Shown here piece by piece: positions 1 to 64,000 of a stretch of 64,000 nucleotides of DNA; position 1 is the first letter of the stretch; every line of letters starts with the position of its first letter. The translations under genes were made by a program, and so were the position numbers. The notes beneath the pieces were generated by a model. That model searched no databases, was not told the origin of the DNA, and worked only from the letters and a program-made list of their open reading frames with translations. The stretch comes from an uncultured Spirochaetia bacterium. GTDB taxonomy: Bacteria; Spirochaetota; Spirochaetia; CAKZLE01. Location of the stretch: the NCBI GenBank assembly GCA_937125225.1, contig CAKZLE010000025.1:1-64000 (forward strand). The letters are read 5' to 3'.

Positions 1-126
1 TTACCTGCTGCAATGGCTGGTGCAATTTTCCAAGTAAATAAATAGAGTGGAAGGTTCCAAGGAGAAATACAACCAACTACTCAAGATATTCGAGTAGGGC
101 GAATTAATGCAACGGTAAATAATGAT

Positions 127-366
127 GTGGTGACAAGCTACGAAGTTGAAACTAACCCTCGCGCTGAAGAAACAGTACCAGCAGATAACAATGAAATCAT
201 TGGTATGACCATCCAAGACGCTGAGATATACGCACAAGAGAAAGGAGTAGACTTTCGTATCGGTTCGGTAGATGGACAAGACCGACCAGTAACACTAGAT
301 TATCGAGTGGGGCGTATTACAGCTAGTGTGGAAGATGGAGTAGTTACTTCATACACAGTTGAGTAA
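127..366 (+). CDS. Peptidase-inhibitor I78-like domain protein, 5' end disrupted
   Basis: The product carries one complete domain with the I78 (potato-inhibitor-I-like) pattern: an Ala-rich helix region (DAEIYAQEKG), a DG turn, then YRVGRITASVEDG and a final strand TSYTVE. The same frame is open upstream back to a TAG at 43-45, and codons 73-165 encode the closing strands of a second copy (IRVGRINATVNND), so the gene once held tandem domains and its N-terminus is lost or out of view. GTG at 127 is only the first usable start. Bases 1-45 encode 14 residues of an unrelated or disrupted reading. No export signal is visible. A strong terminator follows. The fold call is by motif only. Confidence 0.5.
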   Translation: MVTSYEVETNPRAEETVPADNNEIIGMTIQDAEIYAQEKGVDFRIGSVDGQDRPVTLDYRVGRITASVEDGVVTSYTVE

Positions 367-378
367 CCGACTTCTTTA

Positions 379-420
379 ACACAAACAAAAAAACACCCAG
401 GGGTGTTTTTTTGTTTGTGT
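379..420. terminator. Bidirectional Rho-independent terminator
   Basis: Two perfectly complementary 20-base arms (379-398 and 401-420) contain a GC core of ACACCC/GGGTGT flanked by A-rich and T-rich runs, so the hairpin has a T tract when read in either direction. It closes the I78-like gene 12 bases after its stop. Confidence 0.85.
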
Positions 421-460
421 GAATCCTCATGATATCTACAAAGTTTATATACTTACTAAA

Positions 461-611
461 GTTAGCCCTCAAATCACTAAAAGTTCTGAACCTTCTTGGT
501 GGGTCCCTCACGCAGTTAAGCCCTGTAACACATATAGGGCATGCCAGCAGATGTTTGGCTTTCAGAACTGTATGACAGTAGGAGGGGTATCAAGGATGGA
601 ATAAAAAAGTT
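461..611 (+). repeat. Structured 151-nt direct repeat, copy A
   Basis: This stretch is about 85% identical (hand count, 22 differences over the first 144 nt, no indels) to 1361-1511, exactly 900 bp away. It folds as an outer stem AGTTCTGAA/TTCAGAACT enclosing hairpin GCCCTGTA-ACACA-TATAGGGC and hairpin GCCAG/TTGGC. Of 44 paired bases only two differ between copies and both keep pairing. Identity stops at a GTT. It lies just after one gene and before another, as cassette recombination sites (attC) do. The same bases also form the end of an open frame (419-604) with a Cys pattern CNTYRAC, which in copy B reads CNTCRAC and faintly resembles the zinc knuckle of QueC. A coding relic is therefore the alternative. 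Confidence 0.7.
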
Positions 612-616
612 AGCAG

Positions 617-1291
617 ATGTATAATAATTTTATGAATGAAATTGGCATTTTACTGATACTAGTTGTTATCTTCTCTCTGTCACTGGCGGCATTTAGATTG
701 GGTTATACATATTTACTTGTATATGGAACCTTTATAAATGCACTCTCTTTTACTTTTGGTCTTATGCAAACAGAGGTCTTTGGCCTAGCTCTGTTTGTGG
801 GAACTATCATATTCGGAGCAAACTTTTATATCACCGACTTGCTTGAAGAATATTATGGAATTAAAAAAGCCCGTCAGTACGTTTGGGTTCTTTTAGGGAC
901 TCAGGTAGGAATGCTTGCTTTTGGCTGGTACGTAACAAACTTTCTTTTCATTGGAGAAGGTGGAACAGCAGTTGCGACTCTCAACTCTCTCTTAGCCCCA
1001 TGGTATCCAATACTTGCTGTAACTATCATTAGTAACTTTGCTCTACAATATTTCGATACTTGGTTATTTGCCTTAATTAAAAGAAAGACAGGTGAAAGTA
1101 AACTATGGCTGAGAAACAATCTCTCTACAATCACAACCATGACAATCGATTCTTTTATAGTAATCCCGATTGCTATCAAGCTTGGCTTCCCAGAGATTGA
1201 TAATGAAACTCTTATTGCATTGATGATAACTTCAGCGGGATTCAAATATACAATTGCACTATTCGATACTCCGTTTATGTATCTTTCGTGA
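617..1291 (+). CDS. yhhQ: Queuosine-precursor transporter, YhhQ/VUT family
   Basis: A 224-residue inner-membrane protein with about six hydrophobic segments and the family signature GANFYITDLLEEYYG near residues 76-90, followed by KKAR. The family imports queuosine precursors (preQ0/preQ1 or queuine) for tRNA wobble modification. Start ATG 617 is followed by a second ATG at 632, and neither has a clear ribosome-binding site, so the gene may depend on read-through or on sequences inside the upstream repeat. It is flanked on both sides by copies of the 151-nt repeat and is the only intact gene of that unit. No other queuosine gene is certain in the window. Confidence 0.85.
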   Translation: MYNNFMNEIGILLILVVIFSLSLAAFRLGYTYLLVYGTFINALSFTFGLMQTEVFGLALFVGTIIFGANFYITDLLEEYYGIKKARQYVWVLLGTQVGMLAFGWYVTNFLFIGEGGTAVATLNSLLAPWYPILAVTIISNFALQYFDTWLFALIKRKTGESKLWLRNNLSTITTMTIDSFIVIPIAIKLGFPEIDNETLIALMITSAGFKYTIALFDTPFMYLS

Positions 1292-1360
1292 AGATTCAAA
1301 CCAAAAGAGCTTTTGCAAGATAATATTTAGAAGTTCGGAAAATAACATGTTTGTACGTAA

Positions 1361-1511
1361 CTTAGCCCTTTAATAACCAAAAGTTCTGAACCTTCTTATT
1401 TGGTCCCTCACGAGGCTAAGCCCTGTAACACATGTAGGGCGTGCCAGCAGATATCTGGCTTTCAGAACTGTGGAACAGTAGGAGAGATATCAAGAATGGA
1501 ATAGAAAAGTT
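1361..1511 (+). repeat. Structured 151-nt direct repeat, copy B
   Basis: Second copy of the repeat at 461-611. The outer stem and hairpin GCCCTGTA/TGTAGGGC are kept, and the second hairpin is improved to GCCAG/CTGGC, so the differences preserve pairing. Read as protein, the frame is PCNTCRACQQ...GFQNC ending at TAG 1502-1504. Bases 1358-1360 (AAC after a one-base shift) could pair with the terminal GTT as attC outer boxes do, but the canonical RYYYAAC/GTTRRRY consensus is not satisfied. It ends six bases before an aminotransferase relic. Confidence 0.7.
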
Positions 1512-1516
1512 GTTAA

Positions 1517-1696
1517 TATTTAATAAATAAAAAACATTATCAGGGACGTTGGTGGAACTATATAAAAAAAGAGGTCGAAAAAACTTCATTTGAATATTGG
1601 TTATCATCATATATGATTCCTATAACAATTGATCAAAGATACAATTGTGAAGATATGAGAAATATTTCAAATTTAGTTTTACAATTTTGTAGGTAG
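1517..1696 (+). pseudogene. 3' relic of a DegT/DnrJ/EryC1-type sugar aminotransferase
   Basis: The frame from 1517 to the TAG at 1694-1696 is open for 59 codons but has no start and begins right after an in-frame TAA. Its end reads IPITIDQRYNCEDMRNIS, which resembles the (L/I)PIDQRYxxEDM closing segment common in DegT-type PLP aminotransferases of O-antigen loci. The N-terminal three-quarters, including the PLP lysine, is absent. It fits as the former first gene of the polysaccharide operon, cut by whatever brought in the yhhQ unit. Identification rests on one short motif. Confidence 0.45.
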
Positions 1697-1698
1697 TC

Positions 1699-2889
1699 GT
1701 GAATATCTTGTTTATTACTCTTGCTTGGCCAGTTTCTGGAGAATCTAATTTGTATTCAGAATTGGTTCAAGAATTTTCTGATAATGGGCACAAACCGTCC
1801 GTCATTACAATATACAATAACAAAAAAAGTTTTTTAACTAAAGAGGGGGATATAGATATACTTCATGTAGGAAGTAGTGCTATCCAAAAAACAAATAAAT
1901 ATTTAAAAGTTATAAGATCATTCTTATTAGGCCCAAAAATCTTAATTAATGTTAGGAAGTTTTTTAGCACTAATAGTTTTGATTTAATAGTATTTGCAAC
2001 ACCGCCAATAACAATTTCACCGAGTGTGGTTTTCTTAAAAAAGAGATTTAATGCAAAACTGTATCTACTACTAAAGGATATCTGGCCTCATGATGCTGTA
2101 GACTTAAATGAAGTAAGAAAAGGTGGAATTATATGGTATGTATTTAGATATCTTGAGAAAATGACTTATAGAAACTCTGATTATTTAGGTTGTATGTCAC
2201 CAGCAAATGTTGAGTATATATTACAAAACAATGACTATATACAAAAGAACAAAATTGAAGTTTGTCCTAATAGTCTAAGACTAACTAAATCTACTAATAA
2301 TGATGTAGAACAAGTTAGATTAAAGTATGACTTACCAAAGAATAAAACTATTTTCATATATGGTGGGAATATAGGAAAAGCACAAGGCATTGAATTCTTA
2401 ATTGATATAATTTCATACTATAAAAATGATACTAGATCTTTTTTTCTCATAATTGGTTCTGGTACGCATTTTAATTATCTATTACATGAATTAGATGGGT
2501 TTCATAATACAAGAGTTTTACGAGGACTCCCCAGAAATGAATATGATAAAATTTTAAAAGCATGTGATGTTGGATTAATTTTGTTACATCCAAACAGCAC
2601 AGTTCCAAATTTTCCATCGAGGATGCTATCCTATTTAATTGCAGAAAAACCAATTATTGCTGCTGTGGATAAAGCAACTGATATTGGAGAGATAATTGAA
2701 AAGTCTGGCTGTGGGTTTCATTTATTGAATGGAGATATGATAGGTTTTAATAATGTATATGAGAAAATTATAATTTCTAAAGAAACTAGAATAAAAATGG
2801 GGAAGAATGGGTATGAGCTGTTTGAAAATAAATATACTACTAACCATTCCTATAGTATAATCATGAATCATTTTGAGGATAAATTATAA
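1699..2889 (+). CDS. Glycosyltransferase family 4 (WbuB/WcaI-like)
   Basis: A 396-residue cytoplasmic GT-B glycosyltransferase. The N-terminal half begins NILFITLAWPVSG and contains LKDIWPHDAV, a pattern of the WbuB/WcaI subfamily. The C-terminal nucleotide-sugar domain has FIYGGNIGKAQG near residue 220 and the donor-binding region around PSRMLSYLIAEKPIIA. WbuB homologues transfer L-FucNAc, and the fnlABC genes 13 kb downstream would supply that donor, so this is the best candidate FucNAc transferase. Start GTG 1699 lies two bases after the relic's stop. AT-rich like the following twelve genes. Donor and acceptor are inferred. Confidence 0.8.
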   Translation: MNILFITLAWPVSGESNLYSELVQEFSDNGHKPSVITIYNNKKSFLTKEGDIDILHVGSSAIQKTNKYLKVIRSFLLGPKILINVRKFFSTNSFDLIVFATPPITISPSVVFLKKRFNAKLYLLLKDIWPHDAVDLNEVRKGGIIWYVFRYLEKMTYRNSDYLGCMSPANVEYILQNNDYIQKNKIEVCPNSLRLTKSTNNDVEQVRLKYDLPKNKTIFIYGGNIGKAQGIEFLIDIISYYKNDTRSFFLIIGSGTHFNYLLHELDGFHNTRVLRGLPRNEYDKILKACDVGLILLHPNSTVPNFPSRMLSYLIAEKPIIAAVDKATDIGEIIEKSGCGFHLLNGDMIGFNNVYEKIIISKETRIKMGKNGYELFENKYTTNHSYSIIMNHFEDKL

Positions 2890-2890
2890 T

Positions 2891-3493
2891 ATGAATAGAA
2901 TTAAAGTTATTATTCGATCACTATTATTTAAACTAATAAATTTTATTTGTTACGGTGACTTACCAACATCATATTATTTACAAAAAGGAATGATTATTGG
3001 GAATAATTTTCATAGACAAACTGGTACAAAATTTGATCCTTCTCATTGTTGGTTAATTAGTATTGGTAATGATGTTACAATAGCAAATAACGTACAAATA
3101 TTAGCTCATGATGATAGTCCTAGATTTTTCTCAGATTATGGTAAACTTGGGAAAGTTAGGATTGGAGATAATTCATTTATAGGGGCAAGAACTATAATTT
3201 TACCTAATGTGACTATTGGGGAAAATGTGATAATTGGTGCAGGTAGTGTTGTAGTTAAAGATATACCTCCGAATACAATTGCAGTAGGGAATCCGGCAAG
3301 AATTCATTGTTCTATAGATGATTATTTAGCAAAATGTACTAGAGAAATGCAGGTGAAAGATAAAGTATTTGGTAAAGAGTATTGTAATAGGAATCTATCT
3401 AAGGAACAGAAAGAGGAATTAATTTCAGCATGTAAAGATGGTTTTTGTTATATTCAAATGGGTAAAGTGATTGAATATGGGAGAAAAAGTTGA
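2891..3493 (+). CDS. Hexapeptide-repeat (LbH) sugar O-acyltransferase
   Basis: About 200 residues with left-handed beta-helix hexapeptides: VRIGDNSFIGARTIILPNV and TIGENVIIGAGSVVVKD, closed by NTIAVGNPARI, the standard end of maltose/galactoside acetyltransferase-like enzymes. The acceptor is presumably a sugar of the repeat unit and the donor probably acetyl-CoA. ATG 2891 is chosen over an in-frame TTG at 2873 because it lies just after the previous stop (2887-2889). The C-terminal tail after residue about 145 is Cys-containing and family-specific. Its stop overlaps the next gene's TTG start, so translation is coupled. Confidence 0.8.
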   Translation: MNRIKVIIRSLLFKLINFICYGDLPTSYYLQKGMIIGNNFHRQTGTKFDPSHCWLISIGNDVTIANNVQILAHDDSPRFFSDYGKLGKVRIGDNSFIGARTIILPNVTIGENVIIGAGSVVVKDIPPNTIAVGNPARIHCSIDDYLAKCTREMQVKDKVFGKEYCNRNLSKEQKEELISACKDGFCYIQMGKVIEYGRKS

Positions 3494-4167
3494 TTTTGCA
3501 TAATATCAAATCTTATATTTTAGGCAATCAAAAACTCTCGTTATTGGCTTCGTTTTTTTATACAAGGGTTTTTGGTTTAAATTCGATATATTTCAATAAG
3601 AAAAATAAAATTAAGTTGGTTAGATGTTATTTAAAAGGAAGTAAGATTAAATTTTCCGGGAGTAATAATAGAGTCGTTGTTAATGATAATTGTAAATTGA
3701 TAAAATGCAAATTTAATATTTATGGCAACAATAACACAATCATATTTGATAAATGCTCCTCTGCTTCAAATTGTGAAATAGTGATTGAAAATGATAACAA
3801 TACTATATCAATTGGTGAAAGTACTCATCTGTGTGGTCCTATACATTTTGCTTGTATTGAGAATACTAAAATTTGTATAGGAATGAGATGTCTTTTCTCT
3901 TCTAAGGTTACACTTAGAACTGGTGATAGTCATTCCATAATTAATGAAAATGGAGACCGTATTAATTGGTCTAAAAGTGTTTTTATAGGTGATCATGTTT
4001 GGATTGGGAACAATGTTACAATAACTAAAGGTGTAATAATCAGTGATAACTCAATAGTTGCCACTGGAGCAATTGTTACAAAAGAATTTAGTGAAAATAA
4101 CATAATACTTGGTGGTATCCCGGCAGATATAATTAAAAAAAATGTAAATTGGGATCTGCATAGATAA
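3490..4167 (+). CDS. Hexapeptide-repeat (LbH) acyltransferase, WbbJ-like
   Basis: A 225-residue protein whose C-terminal half is a left-handed beta-helix: VFIGDHVWIGNNVTITKGV, IISDNSIVATGAIVTK and IILGGIPADIIKKN. The N-terminal part also has irregular beta-helix-like turns (GSNNRVVV, GNNNTIIF). It is of the WbbJ acetyltransferase type acting on surface glycans. The TTG start (3490) shares bases with the TGA stop of the preceding acyltransferase, as TTGA. A tandem second enzyme suggests two different acylated positions or sugars. Substrate unknown. Confidence 0.8.
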   Translation: MILHNIKSYILGNQKLSLLASFFYTRVFGLNSIYFNKKNKIKLVRCYLKGSKIKFSGSNNRVVVNDNCKLIKCKFNIYGNNNTIIFDKCSSASNCEIVIENDNNTISIGESTHLCGPIHFACIENTKICIGMRCLFSSKVTLRTGDSHSIINENGDRINWSKSVFIGDHVWIGNNVTITKGVIISDNSIVATGAIVTKEFSENNIILGGIPADIIKKNVNWDLHR

Positions 4168-4175
4168 AAAAATAT

Positions 4176-5171
4176 ATGATAAATCATGATCAAGAAAAAC
4201 GGTTAATACAAGTACTTAGGTTATTAGCACTAATTAGTATTATTTGTGCACATGTTGCAGAAATTCCAGATTATTCAAACACTATAAATCAAGTTTTTAG
4301 TCTTGCATTAGATAGTATTGGGACGATTGGTGTTGGAATTTTCTTGCTTATTTCTGGTTATCTGTTTTCAATGAATAAATATTCTTTAAATGTTTTTATT
4401 GTAAAAAAAATTCGAAATATTATTATACCTTGGTTTTTTTTAGGAACAATTGATTTTCTTTATGTAGCCTTACGAAAAGGTGGTTTGACACTTGCTAATT
4501 GGATATTGACTCTAACAGTTAATAGTCATATGTATTATCTAACTGTATTAATTCTACTCTATATACTGTTTTGGAAAATCAAAGATAATATAAACATGAT
4601 TATTTTTATGATTTTTTTATCGATTGTAAGTATCTCTTTAACAAGTTTTGGATATCTAACGATTAATCCCTATATAAATCCGTTTAATTGGGCTATATAC
4701 TTTACTATTGGTTTACTAATTAGAAAGTATCAGGTGTTGTCAATTATTGTTCAGGTTTGTCAGAGGTTTTCCATTTTTTTTCTCATCGCTTATCTTTCGA
4801 TATTTTCATTTTTTATTTTTAATGGAATTTCTATTAGATATTGGATGAAAGGTGGGATAATTTTAGAATTATTAGCAATTACTGTTAATATTGGTATTGC
4901 ATCCTATCTATTAAATACTACAATTATTGATCAAGTATACAGTTTCAGTGATAAATCTTATGCAATCTATCTATTACATATGCCTTTTGCAGGTATCATA
5001 TCTAATATTTTTTCAAGATTTAATAGTTGGTATCTAACACCATTCAGACCTTTAATAGTACTTCTTTTAACAGCTTTGACAATATTCCTAATACAAGGAA
5101 TAGGGAATAAGATTGGGATATCAAAATATATTGATTTACTATTTGGATTTCGTAAGAAGAGGATATATTGA
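4176..5171 (+). CDS. Membrane acyltransferase family 3 (OafA/WecH-like)
   Basis: A 331-residue polytopic membrane protein with about ten hydrophobic segments and the acyltransferase-3 N-terminal pattern RLIQVLRLLALISIICAHV near residues 9-27, where the His is the conserved catalytic-type residue. GVGIFLLISGYLFS near 50 and SYAIYLLHMPFAG near 265 are also typical. Members O-acetylate lipopolysaccharide or capsule sugars across the inner membrane. Start ATG 4176 follows the previous gene by eight bases. The stop overlaps the next TTG start. Third acylation gene in a row. Confidence 0.8.
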   Translation: MINHDQEKRLIQVLRLLALISIICAHVAEIPDYSNTINQVFSLALDSIGTIGVGIFLLISGYLFSMNKYSLNVFIVKKIRNIIIPWFFLGTIDFLYVALRKGGLTLANWILTLTVNSHMYYLTVLILLYILFWKIKDNINMIIFMIFLSIVSISLTSFGYLTINPYINPFNWAIYFTIGLLIRKYQVLSIIVQVCQRFSIFFLIAYLSIFSFFIFNGISIRYWMKGGIILELLAITVNIGIASYLLNTTIIDQVYSFSDKSYAIYLLHMPFAGIISNIFSRFNSWYLTPFRPLIVLLLTALTIFLIQGIGNKIGISKYIDLLFGFRKKRIY

Positions 5172-6364
5172 AAGTACTATATATTAATTCAGATAGTGGA
5201 TATGGTAGCACTGGGAGAATTGTTAATCATCTTTATAAAAAGGTTGTTTCAGAAGGTGGTGAAGGAATCATCTGTTATGGGAGAGATCTCCTTATGGATG
5301 ATGTTGAAGTATTTCGTATTGGAAGCTCCTTAAGTGTATACTATCATGCTTTACTCACTAGGTTTTTTGATAAACAAGGATTTGGTTCCAGAAAGAGTAC
5401 TTATTCTTTAATTAATTTTATTTCTTCATATAATCCTGATATTATCCATCTTCACAATTTACATGGGAGTTATATAAATATAAAAATATTATTTAATTCT
5501 TTAAAAAAGTTGAATATTCCTGTGATTTGGACATTGCATGATTGTTGGGCTTACACGGGGCACTGTTCACATTATTCTTCTGTAGGGTGTGAGAAATGGA
5601 AAAATCTTTGTTATAGTTGTCCCCAAAAAAGAGCCTATCCAAAGAGTTTTTTCCTGGACAGATCAAAACACTTTTATATAGAGAAAAAGAAAATATTTTC
5701 AGGAGTTAATAACTTAACTATAACAACAGTTTCTAAATGGTTAAATCGACAAGTGGATAATTCATTTTTGAAACAATATAATTTAAAAACAATTGGGAAT
5801 GGAATAGATGTTAATATTTTCACACCTACAAAAAGTAATATAAAAAAGAAACTGAAAATAAATAGTAAATACATTCTATTAGGAGTTGCATCTGTATGGA
5901 GCAATAGAAAAGGGTTAGGACTTTTTAATGAATTAGCAGATATACTAAATGAAGAATACTGCATTATACTTGTAGGTGTTAACAAAAAGAACAAGAAAAA
6001 AATATCTGAAAGAATTATTACAATACCAAGAACAAATAATACCCAAGAATTAGTTCAAATATACTCAGCAGCAGATATATTTATTAATACGTCTACCGAA
6101 GAGACATTTGGGCTTGTAACATTAGAAGCTTTAGCCTGTGGAACACAAATAATTACAAATTCATATACAGCCAACCCCGAATTAGCAGATGAGAAGTGTG
6201 GTGTTATCATATCAGATCTAAACGTTAAAAAAATTAAAGAAGCTATTTTAGCTCTAAGATCAAATCCAAAGACATCTGAGGATTGTGTGAATAATGCAAA
6301 AAAATATGAAACAGGATTGATGTTGAATAAATACTATAATCTTTATAAGGAAGTCTTGAATTGA
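5168..6364 (+). CDS. Glycosyltransferase family 4 (WcaC-like)
   Basis: A 398-residue GT-B enzyme. The N-terminal domain has STGRIVNHL and the block TLHDCWAYTGHCSHY...GCEKWK..C..CPQ, a Cys-rich signature of WcaC-type colanic-acid galactosyltransferases and relatives. The C-terminal domain has LLGVASVWSNRKG near residue 238 and EETFGLVTLEALACGT near 312, the usual GT4 donor site. It is cytosolic, probably membrane-associated. The TTG start overlaps the preceding TGA. Sugar specificity cannot be read from the sequence. Confidence 0.8.
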   Translation: MKVLYINSDSGYGSTGRIVNHLYKKVVSEGGEGIICYGRDLLMDDVEVFRIGSSLSVYYHALLTRFFDKQGFGSRKSTYSLINFISSYNPDIIHLHNLHGSYINIKILFNSLKKLNIPVIWTLHDCWAYTGHCSHYSSVGCEKWKNLCYSCPQKRAYPKSFFLDRSKHFYIEKKKIFSGVNNLTITTVSKWLNRQVDNSFLKQYNLKTIGNGIDVNIFTPTKSNIKKKLKINSKYILLGVASVWSNRKGLGLFNELADILNEEYCIILVGVNKKNKKKISERIITIPRTNNTQELVQIYSAADIFINTSTEETFGLVTLEALACGTQIITNSYTANPELADEKCGVIISDLNVKKIKEAILALRSNPKTSEDCVNNAKKYETGLMLNKYYNLYKEVLN

Positions 6365-7458
6365 AAGTATTGTGGATTACAAATATCCCATCACCGTATA
6401 GAGTTGATTTTTTTAATGAATTATCAAAATATGTGGATTTGACAGTCGTTTTTGAAAAAGACAGATCCTCAGAACGGAATAATGAATGGAGTATGAAGAT
6501 TTCTCCAATATTTAAAACCTTTTTTTTAAATGGATTAAGTACAGATGTGGACAAAACTTTAAGTTTTCGTGTTATTAGATTCCTGCGGGCCTCTTTTGAT
6601 ATTGTTATAATATCAAATTTAGCTACTCCTACTGGGATTCTTGCGATTACCTTTATGAATATACACAATAAAGACTATTTAATTGAAGGAGATGGTGGAT
6701 TTCCTAAAAGTGGAAAAGGGATAAAGGAAAAGTTGAAAACATATCTGATTCGTAATGCGAAGATCTGTTTTAGTACTGCAAATATTCATGATGAATACTT
6801 TTTAAAATATGGCTCTTCAATTGATAAGATTGTAAGATATCCATTTACTTCGATATCAGATTCTGAAATTCTATCTCAGATACCATCAAAAGAAGAAAAG
6901 AAAACAATTAAGAAAGAATTAGGGATAAAAGAAAGAAAAGTTATAGTTACAGTTGGACAGTTTATACCTCGAAAAGGTTTCGATCTACTTCTTAAAGCTT
7001 GTAGGGGTATTGATATTAATGTAGGTGTTTATATTATTGGTGGTTTACCAACAAATGACTATTTAGATATAGTTCACAAAAATAATCTACAGAATATTAC
7101 ATTTCTAAAGTTCAAGAGTAAATGTGAGATAACAAAGTATTTTAAAGCAGCTGATGTTTTTGTATTACCAACCCGGGAGGATATTTGGGGTTTAGTAATA
7201 AATGAAGCAATGGCGCATGGATTACCAGTTATAACAACAAGGAAATGTATTGCAGGCCTTGAATTGATTGAAAATGATCTAAATGGATTTCTAGTAACTG
7301 AAAATGATGTTAAAGAACTCCATCAAAGAATGATCCAATTATTGAATAATGATGAAGTAAGAAAAGTAATGGGGGAGAGGAATATTCAGAAAATTAAAAA
7401 ATACACTTTTGAGGAAATGGCGAAAATCCATTTAAATGCTTTTAAGGATTTAATTTAA
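6361..7458 (+). CDS. Glycosyltransferase family 4
   Basis: A 365-residue GT-B enzyme starting KVLWITNIPSPYRVDFFNEL, a common GT4 opening. The donor domain has VTVGQFIPRKGFDLLLKA near residue 197 and TREDIWGLVINEAMAHGLPVI near 272, including the E-x7-E region. It starts with TTG overlapping the previous TGA (TTGA), the third such junction in this operon. Expected to add one sugar of the O-unit on the undecaprenyl carrier. Specificity unknown. Confidence 0.8.
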   Translation: MKVLWITNIPSPYRVDFFNELSKYVDLTVVFEKDRSSERNNEWSMKISPIFKTFFLNGLSTDVDKTLSFRVIRFLRASFDIVIISNLATPTGILAITFMNIHNKDYLIEGDGGFPKSGKGIKEKLKTYLIRNAKICFSTANIHDEYFLKYGSSIDKIVRYPFTSISDSEILSQIPSKEEKKTIKKELGIKERKVIVTVGQFIPRKGFDLLLKACRGIDINVGVYIIGGLPTNDYLDIVHKNNLQNITFLKFKSKCEITKYFKAADVFVLPTREDIWGLVINEAMAHGLPVITTRKCIAGLELIENDLNGFLVTENDVKELHQRMIQLLNNDEVRKVMGERNIQKIKKYTFEEMAKIHLNAFKDLI

Positions 7459-8645
7459 TGAAAATTCTTTTTTTAGGTTATACGATTAGCAAAGAGGCAA
7501 CGTTAAATCTTAATGGAGTTTCATATGCTGGTAATAATATGCAGTTAAATGTTTTAAAAAATTTGGTGAATGAAACAGGAATGGATATATGTAGTATAAC
7601 TATATATCCAATAGCTGCGTTTCCCAAATCAAAAAAAATCATCATTAGAAAAGAGAATATACAATTATTTAATAATTTTTACTCAGTAAAAATTGGTTTT
7701 ATTAATCTACCTATACTTAAACAAATCCTTGAAACCATTATGGTCTTTCTTGAAGCGAGAAAACAAATAAAAAAAAATAATATTAAAACTGTTTTTACTT
7801 TTAATATGTTTCCACAAGTTGGTTTGCCTGCAAAATGGGTTAAGAAGCTATATGCTTGTGAGATTGTATCACTTGTAGCAGACCTTCCAATAGATGATTC
7901 AGTTGGAAGAAAAGGATTGTCAAAAGTTCTTAGGGATATATTCGACTATCTTACTAAAAGTGCTATTTTAGAATGTGATAAAATTATTGCTTTAAATATT
8001 AATGCTATAAATAAATATGCTCCTAAAACACCTTTTATCATTGTTGATGGTGGAGTAGAGTCTTCAGATATTACTCCTTTGAAAAGAAAAAGAAATAAAG
8101 AAAAGAATATTGTTTATACAGGAGCCTTGGTTGAATATAGTGGAATATTAAATTTAATAGAAGCTATGAAGCTAATAAAAGATGAAAAAGTTGTTTTAGA
8201 TATATATGGATCAGGTCAGATTGAGGAAACAATTAAAAGAGAAACCAAGATTATGGATAATGTAAGATATCATGGAAGAGTTGATAATTTACAAGTAAAA
8301 AAGATACAAAGAGAAGCTTTTTTATTAGTAAATCCTCGTCCTGTAGATGATCCTATTTCTAAAGTTACATTCCCATCTAAAATATTTGAATATATGTTAA
8401 GTGGTACTCCTGTTTTAACAACAAGACTTAATGGTTTTTCTGAAGGTTATCTAGATAAAATGTTTTTTGTTGATAATAATAATCCTGAGTTACTCGCAAC
8501 TGAGATTAATAAAATAATCTCTCTATCTGAAAAGGAGAGGTCTTCAATTGCCTTAAAAGCAAGAACTTATGTTATAAATAATAAAACTTGGGCGAAACAA
8601 TGCGAAAAAATGAAAGAATTTATTTTGGATCAAAAAAATGAATAA
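7458..8645 (+). CDS. Glycosyltransferase family 4
   Basis: A 395-residue GT4-like enzyme. The N-terminal domain begins KILFLGYTIS. The C-terminal domain has KNIVYTGALVEYSGILNLIEAM near residue 218 and VTFPSKIFEYMLSGTPVLTT near 303, the usual donor-site helix. The start is in a TAATG overlap with the previous stop, and its own end overlaps the polymerase gene by eight bases. Together with the neighbours it gives four GT4 and one GT2 enzymes, compatible with a repeat unit of roughly five or six sugars if an initiating transferase lies elsewhere. Confidence 0.8.
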   Translation: MKILFLGYTISKEATLNLNGVSYAGNNMQLNVLKNLVNETGMDICSITIYPIAAFPKSKKIIIRKENIQLFNNFYSVKIGFINLPILKQILETIMVFLEARKQIKKNNIKTVFTFNMFPQVGLPAKWVKKLYACEIVSLVADLPIDDSVGRKGLSKVLRDIFDYLTKSAILECDKIIALNINAINKYAPKTPFIIVDGGVESSDITPLKRKRNKEKNIVYTGALVEYSGILNLIEAMKLIKDEKVVLDIYGSGQIEETIKRETKIMDNVRYHGRVDNLQVKKIQREAFLLVNPRPVDDPISKVTFPSKIFEYMLSGTPVLTTRLNGFSEGYLDKMFFVDNNNPELLATEINKIISLSEKERSSIALKARTYVINNKTWAKQCEKMKEFILDQKNE

Positions 8646-9873
8646 TACTATACATAAAATATCTAATAAACCAAAACAATTTGATAAGTTTATATTCTTT
8701 TTTTGTATTATTGATCATATGTTTATGCCCTATTTTTGGTTGATCTCTATACCTTATTCAATGCCTTTGATTTTTTATTGGTCTTTTACAAGATATTCAA
8801 AAATAGCAAAAGATAAGGAATTGGGATATTTTCAGATAATTTTTATAATAATGTTATTAAGTACGATTCTTGGTTTTATTGTTTATCCTTCATTTATATA
8901 TAATAATATTGTTTACTTAGTTCAATATACAGCAATGTTTTTGTATTTCTTTATGTTTAGTTATTATGTAAAAAATTACGATTTTAATATTAAGACAATA
9001 CTAGTAATATTTATAATTGTCGTTGATGTATTTGCTTTATTATATAATATCAATAAAGGATTATATCATAATGTAAAACTCTTTTGGAATTTCAGATCTT
9101 CTTTGTATATTAATAGTACTACTTATAAAGGCTATATTGGGTATAGGTTTTCGTATTATTGGATGGATGCAAATAATATTGGGTATATGATGAATGCAGT
9201 AATTATGTATTTATACTTTAATGAAAAAACAAGTTTTTTTATTAAAGTGTTTTCATTATTATCAGTCCTATTTGTTTTAGTTTCCTGTATGAGTAATGGT
9301 GCCTTACTAACATTTTTTCTGATACTAATTTTATTTGTTATTTCTCGAATTATAAGTTTGATTAGTAATAATTTAAAGATTATATATACATTTAGACTTT
9401 CTTCAATACTTATGTTTGTGGTCACAATTGTAGGAGTCTATTTTATTATTGTTTATTATCTACCAGGATATCTTCATTCGAATGTTGCAATAGAGTCCTA
9501 TAATCGAATAATTAATAATTTTAGCACCTCAAGATTTGAAATTTGGAGTGAAATAGTTCAGAAAGAAAATATCTTAAAGTATCTCTTTTTCGGATTTGGT
9601 GGTGTGGTTATTGTGAATGGGGTAAATTATGCTCCACATAATGGTCATTTTTATATTATTCTTAGTTATGGTCTTATAGCTTATTATTTTTTCATGTACC
9701 TAATTTTTTTTAAGCGTAAATGTACCCAATTTAAAGAATATATTTGGGTCTTTCCCATATTTATTGGTTTTACATTAAATGTTTTGCTTGGTGAAATAAA
9801 AATGATGGGAATTATCTTGTTATTAGTAGCCTGTTCTTCAAATAGAAATTACTTAGAATCTAAGAGGGTATAA
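8638..9873 (+). CDS. O-antigen polymerase, Wzy-like membrane protein
   Basis: A 411-residue, very hydrophobic, Phe/Ile/Tyr-rich protein with roughly ten to twelve membrane segments and a large soluble loop before the C-terminal third (around GYLHSNVAIESYNRI...RFEIWSEI). HNGHFYIILSYGLIAYYF near residue 338 resembles the conserved end of Wzy/WaaL-type proteins. Position between glycosyltransferase genes and a wzx gene supports Wzy. Primary sequence of this class is poorly conserved, so the call rests mainly on topology and context. No separate WaaL is present in the window. Confidence 0.7.
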   Translation: MNNTIHKISNKPKQFDKFIFFFCIIDHMFMPYFWLISIPYSMPLIFYWSFTRYSKIAKDKELGYFQIIFIIMLLSTILGFIVYPSFIYNNIVYLVQYTAMFLYFFMFSYYVKNYDFNIKTILVIFIIVVDVFALLYNINKGLYHNVKLFWNFRSSLYINSTTYKGYIGYRFSYYWMDANNIGYMMNAVIMYLYFNEKTSFFIKVFSLLSVLFVLVSCMSNGALLTFFLILILFVISRIISLISNNLKIIYTFRLSSILMFVVTIVGVYFIIVYYLPGYLHSNVAIESYNRIINNFSTSRFEIWSEIVQKENILKYLFFGFGGVVIVNGVNYAPHNGHFYIILSYGLIAYYFFMYLIFFKRKCTQFKEYIWVFPIFIGFTLNVLLGEIKMMGIILLLVACSSNRNYLESKRV

Positions 9874-10839
9874 ATGAAAGTGAATCAGTTAGTAAGTATA
9901 ATTACCCCAGTATATAATGTAGCAGACTATTTACCTAGATGCATTGATAGTATCGTCAATCAAACATATTCAAATTTTGAATTAATTCTAATTGATGATG
10001 GATCGTCTGATAATAGTCTGAATATTTGTAAAAAATATGCATGTAAAGATAAAAGGGTAATAGTTTTTCATCAAGAAAATAAGGGGGTTTCTACAGCTAG
10101 GAATATAGGTATAAATAAAGCTAAAGGTGATCTTATCGGATTTATCGATGCTGATGATTTTATTGAACCAGATATGTATGAAACTATGATTACTATATTA
10201 AATAGTACTAATACAGAAATGTGTGTTTCAACTAAATTCTATTTTAATGATTCGATTTTATGTAATTCAAATATAAAAAAACAAAAAATCACAAAGAATG
10301 ATGCTATTAAAGGAATTCTTGAAATGGATTTTCCGACTTCTTTATGTTCATGTATTTATAAAAAATGTTTATTTACTAAAAATCATTTGAATGAAGATAT
10401 TCATTATTGGGAAGATTATGAATTTCAGTTTCGCCTAGTGAATCAAACAAATAGTATTTCAATATGTAATTACCCTATGTATCATTATATACAAAGATCG
10501 AATAGTGCAAATCATCAAAATTTTAATAATAAAGTGCTAACTTGTTTAAAAATCCCTGAAATTATTATAAGTGAAGTAGAAAAGAAAAATCCAGATCTGA
10601 TAGATTTATCTCAAAAGCTCTATAAGACTTTTTTATTATCAGTAATAGGCTATTTAGCAAAATCAGATAGGGTTGAGAAAGAGTATTTTAGTATCATAAC
10701 AAAGGAAACTAGGAAATATCTTTCTTCAAATAAAATAATTGGTTCCAAAAAAATAAAGAGTGATATATATATATTTCTGTGTTCCATTAATTCAAAGTTG
10801 TTTTATAAAACATATAGATTAATAAAAAAACAGCTCTAG
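9874..10839 (+). CDS. Glycosyltransferase family 2 (GT-A)
   Basis: A 321-residue inverting GT2 enzyme with a complete N-terminal GT-A domain: SIITPVYNVADYLPRCIDSI, LILIDDGSSDNS, NKGVSTARNIG and the DxD-type GFIDADDFIEPD near residues 90-101. HYWEDYEFQFRL near 170 contains the ED catalytic-base pattern. It begins directly after the polymerase stop (TAAATG) without spacing, indicating tight coupling. It adds one sugar of the O-unit at the cytoplasmic face. Confidence 0.85.
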   Translation: MKVNQLVSIITPVYNVADYLPRCIDSIVNQTYSNFELILIDDGSSDNSLNICKKYACKDKRVIVFHQENKGVSTARNIGINKAKGDLIGFIDADDFIEPDMYETMITILNSTNTEMCVSTKFYFNDSILCNSNIKKQKITKNDAIKGILEMDFPTSLCSCIYKKCLFTKNHLNEDIHYWEDYEFQFRLVNQTNSISICNYPMYHYIQRSNSANHQNFNNKVLTCLKIPEIIISEVEKKNPDLIDLSQKLYKTFLLSVIGYLAKSDRVEKEYFSIITKETRKYLSSNKIIGSKKIKSDIYIFLCSINSKLFYKTYRLIKKQL

Positions 10840-10851
10840 GAGAGAGACTCT

Positions 10852-11955
10852 ATGGGTAAAATTGCTATTATAACATTGAATGGACATTATAACTTTGGTA
10901 ATAGATTACAAAATTATGCTTTACAAGAGATGCTAAAATCATTTGGTTTCCAAATTGAAACTATTTGTATTAATGAAACTTTACTAACTAATCAATCCTT
11001 ATATAATAATCAAGGTATTGTTAAAAGTGTTTTATTGAAATCGAAGAATATTCTTAGTGTTAAAAGAAGAATGATATTAAAAAGATCCATTAGATTAAAG
11101 ATATTCTCAGATATTTTTTTAAATGAAGTAAAAATAGATAAAAACCTAGAGGAACAGTTAGCATGTTTAGATAAAGATTATAATTTCTTTATTACGGGAA
11201 GTGACCAAGTTTGGAACCCCTTTTATAATTTTAGTTCTTCACTATATTTCTTAGCGTTTACTCAAAAAGAAAAAAGGATTTCTTATGCACCTAGTTTTGG
11301 GATTTCGAGTATTCCAGATTTATATAAAAGTGAATATAAAGAAATGTTGATGGGAATGACGCATTTATCAGTTAGAGAAGAAGAGGGGGCAACAATTATT
11401 AAGGAATTAACTGGTAGAGATGCGGAAGTATTAGTAGATCCTACACTATTACTTGAGAAGGAAAAATGGTTATCAATAGCAAAGCAAGCCAAACAGAAAC
11501 CAAAAACAAAGTATCTTTTAACATATTTTTTAGAGGAAAAAGATAAAGATATGATGCAATGGATAAAGTCATATGCTAAAGAAAATAACTTAAAGGTGAT
11601 AAATCTTCTAAATATTAACAATAGTAAATATTATTATACTGATCCATGTGAATTCATAGATTATATTAGTACAGCCAGTCTTTTTTTTACGGATTCATAT
11701 CACGGCTGTGTCTTTTCTATAATTTTTAAAACTCCATTTATTGTTTTGAACCGAAACTCAAATATTGGTTCTATGAAGTCTAGAATAGATACACTTCTGA
11801 AGATTTTTAATCTAGAATCAAGGACATTTGATAAGGTAATAAAAAATAAGCAATTTTTTAATGTAGACTTCAAGAATATTGATAAGATCCAGTATAAGGA
11901 ACAGGAAAAAGCTACAAGATTTCTTAATAAGGCTATGAATACTAATACAGTTTAA
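10852..11955 (+). CDS. Polysaccharide pyruvyl transferase family protein
   Basis: A 367-residue protein with PS_pyruv_trans features: the opening IITLNGHYNFGNRLQNYAL, a central FITGSDQVWNP, SYAPSFG, a mid motif HLSVREEEGATI, VDPTLLLEKEKW and the C-terminal FFTDSYHGCVFSIIFKTPFIVL. The family transfers pyruvate from phosphoenolpyruvate to make ketals on surface sugars, giving negative charge. Some family members instead act as glycan transferases with other chemistry, so the donor is inferred. A strong ribosome-binding site (AGGAGAGAG) precedes ATG 10852. Confidence 0.8.
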   Translation: MGKIAIITLNGHYNFGNRLQNYALQEMLKSFGFQIETICINETLLTNQSLYNNQGIVKSVLLKSKNILSVKRRMILKRSIRLKIFSDIFLNEVKIDKNLEEQLACLDKDYNFFITGSDQVWNPFYNFSSSLYFLAFTQKEKRISYAPSFGISSIPDLYKSEYKEMLMGMTHLSVREEEGATIIKELTGRDAEVLVDPTLLLEKEKWLSIAKQAKQKPKTKYLLTYFLEEKDKDMMQWIKSYAKENNLKVINLLNINNSKYYYTDPCEFIDYISTASLFFTDSYHGCVFSIIFKTPFIVLNRNSNIGSMKSRIDTLLKIFNLESRTFDKVIKNKQFFNVDFKNIDKIQYKEQEKATRFLNKAMNTNTV

Positions 11956-11988
11956 AAATAGTTATAAAGTATAAATATTTGGTGAAAA

Positions 11989-13512
11989 ATGGAAAGTAGA
12001 ATTCAATTCGCAAAGAAAAATGTTTTATTTAGTACCTCAGGGAATATAATAAATATTCTTTTAGGTTTTATAGTCAGAACCATTTTTATTAGTACTTTAG
12101 GTGTAAAGTATCTAGGAGTAAATGGATTATATAGTAATCTTCTATCTGTGTTATCGCTGGCTGAATTAGGTATTGGAACTGCAATGAATTTTTCATTATA
12201 TAAACCAATTGCTAAAAATGATTTTGAAAAAATAAAAGTTCTAATGCAAATATATAAAACAGCCTACAGAATAATCGCTTTAATTGTTTTATTACTTGGA
12301 CTATCATTATTACCATTTATCAATTTAATAATAAAGGATCCTGGTTCATTAAGTATAAATGAATTAAGAATTTATTTTTTAATATTTTTAGTAAATACGG
12401 TATCAACATATTTAGTATCTTATAAGTATAGTTTACTAAATGGAGAACAAAAAAATTATATTCAAACTAATATACAAGTTATAACTCAAATAATTATTGT
12501 AGTATGCCAATTAATTGTTTTAATTAAATTTGAAAATTATTTGTTATACTTGTTAGTATTTGGATTTATAAATTTATTACAGAAAATAATTGTTAATAAT
12601 TATCTAAATAAGCTATATCCATATTTATTAGAAAAAGATTTTATTAAATTGTCAGATAAAGAAGTAAAAACTATACGGAAAAATATTTTTTCTTTGTTTA
12701 TTCATAAAATAGGTGATATAAGCCTTCATCAAACTGATAATATTATTATTTCTGCATTTGTAAGCTTATCAGCAGTAGGGCTGTTATCCAACTATAAACT
12801 AATTCTAATATCTCTTATTGGACTAGTTGATGTGATTTTCTATTCAGTGATTTCTGGATTTGGGAATCTTATTGCAGTAGAAAATAAAGAAAAACAGTAT
12901 GAAGTTTTTAAAGCCTATAGATTTCTATCATTTTGGATATATGGATTTATAACAATTTCTTTATTCATTTTAATAACACCATTTATTAGAATCTGGATAG
13001 GTGAATCTATGGTTCTTAGCGAAAATATTATTTTTTTATATATAATGAATTATTATTTTAAAGCACACCGAATTGCTCTTAATAATTTTAAAAATGCTGC
13101 TGGTATTTTTAATGCTGATAAATTTATAGCAATTTTCCAGAGCATCTTCAACTTGATAATTTCAATTATTCTAGTGAAACATATTGGAATAAGTGGTGTT
13201 TTTATTGGTACAATACTATCTGGACTAATATCAAATTTGACAAAACCATTTATTATATATGAACTTGCATTCCAAAAAAAAGCCAGAGAATATTATATAG
13301 ATTCCATAAAATATCTATTTATTTTCACAGTTGCCACTTCAATTTTATATTTGTTAAAACAGGCCATTTATGTTGAATTTTCAATAACAAATTTCTGTTT
13401 TTTATTACTATTAGTTATTCTTATAACAAATAGTGTATTCTATGTATTTCTTCATAAAAGGCCTGAATTTGGATATTATTCGACAGTTATTAAAAACATG
13501 ATAAAAGTTTAA
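11989..13512 (+). CDS. Wzx-type O-unit flippase (MOP superfamily)
   Basis: A 507-residue polytopic membrane protein with about 12-14 hydrophobic segments, length typical of Wzx/RfbX. The opening FSTSGNIINILLGFIVRTIFI and LGVNGLYSNLLSVLSLAELGIGTAMNFSLY are characteristic of this polysaccharide exporter group. It should flip the undecaprenyl-linked repeat unit to the periplasm for the Wzy-like polymerase at 8638-9873. It lies 33 bases after the pyruvyltransferase gene. Extremely AT-rich, with long runs of A and T codons. Confidence 0.85.
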   Translation: MESRIQFAKKNVLFSTSGNIINILLGFIVRTIFISTLGVKYLGVNGLYSNLLSVLSLAELGIGTAMNFSLYKPIAKNDFEKIKVLMQIYKTAYRIIALIVLLLGLSLLPFINLIIKDPGSLSINELRIYFLIFLVNTVSTYLVSYKYSLLNGEQKNYIQTNIQVITQIIIVVCQLIVLIKFENYLLYLLVFGFINLLQKIIVNNYLNKLYPYLLEKDFIKLSDKEVKTIRKNIFSLFIHKIGDISLHQTDNIIISAFVSLSAVGLLSNYKLILISLIGLVDVIFYSVISGFGNLIAVENKEKQYEVFKAYRFLSFWIYGFITISLFILITPFIRIWIGESMVLSENIIFLYIMNYYFKAHRIALNNFKNAAGIFNADKFIAIFQSIFNLIISIILVKHIGISGVFIGTILSGLISNLTKPFIIYELAFQKKAREYYIDSIKYLFIFTVATSILYLLKQAIYVEFSITNFCFLLLLVILITNSVFYVFLHKRPEFGYYSTVIKNMIKV

Positions 13513-13570
13513 TTATAAAGAAGTATTAAATAATGATGAGTAGATTGAGTCCCAATCATAAGAGGAATAG

Positions 13571-14680
13571 ATGAATAATAAGCCTGAGATATTAGAGATT
13601 AGCCAAAAAGAAATATTACTTAAACTAAAAGAACTAGAGGAAGTTTCATGTAATCTTATTAATAAGTATCCTTTTCGGAGATTTCATCAAAATATAAAAG
13701 CTTTTTTTATAAATCTGATTATTTATCAAAAAATTAGCAGATATGATAAGTTTTTCTGGCCCAATGGTATGCTTGCTTCTTCATTAGAAAATAGCTATCG
13801 AATAACTAAAGATAAGTCTGTTCTAAAGAGTTTTACTAAATATTATGACAATTGGATTAGAAAAGGATCTACAATTAATCATTTGGATAATATTATTAAC
13901 GGGTACAGTCTAATCTATCTGAATCAAATTAAAAAAGAAAATAAATATAAAGAGACAATACTAAAAGCTGTTAATTACTTATATAAGCACCCTGTTGATA
14001 GTATGGGTAGCTTACCATATCGTGTTTCTTCTCCTCATGATATTTATATTGATTCGATAGGAATGATTTGTCCCTTTCTATGTCGGTATGGGGCTGAATT
14101 CAATGATAGTAATGCTATTGAATTAGCTATACTGCAACTAGAAAATTTTTATAATAATGGATTTGATATCAACTCTCATCTACCATATCATGGATACAAT
14201 ATTAAGGAAAATGTAAAATATGGTATTATAGGATGGGGGAGATCGATAGGCTGGTTCTTAATGGGTTTAATAGATAGTATTGAATATATAGATAGAGTTA
14301 ATCCAAAATATTCTATTCTTGTTGATATGTATAGAGGAATAGTTAATAAAACATTACAATATCAATTAAGTAATGGGTATTTTACTTGGCAAATAGTGGC
14401 ATTAGAGGGTCACATAGATACTTCAGCAACTGCTATGATTTTATTTGCGATAAGAAAGGGAGTGTTAATTGGGATATTGAATGAAAAATTTAATACTCAA
14501 ATATATTCTGGAATATTAGCATTGATTAAATCAACTCAAAATGGGACGGTTTATGATTCTTCTTCAGAGTGCTTAGGACTAGGAATGTATCCACAAGTGT
14601 ATGGATATTATCCTTGGGGCCAAGCTTCTACAACTGCACTGATGGCACTTTATTTAAATAATAAATCAATTAAAGATTGA
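13571..14680 (+). CDS. Glycoside hydrolase family 88/105-like protein
   Basis: A 369-residue (alpha/alpha)6-barrel candidate. Conserved GH88/105 blocks are visible: IYIDSIGMICPFLCRYG around residues 157-173 with the catalytic-type Asp, LPYHGYN around 210, GWGRSIGWFLMGLID around 222, and EGHIDTSATAMI around 278. The family hydrolyses unsaturated uronyl residues left by polysaccharide lyases. There is no signal peptide, so it acts in the cytosol or has been recruited for another role, which is unusual inside an O-antigen assembly operon. Base composition matches the genes upstream, so it travelled with them. Confidence 0.7.
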   Translation: MNNKPEILEISQKEILLKLKELEEVSCNLINKYPFRRFHQNIKAFFINLIIYQKISRYDKFFWPNGMLASSLENSYRITKDKSVLKSFTKYYDNWIRKGSTINHLDNIINGYSLIYLNQIKKENKYKETILKAVNYLYKHPVDSMGSLPYRVSSPHDIYIDSIGMICPFLCRYGAEFNDSNAIELAILQLENFYNNGFDINSHLPYHGYNIKENVKYGIIGWGRSIGWFLMGLIDSIEYIDRVNPKYSILVDMYRGIVNKTLQYQLSNGYFTWQIVALEGHIDTSATAMILFAIRKGVLIGILNEKFNTQIYSGILALIKSTQNGTVYDSSSECLGLGMYPQVYGYYPWGQASTTALMALYLNNKSIKD

Positions 14681-14689
14681 GGAGATAGG

Positions 14690-15709
14690 ATGTTCAAGAA
14701 CAAAGTACTACTTATTTCGGGAGGAACAGGTTCCTTTGGGAATGCTGTTTTAAAACGATTTCTTAAAACAGATATTAAAGAGATACGTGTTTTTTCTAGA
14801 GATGAGAAAAAACAACATGATATGCGAGTTCAGTATAAGAATCCTAAAATAAAATTTTATATAGGAAATGTACGAAATTCTGAGAGTCTACGAGATGCAA
14901 TGCGTGGTGTCGATTACATTTTCCATGCAGCAGCATTGAAGCAGGTTCCATCATGTGAGTTCTTCCCTATGGAAGCTGTAAAGACTAATATCTTTGGGAC
15001 TGATAATGTACTTAACTCTGCAATACAGACTGGGGTTAAGAAAGTTATCTGCCTCTCAACTGATAAAGCAGCATATCCTATCAATGCAATGGGCATTTCT
15101 AAAGCAATGATGGAGAAGGTGTTTGTAGCAAAATCGAAGACCATTTCTTCAGATGAGACTCTCATCTGTGGTACAAGGTATGGAAATGTTATGGCATCGA
15201 GAGGGTCTGTAATTCCTCTATTTATTGACCAGATCAAGAGTGGACAACCAATAACAATCACAGACCCAGATATGACAAGATTTCTTATGAGTCTGGAAGA
15301 GGCTGTTGAGCTTGTTCTTTTCGCATTCCAGAATGCAGAAGCTGGTGACATCATGGTCCAGAAAGCTCCTGCTTCTACCATAAAGGATATTGCTCAGGCA
15401 TTGTTGGAACTTTTTAATGCAGATAATGAGATTAAAATCATTGGTACTCGTCATGGTGAGAAACGATATGAGACTCTTTTGACTCGAGAAGAGTTCCTGG
15501 TAGCAAAAGATATGGGAGGATTCTTTAGAGTCCCTGCAGACACCAGAGACCTTAATTATGATAAATTCTTTGTTGATGGTGATGAAAAACTCTCAACAGA
15601 AGAAGAATATAATTCTGATAATACTGAAAGACTCAGTATAAAACAGATAAAAGAGAAACTCTTGACCTTGGATTATGTAAGAACAGAATTGGATAACTGG
15701 GGAAAGTAA
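14690..15709 (+). CDS. fnlA: UDP-GlcNAc 4,6-dehydratase/5-epimerase (FnlA/WbjB/CapE)
   Basis: A 339-residue short-chain dehydrogenase/reductase. The Rossmann loop GGTGSFGNAVLKRF is at residues 11-24, FSRDEKKQHDMR near 39-50, AAALKQVPSCEF near 83 and a CLSTDKAAYPINAMG block near 123 in which the usual YxxxK Tyr-Lys pair is modified, as is typical of FnlA/PseB relatives. It makes the 4-keto-6-deoxy-L-sugar intermediate from UDP-GlcNAc, the first step to UDP-L-FucNAc. Ribosome-binding site GGAGATAGG precedes the start. Its composition is clearly richer in GC than the upstream operon. It shares one base with the next start. Confidence 0.9.
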   Translation: MFKNKVLLISGGTGSFGNAVLKRFLKTDIKEIRVFSRDEKKQHDMRVQYKNPKIKFYIGNVRNSESLRDAMRGVDYIFHAAALKQVPSCEFFPMEAVKTNIFGTDNVLNSAIQTGVKKVICLSTDKAAYPINAMGISKAMMEKVFVAKSKTISSDETLICGTRYGNVMASRGSVIPLFIDQIKSGQPITITDPDMTRFLMSLEEAVELVLFAFQNAEAGDIMVQKAPASTIKDIAQALLELFNADNEIKIIGTRHGEKRYETLLTREEFLVAKDMGGFFRVPADTRDLNYDKFFVDGDEKLSTEEEYNSDNTERLSIKQIKEKLLTLDYVRTELDNWGK

Positions 15710-16818
15710 TGAAGATTTTAGTAACAGGTTCAAAAGGATTTGTAGGCAAGAATCTAATAGCTGAACTAAAGAACCAGAAATATACAGACATTCTTGAGTA
15801 TGATATTGATACTGATGAAAGCTTTTTAGAGAAATATACCAATGAGTGCGAATTTGTATTTCATCTTGCCGGAGTGAACAGGCCAAAAGATGAGAAAGAA
15901 TTCCAGACTGGTAATTTCGGTTTCACATCTGATCTATTAGCACTACTTAAAAAATATGATAATCCTGCTCCTGTACTAATTACATCTTCCATTCAGGCAG
16001 AACTAGATAATCCTTATGGGAAAAGTAAGAAGGCTGGGGAAGATATTGTCTTCGAGTATGCTAAAAAAACAGGTAATACGGTTTTTGTATATCGCCTTTC
16101 TAATCTATTCGGGAAGTGGAGTAGACCAAACTACAATACAGTGATCGCTACTTTCTGTAATAACATTGCCAGGGGCTTTGACATATCAATAAATAATCCT
16201 GATGCGATACTGAGATTATGTTATATAGATGATGTTGTTTCTGAGTTTATCAAAGTGTTAAATGGGTCTTCCCATAAGAATGGTTTGTATTGCAGCGTTC
16301 CAGTTGAACATACGATCACTTTAGGAGATCTTGCAGCTCTCCTGTATAGTTTCCGGGATAGTAGAAAAGAGTTATCAGTTCCTGATAACTCTGATGATTT
16401 TACTCGAAAGCTCTACAGTACATATCTAAGTTTTCTTCCAAAAGATTGTTTCTCTTATGACCTGACAATGCATTCAGATCATCGAGGATCATTCACAGAG
16501 TTTATTAGGACACCAGATAGGGGACAAGTATCAGTTAATATATCTAAACCTGGTATTGCGAAAGGACATCATTGGCATCATACGAAGAATGAGAAATTTT
16601 TAGTTGTCAGTGGTGAAGGCGTAATCAAGTTCCGAAAGATTGGTGAAGATACAGTTATTGAATATAGAGTCAGTGGTGAAAAGTTGCAGGTGGTTGATAT
16701 CCCTACTGGATATACACATTCTATTGAGAATACTGGGGAAGGTGATATGGTCACTATCATGTGGGTAAATGAAGCTTTCAATCCTGATAAGCCTGATACA
16801 TATTATGAAGAGGTATAG
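15709..16818 (+). CDS. fnlB: UDP-sugar reductase/epimerase with C-terminal cupin (FnlB/WbjC/CapF)
   Basis: A 369-residue two-domain enzyme. The N-terminal Rossmann domain has MKILVTGSKGFVGKNLIAEL and FHLAGVNRP near residue 50, with YGKSKKAGE near 105. The C-terminal cupin, from about residue 250, has HSDHRGSFTEFIR and KGHHWHHTKNEKFLVVSGEG with metal-binding His residues. This domain pair is diagnostic of CapF/FnlB, which completes 3-epimerisation and 4-reduction toward UDP-L-PneNAc/UDP-6-deoxy-TalNAc. The start overlaps the fnlA stop (TAATG). It is followed four bases later by fnlC. Confidence 0.92.
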   Translation: MKILVTGSKGFVGKNLIAELKNQKYTDILEYDIDTDESFLEKYTNECEFVFHLAGVNRPKDEKEFQTGNFGFTSDLLALLKKYDNPAPVLITSSIQAELDNPYGKSKKAGEDIVFEYAKKTGNTVFVYRLSNLFGKWSRPNYNTVIATFCNNIARGFDISINNPDAILRLCYIDDVVSEFIKVLNGSSHKNGLYCSVPVEHTITLGDLAALLYSFRDSRKELSVPDNSDDFTRKLYSTYLSFLPKDCFSYDLTMHSDHRGSFTEFIRTPDRGQVSVNISKPGIAKGHHWHHTKNEKFLVVSGEGVIKFRKIGEDTVIEYRVSGEKLQVVDIPTGYTHSIENTGEGDMVTIMWVNEAFNPDKPDTYYEEV

Positions 16819-16821
16819 AGT

Positions 16822-17952
16822 ATGAAACGTCTGAAGGTAATGACTGTAGTAGGAACTAGACCAGAAATCATCAGATTATCAGCAGTCATTAATAAGCTTG
16901 AAGAATCAGATGCAATAGAGCATGTTCTTGTCCATACTGGGCAGAACTATGACTATGAACTCAATGAAGTCTTTTTCAATGACTTCAAGTTGAGAAAACC
17001 TGACCACTTCTTGAATGCTGCAACAGGAACAGCATTAGAGACAATCGGTAATATCTTCATTAAGATAGATGCTGTATTGAATGAAGTGAACCCTGATGCA
17101 TTCCTGGTCCTAGGTGATACAAACAGTTGTCTTTGTGCTGTTGCAGCTAAAAGAAAACATATACCGGTATTTCATATGGAAGCTGGAAACAGATGTTTCG
17201 ATCAGAGAGTTCCTGAGGAGACAAACAGAAAGATCGTTGACCATATCTCTGATATCAATATGCCTTACAGTGATATTGCTAGAGAGTATCTCCTGAAAGA
17301 AGGGCTTCCTGCAGATAGAGTAATCAAGACAGGTAGTCCCATGTTTGAAGTCCTGAAATCCAGAGAATCTGATATTGATAAATCTAATGTTCTTGAACGA
17401 CTGGAACTCAAAGATGGAGAATACTTTGTTGTCTCTGCTCACAGAGAAGAGAACATCAATTCTGAAGATAACTTTCAGGATCTTGTTCAGAGTCTGAATA
17501 GTATTGCAGAAATCTACAAACTTCCAATTATAGTCAGTACCCATCCTAGAACAAGAAATATGATCAAAGAGAAGGGGATTGTCTTTAACCCTCTGATCCA
17601 GACATTGAAGCCTCTTGGTTTCAATGATTATGTAAAGTTACAGAAGAATGCAAAAGCAGTATTGAGTGACAGTGGGACTATCAGTGAAGAATCATCAATT
17701 CTAGGTTTCAAAGCATTGAATATCAGGCAAGCTCATGAACGTCCAGAAGCGATGGAAGAGGCGTCAGTTATTATGACGGGATTGAAGGAAGAAAGAATCC
17801 TGCAAGGCTTAGCAGTGATAGAGACTCAAGCCCCTAATACTTTAAGAATGGTATGTGACTATTCAACACCGAATGTTTCTGATAAGGTATTAAGAATAAT
17901 TCTTTCATATACAGATTATATTAATAGGGTTGTGTGGGGTTTTATAATTTAG
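16822..17952 (+). CDS. fnlC: UDP-N-acetylglucosamine-type 2-epimerase (FnlC/WbjD/CapG)
   Basis: A 376-residue WecB-fold epimerase. It has MTVVGTRPEIIRLSAVI at the N-terminus, VHTGQNYDYELNEVFF near residue 38, LVLGDTNSCLCA near 93, FHMEAGNRCFDQRVPEETNRKIVDH near 114 and SDSGTISEESSILG near 283. Asp, Glu and His residues of the active site are present. It converts UDP-L-PneNAc to UDP-L-FucNAc, completing the pathway begun by the two preceding genes. The three genes form a compact block with common composition, distinct from both flanks. Confidence 0.92.
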   Translation: MKRLKVMTVVGTRPEIIRLSAVINKLEESDAIEHVLVHTGQNYDYELNEVFFNDFKLRKPDHFLNAATGTALETIGNIFIKIDAVLNEVNPDAFLVLGDTNSCLCAVAAKRKHIPVFHMEAGNRCFDQRVPEETNRKIVDHISDINMPYSDIAREYLLKEGLPADRVIKTGSPMFEVLKSRESDIDKSNVLERLELKDGEYFVVSAHREENINSEDNFQDLVQSLNSIAEIYKLPIIVSTHPRTRNMIKEKGIVFNPLIQTLKPLGFNDYVKLQKNAKAVLSDSGTISEESSILGFKALNIRQAHERPEAMEEASVIMTGLKEERILQGLAVIETQAPNTLRMVCDYSTPNVSDKVLRIILSYTDYINRVVWGFII

Positions 17953-17961
17953 GAACAGCAA

Positions 17962-18606
17962 ATGAGTAGTAGTATTTTCATATTTGGAGCTGGAGGAGTT
18001 GCTCGCGAAGTTGCATGGATTATTGATGATATCAATAAAGTAGAACCAAAGTGGGATATCAAGGGATTTCTTGTTGATGGTAAATGTACAACAAATTATA
18101 TTGATAAGATTCCAGTTATTAATGGATTGAATTGTTTAAAAGATAATCAATCACCCAAAGTGATAATTGCTGTTGGTTCTGGCGCTAAAAGAGCAGAAAT
18201 TGCTAGTCGTATTTTGAGCATTAATTCAGAAACACAATTTCCAAATATTATACATCCTTCAGTTATTAAATCAAATCTTGTTTCATTTGGAGTTGGAAAC
18301 ATAATTTATCCAAATTGTGTAATAACTACAAATGTAGTTATTGGTAATTATAATCAAATTCATATAGCTAGTGTTTTGTCTCATGATTCAATAGTTAAAG
18401 ATTATGTTACTATTTTACCTGGATGTAATATTTCAGGTAATGTTGTCTTAAATGAAGGTTGTAGTCTAGGTGTTGGCTCTAAAATAATTCAACAAAAGTC
18501 AGTAGGGAGAAATAGTTTCATTGGGGCTGGCGCCATTGTAATAAATTCAATCCCTGAAGGAGTTCTTGCTGTTGGGATTCCTGCAATAATTAAAAAGAAA
18601 TACTAA
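17962..18606 (+). CDS. NeuD/PglD-like sugar acyltransferase
   Basis: A 214-residue protein with the two-part NeuD/PglD layout: an N-terminal Rossmann-like domain (IFIFGAGGVAREVAWIIDD, then IIAVGSGAKRAEIA) and a C-terminal left-handed beta-helix (NIIYPNCVITTNVVIGNYNQIHIASVLSHDSIV) where the SHD His is the catalytic base type, ending GVLAVGIPAIIKKK. It acetylates an amino or hydroxyl group of a nucleotide sugar or glycan, usually with acetyl-CoA. It is AT-rich again, unlike the fnl genes, and is the last gene of the operon. A terminator candidate lies 300 bases on. Confidence 0.8.
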   Translation: MSSSIFIFGAGGVAREVAWIIDDINKVEPKWDIKGFLVDGKCTTNYIDKIPVINGLNCLKDNQSPKVIIAVGSGAKRAEIASRILSINSETQFPNIIHPSVIKSNLVSFGVGNIIYPNCVITTNVVIGNYNQIHIASVLSHDSIVKDYVTILPGCNISGNVVLNEGCSLGVGSKIIQQKSVGRNSFIGAGAIVINSIPEGVLAVGIPAIIKKKY

Positions 18607-18901
18607 TAATGGAATTAATGTATATTTTTTGACATCATTGAACGATTCCAGAGTCCATCAAAATAAAACACGAATCGGAGAGCTAACGCTTAAGCAGAAA
18701 GAGCTCTATATATGCTCTTCAGGATTGATCCTGATTCCTTGGTAAAATTGCTTGGAAATTAGGAGCTATTTTTAGAGGTTTCAAACATTATGTAAAGATA
18801 CTAAATAATTTTAAAAAGAATTGATAATGTTCAGAGTTATTGCTGTTTGTTTAAATAACCTGTATTCTGTACCAGCTAAAACTGGTACATCATCAAATAA
18901 C
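18607..18901. other. Intergenic stretch after the polysaccharide operon
   Basis: No open frame of note is seen. It contains a small hairpin (accag/ctggt at 18871-18886). The remainder is AT-rich and looks like the degraded edge of the accessory region. Confidence 0.4.
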
Positions 18902-18941
18902 ATAGCTGAATCGGGTATGAATCTGGTTCAGCTATATTTTT
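18902..18941 (+). terminator. Probable Rho-independent terminator
   Basis: ATAGCTGAA (18902-18910) pairs with TTCAGCTAT (18927-18935), followed by ATTTTTG. It would end read-through from the O-antigen operon. Confidence 0.65.
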
Positions 18942-19068
18942 GTCCAATCAAAAATGTAATGAAAACAAAACAGAAATGAAAACAATAAAAATAGTATATT
19001 GCTGAGATTCTAACGGTTGAGAACTAAAGATTCATTCTTAGTTGCATCAGAAATGAGAGGGTAGGTGC

Positions 19069-19471
19069 ATGTATCTGTTTGCTGTCATTGATGTCTATAG
19101 CAGATATCTTGTGGCCTATGAGCTATCGAGTACCCTGGAAAAGGAGTTTGTGCTTCGGTGTCTAAAACGGGCCTATCTGAAGACAAAACCAGAGATCCAG
19201 AATTCTGATCAAGGAGGACATTTCACCAATACAAGCTATGTTGAATTAGTGAAAACTTCAGGAATCAGGATATCTATGGATAGCAAGGGAAGAGCTCTGG
19301 ATAACATCTATATTGAGCGGTTCTTCAGGAGCTTGAAGTAAGAAGAGGTGTACTTGAATGAATATGATTAACCCAGAACATTGAGACGAGCTCTGTGCGG
19401 AATAAATTGATTTTTACAACTATGAACGCCCTCATCAGGCATTAGGATATAAGACTCCTGGGGAACTATAA
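19069..19471 (+). pseudogene. Truncated IS3-family transposase OrfB
   Basis: The open part (19069-19341) encodes 90 residues of an rve integrase core: VIDVYSRYLVAYEL with the first catalytic Asp, IQNSDQGGHFTN with the second, and IERFFRSLK with the Glu. It stops at a TAA inside the core. Beyond it, shifted and interrupted frames still encode EEVYLNEYD and a C-terminus like NYERPHQALGYKTPGEL, ending near 19471. The N-terminal part and OrfA are gone and no terminal repeats are apparent, so this is an inactive relic. Confidence 0.75.
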
Positions 19472-19573
19472 CACCAGGATGATCTATATAAAAAACAGGC
19501 ATAATCGAAAGGAGGATGAGACTTTTTTCTCTAGATTAGTGTCTTGACAAGTAGGTCCACCTTAGTTACGGCT

Positions 19574-19852
19574 ATGAATGAAATAGAACTAACAACAGAA
19601 GAAACAGCATCAATTTTGCAGGTGCTTCATCAATGGGAAGTGAATTTTCTAGATAGTATCGAATCATTTGTTAGCGAAGAAAACTATGATGAATTAGCAA
19701 GCCTTCTTTTTGACTCAAGGCGGTCAGTAGATGAAGAGGTTTATTTCCGACAGTATACATGGGTTGTTGATACTTTGAAATTACTCATTGAGAAGATAAT
19801 CTCTGAAAAGAATATGACTGCCCTTGGTCGACTTGAGACAATTATTAGATAA
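19574..19852 (+). CDS. Small acidic helical protein of unknown function
   Basis: 92 residues from ATG 19574, starting NEIELTTEETASILQVL. It is rich in Glu and Leu, with no signal peptide or membrane segment. ATG 19574 is preferred to the TTG at 19544, because the latter lies in the degraded IS3 margin. It overlaps the next frame by 29 bases, so either the two are translationally coupled or one ancestral gene has been split by a frameshift near 19825-19850. Family not recognised. Confidence 0.45.
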   Translation: MNEIELTTEETASILQVLHQWEVNFLDSIESFVSEENYDELASLLFDSRRSVDEEVYFRQYTWVVDTLKLLIEKIISEKNMTALGRLETIIR

Positions 19853-20210
19853 TTCATTGTTAAGTGAAGAATATGTAATTGAACAACGTAAAAAAATAAT
19901 TCTACCAGGAAGTATCACAATTTCTGGTAATGAGATATTTTTAATTAAAGATGAGACTCTTCAATTACATCTAGAACAAGTTCCAAAAGATTCTTGGGGT
20001 TACCATAGTGATGTTATTTTGTGGGATAGTAGTGAACCTGATATTGTAGAAATAACAGATACGGGATATGTGATAGGATTAGGTTTTGGGGTAAGCACTA
20101 TTCATATGGTAACTCCTGATGGCAAGTATAGGAATCAAATCAAGATTAAGGTGGATGAGATTGTCCCTAAAGATTTTATGCCGGAAAGTGTAGCAAAACA
20201 AATAGACTAA
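19824..20210 (+). CDS. Bacterial Ig-like (BIG2-type) domain protein
   Basis: 128 residues. From about residue 30 on, the pattern is that of a BIG2 fold: a strand PGSITISGNEIFLIKDETLQL, then ILWDSSEPDIVEIT, GYVIGLGFGVSTIHMVTPDGK and a last strand NQIKIKVDE. Such domains normally sit in exported proteins, but no signal peptide is present. The only starts (TTG 19824 or later) lie inside the preceding gene. A broken remnant of a larger secreted protein is likely, though a real small gene cannot be excluded. Confidence 0.45.
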   Translation: MVDLRQLLDNSLLSEEYVIEQRKKIILPGSITISGNEIFLIKDETLQLHLEQVPKDSWGYHSDVILWDSSEPDIVEITDTGYVIGLGFGVSTIHMVTPDGKYRNQIKIKVDEIVPKDFMPESVAKQID

Positions 20211-20317
20211 ATAATATCTTTAGGAGAGTCGGGTCTCTGAAGGAAGACCAAGAGAGGCACAGAATCTAGAGAAGATGTACCTGCAGGGTGTATTTGAGGG
20301 GACCCCTGATTTCTATC
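20211..20317. other. Short gap without a recognised gene
   Basis: Frames are interrupted. There is a purine-rich stretch around 20221-20280, and nothing recognisable is seen. Confidence 0.3.
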
Positions 20318-20452
20318 ATGAGAATTGATTATGAAAGACAGATAGGTAATGTTCTTTGCATTGTTGAAGGATCAGATCGAGAATTCAGGACATTGTACAG
20401 GATATTCCATAGTATTCTTGGATACCGTTTTGAAATGATCAGAAGGCACTGA
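20318..20452 (+). pseudogene. 44-codon fragment, possible TOPRIM-type N-terminus
   Basis: ATG 20318 opens a 44-residue frame reading RIDYERQIGNVLCIVEGSDREF and RIFHSILGYRFEMI before a TGA. The IVEGxxxEF pattern resembles the first strand and Glu of a TOPRIM-like nuclease or ATPase-associated domain, but it is too short to assign. It is probably the preserved tip of a deleted accessory gene. Confidence 0.3.
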
Positions 20453-20489
20453 TATTAACTTTTTTAATATGTTTTAAACCTGGTGTTTA

Positions 20490-20606
20490 TGTAATGATTT
20501 ATCTATAAAATCATTACATTCTATACTAGAATATTGAGTATCTAAATATAATAAAAGTAAATAGAGAACTATTGATTTGTAATGTATTTATGGTATAATC
20601 ATTACA
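20490..20606 (+). promoter_or_regulatory. Promoter and paired operators of the AbiE-type operon
   Basis: An inverted repeat TGTAATGATTT/AAATCATTACA (20490-20500 and 20508-20518) is followed by a second, TGTAATG/CATTACA (20578-20584 and 20600-20606), which encloses the -10 box TATAAT (20594-20599). TTGATT at 20572-20577 is a plausible -35 at 16-base spacing. AbiEi antitoxins of the family are known to bind inverted repeats in their own promoter, so these are likely autoregulatory sites. The expected transcript start is only a few bases from ATG 20608. Confidence 0.75.
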
Positions 20607-20607
20607 T

Positions 20608-21231
20608 ATGAGAGAAGTTAATTATCAGAAAATCGTAGAGAAGAGAATACTATCTTTGAAAGATGGAGAGATATTCTTTCTAGAATATTTTATTGAAGTG
20701 GTACCTGACAGAAATACCATACGGGTCATACTCTATCGATTAGTTGAGAAAGGGTTGATAAAACGTCTAGCTCAGGGAATATTTACCAAGCCAAAATTCA
20801 GTCAACTGCTGAACAGATCAATCATTCCTGATGCTGATCAGATAGCCCATGCAATAGCTAGACGTGATAAGGCTAGAATCATATATGCAGGTAATATGGC
20901 ATTGAATATTTTAGGTCTAACAACACAGGTGCCTATGAAAGTAGCCTATTATACTGATGGTTATCCCAGAAAGATCACTCTATATGATTCAAGAGAGGTT
21001 ATCTTCAAGGTAGGTTCTCCAAAGCTGTTCTCCTATAAGCATGAATCAATACAGTTAGTTGTCATCGGATTGAAACAGATCGGGAAACGAAGATTAGAAG
21101 ACTTTGAGAACAATAGAATACAGTTTTCTCTCAGGGCTATAGATCCTGTTATGTATGCAGAGGATAGAGCTTTAATACCAGATTGGATTGATAAGATACT
21201 ACTTCCAATGATCAGCGAAGAGGATAGATAG
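20608..21231 (+). CDS. Type IV antitoxin, AbiEi/DUF6088 family
   Basis: 207 residues with an N-terminal winged helix-turn-helix (DRNTIRVILYRLVEKGLIKRLAQGIFTKP around residues 34-62), the feature by which AbiEi-type antitoxins bind their promoter. The C-terminal part contains IYAGNMALNILGLTTQVP, typical of DUF6088. It is encoded immediately before the nucleotidyltransferase toxin and shares a promoter carrying two inverted repeats. The start has no Shine-Dalgarno sequence and lies close to the predicted transcript start, suggesting leaderless translation. Confidence 0.85.
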   Translation: MREVNYQKIVEKRILSLKDGEIFFLEYFIEVVPDRNTIRVILYRLVEKGLIKRLAQGIFTKPKFSQLLNRSIIPDADQIAHAIARRDKARIIYAGNMALNILGLTTQVPMKVAYYTDGYPRKITLYDSREVIFKVGSPKLFSYKHESIQLVVIGLKQIGKRRLEDFENNRIQFSLRAIDPVMYAEDRALIPDWIDKILLPMISEEDR

Positions 21232-22257
21232 ATGTGGCTGAATTTAACTACTGATGAGAGGCTTGAGATTTTACAGTTTGTATCAAGTGAATCTAGAATC
21301 CCTATTCATGCTGTAGAGAAGGATTGGTGGGTGACTCGTGTACTAGAAGCTTTATTTTCTAGTTGTGCTGCTGACTCTTTTATATTCAAAGGTGGTACCT
21401 CTCTAAGCAAAGGGTGGGACGTTATCCATCGTTTTTCAGAGGATATTGATATTGATATTGGTATCAATCGTGAACTTTTAGGATTCTCAGGAGCATTATC
21501 AAAGAATCAGATCAGTGATAAGCTTAGAAGAGCATCAAAAACCTTTGTTGATAATGAGCTGAAAGATATTATTTCACAAGGCTTGTGGCAGCAGGGAATA
21601 GATTCTTCACAGTTTGAAATTTACACTGAAGAGACACCAATATCTACAACTGATCCGAGAAAGATCTATATAAAATATAAATCTGTAACAGATCATAGTA
21701 TGGCCTATATTGGTAAGGAAGTTCATGTTGAAGCTGGTGCAAGGAGTATTATCGACCCTTCTAGTAGCAAAGCTATTTCTTCATTGATAGATTTGATACT
21801 ACCAGACCAGAAGTTTGCTAGGCCATCCTTCAATGCTAAAGTCACTCCAATAGGAAGGACGTTCTTGGAAAAAGCTTTCTTATTGCATGAAGAGTTTTCA
21901 AAACCAAAAGAGAAAATTCGGAATCATCGTATGAGTCGTCATATGTATGATTTAGAAAAACTCATGGATTATTCTGAAGCTATGGACTATTTGTTTGATA
22001 GTGAAATGTATATGAATATTATTGAGCATCGGAAAAAATTTATTCATTTACAAGGTTTTGATTATGAGACTCTTTATCCTCAAACAATCAATCTCATACC
22101 AATAGACGATTCAGTTTTAACAGCATGGGAAAATGATTATAAAAGTATGCGATCAGAGATGATCTATGGAGAAACACTCTCTTTTGATACACTGATAGAT
22201 AGACTAAAAGAACTTCAGGGTAGATTTCGAGAAGCCGCAATTGCCGGTTTAACTTAA
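21232..22257 (+). CDS. Nucleotidyltransferase toxin, AbiEii/AbiGii family
   Basis: 341 residues with the nucleotidyltransferase core: FIFKGGTSLSKGWD near residues 54-67 (GS/GGTxLS motif) and FSEDIDIDI near 73 with the metal-binding Asp pair. The N-terminal AVEKDWWVTRVLEALF is a conserved AbiEii segment. AbiEii-type toxins modify tRNA or otherwise block growth, and the pair can act in phage abortive infection. It starts at the base after the antitoxin stop. No truncation is evident, so the module is likely functional. Confidence 0.88.
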   Translation: MWLNLTTDERLEILQFVSSESRIPIHAVEKDWWVTRVLEALFSSCAADSFIFKGGTSLSKGWDVIHRFSEDIDIDIGINRELLGFSGALSKNQISDKLRRASKTFVDNELKDIISQGLWQQGIDSSQFEIYTEETPISTTDPRKIYIKYKSVTDHSMAYIGKEVHVEAGARSIIDPSSSKAISSLIDLILPDQKFARPSFNAKVTPIGRTFLEKAFLLHEEFSKPKEKIRNHRMSRHMYDLEKLMDYSEAMDYLFDSEMYMNIIEHRKKFIHLQGFDYETLYPQTINLIPIDDSVLTAWENDYKSMRSEMIYGETLSFDTLIDRLKELQGRFREAAIAGLT

Positions 22258-22287
22258 AACACGAATTATTCCCCTTTCAACTTCTGC

Positions 22288-22327
22288 TATAATCTTTCTT
22301 TTGAATATATCGAAAAACCGATATATT
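22288..22327 (+). promoter_or_regulatory. Promoter -10 and operator of the HTH gene
   Basis: TATAAT at 22288-22293 is followed by a perfect inverted repeat AATATATCG (22304-22312) and CGATATATT (22319-22327) positioned at the expected transcript start. It is a probable autoregulatory site for the adjacent small HTH protein. Confidence 0.6.
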
Positions 22328-22342
22328 ATAGATAGAGATTAT

Positions 22343-22612
22343 ATGAAATTTATTGAATATTTAAAAGAACAGAAGATCACATTACAGGACTTGGCAACAG
22401 CCTGTTCTATACCATATGCAACACTGCACAATAATATAGAGAGACCTCAAACTCTTAAAGTAGTTAATCTCAGGAAGATCAGTTCCTATCTAGATATTCC
22501 CATGGAACAGCTGTTCTCGATGATGGAGGATAAAACAGAATCATTACTCCAGGTCTTTCTTGAACAGAAGAGGAATAACCTTTCTGGAAAATATCTATCA
22601 TTATCCCTATGA
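22343..22612 (+). CDS. XRE-like helix-turn-helix protein, 3' end cut by an IS21 relic
   Basis: From ATG 22343 the product is about 89 residues: a small HTH domain (ITLQDLATACSIPYATLHNNIERP, then VVNLRKISSYLDIPMEQLFS). The domain fits Cro/CI or HipB-type DNA-binding proteins. The last 10 or so codons run into DNA that also encodes the broken end of an IS21 transposase, so the native C-terminus is probably missing. An operator-like palindrome lies in front. No partner toxin gene is next to it; one may have been deleted with the IS arrival. Confidence 0.6.
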   Translation: MKFIEYLKEQKITLQDLATACSIPYATLHNNIERPQTLKVVNLRKISSYLDIPMEQLFSMMEDKTESLLQVFLEQKRNNLSGKYLSLSL

Positions 22613-23162
22613 AGAGATTCTCTTGCCTTGCATTAGTGAAGAACTCGATGTAGCGTTTACTGCAATGAGTACACACGAGAGCAAAGCATCCTAAACGATA
22701 GAGCTTTCCGGCATCATCAACGGCATTGATGAATCCCCAATCCATCTGGTAACATTCCCCGGGCTTCATGGAATACCGTCGTCCTCGGTTAGAGGATGTC
22801 ACGGTTTTCTGTCTAACGACCTGTGGTAACAGATGTCGATGCTCTTGGACATACGTCTTTACCGTAGTCTGGCCGCCAGGATACCCCAGCTTCTGTAATC
22901 TGCGAAAGATATTGGCAGCATTGTGATTCCCATGTTTCATGGTCTCATTGATCACAGATTCAAAAGGGGTAAGGATGGTCAGTTCTTGCCGTTTCCCTTT
23001 GTTCCCATGATCCTTGATGCCAGAATCTCTGAACTTTCTCAAGGTGTTCCTACTGAAGCCTGTCTCTCGACGAAGAGCTGACAAATTCCAGATATCATTT
23101 CCTTGATCCTTTAACTTTTGTTGTGCTTCTGCTATGATTTCAGCGTTAGTACGTTTATGCAC
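22606..23162 (-). pseudogene. Truncated IS21-family transposase IstA
   Basis: On the minus strand the N-terminal 185 or so residues of IstA are intact: an HTH region (FSRNTLRKFRDSG), a linker, then YQMDWGFINA with the first catalytic Asp and YIEFFTNARQENLFIG. After that the frame leaves the family pattern and enters the flanking HTH gene, so the remaining catalytic core and the whole istB helper gene are missing. The outer end near 23200-23235 has TGTGCA-type sequences typical of IS21 termini. Inactive relic. Confidence 0.75.
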
Positions 23163-23430
23163 ACTAATTCTCCTTTGTAGAAGTTGGTCTTTTTACAAGG
23201 TGCACAGTGACCGGTTTAGGAGACAATGTGCAATTCTACTTCAATCAAGAGCTATATCTTATTAGTGGGATAACGAGTACACTCTAACCGAGCCGCATTA
23301 TATGCTTTTCTTTTAGGCTCCAATTAGTTTAATACCATTAAGAATCCGAAAATTAAATGACAGTATGGAAACACAGCAAAGGACTCACCCCATGCACTAT
23401 GCGTAGGGATGTTACGATTTGGAGGATTCA

Positions 23431-23934
23431 ATGGCCACATTTAAAGACAATCTATTAGTAAATCGAATTATTTCACTATTAGTCGGAGGATTACTAGTAT
23501 TTGCAATCATGAGTTTTACTGTTGTAAAAACAGCTAATGATGAGAATACAAAAATTGCTACCGCACTAGAAGACTCACTCTACGAAGCAGGAAGACTTCT
23601 TGATGATGCAAAAGCTCAATTGGAAAATAGAGATTATACTGAATCAAAAGAGACCTTAGAGAAACTCTTTGAGTATCAGCCGGGTTCCCCTGAAGCTCTT
23701 GAGGGAAAAACTCTTCTCACCAGTATAGATACAGCAGAAGCGATAGCTGAAGCGAGATGGGTAGAAGCTCTACCCCAGATCAAGGAAGATTGGGCACAAG
23801 CTATGGCTGCTGATCTACGTGCTAAATCAGATGAAGAACGAGCTGATATGGAAGAAGGCCTAGAAAAGACGATTACTCAGGCCTGGGATAAGGCAGAATC
23901 AAAAGTTCGTATTGAATGGGAACGTAATATCTAA
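23431..23934 (+). CDS. Membrane-anchored helical protein of unknown function
   Basis: 167 residues from ATG 23431, which has GGAGG at 23421-23425. One N-terminal membrane segment (RIISLLVGGLLVFAIMSFTVV, residues about 11-31) is followed by a soluble, very acidic, Ala/Glu-rich helical domain with a TPR-like pair (AKAQLENRDYTESKETLEKLFEYQPGSPEAL). It probably projects outside the inner membrane and forms a coiled assembly. Family not recognised. A terminator follows directly, so it is a single-gene unit. Confidence 0.7.
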   Translation: MATFKDNLLVNRIISLLVGGLLVFAIMSFTVVKTANDENTKIATALEDSLYEAGRLLDDAKAQLENRDYTESKETLEKLFEYQPGSPEALEGKTLLTSIDTAEAIAEARWVEALPQIKEDWAQAMAADLRAKSDEERADMEEGLEKTITQAWDKAESKVRIEWERNI

Positions 23935-23957
23935 TAGCTTATAGATGATGAAGAATG

Positions 23958-24017
23958 AACTCCAGGAGACAAGTCCCCAATTATATATTGGAGAAATTGT
24001 ATTCTGGAGTTTTTTTA
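23958..24017 (+). terminator. Rho-independent terminator
   Basis: AACTCCAG (23958-23965) pairs with CTGGAGTT (24004-24011), followed by a run of seven T. It closes the membrane-protein gene. Confidence 0.7.
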
Positions 24018-24193
24018 TTACGAGTCATCCCATCTGTAGCCATGGATTCCCTTCCTTGAGTGACCGAATTATAACTAATGAGATCACCATCTTGGGGTAA
24101 TTAGCATCGATTGTTTCTGTGTTGAGAGCACTCTCTCGATAATTGGTCTTCAGCTAAAAGATGCACCACTTGAATGAAGAGTTTGCTTTCTCC

Positions 24194-25554
24194 TTATAAC
24201 GCTATAAAATCAAACTCTTGATGGCCAAGTGTTCCAATAAAGACCTCCACGAGTTTCTGTTGATCTTCCTCCGAAAGTGTCAGCGCTTCAGTAAGGGCAT
24301 GGAGTACTGCAGAGAGAATCAGAAAGAGGGCTTCCTGGTAGGTAATGTCCTGGATCTCATCGAAGGTATCAAAGAATAGATCTCCAATGGACCTGGAATC
24401 CTCCTGAAATCGTTGAAGTTCGGCCAGCATGATGTACTGGGCACAGGTGATTGCGGTATGAGCGGTAATCGCATCATAATTCCGGGAAGAGCAACCTTTG
24501 ACGATCTTCAGGTACTGTTTTGCTACTTTGAAGAAAACTTCGATCGCCCACCGTTTCCCATAGGTTTGGATAATGTCATCTTCATCCATCGTCATGTCAG
24601 AGGAAATAAGAACCAGGTAATCGTTTCGTTTACTTCGATTACGGATGAATACCAATCGTGCGGGAATAGAACCACCATCTTTCTGAGATACAGTCACCAT
24701 CACAGAAAGCAGGTATCGAGATCTTCCCCTTCGTTTCTTCGAGCTATCGAAGATGTTTTTTACCGATTGTCGTACCCTTCGAATTCGTAATAGATCTTCT
24801 GAGATTTCTTCACCATGGCCACACAATGATACCCTAAAGCTGATACTCTGAGGATGAAGGAAGGAAATGAGAACCAGGAATCAACCAGTACATGAGAGGC
24901 CTGAATCCCTGCACGCTTTGCCTGTTCCAGCAATGCTATGGTTGTATCCGGAGCATATTGGATAGCCATTTCCCGACGAGATCTTGCAGCAGCATAAGCA
25001 TGTTCATGGGCCTCTACTAATCGTTTTGATGGGTTTTGTGAGCTCATGAGGCAGAAGTTGACGGGGATGAAAGTATTCCCATCACTCCATCCTAAGGTGA
25101 GCAGTCGATATCCGTAACCATAGATATGACGAGCATGGTCATAAACTCTGGATAAGAGTTCCGTCTTTCTGGATCTACTCCGATCATAGAAACTGTCATC
25201 AATGATGAAGACGGACCTGCGATTCTCACTGGTCAATGGGAGAATCTTCCCAATGACCTGCTGTGAAAGAGTCAGGAGAAACCGTGTCCAATCGATAGAG
25301 GGCAGATTCAGTAAGCGGTAGACCGTATCTTTCTTGATGAGATGACCTGGATCATAATCCAGGCAGCGATGTAATGACTTCCCGGTGAACAATGCAGAAA
25401 AGATCATCTGTAGAGTCACTCCTACAGAAATTCCTTTCTGTTTATGGGCTCCACACTGTTTGAGTAAGTGGATGATGTTGTGGTTTTTAAAGAAATTGGA
25501 GATTATTTGTTTTCCGTTATCGCCATTTAGAGCGTTTTCTGGTAGAGTTGGCAT
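24194..25554 (-). pseudogene. IS4-family transposase (copy 1), single frameshift
   Basis: A nearly full-length transposase of about 450 codons. The upstream frame (from ATG 25554) contains a DDE-type first Asp (FIIDDSFYDRS) and LVDSWFSFPS with the second. The downstream frame contains YGKRWAIEVFFKVAK, an exact Y-(2)-R-(3)-E-(6)-K signature of IS4. The frames are joined near 24772, where comparison with copy 2 (FEGRRQSVK) shows that one base is missing. Without the frameshift it would be complete. Its left end carries a long fold-back hairpin (25555-25619). It sits between the membrane-protein gene and an AAA_14 relic. Confidence 0.8.
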
Positions 25555-25619
25555 GTAATAGACCTCTTTGGTTATGTTTTTTAGTCAATCACATTATACC
25601 AAATATAGAGGTCTATTAC
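25555..25619 (-). repeat. Fold-back inverted repeat upstream of the IS4 transposase start
   Basis: GTAATAGACCTCT (25555-25567) is complementary to AGAGGTCTATTAC (25607-25619), with further pairing of TTGGT to ACCAA inside. Placed directly before the transposase start, a transcript entering from outside would fold this leader, a known way in which IS10 and IS50 avoid activation by read-through. Confidence 0.65.
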
Positions 25620-25700
25620 TATATATTACAAATAATTACTTCATCTTCCAGCACCATTCTAGATAGAATTCCCCACCTCGTTTTCAACTGCGAAAAGTGA

Positions 25701-25790
25701 GTTATCAGTTTTGATCCTATCACCTCAGATCACCAGGGAATCAAACATCTTGGTATGTTAGAGTTTTTAATGGGATATACCATGACTTAA
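25701..25790 (+). pseudogene. C-terminal relic of an AAA_14/DUF4143 ATPase
   Basis: A 29-codon frame reads VISFDPITSDHQGIKHLGMLEFLMG and ends at TAA. It matches the C-terminus of the intact ATPase at 31218-32432 (VISQDPICSDRDGIKHLRLTDFLLD) residue for residue over most of its length. A TGA precedes it and the rest of the gene is gone, apparently lost at the IS4 boundary. Confidence 0.7.
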
Positions 25791-25861
25791 AGGAAATTCA
25801 AAAATCAAACCGGTGATTCTATCCCGATGGAATCAACTAGTATTCAGGCTGGTATTAACAA

Positions 25862-26974
25862 TCAAAGGGTTTCCCATAATGCCGGATCAAGAAAGTATCC
25901 TGTTTGTGGTCCCTTTTGGCCAGAAGGTATCAGAAATCCCTCCTGGAGTAGATGATGAATATCTCTCGAAGCTGCTGCTGGAGAGCATTTATTCATCTTT
26001 GCCCATTTGTCTGTTGTTAGCTTACCCTCAAAAGACCCATCAGCAAGCTTGAAGAGCATGGATAGTTCTCTTGAATTATATATAGATGGATCAAGATTAT
26101 TCATGAATCGTGTAAGTTTCATACTTTTTTCAAAGATCTTTACTGCTTCTTTCTTTACTTGGATAGCAATATCAATATTCCAGAGAAGCCACTGTGTTAA
26201 ATCAAGAGACTCAGATTGTGCGCTGAACTCATACAACTGGTGATAGTAATCAGCACGTTTTTTCAAGATCAGGGAGGACATGCTGTAGACGCGGTACGTC
26301 TCATTAAAACCTTTTGATAAGACATAGTCAGAGATTGCTCTAGAGATCCTACCATTCCCATCCTCGAATGGATGAATACAAAGAAACCACATAGATGCTA
26401 TAGCGCTTTTTACAAGAGGTCTCTTCTCATTCTCAGTATTGATGAAACTGATGAGTCGTTCCATCTCTATCTCGATTCTATCTATAGGGAGACCTTCATA
26501 TATAATCTCAGGATCTCTGCCATTGCCTTTACTGATATATACGGGGACGTTCCTATATTCACCGATACTCTTGGGTTTGATACCAGCCATCGAGGAAAAC
26601 AGAAGGGAATGCCAGTATTTGATTCTTTCCGAGGAAAACATTTCCAGATTACCAGTTGCATCAAGAACAAGGCTTGAAATATCTTCAGCATATCGATCAG
26701 TCTTTGCCTTCATTTCTAAACTGATATCAAGACGTTTACAGATAGAGGAATATACTGAATCATAAGATATGTGTTCATTTTCGATCTCGAGGCTTGCCTG
26801 AATCTCATCAGAGAGTGACCGGGCATGCATTCTATCCCTAGTATCTGGATCGATGATACCGAATACGATATCGGTTGCTTTTTTCTGTAGTTCATAGTCT
26901 TCGTGATGCTTCCTAACCTTCTGTGCATCATATATATACGACGGCCAATCAGGATTATTCCAAATATATGACAT
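25862..26974 (-). CDS. Fic-family protein adenylyltransferase with N-terminal inhibitory helix
   Basis: 370 residues. An N-terminal DUF4172-type region (YIWNNPDWPSYIYDAQKV) is followed by an inhibitory helix with SLEIEN at residues 61-66, matching the (S/T)xxxE(G/N) motif of class II Fic proteins. The catalytic HPFEDGNGR is complete at 201-209. A C-terminal winged-helix region (WAKMNKCSPAAASRDIHHLLQEGFL) follows. Such enzymes transfer AMP from ATP to Ser, Thr or Tyr of targets, and the helix keeps activity low. The start (26974) lies 275 bases from the divergent ATPase gene. It looks intact. Confidence 0.9.
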   Translation of the reverse strand: MSYIWNNPDWPSYIYDAQKVRKHHEDYELQKKATDIVFGIIDPDTRDRMHARSLSDEIQASLEIENEHISYDSVYSSICKRLDISLEMKAKTDRYAEDISSLVLDATGNLEMFSSERIKYWHSLLFSSMAGIKPKSIGEYRNVPVYISKGNGRDPEIIYEGLPIDRIEIEMERLISFINTENEKRPLVKSAIASMWFLCIHPFEDGNGRISRAISDYVLSKGFNETYRVYSMSSLILKKRADYYHQLYEFSAQSESLDLTQWLLWNIDIAIQVKKEAVKIFEKSMKLTRFMNNLDPSIYNSRELSMLFKLADGSFEGKLTTDKWAKMNKCSPAAASRDIHHLLQEGFLIPSGQKGPQTGYFLDPALWETL

Positions 26975-27027
26975 CTTCGGTACTCCTGATTATAGTATCT
27001 CATACGCTATGACAATAGTCCATCATT

Positions 27028-27125
27028 TCTGATGGGGTAGATGTGATATCACATATCATTTTTCATTTATGAGGGGGTAATGAACTCTCCATTCAGTTCT
27101 GATAGGGTATTAGATATACTATCAG
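27028..27125. promoter_or_regulatory. Divergent regulatory region with palindromes
   Basis: Between the Fic and ATPase genes lie a perfect 14-base palindrome ATGTGATATCACAT (27041-27054), a directly repeated TCTGATRGGGTA (27028-27039 and from 27098) and an inverted repeat CTGATAG/CTATCAG (27099-27105 and 27119-27125). These look like transcription-factor sites. Which gene they serve is not clear. Confidence 0.5.
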
Positions 27126-27249
27126 ACCCCTTCACTAAATGTCTTATGTTCAATTATGTGAGATATAGAAGTTTAATAATCTAAAAAACGTGATATATAG
27201 GCTATATTTATTATCAATTACGTGTATACTTATAAGGATGGAGATTAGT

Positions 27250-28596
27250 ATGGTTTTTAAACGAAAAATATATGATCAGCTTCTTCTTTGGAAAGAAGAA
27301 GAGGGTAAGACGGCTCTACTCATTGAAGGTGCAAGACGTGTCGGAAAGACTACCATTGCACAAGAGTTTGGGAAAAGAGAATATAAGACTCACATCTTGA
27401 TTGATTTCAGTATTGCATCTTTTGAAATGAAATCGATCTTCAGTCAATACGCATCGAATCTGGATGATTTCTTCTTCTTCTTGACAACCTTGACAGGGAC
27501 CGAACTCCATATGAGAGATTCTCTGATCATCTTTGATGAGGTACAATTATTCCCTGTAGCTAGAGGTCTTATCAAGCATCTGGTTAAAGATCATCGATAT
27601 GACTATATTGAGACTGGATCGTTGTTGTCGATCAAGCAGCATGTGAAGGATATTCTTATCCCATCTGAAGAGAGAGCCATATCGTTGTATCCTTTGGACT
27701 TTGAAGAATTCTGCATAGCGATAAAACAAGAGTCGATCCCTGGAGTCATAAAAGAACATTATGAACAATTAAAACCGTTAGGACCTCTTCATTCCCATAT
27801 CATGAAGTTATTCAGAGAATACATATTAGTCGGGGGAATGCCTCAAGCAGTTCTTGAATTCATCCAGACGAACGATTATACAAGGGTTGATAGAATCAAA
27901 CGTGATATCCTGAGATTGTACCGAAACGATATCTCAAAATATGCAAAGGGGTATGAATCGAAGGTTTTGCGGATCTTTGATGATATTCCTTCTCAACTAT
28001 CTAAACATGAGAAAAAGTTCAAATTATCTGCAATTTCTAAGCATGCTCGTTTCAGAGAGTATGAAGATGCATTCATGTGGCTTGATGAAGCGATGATCGT
28101 CAATATCTGTTTCAATGCTGAAGATCCTCAAATTGGATTAGCCCTATACAAGGACCGACTCACATTAAAACTCTATCTGGCAGATACAGGACTTCTCTTC
28201 AGTCATGTATACGATATGAATAGGGAGATGCACAAGGATATCGCAGAGAAGATTGTAGCAGATAGATTAGAGGCAAATCATGGAATGATCTTTGAGAATA
28301 TCGTGGCTCAGATGTTACAAGCAAAAAACAAAAAACTCTATTTTTACTCCAGAACAGATAACACCAATAGTCAAAATACGATGGAAATAGATTTTCTGAT
28401 CATTGATCCTCATAAGCCCGCTAAAATCTCCCCCATAGAAGTAAAGTCGGGGAAGAGATACTCCTCTTCCTCCTTAATAAAATTCAAACGAAAGTTCAGC
28501 TCAAAGATCGGTCAGAGTTATCTGCTGCATACAAAAGATCTCATGATAAAAGATGATATTCATTACCTCCCGATCTATATGACGATGTTCCTATAA
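27250..28596 (+). CDS. AAA_14/DUF4143 ATPase
   Basis: 448 residues from ATG 27250, preceded by GGAG at 27240-27243; an upstream in-frame ATG at 27238 is less likely. The Walker A GARRVGKTT is at residues 27-35 and the Walker B SLIIFDEVQLFP near 90. YIETGSLLSIK and the C-terminal DUF4143 nuclease-like region with EIDFLIID...KISPIEVKSGK (a PD-(D/E)XK-like E/D...E-V-K pattern) complete the family layout. The family is widespread in mobile and defence-rich regions and its biochemical role is not established. It belongs to a different subfamily from the ATPase at 31218. Confidence 0.85.
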   Translation: MVFKRKIYDQLLLWKEEEGKTALLIEGARRVGKTTIAQEFGKREYKTHILIDFSIASFEMKSIFSQYASNLDDFFFFLTTLTGTELHMRDSLIIFDEVQLFPVARGLIKHLVKDHRYDYIETGSLLSIKQHVKDILIPSEERAISLYPLDFEEFCIAIKQESIPGVIKEHYEQLKPLGPLHSHIMKLFREYILVGGMPQAVLEFIQTNDYTRVDRIKRDILRLYRNDISKYAKGYESKVLRIFDDIPSQLSKHEKKFKLSAISKHARFREYEDAFMWLDEAMIVNICFNAEDPQIGLALYKDRLTLKLYLADTGLLFSHVYDMNREMHKDIAEKIVADRLEANHGMIFENIVAQMLQAKNKKLYFYSRTDNTNSQNTMEIDFLIIDPHKPAKISPIEVKSGKRYSSSSLIKFKRKFSSKIGQSYLLHTKDLMIKDDIHYLPIYMTMFL

Positions 28597-28620
28597 GAAT
28601 TTTCTTTTATCACTGATATT

Positions 28621-28878
28621 TTGGAGAGGTGCATTCGTATTGAGATAATAGTTGTTACCTCCGGGGAACAGTTTGAGAAGACGCTCTATCCGAATTTCAG
28701 CTCTGCACAGGTAAAGGATGGTGGACTAGTCTGTGAACCTGCTGATCCATCGTTACTCTCAGAATACCCAGTTGAAGGAATCTACCATCGTGATGACTAC
28801 TCCCTGTTCTATGAGAACATGAAGGAGAATATCAAAGAGAGAATCAACACCTATTTCAGTCAGAAGAACTCTGATTAA
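28621..28878 (+). CDS. Hypothetical 85-residue protein
   Basis: An acidic frame starting at TTG 28621 or GTG 28630, 24 bases after the ATPase stop, reading EIIVVTSGEQFEKTLYPNFSSAQ and ending in a Lys/Asn-rich helix. No domain is recognised. It could be a small partner of the ATPase or the 3' piece of a lost gene. A strong terminator follows after 70 bases. Confidence 0.35.
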   Translation: MERCIRIEIIVVTSGEQFEKTLYPNFSSAQVKDGGLVCEPADPSLLSEYPVEGIYHRDDYSLFYENMKENIKERINTYFSQKNSD

Positions 28879-28949
28879 AAGATTGTTTCACCTGAAGTAC
28901 CTTCTCCTGAATCCATTGATTCTTAGAAAAGTATAGCAGCATTCATCAT

Positions 28950-28990
28950 AGTAACGGCTCTCAATCTTGAGAGTCGTTACTTGTTTCATA
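28950..28990. terminator. Strong hairpin terminator
   Basis: AGTAACGGCTCTCAA (28950-28964) pairs with TTGAGAGTCGTTACT (28967-28981) with one G-T pair, followed by TGTTT. It can work for the ATPase unit on the plus strand. Confidence 0.7.
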
Positions 28991-29164
28991 GGGTTCTCAA
29001 TAAACGACCAGTGAGCATCTCAATGGGAGTATTATTGGGGTGAAAGCTTCATACACCCCCATGTGTTGTACCCACCGGGATTAAAGATTCTATTTACCTT
29101 CCTACCCACTCATAGGAATACTGTTTTGCTGTAATCTCTCTTATTCTTTAAGGGGAGGTTCCCC

Positions 29165-29602
29165 TTGAAACCTAGATGGAAGCAGTATTCTCATTTCGAA
29201 CGACTACAGCTGCTTGAATTATATGATCAGAACGATAAAGAGCTGACTATGGAACAGTTCTGTGAACTGCATGAGATCAGTAAGTGGACCCTGATACAGT
29301 GGATTCGTGATAGGAAGAACAAGACTGGAGTATTTGAGAAGCGAATCGATAAGCTGCCTGAGGGGGCAAAGCCTGAGAAACCTCTCTTCTTCACCCATAG
29401 TGCTGATAAGGTAGTCGTAGATCAGGATAAAGAGCGGATCATCGAAAACGAAAGAAACACTGTCAGGGAGATCAAGAGAGAAGACTCAACACCCAGGAAT
29501 CTCCTCTTGCGAAGAGGTTCCTGGGTGATCGAGATCCCTGCAGAGTTCGATGCCGATGAATTGAAGAGACTCCTTACCGTTATCAGTGAAGTAGAAACTT
29601 AA
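29165..29602 (+). CDS. Orphan IS66-family TnpA-like protein
   Basis: 145 residues. The N-terminal HTH (LTMEQFCELHEISKWTLIQWIR) and the C-terminal strand-helix GSWVIEIPAEFDADELKRLLTVI match TnpA of IS66 elements, a small DNA-binding accessory protein of unknown precise role. The start TTG 29165 is preceded by a strong AAGGGGAGG site. TnpB and the large TnpC are absent. Directly downstream is a GH66 pseudogene lacking its N-terminus, so this is probably the surviving end of an element that inserted in that gene. Confidence 0.7.
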   Translation: MKPRWKQYSHFERLQLLELYDQNDKELTMEQFCELHEISKWTLIQWIRDRKNKTGVFEKRIDKLPEGAKPEKPLFFTHSADKVVVDQDKERIIENERNTVREIKREDSTPRNLLLRRGSWVIEIPAEFDADELKRLLTVISEVET

Positions 29603-29608
29603 TAACCA

Positions 29609-30992
29609 CTGCCGTAGATATCGGGGAGAGTCCCATACGATATGGCTTTGTCAGTGATTTTACTTCTGAAGATCTCTCTCGTGTTGATGAAGTGGTAGTG
29701 TATATGGTGAGAGATCACGCATGTGCAGTTCTATGACTGGGCCTACCGTCCACATCCGTTCGGGCCTGAGGATGGCCAGTCACCATATGAGGATACGATG
29801 GGTAAGTCTATAGACCATGCTGTCGTGAAGGCTCTCCTCAAGGGATTCAGGGAGAGGAATATCAGGAGTCTTGGCTAGGGTGCAGTCTATGCATCGACAA
29901 AAGAGTATCTTGAAGAACATCCTGAAGAGGCTCTCTATGATATCGAAGGTAACACCTTCGATCTGATCGATAAGTTCTTCATCATGGATCTTGATTCTCC
30001 CGGCTGGAGAGAGAATATCCTTAAGCAGTACAGGTATGCTGTAGATACTGTCGGTTTTGATGGAATACATATGGATACCTACGGCTATCCGAAATCGGGG
30101 TGGGGGTATAAGAGCGAGAGTTCACATTCCCTGGAAGGTAGCTTCATCTCCTTCATAGAGGAATGGGGTAGGCATGGGGATGAGAACATCTTCAACAATG
30201 TAGGAGGCTGGCCGGCAAAGAGTACTGCCTCTGAAGATCAGGAGGCCTGTTACATCGAGGTATGGGAACCGCATAGGCGATACCATCATCTTCGTACTAT
30301 GATTGGTGAAGTGCTTCCTGCAGGAAAACCTGTCATAATTGCAGCCTATCTTGAACCCTTCAAGATCCGGGATGAGAAGAAAGACATTACTGGTGATGGA
30401 CCAATCATAGCTGCAAAGTTGTTGACTATGCTGTATCATCACTGGGGGCGACCTCTCTTCTGTTGGGAGAGGATGGGGTAGTACTGACACAACCCTACTA
30501 CTCGGACTATACACGACTCTCTGAAACAGAAGCAGAATCTCTGAAGAGTACTATGACTTTCAGGTCCGTTACCGAGAACTGATGTATGATCCTACTTTGA
30601 TAGATATCACAGAAACACATGTGCTCGGAGAGAATAGAGAGTTCTCTATCGATGCAGGTATCTATCCTGTATCACATGATGGAGAGGCTGGAAGTATCTG
30701 GACTATCGTGAAAAGGAATGATTCCAGGATAGTGATTCACCTGATCAATCTGATCGATCAGGTACATGATAGATGGAATGAATCAAAGAATTCCTGTACT
30801 TCCAAACCTTCGATAACATTCCAGATACCCCGCTACAGTGATACGTTGATAATTCATACTGCCAACCCTGAAAGATCCTGTGGGAAGGCTTCATTACTCT
30901 CTCATAGCGATGTGTCGGGAGTGCGAGGGCCTTCTGTTTCAGTTGAACTGGATACGGTTGGACTATGGACTACCGTGTGGTGTGAACTTTAA
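29609..30992 (+). pseudogene. Glycoside hydrolase family 66-like pseudogene
   Basis: Pieces of one protein are found in successive frames: YGFVSDFTSEDLSRVDE, then QFYDWAYRPHPFGPEDGQ, AVYASTKEYLEEHPEEALYD, FIMDLDSPGWRENIL, GFDGIHMDTYGYPKSG (catalytic-type Asp), LGEDGVVLTQPYYSDY and RYRELMYDPTLIDITETH. This order and the QFYDW/GFDGIHxD blocks fit GH66 (dextranase and cycloisomaltooligosaccharide transferase). Breaks include a frameshift near 29720, a TAG at 29876-29878, and frameshifts near 30455 and 30550. The N-terminus is missing next to the IS66 TnpA gene. It cannot make a working enzyme. Confidence 0.75.
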
Positions 30993-31195
30993 TTCCATCT
31001 ATGCACATATTGAGAGGACAATGACCTTGTCTTCATACGGTATGAATATCCTTGGAGATCTACTACATCTACAAGATGGATGAGTTGATAGTTTATAACT
31101 ATCACTTTTGTGTTCAGAGAGTAAAATATGCCTTTATGTTTTTATATAAATATATAAATAAATAAAGCTGTACTTTATTCTATTGACTTTGCATG

Positions 31196-31211
31196 ATGGT
31201 AGTAATACCAT
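31196..31211 (+). promoter_or_regulatory. Palindrome at the ATPase promoter/start
   Basis: ATGGTA-GTAA-TACCAT is a perfect inverted repeat ending six bases before ATG 31218. TTGACT lies upstream at 31183-31188. No Shine-Dalgarno sequence is present. It may be an operator over a leaderless start. Confidence 0.45.
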
Positions 31212-31217
31212 GAAAGT

Positions 31218-32432
31218 ATGATTATTCGTGAACGTTATCTTAAACAGATCAGACCGTTTTATGATTCTGAGATGATCAAAGTCATCATGGGGGTAAGACG
31301 GTGTGGTAAATCTACTCTATTACAGCAGATTATTTCAGAATTGAAAGTATCACATGATCTTGATGATGATCAGATTCTATATTTGAATTTTGAAGATTTC
31401 AGATATTCACATTTACTGGAATCACAATCATTCTACGATTATGTTGAACCTTGTATCCTGACAGATAAGAGGATGTATCTATTCTTTGATGAGATTCAGA
31501 ACATTGATAAATTTGAATTAGTCATCAATTCATTTCGCGCTACCCATGATAATGTGAGTATCTTCCTGACTGGTTCCAATACAAAGCTTCTATCTGGAGA
31601 ATTGGCAACCCATCTAGGGGGGAGAACGCTCTCCTTTCGCATGCTGCCGTTCTCATTTGCTGAATATGTTCAATTAGGTGAACATACCGTATCAGCAGAT
31701 GAATTGCTGTCACAATACATGCAATTTGGAGGATTCCCTCTCGTATGCAAAGAATCTTCTTATGAATCTAAATACGTACAATTAAGGAATCTATATGATT
31801 CTATAGTCTACCAAGATGTTATAAGAAAGAATCGTTATCATTCAGCTATTACCATCGAAACCATATTGAACTACCTGGTTGCTAATTCCTCGACAACAAT
31901 CTCTCCGAAGAAGATCGTATCAGAATTGAAGAAAGAGGGAATAGAGATAACGATCCCTACCTTGTATGAATACTTGAATACATTTCAGGAATCTGGATTG
32001 GTCCAACTGATACCCAGATATGATATCAGAGGTAAACGTATGTTGTCTTTTCAGGAGAAGTCGTATGCTTGTGACCTGGGATTATTCTCTATACTGAAGA
32101 ACAGGATTAAAGATGAGTTGTCCTATATCACAGAGACTCTTGTGTTCAATGAACTGGTATCACGGGCATATACCGTATATATAGGAAAGACCTATAAGGG
32201 TGAAGTCGATTTTATCGCTGAACGTTCTGATGGATGGAGATGCTATATACAGGTAGCATATCTTATGGTGACAGAAGAGACACGTAATCGAGAATTTGGA
32301 GCATTCAGGTCTATTCGTGATAATTACCCCAAATTCGTCATTTCTCAGGATCCGATCTGTAGTGATAGAGACGGGATCAAGCATCTGAGACTTACTGATT
32401 TTCTTCTTGATCCTGATCTATTATCTAGCTGA
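31218..32432 (+). CDS. AAA_14/DUF4143 ATPase
   Basis: 404 residues. Walker A GVRRCGKST lies at residues 25-33, Walker B YLFFDEIQNI near 95, and the sensor-type FLTGSNTKLLSGELATHLGGR near 117. The middle has a winged-helix region (ISPKKIVSELKKEGIEITIPTLYEYL), and the C-terminal DUF4143 part contains YKGEVDFIAERSDGWRCYIQVAY, a reduced nuclease-fold pattern. Members are common in accessory DNA with no settled function. A C-terminal relic of a close relative is at 25701-25790. It sits 111 bases before the primase-helicase gene and in the same direction. Confidence 0.87.
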   Translation: MIIRERYLKQIRPFYDSEMIKVIMGVRRCGKSTLLQQIISELKVSHDLDDDQILYLNFEDFRYSHLLESQSFYDYVEPCILTDKRMYLFFDEIQNIDKFELVINSFRATHDNVSIFLTGSNTKLLSGELATHLGGRTLSFRMLPFSFAEYVQLGEHTVSADELLSQYMQFGGFPLVCKESSYESKYVQLRNLYDSIVYQDVIRKNRYHSAITIETILNYLVANSSTTISPKKIVSELKKEGIEITIPTLYEYLNTFQESGLVQLIPRYDIRGKRMLSFQEKSYACDLGLFSILKNRIKDELSYITETLVFNELVSRAYTVYIGKTYKGEVDFIAERSDGWRCYIQVAYLMVTEETRNREFGAFRSIRDNYPKFVISQDPICSDRDGIKHLRLTDFLLDPDLLSS

Positions 32433-32543
32433 TACGTGTAATCGTCAGATTTCTTTACAAAGAATAGATTAGAAGATAACCTGAGTCTATTGAGTGAAGA
32501 TATTGGAAACACATAATGAGGATGGAAAGAGAGTTTTAACTAA

Positions 32544-34931
32544 ATGAAAACTACAAAATCTCAAGCTATGAATAGGATTGATGTTATTGAAGATCGGCTT
32601 TCTCAGTTAGATCAAGAAAGGCAGTCCTTACTTGAAGAGTTACAAAGCTTAAGAGATGATCTTCAAGAAGAAACTATATATATTGGCTCTGCTTCACAAG
32701 CATTTATTCCTGAGACACCAGAAGAGAAACTCGAATTATATCTTTCACTATTTCGATGCCGATCAGATGTATATCCAAAATTCTGGAAAAACACTAAAAC
32801 TGGGAAAACTGGGTATAGCCCGGCATGTGAGAACGAATCGAATCGACCTGTTTGTCAGAAACCAAAGGTTAGATGTTCCCAATGTGAACATCAAAGGTTT
32901 TATCCATTTGATCAGAAAGTGATAAAGAATCATCTTACAGGATTTCAATCTGTAGGTGCTTATGCGATTAATCAGCAGGATCAATGTATTTTCTTGGCTG
33001 CTGATTTTGATAAGTCAACTTGGAAGACAGATGTGTTCTCCTATCAAAAAGCAGCCTCTGAGATTGGTGTTGAAGTGGCTATTGAGATCTCAAAATCTGG
33101 GAATGGTGCACATGCTTGGATATTCTTCAGTCAATTGATACCGGCACGAGTTGCTCGTACCATGGGAGAACTGATACTTTCAAGAGCCTTAGATCTTTCT
33201 GATTCCTTCGAACTTGATAGTTATGATCGATTCTTTCCCAATCAGGATCTGATACCTTCTGGGGGCTTTGGCAATTTGATATTTCTTCCATTGCAAAAAA
33301 CATATAGGAATAAAAGTACTACGGTTTTTGTAGATCATGAATGTTCGATAATTAAGAACCCATGGAAGTACCTGGCCGGTATTCATAGGTTATCATTGAC
33401 TCAAGTAGAGACATTAATACATGAGTATGTTAAAGATACCGATTCTATAACGGTCTCTCAATCAATCATACAGCAACATCTCCTGCCTTATGATCAAAAA
33501 TACCATGGTTCTATTGTTTTGAGATTGCAGGGACAGATTGTCATCTCCTTAAGGCAATTACCTAATCCTATATTGAAACAACTACTCAAGATGGCAACTA
33601 TATCCAATCCAAAATTCTTTCAAGCCCAACGTATGAGATTCTCTACCTGGGATATACCAAAATATATCTTCTGTGGAAATAATGATAAGGATTTTGTGTT
33701 CTTTCCCAGAGGCTTAAGAGATAGGATTATTGAACTACTCACTGAACAGGGGTTTTCTGTAAAATTACAAGACGAACGAAATGTTGGGAAAGAATTGAAA
33801 ATCAAGTTCATAGGTGAACTATATGATTATCAGAAGCCTGTTGTTGAAAAGATGGCAAAGATAGATATGGGGGTTATGGTTGCCCCAACAGGAACAGGGA
33901 AAACGGTAATGGCAACAAGTCTAATCGCCCAGAGAGCATGTAGCACTCTGATCCTGGTTCATCGTAGTACGTTGATACAGCAATGGATAGTGGCCATAAC
34001 TACAGGTATAGAGGAGATAGAGAAAAAAGATATTGGCGTTCTAGGTGCTGGAAGAAGAAAACTGAAAGGTAACATAGATATCGCCATGCTACAGTCTCTT
34101 GCTAGAAAGGAGGATCTGAAAACCCTTACCAAGGATTATGCTTTTGTTATTGTAGATGAATGTCATAGAGTCCCCACGGTTACTTTTGAACCTGTTCTCC
34201 AGAGTTTGCGTTGTAGATATATACTAGGATTAACAGCAACTCCAAAAAGGAAAGACCAATTCCAGTCAATCATATATATGCAATGCGGGGGTATTGCTGC
34301 ACAACTTTCAGATATTAATCTTGCAAAGCAAGACCGAGAGGTCTCCTTCATTGAGACTAATCTACCTGAGATTCAGGGGAAGCATAATATTACTCAATTG
34401 TGGGATTTCATCTGTTCTTCTGAAGAACGTAATAATCGAATAGTTGATACCATCGTATCTGCTATTAAGAAAGACATTTCCCCAATCATTATTTCAGACA
34501 GGCTAGAACATATTGAGATGATAAGAACTTTACTGCAAGAACGCACTGATGTAGATATTTTTGTTCTATCGGGTCATGTCAAGAAAAAAGAACGAAATAG
34601 TATAATCTGGCAGATGAAAGAACATCTTGGAGATCGAAGTTCCTGCTGCCTTTTTGCTACAGGATCACTAGTAGGAGAAGGATTCGATTTGCCAGAGTTA
34701 AACACGATGATACTTACTATGCCAATATCATTCTCGGGAAGATTAACCCAGTATGTGGGGAGACTTCATAGGCAAGTAGGTGAGGAAAAGAAACATATCA
34801 TGGTATATGATTTTGTTGATAGTGTTTCAGGAATGACTATTTCTATGTTCAAGAAACGAATTTCTGCTTATAAGAAATTAGGATACAAATTGAAACTTGA
34901 AAAAGATAGCAATCTGATAAAATACCTATAG
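32544..34931 (+). CDS. Primase-helicase fusion of the TOTE conflict type
   Basis: 795 residues. A short N-terminal coiled coil (residues 10-45) and a Cys cluster (VCQKPKVRCSQC near 106) precede an archaeo-eukaryotic-primase-like domain with LAADFDKSTW (Asp pair near 154) and SKSGNGAHAWIFF near 184. A superfamily 2 helicase follows: VAPTGTGKTV near 446, VIVDECHR near 536, GLTATPKRKD near 565, and the C-terminal ATGSLVGEGFDLPELN and QYVGRLHR motifs near 710-750. This order is that described for TOTE (transposon- and telomere-associated) conflict systems. Intact. It may defend against invading DNA or serve a mobile element. Confidence 0.8.
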   Translation: MKTTKSQAMNRIDVIEDRLSQLDQERQSLLEELQSLRDDLQEETIYIGSASQAFIPETPEEKLELYLSLFRCRSDVYPKFWKNTKTGKTGYSPACENESNRPVCQKPKVRCSQCEHQRFYPFDQKVIKNHLTGFQSVGAYAINQQDQCIFLAADFDKSTWKTDVFSYQKAASEIGVEVAIEISKSGNGAHAWIFFSQLIPARVARTMGELILSRALDLSDSFELDSYDRFFPNQDLIPSGGFGNLIFLPLQKTYRNKSTTVFVDHECSIIKNPWKYLAGIHRLSLTQVETLIHEYVKDTDSITVSQSIIQQHLLPYDQKYHGSIVLRLQGQIVISLRQLPNPILKQLLKMATISNPKFFQAQRMRFSTWDIPKYIFCGNNDKDFVFFPRGLRDRIIELLTEQGFSVKLQDERNVGKELKIKFIGELYDYQKPVVEKMAKIDMGVMVAPTGTGKTVMATSLIAQRACSTLILVHRSTLIQQWIVAITTGIEEIEKKDIGVLGAGRRKLKGNIDIAMLQSLARKEDLKTLTKDYAFVIVDECHRVPTVTFEPVLQSLRCRYILGLTATPKRKDQFQSIIYMQCGGIAAQLSDINLAKQDREVSFIETNLPEIQGKHNITQLWDFICSSEERNNRIVDTIVSAIKKDISPIIISDRLEHIEMIRTLLQERTDVDIFVLSGHVKKKERNSIIWQMKEHLGDRSSCCLFATGSLVGEGFDLPELNTMILTMPISFSGRLTQYVGRLHRQVGEEKKHIMVYDFVDSVSGMTISMFKKRISAYKKLGYKLKLEKDSNLIKYL

Positions 34932-35099
34932 CATAAATTGTACAACAGGTTATCAGATGAAATAGGGGTTTCTGACTAATTATGAAAAAAATTGTATGAT
35001 AGGTTAAACTTTAATAAAAAAATATTTGACCTGAACATGCAAACCATGACAATAGAAGTATATAGCGATTTAATAATATATGATACGAGAGGGTCTTCC

Positions 35100-35480
35100 A
35101 TGGGTATAGCTAATTTTTAAGAATGGTTCAAAATGGATAAGGGCCGATCTTCATCTGCATACTCAAGCGGATAAGGAGTTTAGGTGTTCAGGAGATGAAG
35201 ATTTCTATTTATCAAATAATGTAGACGGTTTGGATAAAGCTGGAATTAAACTTGGGGTAATCACTAATCACAAAAAAAATGATAAAAATGAGTTTATTGC
35301 ACTAAGAAAGACTGCAGCAAAGAAAGAGATTCTCCTACTTCCGTGTGTTGAATTATCTGTGAATGATGGTTCTAATGGCATTCATACCTTGATAGTGTTT
35401 AGTGATCAAGGGCTTGAAGGTAATCAACTCAAAAGTCGCAGTTATCTGATCAAGCAACAGAATCCAATCTCTTAGCGAGT
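35100..35480 (+). pseudogene. TrlF-like PHP-domain gene, frameshifted and cut by an IS4 relic
   Basis: From ATG 35100 the frame stops at TAA after six codons, but removing one T from the T5 run at 35114-35118 restores MGIANFKNGSKWIRADLHLHT and continues through VITNHKKND, LPCVELSVNDGSNGIHTLIVFSD. The DLHLHT and CVEL motifs are the metal-binding start of a PHP domain as in TrlF-type PHP-SMC ATPases. The gene ends at the junction with the IS4 copy near 35480. Only about 125 of an expected 900 or more residues remain. Confidence 0.7.
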
Positions 35481-35489
35481 ATGGGAGGG

Positions 35490-36240
35490 ATGGAGGACAA
35501 GAAGATCTTAATGAGCTCCTGACGATCATCATCTGCAAGACTTAATGATTCTGAAACGGCTTGGAGAAGTGCTGAAAGAATGAGCATGAGAGATTCCTGA
35601 TAGGTAATATCCTGCAGTTCATCGAAGGCATCAAAGAAAAGATCACCGATAGATCGGGTATCTTGATGAAGTCGTTGTAGTTCCGCAAGCATGATGTATT
35701 GGGCACAGGTGATTGCTGTATGGGCGGTAATCGCATCATAGTTTCGAGAACTGCAGCCTTTAACCATTTTCAAATAGGATTTAGCTACTTTGAAGAAGAC
35801 TTCAATAGCCCAACGTTTTCCATAGAGCCCGATGATTCCATCTTCATCTAAAGACGTGTCAGTTGAGAGAAGCACAAGGTAGTCATTCCGATTACTCCGG
35901 TTACGGACAAATACCAATCGAGAAGGAATCCTACCCCCATCTTTATGAGAGACCATTACTGAGACGGAAAGTAGATACCGAGACCTTCCTCTACGCTTCT
36001 TGCAGCTGTTAAAGATATCTTTGACAGATTGTCTCCTCCCTTCAAATTCGTAGTAGATCTTCTTTGATTTCTTCACCATAGCAACCGTAGGTACCCTAAA
36101 GCTGAGATCTTCAGGATCAATGCAGGGAATGCAAACCAGGAATCAAATAACACATAAGATGCCTTGATACCTGCAGCTTTAGCCTGTTTTAGCAAAACGA
36201 GGGTAGTATCAGGAGCAGACTGCTGAGCAAGTACACCAGG
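35490..36240 (-). pseudogene. IS4-family transposase relic (copy 2)
   Basis: The C-terminal 60% of a transposase closely related to copy 1. The main frame (36079 to 35450) carries YGKRWAIEVFFKVAK and GCSSRNYDAITAHTAITCAQ. Upstream, in another frame, TTLVLLKQAKAAGIKASYVLFDSWFAFP is recognisable, joined by a frameshift near 36090. Everything before about 36240 is missing, and the C-terminus diverges from copy 1 after residue FL near 35490. The two copies differ by many substitutions, so they are separate old arrivals rather than a recent duplication. Confidence 0.75.
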
Positions 36241-36277
36241 ACAAACGAGTTATCAGGAAGTCGATCTATTCGAATCT

Positions 36278-37216
36278 CTAGAACAGATTCCTGTTCAGCT
36301 CTAAAATCTCTTCATCATAGATCAAGACATCATCAAACCGGTAGAATCCCTTAGTGTATGGACCATCTACAGCTTGATAGGGATCGTCTCTCCAATCTCC
36401 GATCGCTCCGGTACCCTCATCCCAGTTTCGTTGCATGAAAGAAGAATATATCCCATTGATCTGAACATAAGGCTCCTCTGAGAGGAATCCTTCAATAGGG
36501 AAGGTGTTGATGATCTCGACATTCCAGACTTCTTCAGCATGAAGCTCTCCTGGAGTATCCTCATCGATATAGTCCTCTCGATATAGGTACCGGTACGAAA
36601 GGACTCCTGAAGTGATCTTGAAGGATTCCTGATAACGGTCTCTCTGGCTTCTATTATCCTCATAGGTATATATCCAATCGAGATTATCTCTGACATATGC
36701 TTTTGCATGGGTCCTTTCAGTTAGGATCACAGTCTCTTTCTTATAACTTCCTGCAGGAAAGAGATACGCTATCGGTTGCACTGTATAGCTATAAGGTACT
36801 GATTCATCATAATAGGATTTGTAACTGCTCCGCTGATAGATGAGTAGATAAGTTTCCGGATCATAGGAATAAGAACCCCATTCTTTGAAGCTGAGGATCT
36901 CTCCTTCTCCCGTGATGGTATTCTCATTGAGATCATCCTCGGAAGATTCATACAGGTATTCTGCTATGTGGTAAGAACCATCTGGGGAGAAGATGATTCT
37001 CCTAGTCTTGAACTTGTATTGATCATCTTCCCATTTTCTCCAATCATAATGAGAGTAGGTGATCTTCTCTTCAACATGACCGAACTGATCGATTTCGATG
37101 AATGCACCAAATAAAGAGTCTGAATCCGAATGGGTATCAAATAGTAATCCACAAGATGAGAGTATTATGATACTACCGAGTAGGACTAGTGAGGTTAAAA
37201 TCATATTTCTTTTCAT
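36278..37216 (-). CDS. Lipoprotein of unknown function
   Basis: 312 residues with a lipoprotein signal (MKRNMILTSL...IILSSCG, Cys at about residue 22), so it is anchored in a membrane. The mature part is rich in Tyr, Asp and Glu, with repeated beta-type segments such as YSYDPETYLLIYQRSSYK and YSYTVQPIAYLFPAGSY, which suggest a beta-rich fold. No family is recognised. Its 3' end lies 38 bases from the IS4 relic, so the C-terminus (YDEEILELNRNLF) may be native or trimmed. Confidence 0.7.
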   Translation of the reverse strand: MKRNMILTSLVLLGSIIILSSCGLLFDTHSDSDSLFGAFIEIDQFGHVEEKITYSHYDWRKWEDDQYKFKTRRIIFSPDGSYHIAEYLYESSEDDLNENTITGEGEILSFKEWGSYSYDPETYLLIYQRSSYKSYYDESVPYSYTVQPIAYLFPAGSYKKETVILTERTHAKAYVRDNLDWIYTYEDNRSQRDRYQESFKITSGVLSYRYLYREDYIDEDTPGELHAEEVWNVEIINTFPIEGFLSEEPYVQINGIYSSFMQRNWDEGTGAIGDWRDDPYQAVDGPYTKGFYRFDDVLIYDEEILELNRNLF

Positions 37217-37772
37217 ATTACCTCCATTGGTACTGTAGTTCAGTAAGTATTATTTAGATTAGTGTAATACTACTTACTCAATATAACCATAGTACATTGT
37301 AGCATATGTCAATCTTTTGGCAATATTACCGACTCTCTAAAGTCGATCAAAGAGAACGTCCCCCTCACAAACTGATGAAGCTTAAGAACTAGAGGGATAC
37401 CGGAAATAGATGAGTATCTAGAGAGTGGTGAGTCGAAGGATATTCTATGATAGTCCTACATCTCATAGACCCAATAGGCATAATGGAGGCAGCAGGAGTG
37501 TATGATAAGATCTTCATCATGAAACTTCCAATGATCCTTCAGAAACCCCGTTATAGCAATCAGATGAGAATATATCGGGAATACTCTTAGAAATCGTGTG
37601 TCAGGGACATAGAACACTTTCATAAGGACTTGGGTCATTATAAGGTGAGTTTCAATGCAGACTGATTCCTACCAAGTCGTGATGATATATGTTTATTGTT
37701 CATCACAAGGAGAATTTGCTGTATGTAGTTATAATATACTCTACCAAGATTTTTCATGAATCTATTATGCTC
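37217..37772. other. Gene-free stretch of about 555 bases
   Basis: Beyond the likely promoter of the lipoprotein gene near 37230-37300, only a 60-codon minus-strand frame (37456-37638, TGFLKDHWKFHDEDLIIHSC) is open. It matches no family I know and may be a relic. Confidence 0.4.
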
Positions 37773-38696
37773 TTATGAAATAGCTGGCTTCATAGTTTCA
37801 GTCTCTGTTCTGAAGTAGTTATAGAACTGCTGGCAGAACTTTGATAGTCTTTCCATGCCAACAATCGGTCTACTATAGGTATTGAGTACTTCAACTGTAG
37901 ATTCAGGGAATAGATTAGCTATCATAGATGTCTCTATAGCATCGGGGCTACACCTGTTTATACAAACGTTGTGTATCTTTATCTCAGTATTAGATTGAAT
38001 GTTTTTAATGAAGTACAAACTTTGTTGGTTTAAGATTTTCTTTGTTGTGACTAAATTCATTTCTACATAATGAGAATCCATAAGTTTGGAATTCAGACTT
38101 TCATATTGGATAAGTAAGTTCTTTATCAATAGCAGGTTCATTTCTTCGATCTTCAATAAGGGTTGGTGGGAAGTCTGTTCTTTTCTTAAGGTATTCAAAA
38201 GTATGGACTTCTGCTGAATTATGGCTTGAAGATGTTTTATAAGCATGAAGGAGAGTGATCTTACTTTTGCATAGGTCAATAGCGATGGGAAATCAATATA
38301 AATATCATCATATTCGTTCATGCAAATTGCTTCATTAAACAATGAAAGAATTGTCAAGGTTTCTGACTCTGGAGAAAATGCAAAAAGTTCAGGAACATCT
38401 TGTATTCTCCCTTTTTTTGAGAACAAGGTATCGATTTGTATCTTCTTTGGTAAAGAGATCGCCTCTTTATGGTTATGCGTTTTCTTACATGAAAAATGTG
38501 ACAGGATAAGATTTCTAGAGAGGCTCTTCTTTTTACTCCCAATGTTGAGTTGAAAAATCGATTCTAAAGGCTTTTTCGAATCTAATGAGAGAAGTAGTGT
38601 TTTATTCTGATGCATAGCAGATCTAATAGCTGCCATCGATGCCCATGTTGATTTTCCGCTTCTCTCATTCCCCGTGAAAACATGTATTTTGGCCAT
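37773..38696 (-). CDS. ArsA/GET3-like P-loop ATPase, divergent
   Basis: 307 residues beginning AKIHVFTGNERSGKSTWASMAAIRSA. The P-loop TGNERSGKST at residues 8-17 is followed by KTLLLSLDSKKPLESIFQLNIG, the layout of ArsA/GET3-type SIMIBI ATPases where VLLVSTDPAxNL is usual. The signature Lys of the deviant Walker A (KGGVGKT) is replaced by Arg or Glu here, and the middle is shortened. Known relatives deliver tail-anchored or other membrane cargo or act in arsenite export. The C-terminal half (residues 180-300) is not recognisable. Next to a degenerate response regulator and opposite an envelope operon. Confidence 0.6.
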   Translation of the reverse strand: MAKIHVFTGNERSGKSTWASMAAIRSAMHQNKTLLLSLDSKKPLESIFQLNIGSKKKSLSRNLILSHFSCKKTHNHKEAISLPKKIQIDTLFSKKGRIQDVPELFAFSPESETLTILSLFNEAICMNEYDDIYIDFPSLLTYAKVRSLSFMLIKHLQAIIQQKSILLNTLRKEQTSHQPLLKIEEMNLLLIKNLLIQYESLNSKLMDSHYVEMNLVTTKKILNQQSLYFIKNIQSNTEIKIHNVCINRCSPDAIETSMIANLFPESTVEVLNTYSRPIVGMERLSKFCQQFYNYFRTETETMKPAIS

Positions 38697-38972
38697 AATT
38701 AACTCCCTTTGTGTGGTTTTGATATAAAAATATGAACTGATGTATGTCTTTTCTGGTATTCCCGTAAGAAGATGATTTGAAGATAAACAGAATGAATATA
38801 ACTCAAACCATCTTTACATGATCAACCTAGATAAATATCTCTCCTTAGCTAATAAGAATTTAGACTTTTAGTTAAATCTAAAGAAAACTGTGATTATCTC
38901 ATGTATTGTTATAATTCTATGGAGAGGACCTCTCACTATATCGGTGCATCATGATTACCATTTACACCGAAT
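38697..38972. other. Intergenic stretch between ATPase and regulator genes
   Basis: AT-rich with no open frame and no clear hairpin. It probably holds the promoter of the ATPase gene (minus strand). Confidence 0.3.
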
Positions 38973-39644
38973 CTAATTAGAGGAAACCCGAACATCGTGG
39001 ACTAATTTCTCTCCATACCTATACAATTCTATCATTGAATGAATATTGAGTTTTTTGAAAATATTCGACTTATGAGCAGAAACGGTCTTAACACTAATAT
39101 GAAGTAATGAACTGATCTCGCTATTAGGTTTCCCTTCTAGTAGTATCGAGAAGATCTCGTGCTCTCTTGCTGTAAGTATATTTGTTGTTTGAAGACTTCT
39201 TCTAGGTGAATTCTGTTCACGATACCCATTTGCTATTATCTGAGATACTTGATCACAATAATATAACCCCCCAGATCTGACTTTAATAATTGCCTTTATG
39301 AGTACAGATATTGGGTTAGAGCTGCATACAATACCTGAGACACCAATTTTTATGCATTCTAATACTTGAAAAGAGGATGAGATATCTGAATACATGATGA
39401 TTTTGCACTCAGGATAGTTGAATTTATATTCATAACAAAACGTTACAATGTCGATATCTACTAGATTGTCACTAGTCAGAATGATATCTGGTTTTAATGA
39501 GGTGTAGTCTTTCATGCTATTCAAACCACAAGAATAGGTTGATATAACCTCTAATTGATGAGAATCATTTAGCATTGCGGTAAGAGCTTCAAGCATTAAA
39601 GTATGTTTATCTAAAAGAAATAAAGAGATCCTTTTTTTAGGCAT
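38973..39644 (-). CDS. LuxR/NarL-type regulator with degenerate receiver domain
   Basis: 223 residues: a receiver-like domain (1-120) and a LuxR C-terminal HTH (TAREHEIFSILLEGKPNSEISSLLHISVKTVSAHKSNIFKKLNI, residues about 157-200). Key receiver residues are altered. The acidic pair is D12-K13 instead of DD, and the phosphorylated Asp position in PDIILTS is Ser58, with Asp59 beside it. DNA binding should be intact while classical phosphorylation is doubtful, so it may respond to another signal or act by dimerisation. Divergent from the lipoprotein operon at 40071, which is the obvious target. Confidence 0.8.
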   Translation of the reverse strand: MPKKRISLFLLDKHTLMLEALTAMLNDSHQLEVISTYSCGLNSMKDYTSLKPDIILTSDNLVDIDIVTFCYEYKFNYPECKIIMYSDISSSFQVLECIKIGVSGIVCSSNPISVLIKAIIKVRSGGLYYCDQVSQIIANGYREQNSPRRSLQTTNILTAREHEIFSILLEGKPNSEISSLLHISVKTVSAHKSNIFKKLNIHSMIELYRYGEKLVHDVRVSSN

Positions 39645-39814
39645 TTACACCCCCCTGAATGTAAGTACCCCCTACTCATTTCCCTAAATTATAAGTTACT
39701 TTAAAGACTATATATATAAGCTGATATTTATATGGAAGTAAGAAAATACTTAGGACATCATAAAAAGCTACATATATGATAAGTGCTATGGCATGAATAT
39801 GCTGAATTTCTAAA

Positions 39815-39866
39815 TATGATAGTGTTGTTTAGGGGAGGATCCGCTTAAAATAAACAAACTATCATA
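39815..39866 (+). promoter_or_regulatory. Long stem-loop in the divergent intergenic region
   Basis: TATGATAGTGTTGTTTA (39815-39831) is complementary to TAAACAAACTATCATA (39851-39866) except for one bulged base, with a 19-base loop containing GGGGAGGATCC. There is no T tract. It lies between the regulator start (39644) and the lipoprotein operon (40071), and could be a regulator site, a leader structure or part of a small RNA. Confidence 0.55.
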
Positions 39867-40033
39867 GATATAGGTGTCTTCTCTTCTCAAATCATCTTTA
39901 GCGAGCAATTTTTATTTATAGCTATACAGAATATGACCATCTAGGTTCTTTCTAAGACTAATCCTATATATCAAATAGAATATACTAAGACATCTATAAA
40001 CTCTATCTGTACATAATACAAAATCATTTAGCT

Positions 40034-40068
40034 TATAATTATCAAATAGATAAGCTATTGGGAGAGGA
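40034..40068 (+). promoter_or_regulatory. -10 box and ribosome-binding site of the envelope operon
   Basis: TATAAT at 40034-40039 is followed by GGGAGAGG just before ATG 40071. A -35 match is weak (TGTACA near 40009), consistent with activation by a regulator. Confidence 0.5.
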
Positions 40069-40070
40069 TT

Positions 40071-40748
40071 ATGTTAAAAAAGTTAATGCTTAGTTTCTGT
40101 ATTTTGGTTTGTTTACTAATTGCTGCCTGTTCTTCGACAAATAGTATTGGGTCTGTTGGTGAGTTACCAAATAGATGGTGGGAAAAGTCAAGAGGGAGCA
40201 TTGAGAGTGCTCTCAGGTCAGAGGGGAAGGGTTACTACTCAAATGTTTTAGCATTTGTCGGAGAAAGTGATTCTGTCAAGAACTATTCAAAATCACAGGC
40301 TTTGGATTTTGCTAAGTTAGATGCTAATTCAAAACTCTCAGAGTATATCATAACAAGAACGACAACGATTTTAAGAGATTCAGTGGAATCTGTACTTTCC
40401 AGAGAGACAGATGGTAGCTCTGATGAGGCAATAGAAAGAAAGATAAACGAAATATCTAATAATATGCAATCTTCAATATCTGTTGCACAGTTCTCTTCAT
40501 TTATGATTGAAGGGAATCATACCGAAGAAGAGGAACTCAATGGAATAAAGTATTATCATGGATGGGTTTGCTGTACTATTCAGGATGATATCGTAAAAGC
40601 GATTCAAGAGATCCAGAAAGAGGCCTTTGAGACAGTTATTAGTGCAGCAGAGAATTATGCACCTGTCATGAGCAAAATACAGGAAGACACCTCGATAAAG
40701 ATCGCCGAAGTCATGTTGAACGACCTTGGTGGAAATTCTACAGATTAA
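40071..40748 (+). CDS. LPP20-like lipoprotein
   Basis: 225 residues with a lipoprotein signal peptide (LIAACSS, Cys at about residue 22). The mature part follows the LPP20 pattern: LAFVGESDSVKNYSKSQALDFAKLDANSKLSEYI, then a helical stretch and YYHGWVCCTIQDDIVKAIQEI. LPP20-type domains occur in outer-membrane lipoproteins such as FlgP and in FlgT. First gene of a four-gene operon, 19 bases before a second LPP20-like gene. Likely outer-membrane anchored and part of a complex with the next two products. Confidence 0.7.
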   Translation: MLKKLMLSFCILVCLLIAACSSTNSIGSVGELPNRWWEKSRGSIESALRSEGKGYYSNVLAFVGESDSVKNYSKSQALDFAKLDANSKLSEYIITRTTTILRDSVESVLSRETDGSSDEAIERKINEISNNMQSSISVAQFSSFMIEGNHTEEEELNGIKYYHGWVCCTIQDDIVKAIQEIQKEAFETVISAAENYAPVMSKIQEDTSIKIAEVMLNDLGGNSTD

Positions 40749-40767
40749 GTGATCAATCGATTATTAT

Positions 40768-42123
40768 ATGAGAAATAAAAATAGGATAATACAAGTATTC
40801 ATCATTATGATCATGAGTACGATCCTTTTAAATAGCTGTAAAGTGATCTCTTTTTTTGATCCTCACTGGGTCTCCCACACTCCGAATTCAAATAGCAGTG
40901 TCATCGTAGCCGTGGGTGGCCCAGGGGGCTCTTTAAAAGAGGCAAGGTTAGATGCCCTAAAACAATTATCAGGAATTATAAACACTCAAGTATCTACTTC
41001 AATAAGTAACTATACGGCTATTTCATATAATGAGATTTCTCGAGAGATTGAGGAAAAAAGTAGTTCATGGGTGGAATCGGAATCTGATTCTATTGTGATT
41101 GGGATTCATGAAGATGAACGGTGGTTTGATAAAAAAACAGATAGTTGGTGGGTACTCGTTTCTATTAGTAAAGTGGATCTGAAGAAATCTATTCAGGCGA
41201 CTGCAGAAGAGTTAACTAGAAAGAAAGATAAGATTAGAAAGAATTCTTTAATTGCCCAAGATCTGATTGACTCCATGTTGGTGAATATTCTAGATAGACC
41301 CGTATCATATCAACTCCATGCAATCTCTGATGCTTTGCATACGATACATAAATTGGAATTCTCGGAGGAGATATTCTTCGAAGTGGATTTAGGGTATCAA
41401 CATGCAATCTCTTTTCTTGAAAGCTTGATCAAGCAAATGATTGCTTCAATTTCATTGCATTCTGATAAAGAGTATATTGTTCTTTATCCTCATGAGGTTA
41501 GCAGAGTCTCATTTTCTGCAAACTCAGAACTTGGAACATTGGGTTCTCTGTCTTGGGCTGTTCGGGAAGACCCTAGTGATAAACAGCAGATTGTTGTGAA
41601 TGACTATTATGGGAATGGTTATGTTGATCTGATCGGTGATAAGGACAAGTCCAATAAGGGCTTCATTACAGTATCATTAGATATAAGTGATTTAGCTATT
41701 GATCTAAAAGTAACTAGTTATCCCATTATACGAATACCAACTCAAAAGTATATTGGAAGATTTGGGATAGTCACACAGATTGATGCACCACCCAATTACC
41801 GGGCATATTCAGAACAGTCTCTATTAGAGGTCATTTCTGCAAATACAGAATTCAATATGGAGAATGATCCTGATATCTATCCTAGAATGACAGCAACCTT
41901 ACATTATAAAGAAGGGACAAAGAACAGTAAGTTAGTAGCTATTCATACCTCCGTGACCTTTTTATGGGAACAAAAAGATGGAGCCTCCACAGTGTATCAA
42001 ACGGAATACTTCAAAGGCTTTGGTGGAGACAATGAAAGAGCATTTGAAGATGCTTTCAAAAAGAATATTGCATATATAAAGAAAGATAAGAAATTCCAAA
42101 AATTTTTTGAGGAGTGTTTCTAA
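40768..42123 (+). CDS. Large LPP20-like lipoprotein
   Basis: 451 residues. The signal peptide ends ILLNSCKV (Cys about residue 24). The N-terminal region has the LPP20 pattern IVAVGGPGGSLKEARLDALKQLSGII and WWVLVSISKVDLKKSI. The long middle part is beta-rich, and the C-terminal segment has a second LPP20-like tail (TEYFKGFGGDNERAFEDAFKKNIAYI). Two such regions in one chain suggest a periplasmic or outer-membrane scaffold, somewhat like FlgT. Its TAA shares a base with the ATG of the next gene, so translation is coupled. The exact role is not known. Confidence 0.65.
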   Translation: MRNKNRIIQVFIIMIMSTILLNSCKVISFFDPHWVSHTPNSNSSVIVAVGGPGGSLKEARLDALKQLSGIINTQVSTSISNYTAISYNEISREIEEKSSSWVESESDSIVIGIHEDERWFDKKTDSWWVLVSISKVDLKKSIQATAEELTRKKDKIRKNSLIAQDLIDSMLVNILDRPVSYQLHAISDALHTIHKLEFSEEIFFEVDLGYQHAISFLESLIKQMIASISLHSDKEYIVLYPHEVSRVSFSANSELGTLGSLSWAVREDPSDKQQIVVNDYYGNGYVDLIGDKDKSNKGFITVSLDISDLAIDLKVTSYPIIRIPTQKYIGRFGIVTQIDAPPNYRAYSEQSLLEVISANTEFNMENDPDIYPRMTATLHYKEGTKNSKLVAIHTSVTFLWEQKDGASTVYQTEYFKGFGGDNERAFEDAFKKNIAYIKKDKKFQKFFEECF

Positions 42124-42941
42124 TGAAAAGACGATTGTATACTTACTTATTTCTATTAGTTTTGTTAATGGTTTCCTCTTTGATGTTTGCTGCAGCACCT
42201 GATACGGTAGCTGTTATTCCCTTTAATGATAATGTGATCTCAACTGGTGAAGCGATTGCGTTATCCGATATTCTTGAGAATCGATTGGCTAAATTCGGGA
42301 GTTTTAATCTTGTCGAACGTAAAGCGATAGAGAATATCATGGAAGAATTGAATTTCAGTACTACAGACTTTGTAGATCAGGAAACGGCCGTTAAAGCTGG
42401 AAAAATGCTCTCTTCTCAATGGCTGATAATGGGTTCAGTAAGCAAACTAGGTAATGAGTATTCAATGAATGTGAAACTAGTTAATACAGAAACAGGTCGA
42501 ATAGTAACAGGCGCATATGGAGAGTCAAAATCCATCTCAGGATTAAAGGATGACGTTGAGTCCATAGCAAAAGAGTTGTCTCAGTATCTTTTTGCTCCCT
42601 TCACGAATGGAATTGAATTCTCTGCTTTAACGATGGTTTATGATATGGAATTCCAATCCTTTGGCGCAAAAGCAAGTTTTGTAATGAAATATGATGAATT
42701 GATTTCTCTAGGGGTGTATGGAGTTGTATTAAGAAAGAATATAGATGGAGAGTTTGGTTTCGATTTGGGTGGGAAAGTGATATTTGGTGACCCAAGAAAA
42801 CAAGCTTTAAGCCTTTCAATCGGAGCTCTCCCATCAATAGGTGTGTATTTTAGGAATATTACATTAGATTTTTATCCAACAATGCTTCTCGGAGTTGAAG
42901 ACTCCTTTGGGATTTCTGTTGGTGTTATGTTAGAACAATAA
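42123..42941 (+). CDS. CsgG/FlgO-like protein with beta-rich C-terminal half
   Basis: 272 residues from ATG 42123 (an in-frame ATG at 42114 lies inside the previous gene). A cleavable signal (SSLMFAAAPDTV) is followed by a CsgG-type domain: VAVIPFNDN, LSDILENRLAKFGSFNLVERKAIENIMEEL, GKMLSSQWLIMGSVSKLG and KLVNTETGRIVTGAYG (residues 25-140). From about 160, alternating hydrophobic strands (SLGVYGVVLRKNIDGEFGFDLGG, FRNITLDFYPTMLLGVED) look like outer-membrane beta strands. CsgG forms the curli export pore. Here no lipobox is seen, so this is a relative, not CsgG itself. Confidence 0.7.
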   Translation: MKRRLYTYLFLLVLLMVSSLMFAAAPDTVAVIPFNDNVISTGEAIALSDILENRLAKFGSFNLVERKAIENIMEELNFSTTDFVDQETAVKAGKMLSSQWLIMGSVSKLGNEYSMNVKLVNTETGRIVTGAYGESKSISGLKDDVESIAKELSQYLFAPFTNGIEFSALTMVYDMEFQSFGAKASFVMKYDELISLGVYGVVLRKNIDGEFGFDLGGKVIFGDPRKQALSLSIGALPSIGVYFRNITLDFYPTMLLGVEDSFGISVGVMLEQ

Positions 42942-42962
42942 TTAGGGGATGGAGGAAAGGAT

Positions 42963-45900
42963 ATGAAAAGAATATTATGTATTGTAACTGTTTTGGTCGC
43001 ATTTCTTCTATCTTCTTGTGATTTCTCAATACAAGAATGGTTTGATTCGAAGACAGACGCAAAGGTAGAAGTAGGGTATCCTGAAGGTCTTACTGATGCA
43101 TATATCAATAAGTTAATAACCTTAGATGGTAGTGAGAGTATATTTGGTCCTAATGACGAAGTAACATTTACATGGACTATGGTGAAACCGGATGGTTCAA
43201 ATAGTATACTACAAAGTGTTATAGAAAATGGTTCTTCAAATACTAGAAAAAGAAAGTTCACTCCAGATATTGAAGGAACTTATAGGATCTCTTTAACAGT
43301 ATTAGATGATGACAATGATAGTAATACAGTCACCAAGAGTATTGTAGTTAAAGATAAACCTTCGGGACCACCTTCCACTCTTGCCGTTGCTGAAAAGAGT
43401 TCGACAACTATAAAACTTTCCTGGTCAGCAGTAGAGAACGCTTCTTATTATTCATTGTATAGGGATCTTTCTTCGGGAGGAAGTTTCTCAGAAAAAGTAT
43501 ATCAAGGTCCTAATCTGCAATTTATCAATTCTTCTCTAGAACCAGGGAAGGCCTACTTTTATATGGTGATTGCTGGAAACCCTGCAGGATATACAGGGCG
43601 TTCTTCAAGTGTTCAAGGAATTACTGATTTAAAGAAACCAGCGAACTTCCAGTCTTTAAGTAATACATTAACAGATTGCGATCTTAGCTGGGATAGTGCT
43701 GCTAATGCTACAGAGTATATAGTCGAAGGTAGTAAATCTGCTGATGGAGGGTTTGTAGAGTTATACAGTGGAGGAGCTAATTCCTGTTCTTTACATAGTC
43801 TTGATAGTGGAAATATCTATTTCTTTAAAGTAAAGGCTAAGAATACACTTATAGAAGGTGAGTTCACGAGTACAATTCGGGTTAACTTGAAGCTGACTCT
43901 CCCAGGGCAGCCTAAGAATTTGCAGAAGATTAGTGGGACTCAATCTTCTATAACAATTGGATGGAATAGTGTATCAACCGCAGATTCTTATAAAATATAT
44001 CGAGCTCAAAATTCAGAGGGGCCATATAGTTTAATCAAAAGTAACAATCAAGGCACCTCTTTTACCAATACAGGACTTTCAAGAGGAACAGCGTATCACT
44101 ATAAGGTGAGTGCAAATAGCGATGTTATTGATGAAGGGGCGAATATATCATTAGAAGGGCCGAAATCATCAAGTATTTCAATTACTACAATACCTGCAGA
44201 ACCCACAAGTATTCGAGTCAGTGATTCAACGACCTCTTCACTTAAAGTCTCATGGAATGCGGTAAATGGTGCGACAGGATATAAGATATATAGTTCACTT
44301 TACAGTAATAGTTCCTTTACTGAAGTTGGGACTTCTTCTGGAACATACCATAATGTTACAGGTCTTAATGATGATACAACCTACTATTTTAAAGTAAAGG
44401 CCTATAATACTACCGGTTATAGTTCATATTCTTCATCTGCTAATGGTAAGACTCAACTTAAGCCTCTAGTGGCACCAACTGGGTTGGCACTTTCAAGTAT
44501 TACAAATCAGAGCATGACTCTTTCTTGGACTCCTGTAAGTGGAGCAACTTCCTACAAGATCTATAAATCAACAAGTTCTGGGAATTCTACTAGTTATTAT
44601 ACGAGTACCTCTTCAACTAGCAAATCAATTACTGGACTAAATTCAGGGAGGACCTATTACTTCTGGGTTACAGGTGTTAGAAATAATGTTGAGGGTCTAA
44701 AAAGTTCTTCAAAATCTGGATTAACAAAACCAACATACCCCAGTGGGGTGTCTGTAGGCTCTGCCACTACTTCATCTCTAAGAATCTCATGGAATTCAGT
44801 TGCAGGAGCTAGTGGGTATAAAGTTTATAGATCAACTAGTAGTAATGGGTCATATTCTTATATTGCGACAACTTCTTCTACATCATATACCAATATTGGT
44901 TTAACAGCGGGTAAAAAGTATTATTACAAGGTTCAAGCATATAATAATACAGGTAGTAGTAGTTATAGTAGCTATTCTTATGATTGGACTAAAGATGCAA
45001 TTTATACAATTTTTGCATCATCAGGCTCGGGAGGGAGTATTTCTCCTAATGGTGAAATTTCAGTCTCTCAAGGTGGAAGTAAAACATTTTATATCTCACC
45101 CTCATCTGGTTATTCAATATCTAATGTAACTGTGGATGGTGGGAATAAAGGCTCTATCAGTAGTTATACATTCTCAAATGTTTCTTCTAATCATACTATT
45201 TCTGCAACCTTTACACCAATAACTTATCGTATAACGGCTTCTTCTGGTACAGGGGGAAGTATATCTCCTAGTGGCAACGTGACAGTAACACGAGGATATT
45301 CAAAAACTTTTAGCATTTCTCCAAGCTCTGGTTATTCAATATCAAAAGTATATGTTGATGGTTATAATCAAGGTGCTATTAGTAGTTATCGGTTTAGTAA
45401 TGTAACGACAAACCATACAATATCAGCTGAGTTTGTCAGTATTAAGGTAGATACTGAAGCAAAAGATGTTACGATGTATATACCATCTGGAAATCCTCGA
45501 AATGACAATCCCACATACTTAAACTATACGTTGAAAAATAATGGTCCAGCCACTCTATCATCAGATCAATATAAAATAGATGTTTACTTATCAACAAATA
45601 GAACTATTACATCATCTGATACTCACGTTGGTAATAATCTGATAAATCTAAGTATGTATTCAGGAAGAACAAATTCTTATTCAGCAACGAATAATGGATT
45701 GAGTTATTTGAAGATTCCTTCAAATATGGTCGAGGGTGATTATTATGTAGGATTGCATCTGACTCCAATGAGTGGATCCCCCCAAGAAATATCAGATTCA
45801 AATAATTGGGTTGATGGGAACAAAATCACGATTCCTTTAGAATTTGTGTTAAAGAATCAATCATCTCATAGTATTGATGTTTTAAAATTCCGAAAGTCAG

Positions 45901-46094
45901 GGACATCCTCTTGGGGACCTGATATTCTTTCCACACATACGACTCCGGGAATGACACGCTATCACAATTTAGATCTAGATAATAATGATTATTTTGATAT
46001 CTGGGTAGAAGATACAAATTACGGTGTCTATTGGTATGTTACCAATAGGAAAATTGGGGGTTATTCGAAATATACATTTACAATCTCTGATTAA
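42963..46094 (+). CDS. Surface lipoprotein with PKD, Fn3 and InlB-type repeat domains
   Basis: 1043 residues with a lipobox FLLSSCD (Cys about 19). Domains in order: one PKD-like (about 38-133, ITLDGSESIFGPNDEVTFTWT), six fibronectin type III (about 139-680; typical LSWSAVENASYYSLYR, VSWNAVNGATGYKIYS), two InlB B-repeat-like modules (about 684-830, GGSISPSGNVTVTRGYSKTFSISPSSGY), a CARDB-like domain (about 835-960) and an unassigned C-terminal beta domain. The last three Fn3 domains are very Ser/Thr/Tyr-rich. An adhesin or glycan-binding surface protein is likely. Last gene of the operon, closed by a terminator. Confidence 0.85.
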   Translation: MKRILCIVTVLVAFLLSSCDFSIQEWFDSKTDAKVEVGYPEGLTDAYINKLITLDGSESIFGPNDEVTFTWTMVKPDGSNSILQSVIENGSSNTRKRKFTPDIEGTYRISLTVLDDDNDSNTVTKSIVVKDKPSGPPSTLAVAEKSSTTIKLSWSAVENASYYSLYRDLSSGGSFSEKVYQGPNLQFINSSLEPGKAYFYMVIAGNPAGYTGRSSSVQGITDLKKPANFQSLSNTLTDCDLSWDSAANATEYIVEGSKSADGGFVELYSGGANSCSLHSLDSGNIYFFKVKAKNTLIEGEFTSTIRVNLKLTLPGQPKNLQKISGTQSSITIGWNSVSTADSYKIYRAQNSEGPYSLIKSNNQGTSFTNTGLSRGTAYHYKVSANSDVIDEGANISLEGPKSSSISITTIPAEPTSIRVSDSTTSSLKVSWNAVNGATGYKIYSSLYSNSSFTEVGTSSGTYHNVTGLNDDTTYYFKVKAYNTTGYSSYSSSANGKTQLKPLVAPTGLALSSITNQSMTLSWTPVSGATSYKIYKSTSSGNSTSYYTSTSSTSKSITGLNSGRTYYFWVTGVRNNVEGLKSSSKSGLTKPTYPSGVSVGSATTSSLRISWNSVAGASGYKVYRSTSSNGSYSYIATTSSTSYTNIGLTAGKKYYYKVQAYNNTGSSSYSSYSYDWTKDAIYTIFASSGSGGSISPNGEISVSQGGSKTFYISPSSGYSISNVTVDGGNKGSISSYTFSNVSSNHTISATFTPITYRITASSGTGGSISPSGNVTVTRGYSKTFSISPSSGYSISKVYVDGYNQGAISSYRFSNVTTNHTISAEFVSIKVDTEAKDVTMYIPSGNPRNDNPTYLNYTLKNNGPATLSSDQYKIDVYLSTNRTITSSDTHVGNNLINLSMYSGRTNSYSATNNGLSYLKIPSNMVEGDYYVGLHLTPMSGSPQEISDSNNWVDGNKITIPLEFVLKNQSSHSIDVLKFRKSGTSSWGPDILSTHTTPGMTRYHNLDLDNNDYFDIWVEDTNYGVYWYVTNRKIGGYSKYTFTISD

Positions 46095-46097
46095 TTT

Positions 46098-46143
46098 ATG
46101 ATGGTAGTAAGGGTGTTTTTACCTTTACTACCATCATTTTTAC
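46098..46143 (+). terminator. Rho-independent terminator
   Basis: ATGATGGTAGTAA (from 46098) pairs with the TTACTACCATCAT arm ending at 46137, followed by a T run. It ends the envelope operon four bases after the last stop. Confidence 0.85.
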
Positions 46144-46301
46144 TGCTTAATAAAAATGGTGATTCCATAAAAGAGTACGGTATAAATTTACTGATTAAAG
46201 TTGAAAAACTGATGATGAGAGACATACTTTCGGAATCTATTTCTAGAGTCCTTCCTAGAATATATTCTAGTATTTTTTTCTATGTGTTTAAGACCTATTA
46301 G

Positions 46302-46437
46302 ATTATTCTGATGAAGAGGTGTGGTTTTTAATAATCAGTAAAAACTCTGATTGATACAGTATTCAGGAAAATTCAACGTTAAGTGTTCTTAAGAGAAAAT
46401 TCAATGTGAGAGTATGAACGGAATGAACAGTGCTAGG
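46302..46437. other. Short gap between convergent units
   Basis: No gene seen. It separates the plus-strand envelope operon from the minus-strand amino-sugar operon. Confidence 0.4.
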
Positions 46438-46893
46438 TCACATCCTAATCTTCAGGACTGCCTTTTTAACAGAGTTCTCGGTACCGGTAACCAAATTACC
46501 ACAAGGAAGGTGTGCCTCTCCTGGAAAGAGAATAACAAATTGATCTTTTCTTAACTCCAAACTCTTACAGGTCTGCAACTCATGGAACTCAATATCATTT
46601 TCAGGAGAGTAGGTGTTACCCTTAGGGAGAAGCTCTTCAAGGTAGCCAAAACTTTCGGCCCCCTCAATCATGTATTGTAAGTCTATATAGACTCTATGAG
46701 TCTCAGGAGCGATCTCAAAGAGTTCTCTCGTCTGATAGGACTGGATAATAAGAAATATATCATCTCCACAGATTGGATATTTTCCACAAGCTATAGCACC
46801 GAGGTCATGACTCTCAAGAGCCTTGAACGCCTGTTCGAATCGATGATGGCAGGGGATGAATTGCATAAGTTCATCCTTAGATCCAGTTATCAT
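46438..46893 (-). CDS. YhcH/YjgK/YiaL (DUF386) family protein
   Basis: 151 residues of the cupin-like YhcH family: RVYIDLQYMIEGAESFGYL with its conserved HxxxD/Y context (ETHRVYIDLQ), NDIEFHEL and FVILFPGEAHLPCGNL, with metal-binding His and Glu residues. Members accompany sialic-acid and other amino-sugar operons and are thought to help sugar anomer or sugar-acid processing. It is the last gene of the TRAP-lyase operon. A hairpin terminator precedes it, so its expression may be lower than that of the upstream genes. Confidence 0.85.
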   Translation of the reverse strand: MITGSKDELMQFIPCHHRFEQAFKALESHDLGAIACGKYPICGDDIFLIIQSYQTRELFEIAPETHRVYIDLQYMIEGAESFGYLEELLPKGNTYSPENDIEFHELQTCKSLELRKDQFVILFPGEAHLPCGNLVTGTENSVKKAVLKIRM

Positions 46894-46938
46894 ATTGGTA
46901 GGTCCTTATACGAATTTTATTTGAAATTGAAGAAAAAG

Positions 46939-46968
46939 ATAGCAGAGACTATTACAGACCTCTGCTAT
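46939..46968 (-). terminator. Hairpin terminator/attenuator before the yhcH-type gene
   Basis: ATAGCAGAG (46939-46947) pairs with CTCTGCTAT (46960-46968). Read on the minus strand it is followed by CTTTTTTC. It lies between the lyase and YhcH genes and should reduce read-through. Confidence 0.6.
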
Positions 46969-46984
46969 GTTTTCTTATATTACC

Positions 46985-47920
46985 CTAGGAAGAGAATCGA
47001 GTTGACATCTGTTGAGATATCGCATGAAACTGATCGATCTCCATCTTCTGGGATGCTGTCATAGTTCTGAGACGTGCATCACTTCTTCTGCTTATAAGAT
47101 TAGTGAACACACCCTCTTTGATCAAAGAGTAGCGTGCGTTAGCAGGATAGAATTGATTCTCTATAGTTGAAGCTACTCCAAGGTAGTCCTGAAGTGCTTC
47201 TGCCTCAACTCCCATCTCCTTCCAATCATGACAGAGTCTGTGATAAAGGTCACTGTGGAAGTTAGTCATTATCCCACTATAGCCTGCATACCCAGCTTTT
47301 AAGCTGAGAAGTAGGGTAGCTGCATTTGCATTGAAGAACTTGAGAACTGAATCTTTTGCGAGCGTTGCTCTTTCTTCGATCATTGTAGGATCACAACAGG
47401 TATCTTTGATGAACTCGAAACGTCCTGTTTGGATAAGTTCTTTCACAAGGTCCGAAGAGATGATGCGTTTGTAGGGGTAGGGACATTCATAGAAGCCTAA
47501 GGGCAGGTCTTTGGGAAGTGCCTTCATGAGCTTGTGGAGATTCTTCAACCAAACTGAATCATCTTCTGAAATGCTTGCAAGTCTATTACTCACGAGAACA
47601 AGAGCATCAGCACCAGCTTCAGCCATCGCTGTGAGGTCATCTATTTGCCCCTCAATCGTATCACTCACATGACCTGAGGCCATGACAGGATAACGTCCGT
47701 CTGTGATTCGGACAGTCTCCTTACATAAAGAGAATCGTTCTTCTCTGCTGAGTTCGAACATAGCACTTGACTGACAAACAGCGAAAAGGCCATCGATACC
47801 TCGATCTATATACCAATCAATCAGTCGTTCAAGAGCTTCATAGTCAATACTCAGGTCGGTATTAAAAGGAGTCAGCATCGTTGGGTAAACACCCGAAGTA
47901 ATTTCTTTAATCATTTTCAT
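46985..47920 (-). CDS. DapA/NanA-type aldolase (N-acetylneuraminate lyase superfamily)
   Basis: 311 residues in a TIM-barrel DHDPS/NAL pattern: GVYPTMLTPFNTDLSIDYEALERLIDWYIDRGIDGLFAVC near the N-terminus, the Tyr motif GFYECPYPYKR and the Schiff-base Lys in FEFIKDTCCDP. The usual GGTTGE loop is replaced by CQSSAMFEL, so substrate differs from dihydrodipicolinate synthase. With a TRAP transporter and YhcH it probably cleaves a sialic-acid-like or other 2-keto-3-deoxy sugar acid. It lies 15 bases after the TRAP large subunit in one operon. Confidence 0.85.
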   Translation of the reverse strand: MKMIKEITSGVYPTMLTPFNTDLSIDYEALERLIDWYIDRGIDGLFAVCQSSAMFELSREERFSLCKETVRITDGRYPVMASGHVSDTIEGQIDDLTAMAEAGADALVLVSNRLASISEDDSVWLKNLHKLMKALPKDLPLGFYECPYPYKRIISSDLVKELIQTGRFEFIKDTCCDPTMIEERATLAKDSVLKFFNANAATLLLSLKAGYAGYSGIMTNFHSDLYHRLCHDWKEMGVEAEALQDYLGVASTIENQFYPANARYSLIKEGVFTNLISRRSDARLRTMTASQKMEIDQFHAISQQMSTRFSS

Positions 47921-47935
47921 ATTCCTGTTAATAAT

Positions 47936-49231
47936 CTACATTCCCAAAAGGGAAGGGACGAATGTAACGAGTTGTGGGAAATAGGTTACACAAAAGAGTA
48001 CACCGAAGAGCACGAGGAGCATAGGGAGGATCTCCCGTATGACCTCCTTCAACGGCGTCTTCGAAATACCAGAAACGACGAATAGGAGCATACCAAATGG
48101 TGGGGTTGAAAGCCCGATCATCATGTTAAGTGTGATCATGACACCAAAGTGTACAAGATCGATCCCTAGGGAGTTCACCAAGGGAAGCACTATGGGAATG
48201 AACACAAGAGTGATACACATCGTATCAATGAACATCCCAAGAATGATGAATACGATATTGATCAGAAGTAATAGAACATATCTATTCTGAGTAACTGTAA
48301 GTAACCAGTTTGCTACCAAGTCTGGTATATGTTCGATCGCTACTATATAGGAGAAGGCATATGCAGTCCCCACTAACAGAGAGAGCGTCCCCGTAGTCTT
48401 CACAGTCCTCAGGACTACACCTGCAAGATCTTTAAAACCCATAGCTCTGTAGACAAAGATGGATATGATGATGGCATAAAGAGCAGCTAGTGCTCCAGCT
48501 TCTGTAGGGGTGACAATCCCAGAGTAGATACCTCCGAGAAGGACCACAATAGAAAGAAGTGCAGGAAAAGCTTTAAGGGTTATTGCTAGTGTATCCCGAA
48601 GGGCAAGTTTTTCACCTCTAGGGTAATTTCTGATTCTCGCAATGACAGCTATATACCCCATGAGTGCGATCCCAACAAGTAGTCCAGGAACCATACCACC
48701 CATAAACAGAGCACCGATAGAAGCTCCAGAGAGCATCGAATAGAAGATCATAGGGATACTAGGGGGAAAGATCGGACCAATCGTTGCAGATGCCGCAGTT
48801 ATTGCACTGCTGAAGCCTCTCTCATACCCATGGTCATTCATCGCTTTGATCTCCATCATTCCAAGACCTGATGCATCTGCTAAAGCAGATCCAGTCATTC
48901 CGGAGAAGATGATGGAGGCAACAACATTCACGTGACCAAGAGCACCTCGTTTTCTTCCAACAAGGGCGTTTGCAAAGCTGAAGATCATATCAGTGACCTT
49001 GCCACTATTCATGACCTCTGCCATGAAAACAAACAAGGGTACTGCTATGAGCACGAATTTCGAGTTCATATTTGTCAAGAATTGTGAAGCGGCCATACTC
49101 AGATCAGCCGCAGGGCTTTGAGCTATAGCAAAATAGAATAAAGAAGCCATCAACATTCCAGGGGCTATAGGTATACGAATAAGGAAGATGAGTATGAAAC
49201 AGATGAGAAATACTAAAAGGGCAAGATTCAT
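47936..49231 (-). CDS. TRAP transporter large permease (DctM-type)
   Basis: 431 residues, about twelve membrane segments, of the DctM family: RIPIAPGMLMASLFYF, MNSGKVTDMIFSFANALVGRKRGALGHVNVVASIIFSGMTGSALADASGLG and ATIGPIFPPSIPMIFYSMLSGASIGALFMGG are highly conserved blocks. It drives sodium- or proton-coupled uptake of an acidic sugar with the small subunit and binding protein. Its start overlaps the DctQ stop by four bases. Confidence 0.93.
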   Translation of the reverse strand: MNLALLVFLICFILIFLIRIPIAPGMLMASLFYFAIAQSPAADLSMAASQFLTNMNSKFVLIAVPLFVFMAEVMNSGKVTDMIFSFANALVGRKRGALGHVNVVASIIFSGMTGSALADASGLGMMEIKAMNDHGYERGFSSAITAASATIGPIFPPSIPMIFYSMLSGASIGALFMGGMVPGLLVGIALMGYIAVIARIRNYPRGEKLALRDTLAITLKAFPALLSIVVLLGGIYSGIVTPTEAGALAALYAIIISIFVYRAMGFKDLAGVVLRTVKTTGTLSLLVGTAYAFSYIVAIEHIPDLVANWLLTVTQNRYVLLLLINIVFIILGMFIDTMCITLVFIPIVLPLVNSLGIDLVHFGVMITLNMMIGLSTPPFGMLLFVVSGISKTPLKEVIREILPMLLVLFGVLFCVTYFPQLVTFVPSLLGM

Positions 49232-49722
49232 ACTGATTCTCCTTTTCTTAAAGACTGAACATCCCTTACGATATCGATAAGATATCGGGCTATCATGAAT
49301 ACTAGGAATATGACAAATGGTAAGAATACTAGATCCATAGGGATCTTTAGAACATTTGATTTCTTATAACCCATAAAAAGGACATATTTCCAAGAGGGAA
49401 CCAATCCGATGGAAAAGGCGATCACTAGTAGGGAATTCCCCACGATTCTCATCCATGTTTGGGTTAAGGGTTTCACTGCGTCATATACTAGTGTGAACAC
49501 AACATGTGAATTATCTCTCTTTGCATAGATACCACCGAGAAGTGCTGTCCATATAAAGCAGATAAGGGAAAGTTCTAGGGTCCAGGTAAGTGGCTTTAGG
49601 AAATACCTAAAGAAGATCCCCAGGATGAAGACTAGGAATAGGGATACAAAGGCAACAAAGGGGATGTAGACTTCAACTGTATCAACAAGAAACTTCCCTA
49701 ATCGTCTTAATTTAGCAATCAT
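49228..49722 (-). CDS. TRAP transporter small permease (DctQ-type)
   Basis: 164 residues with four membrane segments and the DctQ pattern RYFLKPLTWTLELSLICFIWTALLGGIYAKRDNSHVVF. It pairs with the large subunit directly downstream (overlapping stop/start). A stable hairpin separates it from the binding-protein gene upstream, a common way of giving more binding protein than permease. Confidence 0.9.
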   Translation of the reverse strand: MIAKLRRLGKFLVDTVEVYIPFVAFVSLFLVFILGIFFRYFLKPLTWTLELSLICFIWTALLGGIYAKRDNSHVVFTLVYDAVKPLTQTWMRIVGNSLLVIAFSIGLVPSWKYVLFMGYKKSNVLKIPMDLVFLPFVIFLVFMIARYLIDIVRDVQSLRKGESV

Positions 49723-49743
49723 ATAAACACCTCAATAAAAGAA

Positions 49744-49769
49744 ATCCCGGCAAGGTCTCTTGCCGGGAT
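49744..49769 (-). terminator. Intercistronic hairpin between binding-protein and permease genes
   Basis: ATCCCGGCAAG (49744-49754) pairs with CTTGCCGGGAT (49759-49769) with a four-base loop. No long T tract follows on the minus strand (TTCTTTTA after two bases), so it may act as partial terminator or 3'-end stabiliser. Confidence 0.65.
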
Positions 49770-49781
49770 AATCATATATGA

Positions 49782-50798
49782 CTATTTTGCCATATTCTGG
49801 ACTTTTTCGTAAAGGTCCCAATCCCATTCTGCAGAGATCTCAGGGCTATCTACCATGTATGAGTTCTTTGCATATTCGACAAATGCTGGAACATCTGGAT
49901 CTTCGATGACAACCATGCCTTCTCCCTTGAAGAAATCAAGGATTCCTGCTTCAGTCTCAAGGTTCTGTGCATCACAATAAGCTCTTGACTTATCGACAGC
50001 TGAAAGAACCCATGCCTGCTGCTGTTCGGTGAGTGACTGCCATTTAGCTTCGTTCATAGTAGGCCAGGTTGAGTCAACAACGTGGTTTGTGAGAACGATG
50101 TATTTTGTTACTTCAAAGAACTTAGCATTCTTATCAGTTCCTAATGGGTTGTCCTGGCCTTCGACTGCACCAGTCTTTAGTCCCATATAGACCTCATTGA
50201 AAGCCATAGGAGTAGGATTTCCACCAAGAGCCTTTCCTAATGCGATCCATGATGGACTTCCTGGAGTTCTGAGTTTTACACCCGCCATATCTGCAGGAGT
50301 TCGAACAGGACCAACCTTTTCTACAAGGTTAAGCTGTCGTGTTCCAAGGTAATATGCACCAAGAGGTCTGATTCCCTGTGAGTCTACTACGTCCTGAAAT
50401 ACTTGTTCGCCAATCTCACCATTGAATACTGATGTCATGTGTTCATACCCTTGGAAGGTATATACAGCAGAGAACATTGATAGGTAAGGAACGAACTCAG
50501 CAAGCCATGGAGCACTAGTATAGACCATGTCTACGGTTCCCTGACGAACTGCTGCCTGTTCACCTTCCTGTGAATACAGCTGACCTGAATGGTATACATT
50601 CACTTTCATTGATCCACCTGAGAGACTCTCAAGCTCATCTTTGAATACGGTCATTGCTTCGGTGTGAGCATCCCCTGGTACACTAACTGATGAGAAGTTG
50701 ATCTCTACTACTTTTTCTAGGTCTTCTGCCTGTCCTGCAGCAAATACGAAAGTTGCTGAGAGAAGACAAACGAGCACGATTGATACTAATTTTTTCAT
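49782..50798 (-). CDS. TRAP substrate-binding protein (DctP-type)
   Basis: 338 residues with a signal peptide (VSIVLVCLLSATFVFAAGQAE). The mature part has the DctP family blocks SGGSMKVNVYHSGQLYSQEGEQAAVRQGTVDMVY and, near residue 170, PADMAGVKLRTPGSPSW with the conserved Arg that contacts the substrate carboxylate, followed by NEVYMGLKTGAVEGQDNP. It captures an acidic sugar in the periplasm. First gene of the operon and under the divergent promoter with FadR-type operators. Ligand inferred to be sialic-acid-like from the neighbouring lyase. Confidence 0.92.
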   Translation of the reverse strand: MKKLVSIVLVCLLSATFVFAAGQAEDLEKVVEINFSSVSVPGDAHTEAMTVFKDELESLSGGSMKVNVYHSGQLYSQEGEQAAVRQGTVDMVYTSAPWLAEFVPYLSMFSAVYTFQGYEHMTSVFNGEIGEQVFQDVVDSQGIRPLGAYYLGTRQLNLVEKVGPVRTPADMAGVKLRTPGSPSWIALGKALGGNPTPMAFNEVYMGLKTGAVEGQDNPLGTDKNAKFFEVTKYIVLTNHVVDSTWPTMNEAKWQSLTEQQQAWVLSAVDKSRAYCDAQNLETEAGILDFFKGEGMVVIEDPDVPAFVEYAKNSYMVDSPEISAEWDWDLYEKVQNMAK

Positions 50799-50851
50799 GA
50801 TGACTCCTTTTTGTGGTCAGGTACTCCTCTATTGAACTACCTGTTGCGCTG

Positions 50852-50926
50852 ATTATATGTTGACTTATGACATAAGTCAACAATAAAGTAGTTATTCTTG
50901 ACATATGTCGATAGTTGGTTACAATG
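50852..50926. promoter_or_regulatory. Divergent promoters with GntR operators
   Basis: A perfect palindrome TTGACTTATG-A-CATAAGTCAA (50860-50880) lies between the -35 (TTGACT) and -10 (TATAAT, 50852-50857 on minus) of the TRAP operon, which have ideal 17-base spacing. A second, TTGACATATGTCGA (50898-50911), covers the -35 of the regulator gene (TTGACA, with TACAAT at 50920-50925). The shared half-site is TTGACnTATG. The FadR-type regulator next to it should repress both. Confidence 0.85.
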
Positions 50927-50954
50927 GAGAAAGACCAAAAAAAAGAGATGAGAT

Positions 50955-51671
50955 ATGTTAAAGAATATTGCTCCCCTGAAAAAAGTAAAGATAACTGATG
51001 AGGTCACTGAAGCACTCGAACATATTATCATTGATAATGACCTTAAAGCGGGAGATAAGCTTCCCTCACAGGCTGAGATCTCGGAGAAATTGCAGGTCGG
51101 TACAAGATCTGTACGAGAGGCAATACGTTCTCTGGAATCAAGGGGTATGGTAGAGACTATCCAAGGTAAGGGAGTCTTCATAAAAGAGACTAATCTTGAT
51201 TCCTTTCTCGAGACTCTCATGAGTTCAGTAGTCTTTCTCTTTCATGAACAAAAAGACCTCATCATGGATTTGACCCATACGAGAAGGATCATCGAGTCCC
51301 AAGCAATCTATGATATTGCAAAGATCACCCCTAAAGGATTCATCACACGTTTTGCAGAAATCATAGAAGAGCTGGATATCAAAGCCGCAGAGAAGGATAT
51401 GGAGGCCTATAACCTCCTAGATTTTGAACTGCATAAAGCTATCATCGATGCCACGAACAATAAGATACTCGTCTCGTTATATAAGCATCTTACATCCTTA
51501 CTCATTAGGACTTTCTCAAAGACCGGATATGCTCAAGGATCTCTTGAAACGAGCATCGAAGACCACCATGCGATGTTAGAGGCGATCCTATCTCATGATG
51601 CAGATTCTGCTAAAAGTGTTATGGAGAATCATATTGATATGACTCTCACTAAAGTTGAGAACCTATTCTAA
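50955..51671 (+). CDS. GntR-family regulator, FadR subfamily
   Basis: 238 residues: an N-terminal winged HTH (LKAGDKLPSQAEISEKLQVGTRSVREAIRSLESRGMVETIQGKGVFI, residues about 30-75) and a C-terminal FCD helical domain (RRIIESQAIYDIAK, NLLDFELHKAIIDATNN, IEDHHAMLEAILSHDADSAKSVMENHI) with metal/ligand residues Asp and three His. It is expected to repress the divergent TRAP-lyase operon and itself until a sugar-acid ligand binds. Two matching palindromes lie in the shared promoter region. Confidence 0.92.
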   Translation: MLKNIAPLKKVKITDEVTEALEHIIIDNDLKAGDKLPSQAEISEKLQVGTRSVREAIRSLESRGMVETIQGKGVFIKETNLDSFLETLMSSVVFLFHEQKDLIMDLTHTRRIIESQAIYDIAKITPKGFITRFAEIIEELDIKAAEKDMEAYNLLDFELHKAIIDATNNKILVSLYKHLTSLLIRTFSKTGYAQGSLETSIEDHHAMLEAILSHDADSAKSVMENHIDMTLTKVENLF

Positions 51672-52135
51672 TACTCGGTCTGACCTGTATCCATTCATTC
51701 CCTTTATACGTATATGTATGAGAGTTTTTATGTAACCCCTTTTTTCTACTAACAGCTGAAAACTCCTCTCTATTGCCTTGAGTGGAAAAACCTCACATTC
51801 ACCAAGAAAAAAAGAATACTGGTATTAACATAATCTCATAAAAAAATGTGTATCATGTGAATGAGTTAGAAAGAGACTCTGATTCTGATACTTTATGACC
51901 CATCCTTATCCCCCTGTCTAATAACTCATCTCCTGTTGTACTCCAGATTATCTCATTAAATATGAGTAAATTATTCAGAAATATCTTAGAGGAAAAGATA
52001 AATCATGCTATCATAGAGGATAAGCTATTCTTTAGCTTAACAAGATCTCGTTAGTGGTCGGAAACTATGGAATACCTCGTATCATAAAACAGTTCCAGTA
52101 ACATGAGCCATATCGCATTGAAGTAGGAGAGGTAG
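51672..52135. other. Gene-free stretch of 464 bases
   Basis: AT-rich with no open frame or strong hairpin. It presumably holds the end of the regulator transcript and the promoter of the RCC1-type lipoprotein gene (GGAGAGG lies just before ATG 52136). Confidence 0.4.
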
Positions 52136-54226
52136 ATGAGAAGAGTCGTTATATCGGTTGCATTATTAGTAGTACTGATTCTGGTGTCGAGTTGTATCTT
52201 GGAGGGAGAACCTGAAGGTCAGGTGACCCTCAGGTTCGATGATACCATCTCGGAGTCCTCTCGAACGATCTATTCTCCAGGATATGGGAACCCGATCGTC
52301 TCCTACGCATTAGCCTTGGATGGCCCCTCAGGTTTTACCTTGAACTTTGAGGATATCACGTTGGATGCATCAGATAGCTATCTGATCGAATCGATCGGTT
52401 TTGGCACCTGGGAAGTCACTGCGACTGGGTATGATGCAGAAGGAAACTATCGAGGAGAGGGCTCAGCAGAGTTCACTGTCTCTACCGAACCTCTGGATCC
52501 GGTAACCATCGAGATTGGCTTTGCTGGGGCCTGTGATGTAGATATCCTGATCCAATGGCCAGAATCAACGATCGTATCACCTGTTGTCGCAGGATATATA
52601 GCTCCGGTAGCCTCAGGTGTCATAGGTACACAAGATCCATTGACCTTCACGTTATCAGATGATTCCATTCAGGTGACTACTCCAACGAATACGATTCCCG
52701 CAGGGACTCATCTTACTCATATCACCATCCATGATGGCGAAACCCTCGTATGGGTCTTCCATGAGATGATGTACCTTGATAAGGGTACGGTTACCCGTAT
52801 TGAGAAGATCCTGAGTGCTAGAGATCTCTTTCTAGAAGAGACAACAGTCTCTATCACAGAGACCTTGCCAGAACGTCTCTCCTTGAGTATCGAACCACGA
52901 TTCTCATTACAGGGTCTGAGTTTCACTCCAAAAGCTCTCACGACTGAAGATCAAGAGGTCTCGTTAGATGGCTGGTCCTGGTTTGTGAACGGGGTCGCAG
53001 CTTCTCCCTATGATGATAGTGATCTACCCTTCAGTGCGATAAACTCCAGAAACCCGAATATCATCCTGCAGGGGATCTATGATAATAACCTCTATACGAA
53101 ACAGGAGACGAGTGATGTAGACACGCTCACTTTTTCCCCTGAGATCGTTTCAGGTGGAGGGACGACCTATCTGAGGATCTCTGATGATTTGGTCTACTCT
53201 TTCGGACAGTATCTTGAACAACAGGAAGAGATGCTACTGAGAGGGGAGGATCCTGATGGGCTGGTTGTTGCACTCATCACCGAATTGAGTTCAGTGAGTT
53301 CCCTCGATATAGCCTCTTCTCATGCTGCTGCAGTCATAGATGGGCTAGGGTATTCTTGGGGTAGGAATAGTACTCATGGAGTTCTGGGTATCGGGACGAC
53401 ATTTGCTCAATATGTCCCACAGGTCATCATAGAGGAGAGTGATAACCCCGTCGAGCAGATCGATGTCGGAACTAATCATTCCCTGGCACGAATGGAAGAT
53501 GGTACCATACGAAGTTGGGGATTCAATGAGTATAAACAGATCCTTGATTCCAGCGAGACCTCCTATAGCTCCCCAGTGACTATCCCAGGATTTACCTCGG
53601 TCATCGATGTGGCTGCAGGGAGATTCCAATCCTTCGTGCTCAAGTCTGATGGTACTGTCTGGGGATGGGGAGATAACAGATTCAATCAAGTCAGTTCAGA
53701 TTCATCAGAGATTATCAATATACCGGTACAGATACCTACCTCTGCTAAGTTCGTCGATATCACCACGTATGGGTATAGTACCTATGGATTGACTGCGACA
53801 GGCGACCTATACAGTTGGGGCCATGATGTCGGGGGGTCCTTAGGTCAGGGAAGCTCTTCAGCTACCTATAGCGATCCCGTAAGGATCCTCACGAATGTGA
53901 AACAGGTCGTAAGCGGATACGCCTTTGCGATGGCTTTGACCTTTGATGGCAAGCTCTATACCTGGGGGTATAATACCCATGGACAATTGGGTAATGGAAC
54001 AGAAGACAGTAGCTCTACACCCGGGCAGATTCTCACAGATATCATCATCACCTCGATAGGATGTGGAGAGTATGAGGCCTTCGCTACAAGTGCCACAACC
54101 ATCTATGGTTGGGGACTCAATGACGATGGTCAGCTTGGATTAGGTGAGGCCCACATAACCGAGATGACTTTTGAACCTGAGGATTTCTATGGAGTGAAGA
54201 CTCCTGTCGCCTGGAGCTTTGATTAG
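52136..54226 (+). CDS. Lipoprotein with C-terminal RCC1-type beta-propeller
   Basis: 696 residues with a lipobox LILVSSCIL (Cys about 20). The first 370 residues hold beta-rich domains (GTWEVTATGYDAEGNYRGEG; a segment repeated around TTPTNTIPAGTHLTHITIHD). From about 385 on are RCC1-like repeats of roughly 50 residues: SHAAAVIDGLGYSWGRN, NHSLARMEDGTIRSWGFN, FQSFVLKSDGTVWGWGDN, GYSTYGLTATGDLYSWGHD, AFAMALTFDGKLYTWGYNTHGQLGNG and EYEAFATSATTIYGWGLNDDGQLGLG. It is probably a surface propeller for protein or glycan binding. It stands alone, with a palindrome after it. Confidence 0.85.
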   Translation: MRRVVISVALLVVLILVSSCILEGEPEGQVTLRFDDTISESSRTIYSPGYGNPIVSYALALDGPSGFTLNFEDITLDASDSYLIESIGFGTWEVTATGYDAEGNYRGEGSAEFTVSTEPLDPVTIEIGFAGACDVDILIQWPESTIVSPVVAGYIAPVASGVIGTQDPLTFTLSDDSIQVTTPTNTIPAGTHLTHITIHDGETLVWVFHEMMYLDKGTVTRIEKILSARDLFLEETTVSITETLPERLSLSIEPRFSLQGLSFTPKALTTEDQEVSLDGWSWFVNGVAASPYDDSDLPFSAINSRNPNIILQGIYDNNLYTKQETSDVDTLTFSPEIVSGGGTTYLRISDDLVYSFGQYLEQQEEMLLRGEDPDGLVVALITELSSVSSLDIASSHAAAVIDGLGYSWGRNSTHGVLGIGTTFAQYVPQVIIEESDNPVEQIDVGTNHSLARMEDGTIRSWGFNEYKQILDSSETSYSSPVTIPGFTSVIDVAAGRFQSFVLKSDGTVWGWGDNRFNQVSSDSSEIINIPVQIPTSAKFVDITTYGYSTYGLTATGDLYSWGHDVGGSLGQGSSSATYSDPVRILTNVKQVVSGYAFAMALTFDGKLYTWGYNTHGQLGNGTEDSSSTPGQILTDIIITSIGCGEYEAFATSATTIYGWGLNDDGQLGLGEAHITEMTFEPEDFYGVKTPVAWSFD

Positions 54227-54287
54227 TCACCTATTCTCAGGGATGCAAGGTCTAGGGGGTCGATCTCACTACCAGTAATAAGATTCT

Positions 54288-54328
54288 GCTACCTCATATG
54301 AGATTCCGAGAATCTCGTATGAGGTAGC
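54288..54328. terminator. Long perfect-type hairpin, possible terminator
   Basis: GCTACCTCATATGAGATTC (54288-54306) pairs with GAATCTCGTATGAGGTAGC (54310-54328) with one G-T pair and a three-base loop. No T tract follows on the plus strand, and none precedes it for the minus strand. Confidence 0.5.
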
Positions 54329-54482
54329 ATTCAAAAGAAATGAAAAGTTTATAAAAAGATATTCATATGAGCCATATTTATCTCTATGGTATAATGACTT
54401 ACATCTTTTATCAGATACCATGATCAGGTCGTAGACCTGACCATCTGATGAGAGAGAAGAATTCATTGAGAAGGAGATTTGA

Positions 54483-55457
54483 ATGGCAACAAAAGAGGTG
54501 CATGATAGAGGCCATATTGATGATAAGGGACATTGGAGACCTGAAAGGGCTCAGGGCTTTGCCCCCTTGTTCACCTTACCCTTCAGACCGATTGCCCTCC
54601 TCAAGTGGCTATTCGGCTGGGGTGGTTATATCTGGCCGATCAGAGTCATCTATGTGGTTCTCGCCTATGTGACTTGGTACCTTCTTCAAGGTGGAGTACT
54701 CGAGACCTACAAGAGTCTTGAATTCGGTTGGATAGCTCTGATCGTATTACGTAATCTGATCCTTCTCGTTACGGTCTTTGGCTTCTATCATGTGACTATC
54801 TATATGTTGAAAGTCGAGAAGAGTTATGGGAAGTACCACCCTGATTGGCAGATCAAGGACTCAAAACGGTTCCTTTTCCATGATCAGGTAAAGGATAATA
54901 TGTTTCGCTCCATCGTCTCCGGTGTCCCTATCTGGAGTGCCTGGGAGGTCTTGTATCTCTGGTTGGCTGCGAATGGGAGACTTCCTCTGACCACCTATAG
55001 TCAGAGTCCTGTCTGGTTTGTCTCATTGTTCTTCATCATCCCCCTATGGCGGGAAGTCCACTTCTATTTCATACATCGTCTCCTCCATTGGAAACCACTT
55101 CTGAAGGCAGTCCACAGTGTACATCATAAGAATCCGAACTGTGGCCCCTGGTCAGGGATGGCCATGCATCCTATCGAACATATTGGTTATCTGAGTGTGG
55201 TATTGTTAGCCTTCATACTACCGGTGCATCCAGTACACCTGTTCTTCATCTCTCAGCTCACTGCATTGAGACCTGCCCATGGTCATACCGGATTCGAAGG
55301 ACCCTTCTTCAAAGGTAAATGGCCTGCAGGAGACTACTTCCATTATCTTCACCATAAGCACGTGAGCTGTAACTATGGTGAATCGACAGTCCCCCTTGAT
55401 AGATGGTTCGGGACCTTCTTCGATGGAGAGGGTACCTTTAGAAGAAAAGGGAAGTAA
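54483..55457 (+). CDS. Membrane fatty-acid hydroxylase/sterol-desaturase family protein
   Basis: 324 residues with several membrane segments and the di-iron His clusters of the family: HFYFIHRLLHW (HxxxH) near residue 196, AVHSVHHKN (HxxHH) near 212, and a late cluster HYLHHKH near 290. AMHPIEHIGY near 227 is also conserved. Members hydroxylate or desaturate lipids using an oxo-di-iron centre and oxygen, which is notable in a presumably anaerobic relative. The Ser/Gly-poor N-terminus (residues 1-40) is soluble. Start ATG 54483 has AGGAG upstream. Monocistronic. Confidence 0.85.
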   Translation: MATKEVHDRGHIDDKGHWRPERAQGFAPLFTLPFRPIALLKWLFGWGGYIWPIRVIYVVLAYVTWYLLQGGVLETYKSLEFGWIALIVLRNLILLVTVFGFYHVTIYMLKVEKSYGKYHPDWQIKDSKRFLFHDQVKDNMFRSIVSGVPIWSAWEVLYLWLAANGRLPLTTYSQSPVWFVSLFFIIPLWREVHFYFIHRLLHWKPLLKAVHSVHHKNPNCGPWSGMAMHPIEHIGYLSVVLLAFILPVHPVHLFFISQLTALRPAHGHTGFEGPFFKGKWPAGDYFHYLHHKHVSCNYGESTVPLDRWFGTFFDGEGTFRRKGK

Positions 55458-55846
55458 GAACCCTAGAACCTTATACATTACATGATAGAAAGCCCTCACT
55501 GAAGGTCGTTTCGAACACAAGGATAAAATACCTCTAAATATATGAATCCCCAGACTAGTGATGAAGATAGGAGCCAAAGAGGTTGGAGGGAGAACTCCAC
55601 CTGGTGGCGAGCCCGTTGAGTTTAGCTGTTAGCTTCACCAAACAGAGCAAAGCACATGTCCCTCCTAGCTTACGTAAACGGTCATAGGAGGTATAACACG
55701 GTGAATAAACCAATGCTGTCTTGATGGGGGAATGCTCATACTCTTGAGGGTGACGCCCTTCTGGGTTTGTGAAGTGAAAATATATTTTATATAAGAATAT
55801 AAATATCTGAAAATAAATGTTGCGTTGGGTCTTCTTCAGTATTACA
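55458..55846. other. Intergenic stretch upstream of murQ
   Basis: About 390 bases. On the minus strand a frame reads ALVYSPCYTSYDRLRKLGGT up to FGSYLHH, resembling no family I know, perhaps a relic. The last 90 bases are extremely AT-rich (TATATTTTATATAAG) and probably hold the murQ promoter. Confidence 0.4.
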
Positions 55847-55866
55847 CTGATGTTTATGAACATCAG
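55847..55866 (+). promoter_or_regulatory. Perfect palindrome enclosing the murQ start codon
   Basis: CTGATGTT (55847-55854) and AACATCAG (55859-55866) flank TATG, so the ATG start is in the loop. It could be an operator or an RNA hairpin presenting or hiding the start. No Shine-Dalgarno sequence is seen upstream. Confidence 0.6.
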
Positions 55867-56746
55867 TAAGTTAACCACTGAACAACGGAATCCTAATTCC
55901 TTCAAGATTGATCAAAAGTCAACTTTGGAGATTCTCAAGATCATTAACCAGGAAGACAAGACTGTCCCCTTTGCCGTTGAGAACGCCCTACTTGAGATCA
56001 CTGCCCTAGTGGATGACGTAGTTCACACCTTCAGTATCGGTGGTCGGCTATTCTATATAGGAGCCGGGACCTCCGGTAGGTTAGGGGTCTTAGATGCTTC
56101 AGAATGCCCTCCGACTTTTGGTGTCCCTACCACCATGGTACAGGGGAACAAAGCTCTCACTACCTCTGTTGAATGGGTAGAAGATGATGGTCTTGCAGGG
56201 ATCCAATCACTCAAAGATGTTAGCTTCACGGGAAATGACGTTCTTGTAGGTATAACGGCCTCAGGACAAGCCCCTTTCGTGAAGGCTGCTATGGAGTATG
56301 CTTGCTCATTAGGTGCAGTTGTCGGTGCTATAGCCTGTAATGAGCAATCAAAGATCTTCAGTGCAGCAGACCACCAGATCCTCCTATCAGTTGGACCTGA
56401 GATCCTTACCGGTTCCACCCGTTTGAAATCAGGAACTGCCCAGAAACTCGTATTGAATATGATAACTACCACGGCGATGATCAAGATGGGAAAGGTCTAT
56501 AACAATTATATGGTTGACCTCACTCCTGTAAACGAGAAACTGCATAAAAGAGCGGTAGGTCTCATCAGTGAGATAAGTGAATGTTCTATGGAACAGGCAG
56601 AACAGATGTTCCTTCTTTCCGATAAGAATGTGAAGACTGCTATCATCATGATCATGCTTGATCTTGATAAAGAACATGCAGAGCTCATGATCACAAGGGG
56701 TGAGGGGAATCTCCATAGGACCCTAGAGGCTTTTAACACACTATGA
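55856..56746 (+). CDS. murQ: N-acetylmuramic acid 6-phosphate etherase
   Basis: About 296 residues, the usual length, starting NISKLTTEQRNPNS as in most MurQ proteins. That is why ATG 55856 is chosen over ATG 55817. The SIS domain carries GRLFYIGAGTSGRLGVLDASECPPTFG near residues 60-86 and TRLKSGTAQKLVLNMITT near 195, with catalytic Glu residues. It cleaves the lactyl ether of MurNAc-6-phosphate to GlcNAc-6-phosphate and lactate in the cytosol. First gene of a salvage operon that includes an ABC importer and a muropeptide-type epimerase. Confidence 0.95.
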   Translation: MNISKLTTEQRNPNSFKIDQKSTLEILKIINQEDKTVPFAVENALLEITALVDDVVHTFSIGGRLFYIGAGTSGRLGVLDASECPPTFGVPTTMVQGNKALTTSVEWVEDDGLAGIQSLKDVSFTGNDVLVGITASGQAPFVKAAMEYACSLGAVVGAIACNEQSKIFSAADHQILLSVGPEILTGSTRLKSGTAQKLVLNMITTTAMIKMGKVYNNYMVDLTPVNEKLHKRAVGLISEISECSMEQAEQMFLLSDKNVKTAIIMIMLDLDKEHAELMITRGEGNLHRTLEAFNTL

Positions 56747-56920
56747 ACAACAACCTGTGGATAAAGGACTACCTAAAAACATCTATCCTCTCTCACATTA
56801 CATCAGTAGTAGAACATCAAATGAAGACCGATTAGATCGATCGATCATTGCTATATAGGTATCTCATAGAGATACAAACCAAGAAAGTGTGTCTTTTTTG
56901 GAAAAAACAGGAGGAATCTT

Positions 56921-58228
56921 ATGAAAAGAATGGTTTGTCTTATCTTATTGACAGCCCTACTGATGCCCCTTTTTGCACAGGGTGGAGTAGAGGAGAAAGC
57001 TGTCCTAGACATGTCAGCACCAGTGACCTTGACTATCTGGACGCATGAAGATGCGAATAGAAAGGTCTTGGAACAGGAACTCATTGCAGAATTTATGGAA
57101 ATGAACCCCAATGTCACGGTGGATTACCAAACGTATCCATCAAGTAAGATGAGGGAACTTCTCACCGTATCCTTCTCTGCAAACCAGGGACCAGATATCT
57201 TCAATCAGAGCCAATCTGTCGTCAGACAGTTCGTTATTGAAGGAAGAGTATCGGCACTCGATCCAGAGTGGATCGGAGAAGCTTCCCTAGATGATGTGAC
57301 TGGTAGATATATTCCCGGAGCTCTTGCAGCTGTAGAATATGACGGTGATATTCATGGATTACCCCTTGAGTATACCAACTTCTGTACCTATCTGAATAAG
57401 AACATCTTCAGAGATGCAGGACTGGATCCTGAGAAAGACTATCCCAAAACATGGGAAGAGGTCATGGAAGTATCTAAGAAACTTGTTCTTAGAGAGGGAG
57501 AGATCATCACCCGACGTGGTTATGACTTCAGATATCCCTCCTACACCATGCAGTTCCTCCCTATGGTCGAACAGTTAGGTGGAAAGTTGATGAGTGATGA
57601 TGGGAAGACCGCAGTCGTTGGTGATGAAGCCTGGTTGCAGTTCTTTACCTACATGAGAGATTGGGGTCCAGAAGGGTACAACCTCGGTGGACCTACCTAC
57701 CTACCACCTCGTAAAGTATTTGACAACAACAACAATGAGATCGCTATGAGTGACAGTGGATTATACCAGCAGGGTCGAATGAAAAAAGCCAATCCTGATT
57801 TCTTCAATAGTGACGATTGGATGGTCATCCCCTTCCCACAATTCGAAGATGCTGTTGTAGAGACTGCAGGGGCGATCGCCTGCCATTACTATATGGTCAA
57901 TGGACAGATCGATACCTTGAATCAGATGTGGGCCTGGAAACTCGTTGACTTCATGCTCTCTCATTCAGCTGATTACCTCGAACAGGTCAATCTCGTACAA
58001 CCTACCTATGAACTGTTCGAATCTGATGCATTTGCAGCTCTTCCTTTCTCTGATGTGTTTGCAGCAGATATGAAGAAGGGTGATCTTGTGTACTTCGCAG
58101 GAAACAGTTCTGCAGTCAATGACAAGCTGAAGGGTGCTGTTGAATCAGCAATGCTCCTTGGTGAAGACCCTGCGACTGTCCTTGAGAACTTCAGAAAAGA
58201 GATTCAGATTCTTATTGATGACGAATAG
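56921..58228 (+). CDS. ABC sugar-binding protein, family 1 (CUT1)
   Basis: 435 residues. The signal peptide ends LMPLFAQGGVEEKA, a spirochaete-type processing region. The mature part has VTLTIWTHEDANRKVLEQELIAEFMEMNPNVTVDY, ANQGPDIFNQS and GLPLEYTNFCTYLNKNIFRDAGLDPEKDYPKTWEEV, the classic solute-binding-protein family 1 sequence. Strong AGGAGG before ATG 56921. With murQ upstream, MurNAc or a muropeptide-derived sugar is the likely ligand. It is followed by a hairpin that separates it from the permease genes. Confidence 0.92.
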   Translation: MKRMVCLILLTALLMPLFAQGGVEEKAVLDMSAPVTLTIWTHEDANRKVLEQELIAEFMEMNPNVTVDYQTYPSSKMRELLTVSFSANQGPDIFNQSQSVVRQFVIEGRVSALDPEWIGEASLDDVTGRYIPGALAAVEYDGDIHGLPLEYTNFCTYLNKNIFRDAGLDPEKDYPKTWEEVMEVSKKLVLREGEIITRRGYDFRYPSYTMQFLPMVEQLGGKLMSDDGKTAVVGDEAWLQFFTYMRDWGPEGYNLGGPTYLPPRKVFDNNNNEIAMSDSGLYQQGRMKKANPDFFNSDDWMVIPFPQFEDAVVETAGAIACHYYMVNGQIDTLNQMWAWKLVDFMLSHSADYLEQVNLVQPTYELFESDAFAALPFSDVFAADMKKGDLVYFAGNSSAVNDKLKGAVESAMLLGEDPATVLENFRKEIQILIDDE

Positions 58229-58238
58229 TTGAGTGTAG

Positions 58239-58267
58239 GCCCGAAGGTGAGCCAATCATCTTCGGGC
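58239..58267 (+). terminator. Intercistronic hairpin after the binding-protein gene
   Basis: GCCCGAAG (58239-58246) pairs with CTTCGGGC (58260-58267). It has little T tract and probably protects the upstream message or partly terminates, favouring binding protein over permeases. Confidence 0.6.
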
Positions 58268-58303
58268 TGTTCTACGCCTTGATGTACTATAGGGGAAAAC
58301 AGG

Positions 58304-59203
58304 ATGAAATATATAGGTATTGAGAAGAAGAAGGCACGATGGGGCTATATGTTCGTTGCACCTGCAGTCCTCCTTTTTTTCATGTTCTCTCTCTACCCGA
58401 TGCTCAATGCATTCTATAATACCTTCTTCAATATCAAATTGCTCTCTTTACGAGCTCCGAAGTTCGTGGGATTGAAGAACTATATCTTTGTGCTGAATTC
58501 CCCCTCCTTCTGGAACTCGATGAAGGCAACGGCTCTATTCACCTTGGGAGCCTTCATCCCCTTGACTATCTTCTCTCTCATCTTTGGATTGATTGTCACT
58601 AGCCGGATGAGAAATCAAAAGGCTATCCAGTTATTGATGTATACCCCTGCGGTCCTCTCATCTGTGGTCGCGGCCCTTATCTGGATGATCATCTTCGATC
58701 CACGAGGTATCGGGAACAGTATCGTCAACAATATTCTGCAGACTCATGGTATCGACCATCGCTGGCTCACTGATCCTGTCATGCTTCGAGTCTCGACAGT
58801 CACCATCTATGTCTGGAAGTATATCGGATACTTCACCATCATATTCGTCACAGGGATCGCTAAGGTCCCAGAGTCGACTTTAGAGGCTGCAACCATCGCT
58901 GGAGCATCAACCATGCAGACTATCAGGTTGATCGTCTTGCCATTGTTAAAGCCCACGACCCTCATGGTCTCGATCGTCACAATGCTCAACTGCCTGAAAT
59001 CATTCTCTACCCAATACCTCTTTACTCAAAGAGGAGCTCCACTAGAACCTCTGAACGTCGTTACCTTGAATATCTACAATACGGCGATGAGGGATCTGAA
59101 TATCAGTCGGGCCTGTGTCATGAGCTTCCTGCTATTCTTAGTGATGATGATCCTCACCCTTTCGCGCATGAGTTCCTCAGAACGTAATGTGACTGAATAT
59201 TAG
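58304..59203 (+). CDS. ABC sugar permease, CUT1 first subunit (MalF/UgpA-like)
   Basis: 299 residues with six membrane segments. It opens WGYMFVAPAVLLFFMFSLYPMLNAFYNTFFN and contains the EAA loop TLEAATIAGASTMQTIRLIVLPLLKPT near residue 185, which docks to an ATPase. No ATP-binding subunit lies in the window, so the importer probably uses a shared MsmK-type ATPase encoded elsewhere. Next permease follows by 14 bases. Confidence 0.92.
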   Translation: MKYIGIEKKKARWGYMFVAPAVLLFFMFSLYPMLNAFYNTFFNIKLLSLRAPKFVGLKNYIFVLNSPSFWNSMKATALFTLGAFIPLTIFSLIFGLIVTSRMRNQKAIQLLMYTPAVLSSVVAALIWMIIFDPRGIGNSIVNNILQTHGIDHRWLTDPVMLRVSTVTIYVWKYIGYFTIIFVTGIAKVPESTLEAATIAGASTMQTIRLIVLPLLKPTTLMVSIVTMLNCLKSFSTQYLFTQRGAPLEPLNVVTLNIYNTAMRDLNISRACVMSFLLFLVMMILTLSRMSSSERNVTEY

Positions 59204-59217
59204 AAGGAGTCTGTTTA

Positions 59218-60075
59218 ATGTTTTTACGTAACAATACACCATCAGACAGAGTCGTCAACCTCTTAATCAATAGTCTTCTCGTCTTGATCCTACTCGCTAT
59301 GCTCATGCCGATCGCCTTCATGGTCACCGCATCCTTCATGCCCGCCAATGAGATCTTCACTATGCCCTACCGGTGGATCCCGAAGACATTTATATTCTCA
59401 AACTATTTCCATGCAGTCGCTGGAAATGATGAGAGTTTCATCTTCATAAGAAATCTCATAAACTCCCTGATCGTCGCATTATCGACAGCTGCCCTCTCTG
59501 TAGTAGTCTCCGGGCTAGCAGGTTATGGGCTGAGTAAGTTCAGATTCAAGGGCAGGAACTTCATCTTCCTGATGCTCATGGGAAGGATGATGATTCCCTT
59601 TGAGGCGATCATGATCCCGATGTATATCACAGCAGTACGGTTAGGACTACAGAATACCTATCCGGGGCTCATCATGCCCTTCATCCTCAATACCTTTGGG
59701 CTGTTTCAGATGCGCCAGTATCTGATGACCTTCCCCGATGATATTCTTGATGCAGGACGAATCGATGGCTTGAGCGAGATGGGGATCTTCTGGAAACTCG
59801 TATTCAAGAACAGTACTCCAGCGATCGCGACTGCTGCTATCTTGAGCTTCAGAGGGCAATGGGACAATCTCCTGTGGCCCCTACTTATTGCGCAGAAGGA
59901 GAGGATGAAGACCATCCCCACCTATATCATAAAATTCACTGAAGAGAAATCTTCTGATGAGGGAGCTATGATGGCCGTTGCGGTATTGGCTAGTCTACCA
60001 ATAATCATACTATTTTTAACCTTGTCAAAATATTTTCTCCATGGATCTACGATGTATACAGCTAGTAAAGAGTAA
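59218..60075 (+). CDS. ABC sugar permease, CUT1 second subunit (MalG/UgpE-like)
   Basis: 285 residues with six membrane segments. It shows LMPIAFMVTASFMPANEIF, GLAGYGLSKFRFKGRNFIFLMLMGRMMIPFEAIMIPMY and the EAA loop DILDAGRIDGLSEMGIFWKLVFKNSTPAIATAAILSF near residue 178. Forms the membrane channel with the preceding subunit. ATG 59218 has AGGAG upstream. Confidence 0.92.
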   Translation: MFLRNNTPSDRVVNLLINSLLVLILLAMLMPIAFMVTASFMPANEIFTMPYRWIPKTFIFSNYFHAVAGNDESFIFIRNLINSLIVALSTAALSVVVSGLAGYGLSKFRFKGRNFIFLMLMGRMMIPFEAIMIPMYITAVRLGLQNTYPGLIMPFILNTFGLFQMRQYLMTFPDDILDAGRIDGLSEMGIFWKLVFKNSTPAIATAAILSFRGQWDNLLWPLLIAQKERMKTIPTYIIKFTEEKSSDEGAMMAVAVLASLPIIILFLTLSKYFLHGSTMYTASKE

Positions 60076-60087
60076 AGGAGACACAAA

Positions 60088-60687
60088 ATGATAAAGGTTT
60101 GTATTTTTGATATGGGCGGGGTACTCGTTAGAGACCATGATGTCGCACCGGCTTTGATCGAGTATCTAGGAAGAGAGGAGAGAAGTTTCAGATCCTTGGG
60201 AGATACCGTCCTGAACTCCCTACGAGAACATGGGAAGGGGAATATTACAGAAACAGAATTCTGGGAGATCTATCGTTCTGAGATTCATGAGGATCTGTTC
60301 ATAGGAGGAGAGAGCCTGCTCGGACGATTCTTCACCCCTAAGTTAGATATTCCCACAGCATCGGTGATAGGAGAACTCAAGGCAACCGGTATGCGTGTAG
60401 TCTGTGGGACCAATGTGATAGCTTCCCACTACAGGATCCATCAGGAGGGACACCAGTACGAGCTCTTCGATGCAGTCTATCCATCACATCTGATGCATAT
60501 CATAAAACCTGATCCTACCTTCTTCCAGTGGATCCTCGATCAGGAGGGCATCTCTGCGAACGAAGCCTTCTTCACCGATGATATGGCGGTGAATACCCAG
60601 AGTAGTAGTGCTTTAGGAATACACTCCTTTGTCTATACTGATGCAGAGACACTGAGAACACAATTATCGGATCTAGATCTATTGTAA
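60088..60687 (+). CDS. HAD-superfamily hydrolase, YihX-like
   Basis: 199 residues. VCIFDMGGVLVRD near residues 4-16 holds the nucleophile Asp8; the second Asp of the usual DxD is Gly, as in YihX/epoxide-hydrolase-type HADs. CGTNVIASH near 108, IIKPDPTFFQWIL near 140 and FFTDDMAVN near 165 give the remaining catalytic motifs. Probably dephosphorylates a sugar or related metabolite of the salvage pathway. It follows the permease by 12 bases with AGGAG before the start. Confidence 0.85.
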   Translation: MIKVCIFDMGGVLVRDHDVAPALIEYLGREERSFRSLGDTVLNSLREHGKGNITETEFWEIYRSEIHEDLFIGGESLLGRFFTPKLDIPTASVIGELKATGMRVVCGTNVIASHYRIHQEGHQYELFDAVYPSHLMHIIKPDPTFFQWILDQEGISANEAFFTDDMAVNTQSSSALGIHSFVYTDAETLRTQLSDLDLL

Positions 60688-60702
60688 TGGAGTAGAACTC
60701 TT

Positions 60703-61809
60703 ATGGAGTCAAAGCTGAGTCTTTATACACGAGAGATCCCCTTGAAGACGCCCTTCAAGACGGCTCTGCGAACTGTCGAGTCTGTCACTGATCTCGTCTT
60801 AGTCCTGAATCTCGATGGACTCATAGGCTATGGTAGCTGTGCTCCAACTCTACAGATCACCGGAGATAGTGAAGAGAGGATCATCGCTTCTCTCAAGGAG
60901 GAGATCCTCCCCTCATTCGGAAGAGCCCTAGACCCTACACAACCTGATCGATTCTTCGAGCACAAGATTATCAGCTCACCCTCAGCAAGATATATGACCG
61001 ATACAGCACTTTATGATCTAGCAGCAAAGGGGGCAGGGCAATCATTGATGAGGTATCTTGGAGGTCCTGAGTCTGCCCGTCTTACCAGTGATATAACCAT
61101 AAGTCTCAATGAGCCGGAGGTTATGGTAAGGGATGCCGTTAAGGCGATCTCGATGGGCTTCAGGTTATTGAAGGTGAAAGTCGGTAATGACCTGAGAAAA
61201 GATTATGAGAGATTGAAGGCTATTACTGAAGCTATTCCCTCTCACATGAGTCTTCGCATAGATGCGAACCAGGCTTGGAGTCCTTCACAGGCTATCACGA
61301 TCATGAACTCCTATGCGGAATCGGGATTCCCCATAGAATTTGTTGAACAACCGGTCTCCGCTCTGGACCTGAAGGGTTTGAGATCGGTAACAGAACAAGT
61401 TCCCTATCCCATCATGGCAGACGAGAGTGTGTTCGATTCATCAGATGCGAAGCGGATCTTCGAGGAACATGCTGCTGATATGATCAATATAAAACTATCG
61501 AAGTGTGGTGGCTTGGGAGAGGCAGTTCGAATTTGTGAACTTGCTAAACAGTATGAGAAAGAGTGTATGATCGGGTGTATGATGGAGGGGCCTTTCGGTA
61601 TCTTGGCCGCAGCTCACCTTGCAGCGGCAAAGCGTGTGATCACTCGTGTTGATCTTGATTGTCCCATGCTCTATGAACAGCTAGAGGGAGACTTCTCGCT
61701 AGATTTCATAGGACCGAATATCTTGATCAACGGGGGGCTAGGATTAGGTATAAACGATCCTGCCCTAGATTGTTGGAAGGGAGAGAGGCTTTGGGAAGTA
61801 TGTCTGTAA
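60703..61809 (+). CDS. Dipeptide epimerase, enolase superfamily (L-Ala-D/L-Glu type)
   Basis: 368 residues. Active-site elements of the muconate-lactonising subgroup are present: the LKVKVG motif with Lys157 and Lys159, metal ligands Asp187 (RIDANQAW), Glu215 (FVEQP) and Asp240 (MADES), and Lys264 in NIKLSKCGG. Such enzymes convert L-Ala-D-Glu from murein tripeptides to L-Ala-L-Glu for degradation. The operon with murQ supports this. The C-terminus overlaps the next gene by ten bases. Confidence 0.9.
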   Translation: MESKLSLYTREIPLKTPFKTALRTVESVTDLVLVLNLDGLIGYGSCAPTLQITGDSEERIIASLKEEILPSFGRALDPTQPDRFFEHKIISSPSARYMTDTALYDLAAKGAGQSLMRYLGGPESARLTSDITISLNEPEVMVRDAVKAISMGFRLLKVKVGNDLRKDYERLKAITEAIPSHMSLRIDANQAWSPSQAITIMNSYAESGFPIEFVEQPVSALDLKGLRSVTEQVPYPIMADESVFDSSDAKRIFEEHAADMINIKLSKCGGLGEAVRICELAKQYEKECMIGCMMEGPFGILAAAHLAAAKRVITRVDLDCPMLYEQLEGDFSLDFIGPNILINGGLGLGINDPALDCWKGERLWEVCL

Positions 61810-62870
61810 CAGATACTGTATCGCTAGAAATATTTCTTTCTCAACTCATCAGTTCAGGGGTAGCCCCTGGTGTAGTCGCTGCAGTCTGTAGTGCTGAAGG
61901 GGAGGTCTTCTCATGGGTTGGTGGTTCGAGAGAGGTCGATCCTTCTCACTTGCCTATGAAAAGAGAGACCCTCTTCGACCTTGCTTCATTGACCAAGGTG
62001 GTGTCGGTCACGACTCTCACTCTGTTACTCCATGAGAGAGGAGTGCTCGATCTGAATGATCGAATATCCAAGTTCTTCCCTGATAGTGGGAACTTCTCCT
62101 CTGTCAGGATCGTTGATATCCTTAGCCATACAGCAGGCTTCATCGCAGAAGAGCGATTATGGGATATACTCGAGGCACCGGAAGAGGTTCTCGATTATAT
62201 TCTCCATACAGAGCCCTTAGGTAGCCCGGGAACATACGTGACCTATAGTTGTTTTGGCTTCATCATCCTGGGCTTTCTCCTAGAGAAGGTACTGGGAATC
62301 TCATTGGCAGAGGCCTCGAACAATTCTGTTTTCAAACCCTTGAAGATGGAGCATACGCTGTTTTGTCCCTTGGAACAACACCCTCAGCCTCCTGCAGGAT
62401 ATGCAGCGACAGAAAGAGATGAGAAGACCGGTAGCATGTTACGAGGAGTAGTCCATGACGAGAATGCCCGTTTTCTTGGTGGGATAGCTGGGAATGCTGG
62501 ATGTTTTTCCACTATTGATGATCTGCTCAAGTTCACACAGATGCTACTCTCACAAGGAAGCACTCCTGAGGGTAGACAGTTCCTCTCTCCTGAGAGTATC
62601 GGGCTCTTCTCAAGAGCTCTCCATAGTGGGGCTGAAGAGGTAAGAAGTATAGGCTATAAGATCATACCTCTAGCGACGGGCAACCCTGAGATCGGTAAGT
62701 GCTATCCTTATGGACACACAGGTTTTACCGGGACCTCCATCTGGATCGATCCTATACAGCAGGTAGGTGCGATCCTTCTCTCGAACAGGGTCCATCCCTC
62801 TCGAGTAGAAAGAAGGTTGATCGCCAAAAGAGAAGAGTTCTATAGGCTTGCGAGTGCCTTAGTCCGATAG
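61800..62870 (+). CDS. Serine beta-lactamase-like hydrolase
   Basis: 356 residues from ATG 61800 (preceded by GGAAGGGAGAG); an upstream in-frame ATG at 61770 lies inside the epimerase gene. SxxK is S63-L-T-K66 in FDLASLTKVVSVTT, the Tyr motif is TYSCFGF near 146, and the third motif is HTGFTG near 305, as in class C-type penicillin-binding esterases. No signal peptide, so it works in the cytosol, perhaps as a peptidase or amidase on imported muropeptides. Fits the operon theme. Confidence 0.85.
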   Translation: MSVTDTVSLEIFLSQLISSGVAPGVVAAVCSAEGEVFSWVGGSREVDPSHLPMKRETLFDLASLTKVVSVTTLTLLLHERGVLDLNDRISKFFPDSGNFSSVRIVDILSHTAGFIAEERLWDILEAPEEVLDYILHTEPLGSPGTYVTYSCFGFIILGFLLEKVLGISLAEASNNSVFKPLKMEHTLFCPLEQHPQPPAGYAATERDEKTGSMLRGVVHDENARFLGGIAGNAGCFSTIDDLLKFTQMLLSQGSTPEGRQFLSPESIGLFSRALHSGAEEVRSIGYKIIPLATGNPEIGKCYPYGHTGFTGTSIWIDPIQQVGAILLSNRVHPSRVERRLIAKREEFYRLASALVR

Positions 62871-62934
62871 TATCAAACAGCAGGAAGACTAGTAAAGAGT
62901 CTAAGAGCCTTGAAGAACAAAATGAGGTAGTCAG

Positions 62935-64000
62935 ATGTCAGTTCACGCTACAGTAAAGAGAGTCACGATCCCCACCTACGTAAGTGCAGAGCATGAGAAG
63001 TTACCGATGTTCGCTGAGAACAGAGTCCATCAGCGATCTTCGGGTAATCCCTATCCCAATCCTATAGTCAATCAGATAAAACAGGATCAGAAGATCGATC
63101 AAGAGTATGAGATCATCATATTGGAGAACGAGTATCTGTATCTAGAACTCCTTCCTGAGTTCGGTGGTAGGATCATCACCGCTCGTGACAAGACCAACGG
63201 TTATGACTTCTTCTATCGTCAACATGTGATCAAACCTGCACTTGTCGGCCTGTTGGGCTTGTGGGTCTCCGGTGGACTGGAATTCAACTGGCCGGTACAC
63301 CATAGACCCTCTACGATGCTACCCGTCGACTATGTGATAGAACCTGCTGAAGATGGGGCTGTTACAGTATGGCTCAGTGAACATGAACCCCTTGATAGGA
63401 TGAAAGGGATTGTCGGGGTTCGCCTGAGTCCCGGGAAAGCGATCTTCGATACTCTCATGAGAGTCTATAACAGGACAGACCTTCCTAAGAGTTTCCTCTG
63501 GTGGGAGAATAGTGCAGTACCGGTGAATCCCGATTATGAGATATTCTTCCCTCCAGATGTCTCCTTTGTGAACTACCATTATAAGAAGGCGACCGGGGGT
63601 TACCCGGTGATGGATGAGTTCTTCAATACCCAGGACAACAGGGGCGGGAAAGATATCAGGTTTCATAAGAACACCGAAGATGCCACCTCCTATTTCTCAG
63701 GACTCTCCTCCTATGATTTCTTCGGGGGGTATGATCAAGGGAAACAGGCAGGAGTCGTCCATTATGCTCCACATGAGACCTCTGTCGGTAAGAAGATGTT
63801 CACCTGGGGCTATAAGTCCCTGGCCAGGAGTTGGGAGACTGCGCTCACCGATACTGATGGAGCCTATGCAGAGCTCATGGCAAGTAGTTACAGTGATAAC
63901 CAACCCGATTTCACCTGGCTTGAACCCTTTGAGGTCAAAGAGTTCTCTCAGAGTTGGTATCCCATAAAGGATCTCGGTCCTGTGACGATCGCCAATGATC
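62935..64000 (+). CDS. DUF5107-domain protein, 3' end outside the window
   Basis: The first 355 residues of a large protein run to the window edge without a stop. From ATG 62935 (GAGG at 62924) the sequence shows the DUF5107 layout: VTIPTYVSAEHEKLPMF, YLELLPEFGGRIITARDKTNGYDFFYRQ, GGLEFNWPVHHRP and WWENSAVPVNPDYEIFFPPD. These proteins resemble the aldose-epimerase/galactose-mutarotase superfamily at the N-terminus, often followed by TPR repeats. It is exact role here is unknown; sugar binding in the same salvage operon is likely. No signal peptide. Confidence 0.85.
   Translation, partial: MSVHATVKRVTIPTYVSAEHEKLPMFAENRVHQRSSGNPYPNPIVNQIKQDQKIDQEYEIIILENEYLYLELLPEFGGRIITARDKTNGYDFFYRQHVIKPALVGLLGLWVSGGLEFNWPVHHRPSTMLPVDYVIEPAEDGAVTVWLSEHEPLDRMKGIVGVRLSPGKAIFDTLMRVYNRTDLPKSFLWWENSAVPVNPDYEIFFPPDVSFVNYHYKKATGGYPVMDEFFNTQDNRGGKDIRFHKNTEDATSYFSGLSSYDFFGGYDQGKQAGVVHYAPHETSVGKKMFTWGYKSLARSWETALTDTDGAYAELMASSYSDNQPDFTWLEPFEVKEFSQSWYPIKDLGPVTIAND

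Follow-up and report, generated by a model that had tools for sequence, protein, structure and literature searches.

The window analyzed here, a 64,000-nucleotide stretch of contig CAKZLE010000025.1 from an uncultured Spirochaetia bacterium, contains a compact group of four genes on the forward strand (positions 40071–46094), which encode the lipoproteins LppA and LppB, a CsgG-like protein (P0005) and a large repeat lipoprotein (P0006). The locus comprises the following features:

38973–39644, reverse strand: LuxR-type response regulator, divergent, with apparently altered receiver residues
39645–40070, no strand: intergenic region between the regulator gene and the LppA gene, no clear promoter above chance
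40071–40748, forward strand: LppA, 225-residue lipoprotein, lipobox ..LIAAC, remote LPP20 relative with the motif GELPxxWW
40768–42123, forward strand: LppB, 451-residue lipoprotein, lipobox ..ILLNSC, LPP20 N-terminal domain followed by a C-terminal domain
42123–42941 (alternative start 42114), forward strand: P0005, ordinary signal peptide, CsgG/LpoB-like domain and a C-terminal outer-membrane barrel predicted to have eight strands
42963–46094, forward strand: P0006, 1043-residue lipoprotein, lipobox ..LLSSC, PKD-like domain, then six Fn3 domains, two InlB-type repeats and a C-terminal region
46098–46137, forward strand: strong intrinsic terminator, 18-pair stem with a T-rich tail, 3 bases past the stop codon of the large gene

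The preliminary description had noted the tight spacing of the four genes and a 1043-residue repeat lipoprotein encoded last, and both observations are confirmed, with intervals of 19, –1 and 21 bases and an open reading frame that spans the positions given above. All four reading frames are real, as described earlier, and three of their products (LppA, LppB and the large lipoprotein) carry a lipobox. The stop codon of the LppB gene overlaps the start of the CsgG-like gene in the sequence TAATG, the most likely start codon being ATG 42123 rather than GTG 42114, although the latter is also possible. Three terminator-like sites were found, compared with 3.6 expected by chance; the one following the large gene has by far the longest stem of the three and is placed as expected for the end of an operon. 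As indicated by the overlap and this terminator, the four genes form one transcription unit. The operon region is low in G+C, and transposase-like genes lie close by.

The two leading genes had been proposed to encode a pair of LPP20-type lipoproteins, an assignment that stands for LppB, which scores 32.1 bits against a Pfam LPP20 cut-off of 25.9 and is the sole Pfam LPP20 match genome-wide. LppA, without an LPP20 family match in the Pfam profile search, qualifies only as a remote homolog: profile-profile comparison relates it to the N-terminal domain of LppB (E=4e-7), and its relatives adjoin LPP20-domain genes. In its model, the C-terminal domain of LppB bears a weak likeness to LptE/Cj1090c (E ~1e-4 to 1e-3, target TM-score ≤0.5, for one domain of a poor model). 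The LPP20 family, to which H. pylori Lpp20 belongs, also includes the basal-disk protein FlgP. Together with a structural match of P0005 to FlgT, the LPP20 domain of LppB could thus point to flagellar rings in the outer membrane as formed by FlgO/FlgP/FlgT, an analogy raised in the preliminary description. However, a flagellin N-terminal domain was not found in the 97%-complete genome, whereas the controls were detected, which makes such rings unlikely. Moreover, ring formers of the FlgP/FlgT type carry a beta-hairpin insert after the first helix (PMC12222027), and the corresponding position in LppB is modelled, with low confidence, as a helix. The ring analogy was rejected on the undetected flagellin, and we regard the probability that the locus encodes such a structure as close to negligible.

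P0005 had been described as a CsgG/FlgO-like protein with a beta-rich C-terminal half, and our analysis agrees with the CsgG likeness and the beta-rich half. It matches the CsgG family with 40.3 bits (cut-off 20.8), a match that covers only positions 34–104 of the 210-position profile, and LpoB with 34.2 bits in a family profile search. Its C-terminal half is modelled with moderate confidence as eight long, amphipathic strands (residues 165–274), which all follow the CsgG-like domain, in a barrel model built on two sequences (pTM 0.51). The protein ends in the residues LEQ instead of the usual aromatic residue. Its signal peptide ends in AAA and lacks a lipobox cysteine. When used as a direct query against the genome collection, P0005 did not retrieve any relatives, whereas an alignment of LppA did.

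Given the alpha/beta CsgG-like domain that P0005 shares with the curli secretion channel, the operon could be thought to encode an oligomeric export pore of the CsgG type that secretes the large protein. The family score lies above the cut-off, and proteins with CsgG-like domains can form rings, as exemplified by PelC, whose dodecamers are among the structure matches of P0005. By contrast, the family match is partial, P0005 lacks both the lipid anchor and the inserted membrane hairpins of CsgG, and CsgG itself ranks only 30th among the structure matches. In addition, the genome contains no match to CsgF, although the E. coli control was detected. Since it has no lipobox, leaves no space for hairpins of the CsgG type and is modelled with a C-terminal barrel of its own, we rejected P0005 as a CsgG pore. 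The export-pore analogy of the preliminary description is thus not upheld, and a secretion channel of this kind appears very unlikely.

The first domain of P0005 finds its best structure matches in TolB and LpoB (Foldseek E=8.8e-8 for the LpoB fold), and among solved structures this periplasmic domain comes closest to LpoB, the N-domain of TolB, PelC and GNA1162. These matches could indicate an envelope-maintenance complex, in which the barrel protein and the LPP20-type pair would tune peptidoglycan synthesis or outer-membrane integrity, with the large lipoprotein acting as a periplasmic linker or serving a linked but separate function. Consistent with this idea, the outer-membrane barrier of Helicobacter is protected by FapH, which is encoded alongside FlgP, a member of the LPP20 family (PMC11756786). 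However, P0005 misses the LpoB equivalog cut-off (45.0 vs 110.55 bits), and, unlike the matched proteins, which lack a fused small barrel, it has a predicted barrel of its own and no lipobox. The exchange of adhesin-type cargo between loci and the patchy distribution of the unit, described below, also argue against a maintenance role, which we consider rather unlikely.

The families encoded by the operon recur together in other spirochaetes, so that the conservation check set beforehand as a refuting test left the proposal standing. A member of the Spirochaetales (metagenome-assembled genome G049) contains all four families in a different gene order. The LPP20-type pair, the barrel protein and a large lipoprotein also occur together in no fewer than eight genomes of a single Treponemataceae genus, in the order LppX, LPP20-type gene, barrel protein and large lipoprotein, and in one genome of a further family. 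The respective domains are homologous across units (LPP20, E=2.6e-11; CsgG-like, E=1.1e-12). The window and Treponemataceae barrels agree in position and predicted form but not in detectable sequence, their similarity not rising above that of shuffled columns. LppX resembles LppA marginally (E=4e-4, probability 34%) and shows no detectable similarity to the LPP20-type protein of its own operon. The four-gene unit is absent from the only other genome searched that belongs to the family of the source bacterium, and its overall distribution is patchy.

In at least three families, the barrel gene directly adjoins a large lipoprotein gene, with gaps of ~9–21 bases as well as overlaps, and in the Treponemataceae genus a lipoprotein gene follows 9–18 bases after the barrel gene in 13 of 16 cases, compared with 7/96 for other genes (strict rule). 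A two-gene version consisting only of these partners is found in the window's own genome and in 8/18 of the Treponemataceae genus. The cargo itself varies. The units of the Treponemataceae and the further family encode InlB-type repeat lipoproteins; those whose C-terminus was covered carry LRR or lectin-fold (FGE) domains there. The cargo types range from Fn3/PKD to InlB with LRR_5 and InlB with the FGE lectin fold. This variation suggests that P0006, whose C-terminal region has no good family match, is the exchangeable cargo of the four-gene unit.

An alternative explanation would be the absence of any joint mechanism, with separate surface-protein modules neighboring each other by chance in a variable region. 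It would account for the observations that the LPP20-type pair is also found without the barrel-cargo pair and vice versa, that barrel sequences are not conserved and that the region combines a low G+C content with neighboring transposase-like genes. The close apposition of barrel and lipoprotein genes in several families speaks against this explanation, which we hold to be unlikely.

The preliminary proposal had postulated an undescribed envelope unit that could export, anchor or display the large lipoprotein. Its anchoring and display part is strengthened, because other spirochaetes contain the same families with the cargo swapped. The recurrence of the unit in distantly related spirochaetes, in each case with another large protein, suggests an as yet undescribed device for holding interchangeable binding proteins at the surface. 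Our favored reading, to which we assign a probability of roughly 45%, is that the operon specifies an outer-membrane unit for the display or anchoring of an exchangeable lipoprotein, with surface location and physical contact deduced from genes and models. In such a unit, P0005 would expose its LpoB/TolB-like domain to the periplasm and insert its small beta barrel into the outer membrane. There it may act as a dedicated partner of the lipoprotein encoded by the next gene, helping to place or hold it at the cell surface. On the periplasmic side of the outer membrane, the LPP20-type pair would serve the barrel protein as an optional accessory (a collar, adaptor or chaperone), and the large lipoprotein would represent a replaceable binding module. 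The small size of the barrel makes passage of the lipoprotein through a pore unlikely. The nearest precedent for its route to the surface may be the reported case of RcsF, which co-folds with OmpA, a partnership in which a barrel protein likewise works with a surface lipoprotein. SusCD and Slam are other barrel-lipoprotein partnerships. These systems serve as precedents for the proposed mode of action rather than as sequence relatives. Literature searches that combined LPP20 and CsgG yielded no papers.

It is tempting to extend this idea to Treponema denticola, in which barrel genes lie directly upstream of TDE2101 and TDE2239, published hypermutating lectin lipoproteins that are targets of a DGR (TvpA type). 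As in a related genus, where FGE cargo follows CsgG-barrel genes, these FGE lipoproteins are encoded right after a barrel gene. The T. denticola barrels are homologous to those of the Treponemataceae units but lack the CsgG-like domain, and five of the seven DGR targets have no barrel neighbor; the window cargo, in turn, is of the Fn3/PKD type. In the paper found on these targets, we noticed no mention of the barrel partner gene. Small barrels, usually fused to a CsgG/LpoB-like domain and often accompanied by an LPP20-type pair, might constitute an undescribed spirochaetal lipoprotein route, each being dedicated to its neighboring lipoprotein, with the cargo (Fn3, LRR, InlB or lectin fold, including the T. 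denticola DGR targets) exchanged in evolution, a generalization that we consider doubtful at present. How spirochaetes bring large lipoproteins to their surface is only partly understood. If our reading is correct, the conserved combination of a dedicated barrel and exchangeable binding lipoproteins would provide a concrete candidate machine for surface display, and the display of hypervariable lectin-fold proteins in T. denticola would be tied to a specific partner gene.

The operon had also been proposed to share a regulatory region with a degenerate response regulator and an ArsA-like ATPase. The divergent regulator gene is real, and by our reading of its sequence the usual phospho-Asp and Lys positions are apparently replaced, but neither gene is conserved with the unit. 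On the far side of the response-regulator gene, 276 bases away, lies the ArsA-like gene; the related loci examined contain no homolog of it, and the ATPase was rejected as a component of the unit for this reason. The LuxR-type protein, possibly a local regulator of the unit, is not conserved beside related units, many of which instead adjoin a divergent regulator gene of the XRE or WYL type.

The four genes claimed in the preliminary description were all found as described in the window sequence:

40071-40748, plus strand: LppA, without a convincing family match; its profile aligns with the N-terminal domain of LppB
40768-42123, plus strand: LppB, Pfam match to LPP20
42123-42941, plus strand: barrel protein, Pfam matches to CsgG and LpoB
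42963-46094, plus strand: large lipoprotein, Pfam matches to six Fn3 domains and an N-terminal PKD-like match

There is good evidence that they form a single transcription unit with the large gene last, because LppA and LppB are only 19 bases apart, the barrel gene probably starts at an ATG that overlaps the LppB stop (TAATG, 42121-42125), a 21-base gap and a GGAGG site precede the large gene, and an 18-pair hairpin with a T-rich tail begins 3 bases past its stop. A separate scan added two divergent InlB repeats to the large lipoprotein. Its C-terminus has a short motif without a Pfam family (KN..S..ID.L.F.....WGPD.L) in common with a 221-aa protein (L121 11445-12110) encoded near an LppB/CsgG locus in genome G046.

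The barrel protein had been likened to a CsgG-type export pore, an analogy that its architecture contradicts. Its signal peptide is of the ordinary kind, lacking a lipobox, and its structural model (mean pLDDT 74, pTM 0.51, two-sequence alignment) places an alpha/beta domain up to residue 159, followed by eight strands from 165 to 274, whose hydrophobicity alternates far more strongly than in shuffled sequence (3.04 versus 1.57 +/- 0.41). Foldseek matches include TolB, LpoB, FlgT, PelC and GNA1162, which have the alpha/beta fold in common. Small barrels, some designed and others natural (PagP, OmpA, NspA, OprF), matched less strongly. The assignment of these matches to the domain or the barrel half is inferred from fold types. 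In CsgG, by contrast, the domain itself is interrupted by the hairpins that form the membrane strands. As the window protein leaves no room for such hairpins, its model is best described as an LpoB/TolB-like domain on a small barrel of its own, and a CsgG-type pore is an improbable reading of the unit. The suggested analogy to flagellar rings can be all but dismissed, since no flagellin was found in the genome.

We favour, with a probability of about 0.45, a unit that displays or anchors replaceable binding lipoproteins at the outer membrane, with an LPP20-type accessory as an optional part. Since an eight-stranded barrel is too narrow for the export of folded proteins, the large lipoprotein would co-assemble with the barrel rather than pass through it. 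The nearest precedent would be RcsF/OmpA, for which co-assembly of lipoprotein and barrel has been reported.

All four families recur together in the Spirochaetales MAG M55B182, but in a different order (Fn3 lipoprotein, occupying two reading frames, then barrel, LppA and LppB). The same genome has an LppA-LppB pair and an Fn3-barrel pair at other, separate sites; the two modules can therefore be combined in more than one order. The window's own genome pairs a barrel protein with a PKD/Fn3 lipoprotein a second time on contig 20 (L046 1106-4318, minus strand), where LPP20-type genes are missing; the locus further contains two near-identical recombinase-like genes (5109-6137 and 12816-13844). 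LppA relatives are rare, occurring in 4 of 393 genomes sampled from the phylum, the window's own included, and at five loci, in Spirochaetes only, in a named genome collection. They adjoin LPP20-related genes and, in G074, also a PKD/Ig-like lipoprotein. Elsewhere, a CsgG-like gene precedes an Fn3 lipoprotein (G042), and one reading frame in G115 is tentatively a CsgG/Fn3 fusion, as custom profiles detect both stretches there whereas Pfam gives CsgG and not fn3. LppA is followed by an FGE lectin-fold lipoprotein in L053, and in other spirochaetes DUF4384 occurs in proteins related to LPP20 or resembling CsgG/LpoB (L049 8985-10382, L053 7740-9989, L116 1-903).

Similar units are found in the Treponemataceae, the family of T. 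denticola: a search of 118 genomes of one genus yielded 18 strong homologues of a CsgG-barrel protein, one of them cut by a contig end. Every complete homologue ends in Phe or Tyr, and ten of the 18 are preceded by the small-lipoprotein gene LppX and an LPP20-type gene. In nearly every case a lipoprotein starting Cys-Glu/Asp-Asn is encoded just downstream, mostly at a distance of 9-18 bases. Under a strict lipobox rule, a downstream lipoprotein follows 13 of 16 barrel genes versus 7 of 96 other genes (P = 7e-13, shared ancestry ignored); that the genes of the unit are mere neighbours is rather unlikely. The eight cargo lipoproteins scanned combine InlB-type repeats with LRR_5 or FGE domains. 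In another family, G223 has an LPP20-type gene (so labelled from its position and a related G335 gene, as it lacks a Pfam match), LppX, CsgG-barrel and an InlB-repeat lipoprotein. In most mature cargo lipoproteins of L156-L165 the lipid-bearing Cys is immediately followed by Glu or Asp, possibly a sorting signal; most LppA/LppX-type proteins lack such a residue there.

The LPP20 (E=2.6e-11) and CsgG-like domains (E=1.1e-12) of the window and Treponemataceae units are homologous. However, LppX resembles LppA only marginally and the barrels align no better than chance; what speaks for a single system is thus that domains and gene arrangement are shared, rather than orthology of all four genes, and similar units may have been assembled more than once.

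A barrel also adjoins two hypermutating lectin-fold lipoproteins of T. denticola. One, at 2,125,639-2,126,709 in G247, has exactly the coordinates published for the DGR target TDE2101 of strain ATCC 35405 (PMC4891356). Its start falls inside the end of a barrel gene, and TDE2239 follows a paralogous one after 9 bases (L199 5640-7543 and L203 3145-5043). The two barrels are 88% identical, and that of TDE2239 is 34% identical over 155 aa (E=5e-15) to a CsgG-barrel protein of the Treponemataceae genus. Unlike the latter, both lack a CsgG-like domain, which suggests that the barrel, rather than this domain, is the lipoprotein's constant partner. No such neighbour stands beside the other five T. 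denticola DGR targets.

The component domains of the unit are already known. The open-access papers searched do not describe this combination together with cargo exchange, which is weak evidence of absence; the unit would be a kind of barrel-lipoprotein partnership. The LppB model is poor overall (pTM 0.35), with a confident C-terminal domain (331-440) that may be LptE-like, its best structure matches being Cj1090c, an Acinetobacter minor lipoprotein and LptE (E about 1e-4 to 1e-3). A role of the unit in envelope maintenance, in place of display or anchoring, is unlikely.

The proposed regulatory region shared with a response regulator and an ArsA-like gene did not generalize: the divergent regulator is specific to the window locus, its place being taken in many relatives by an XRE or WYL regulator, likewise divergent, and the ArsA-like gene has no counterpart among the related loci checked. 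The surroundings include an accessory glycan cluster (1699-18606), a low-G+C run (0.24-0.38) of polysaccharide-type genes, among them glycosyltransferase-like ones; a variable region close to the operon (22479-36079) with several transposase-like genes or fragments (24194-25554, 29165, 35450) and AAA-type ATPases; and TRAP-type transporter genes with a dihydrodipicolinate-synthase-like gene (46985-50798), likely serving ordinary sugar-acid uptake.
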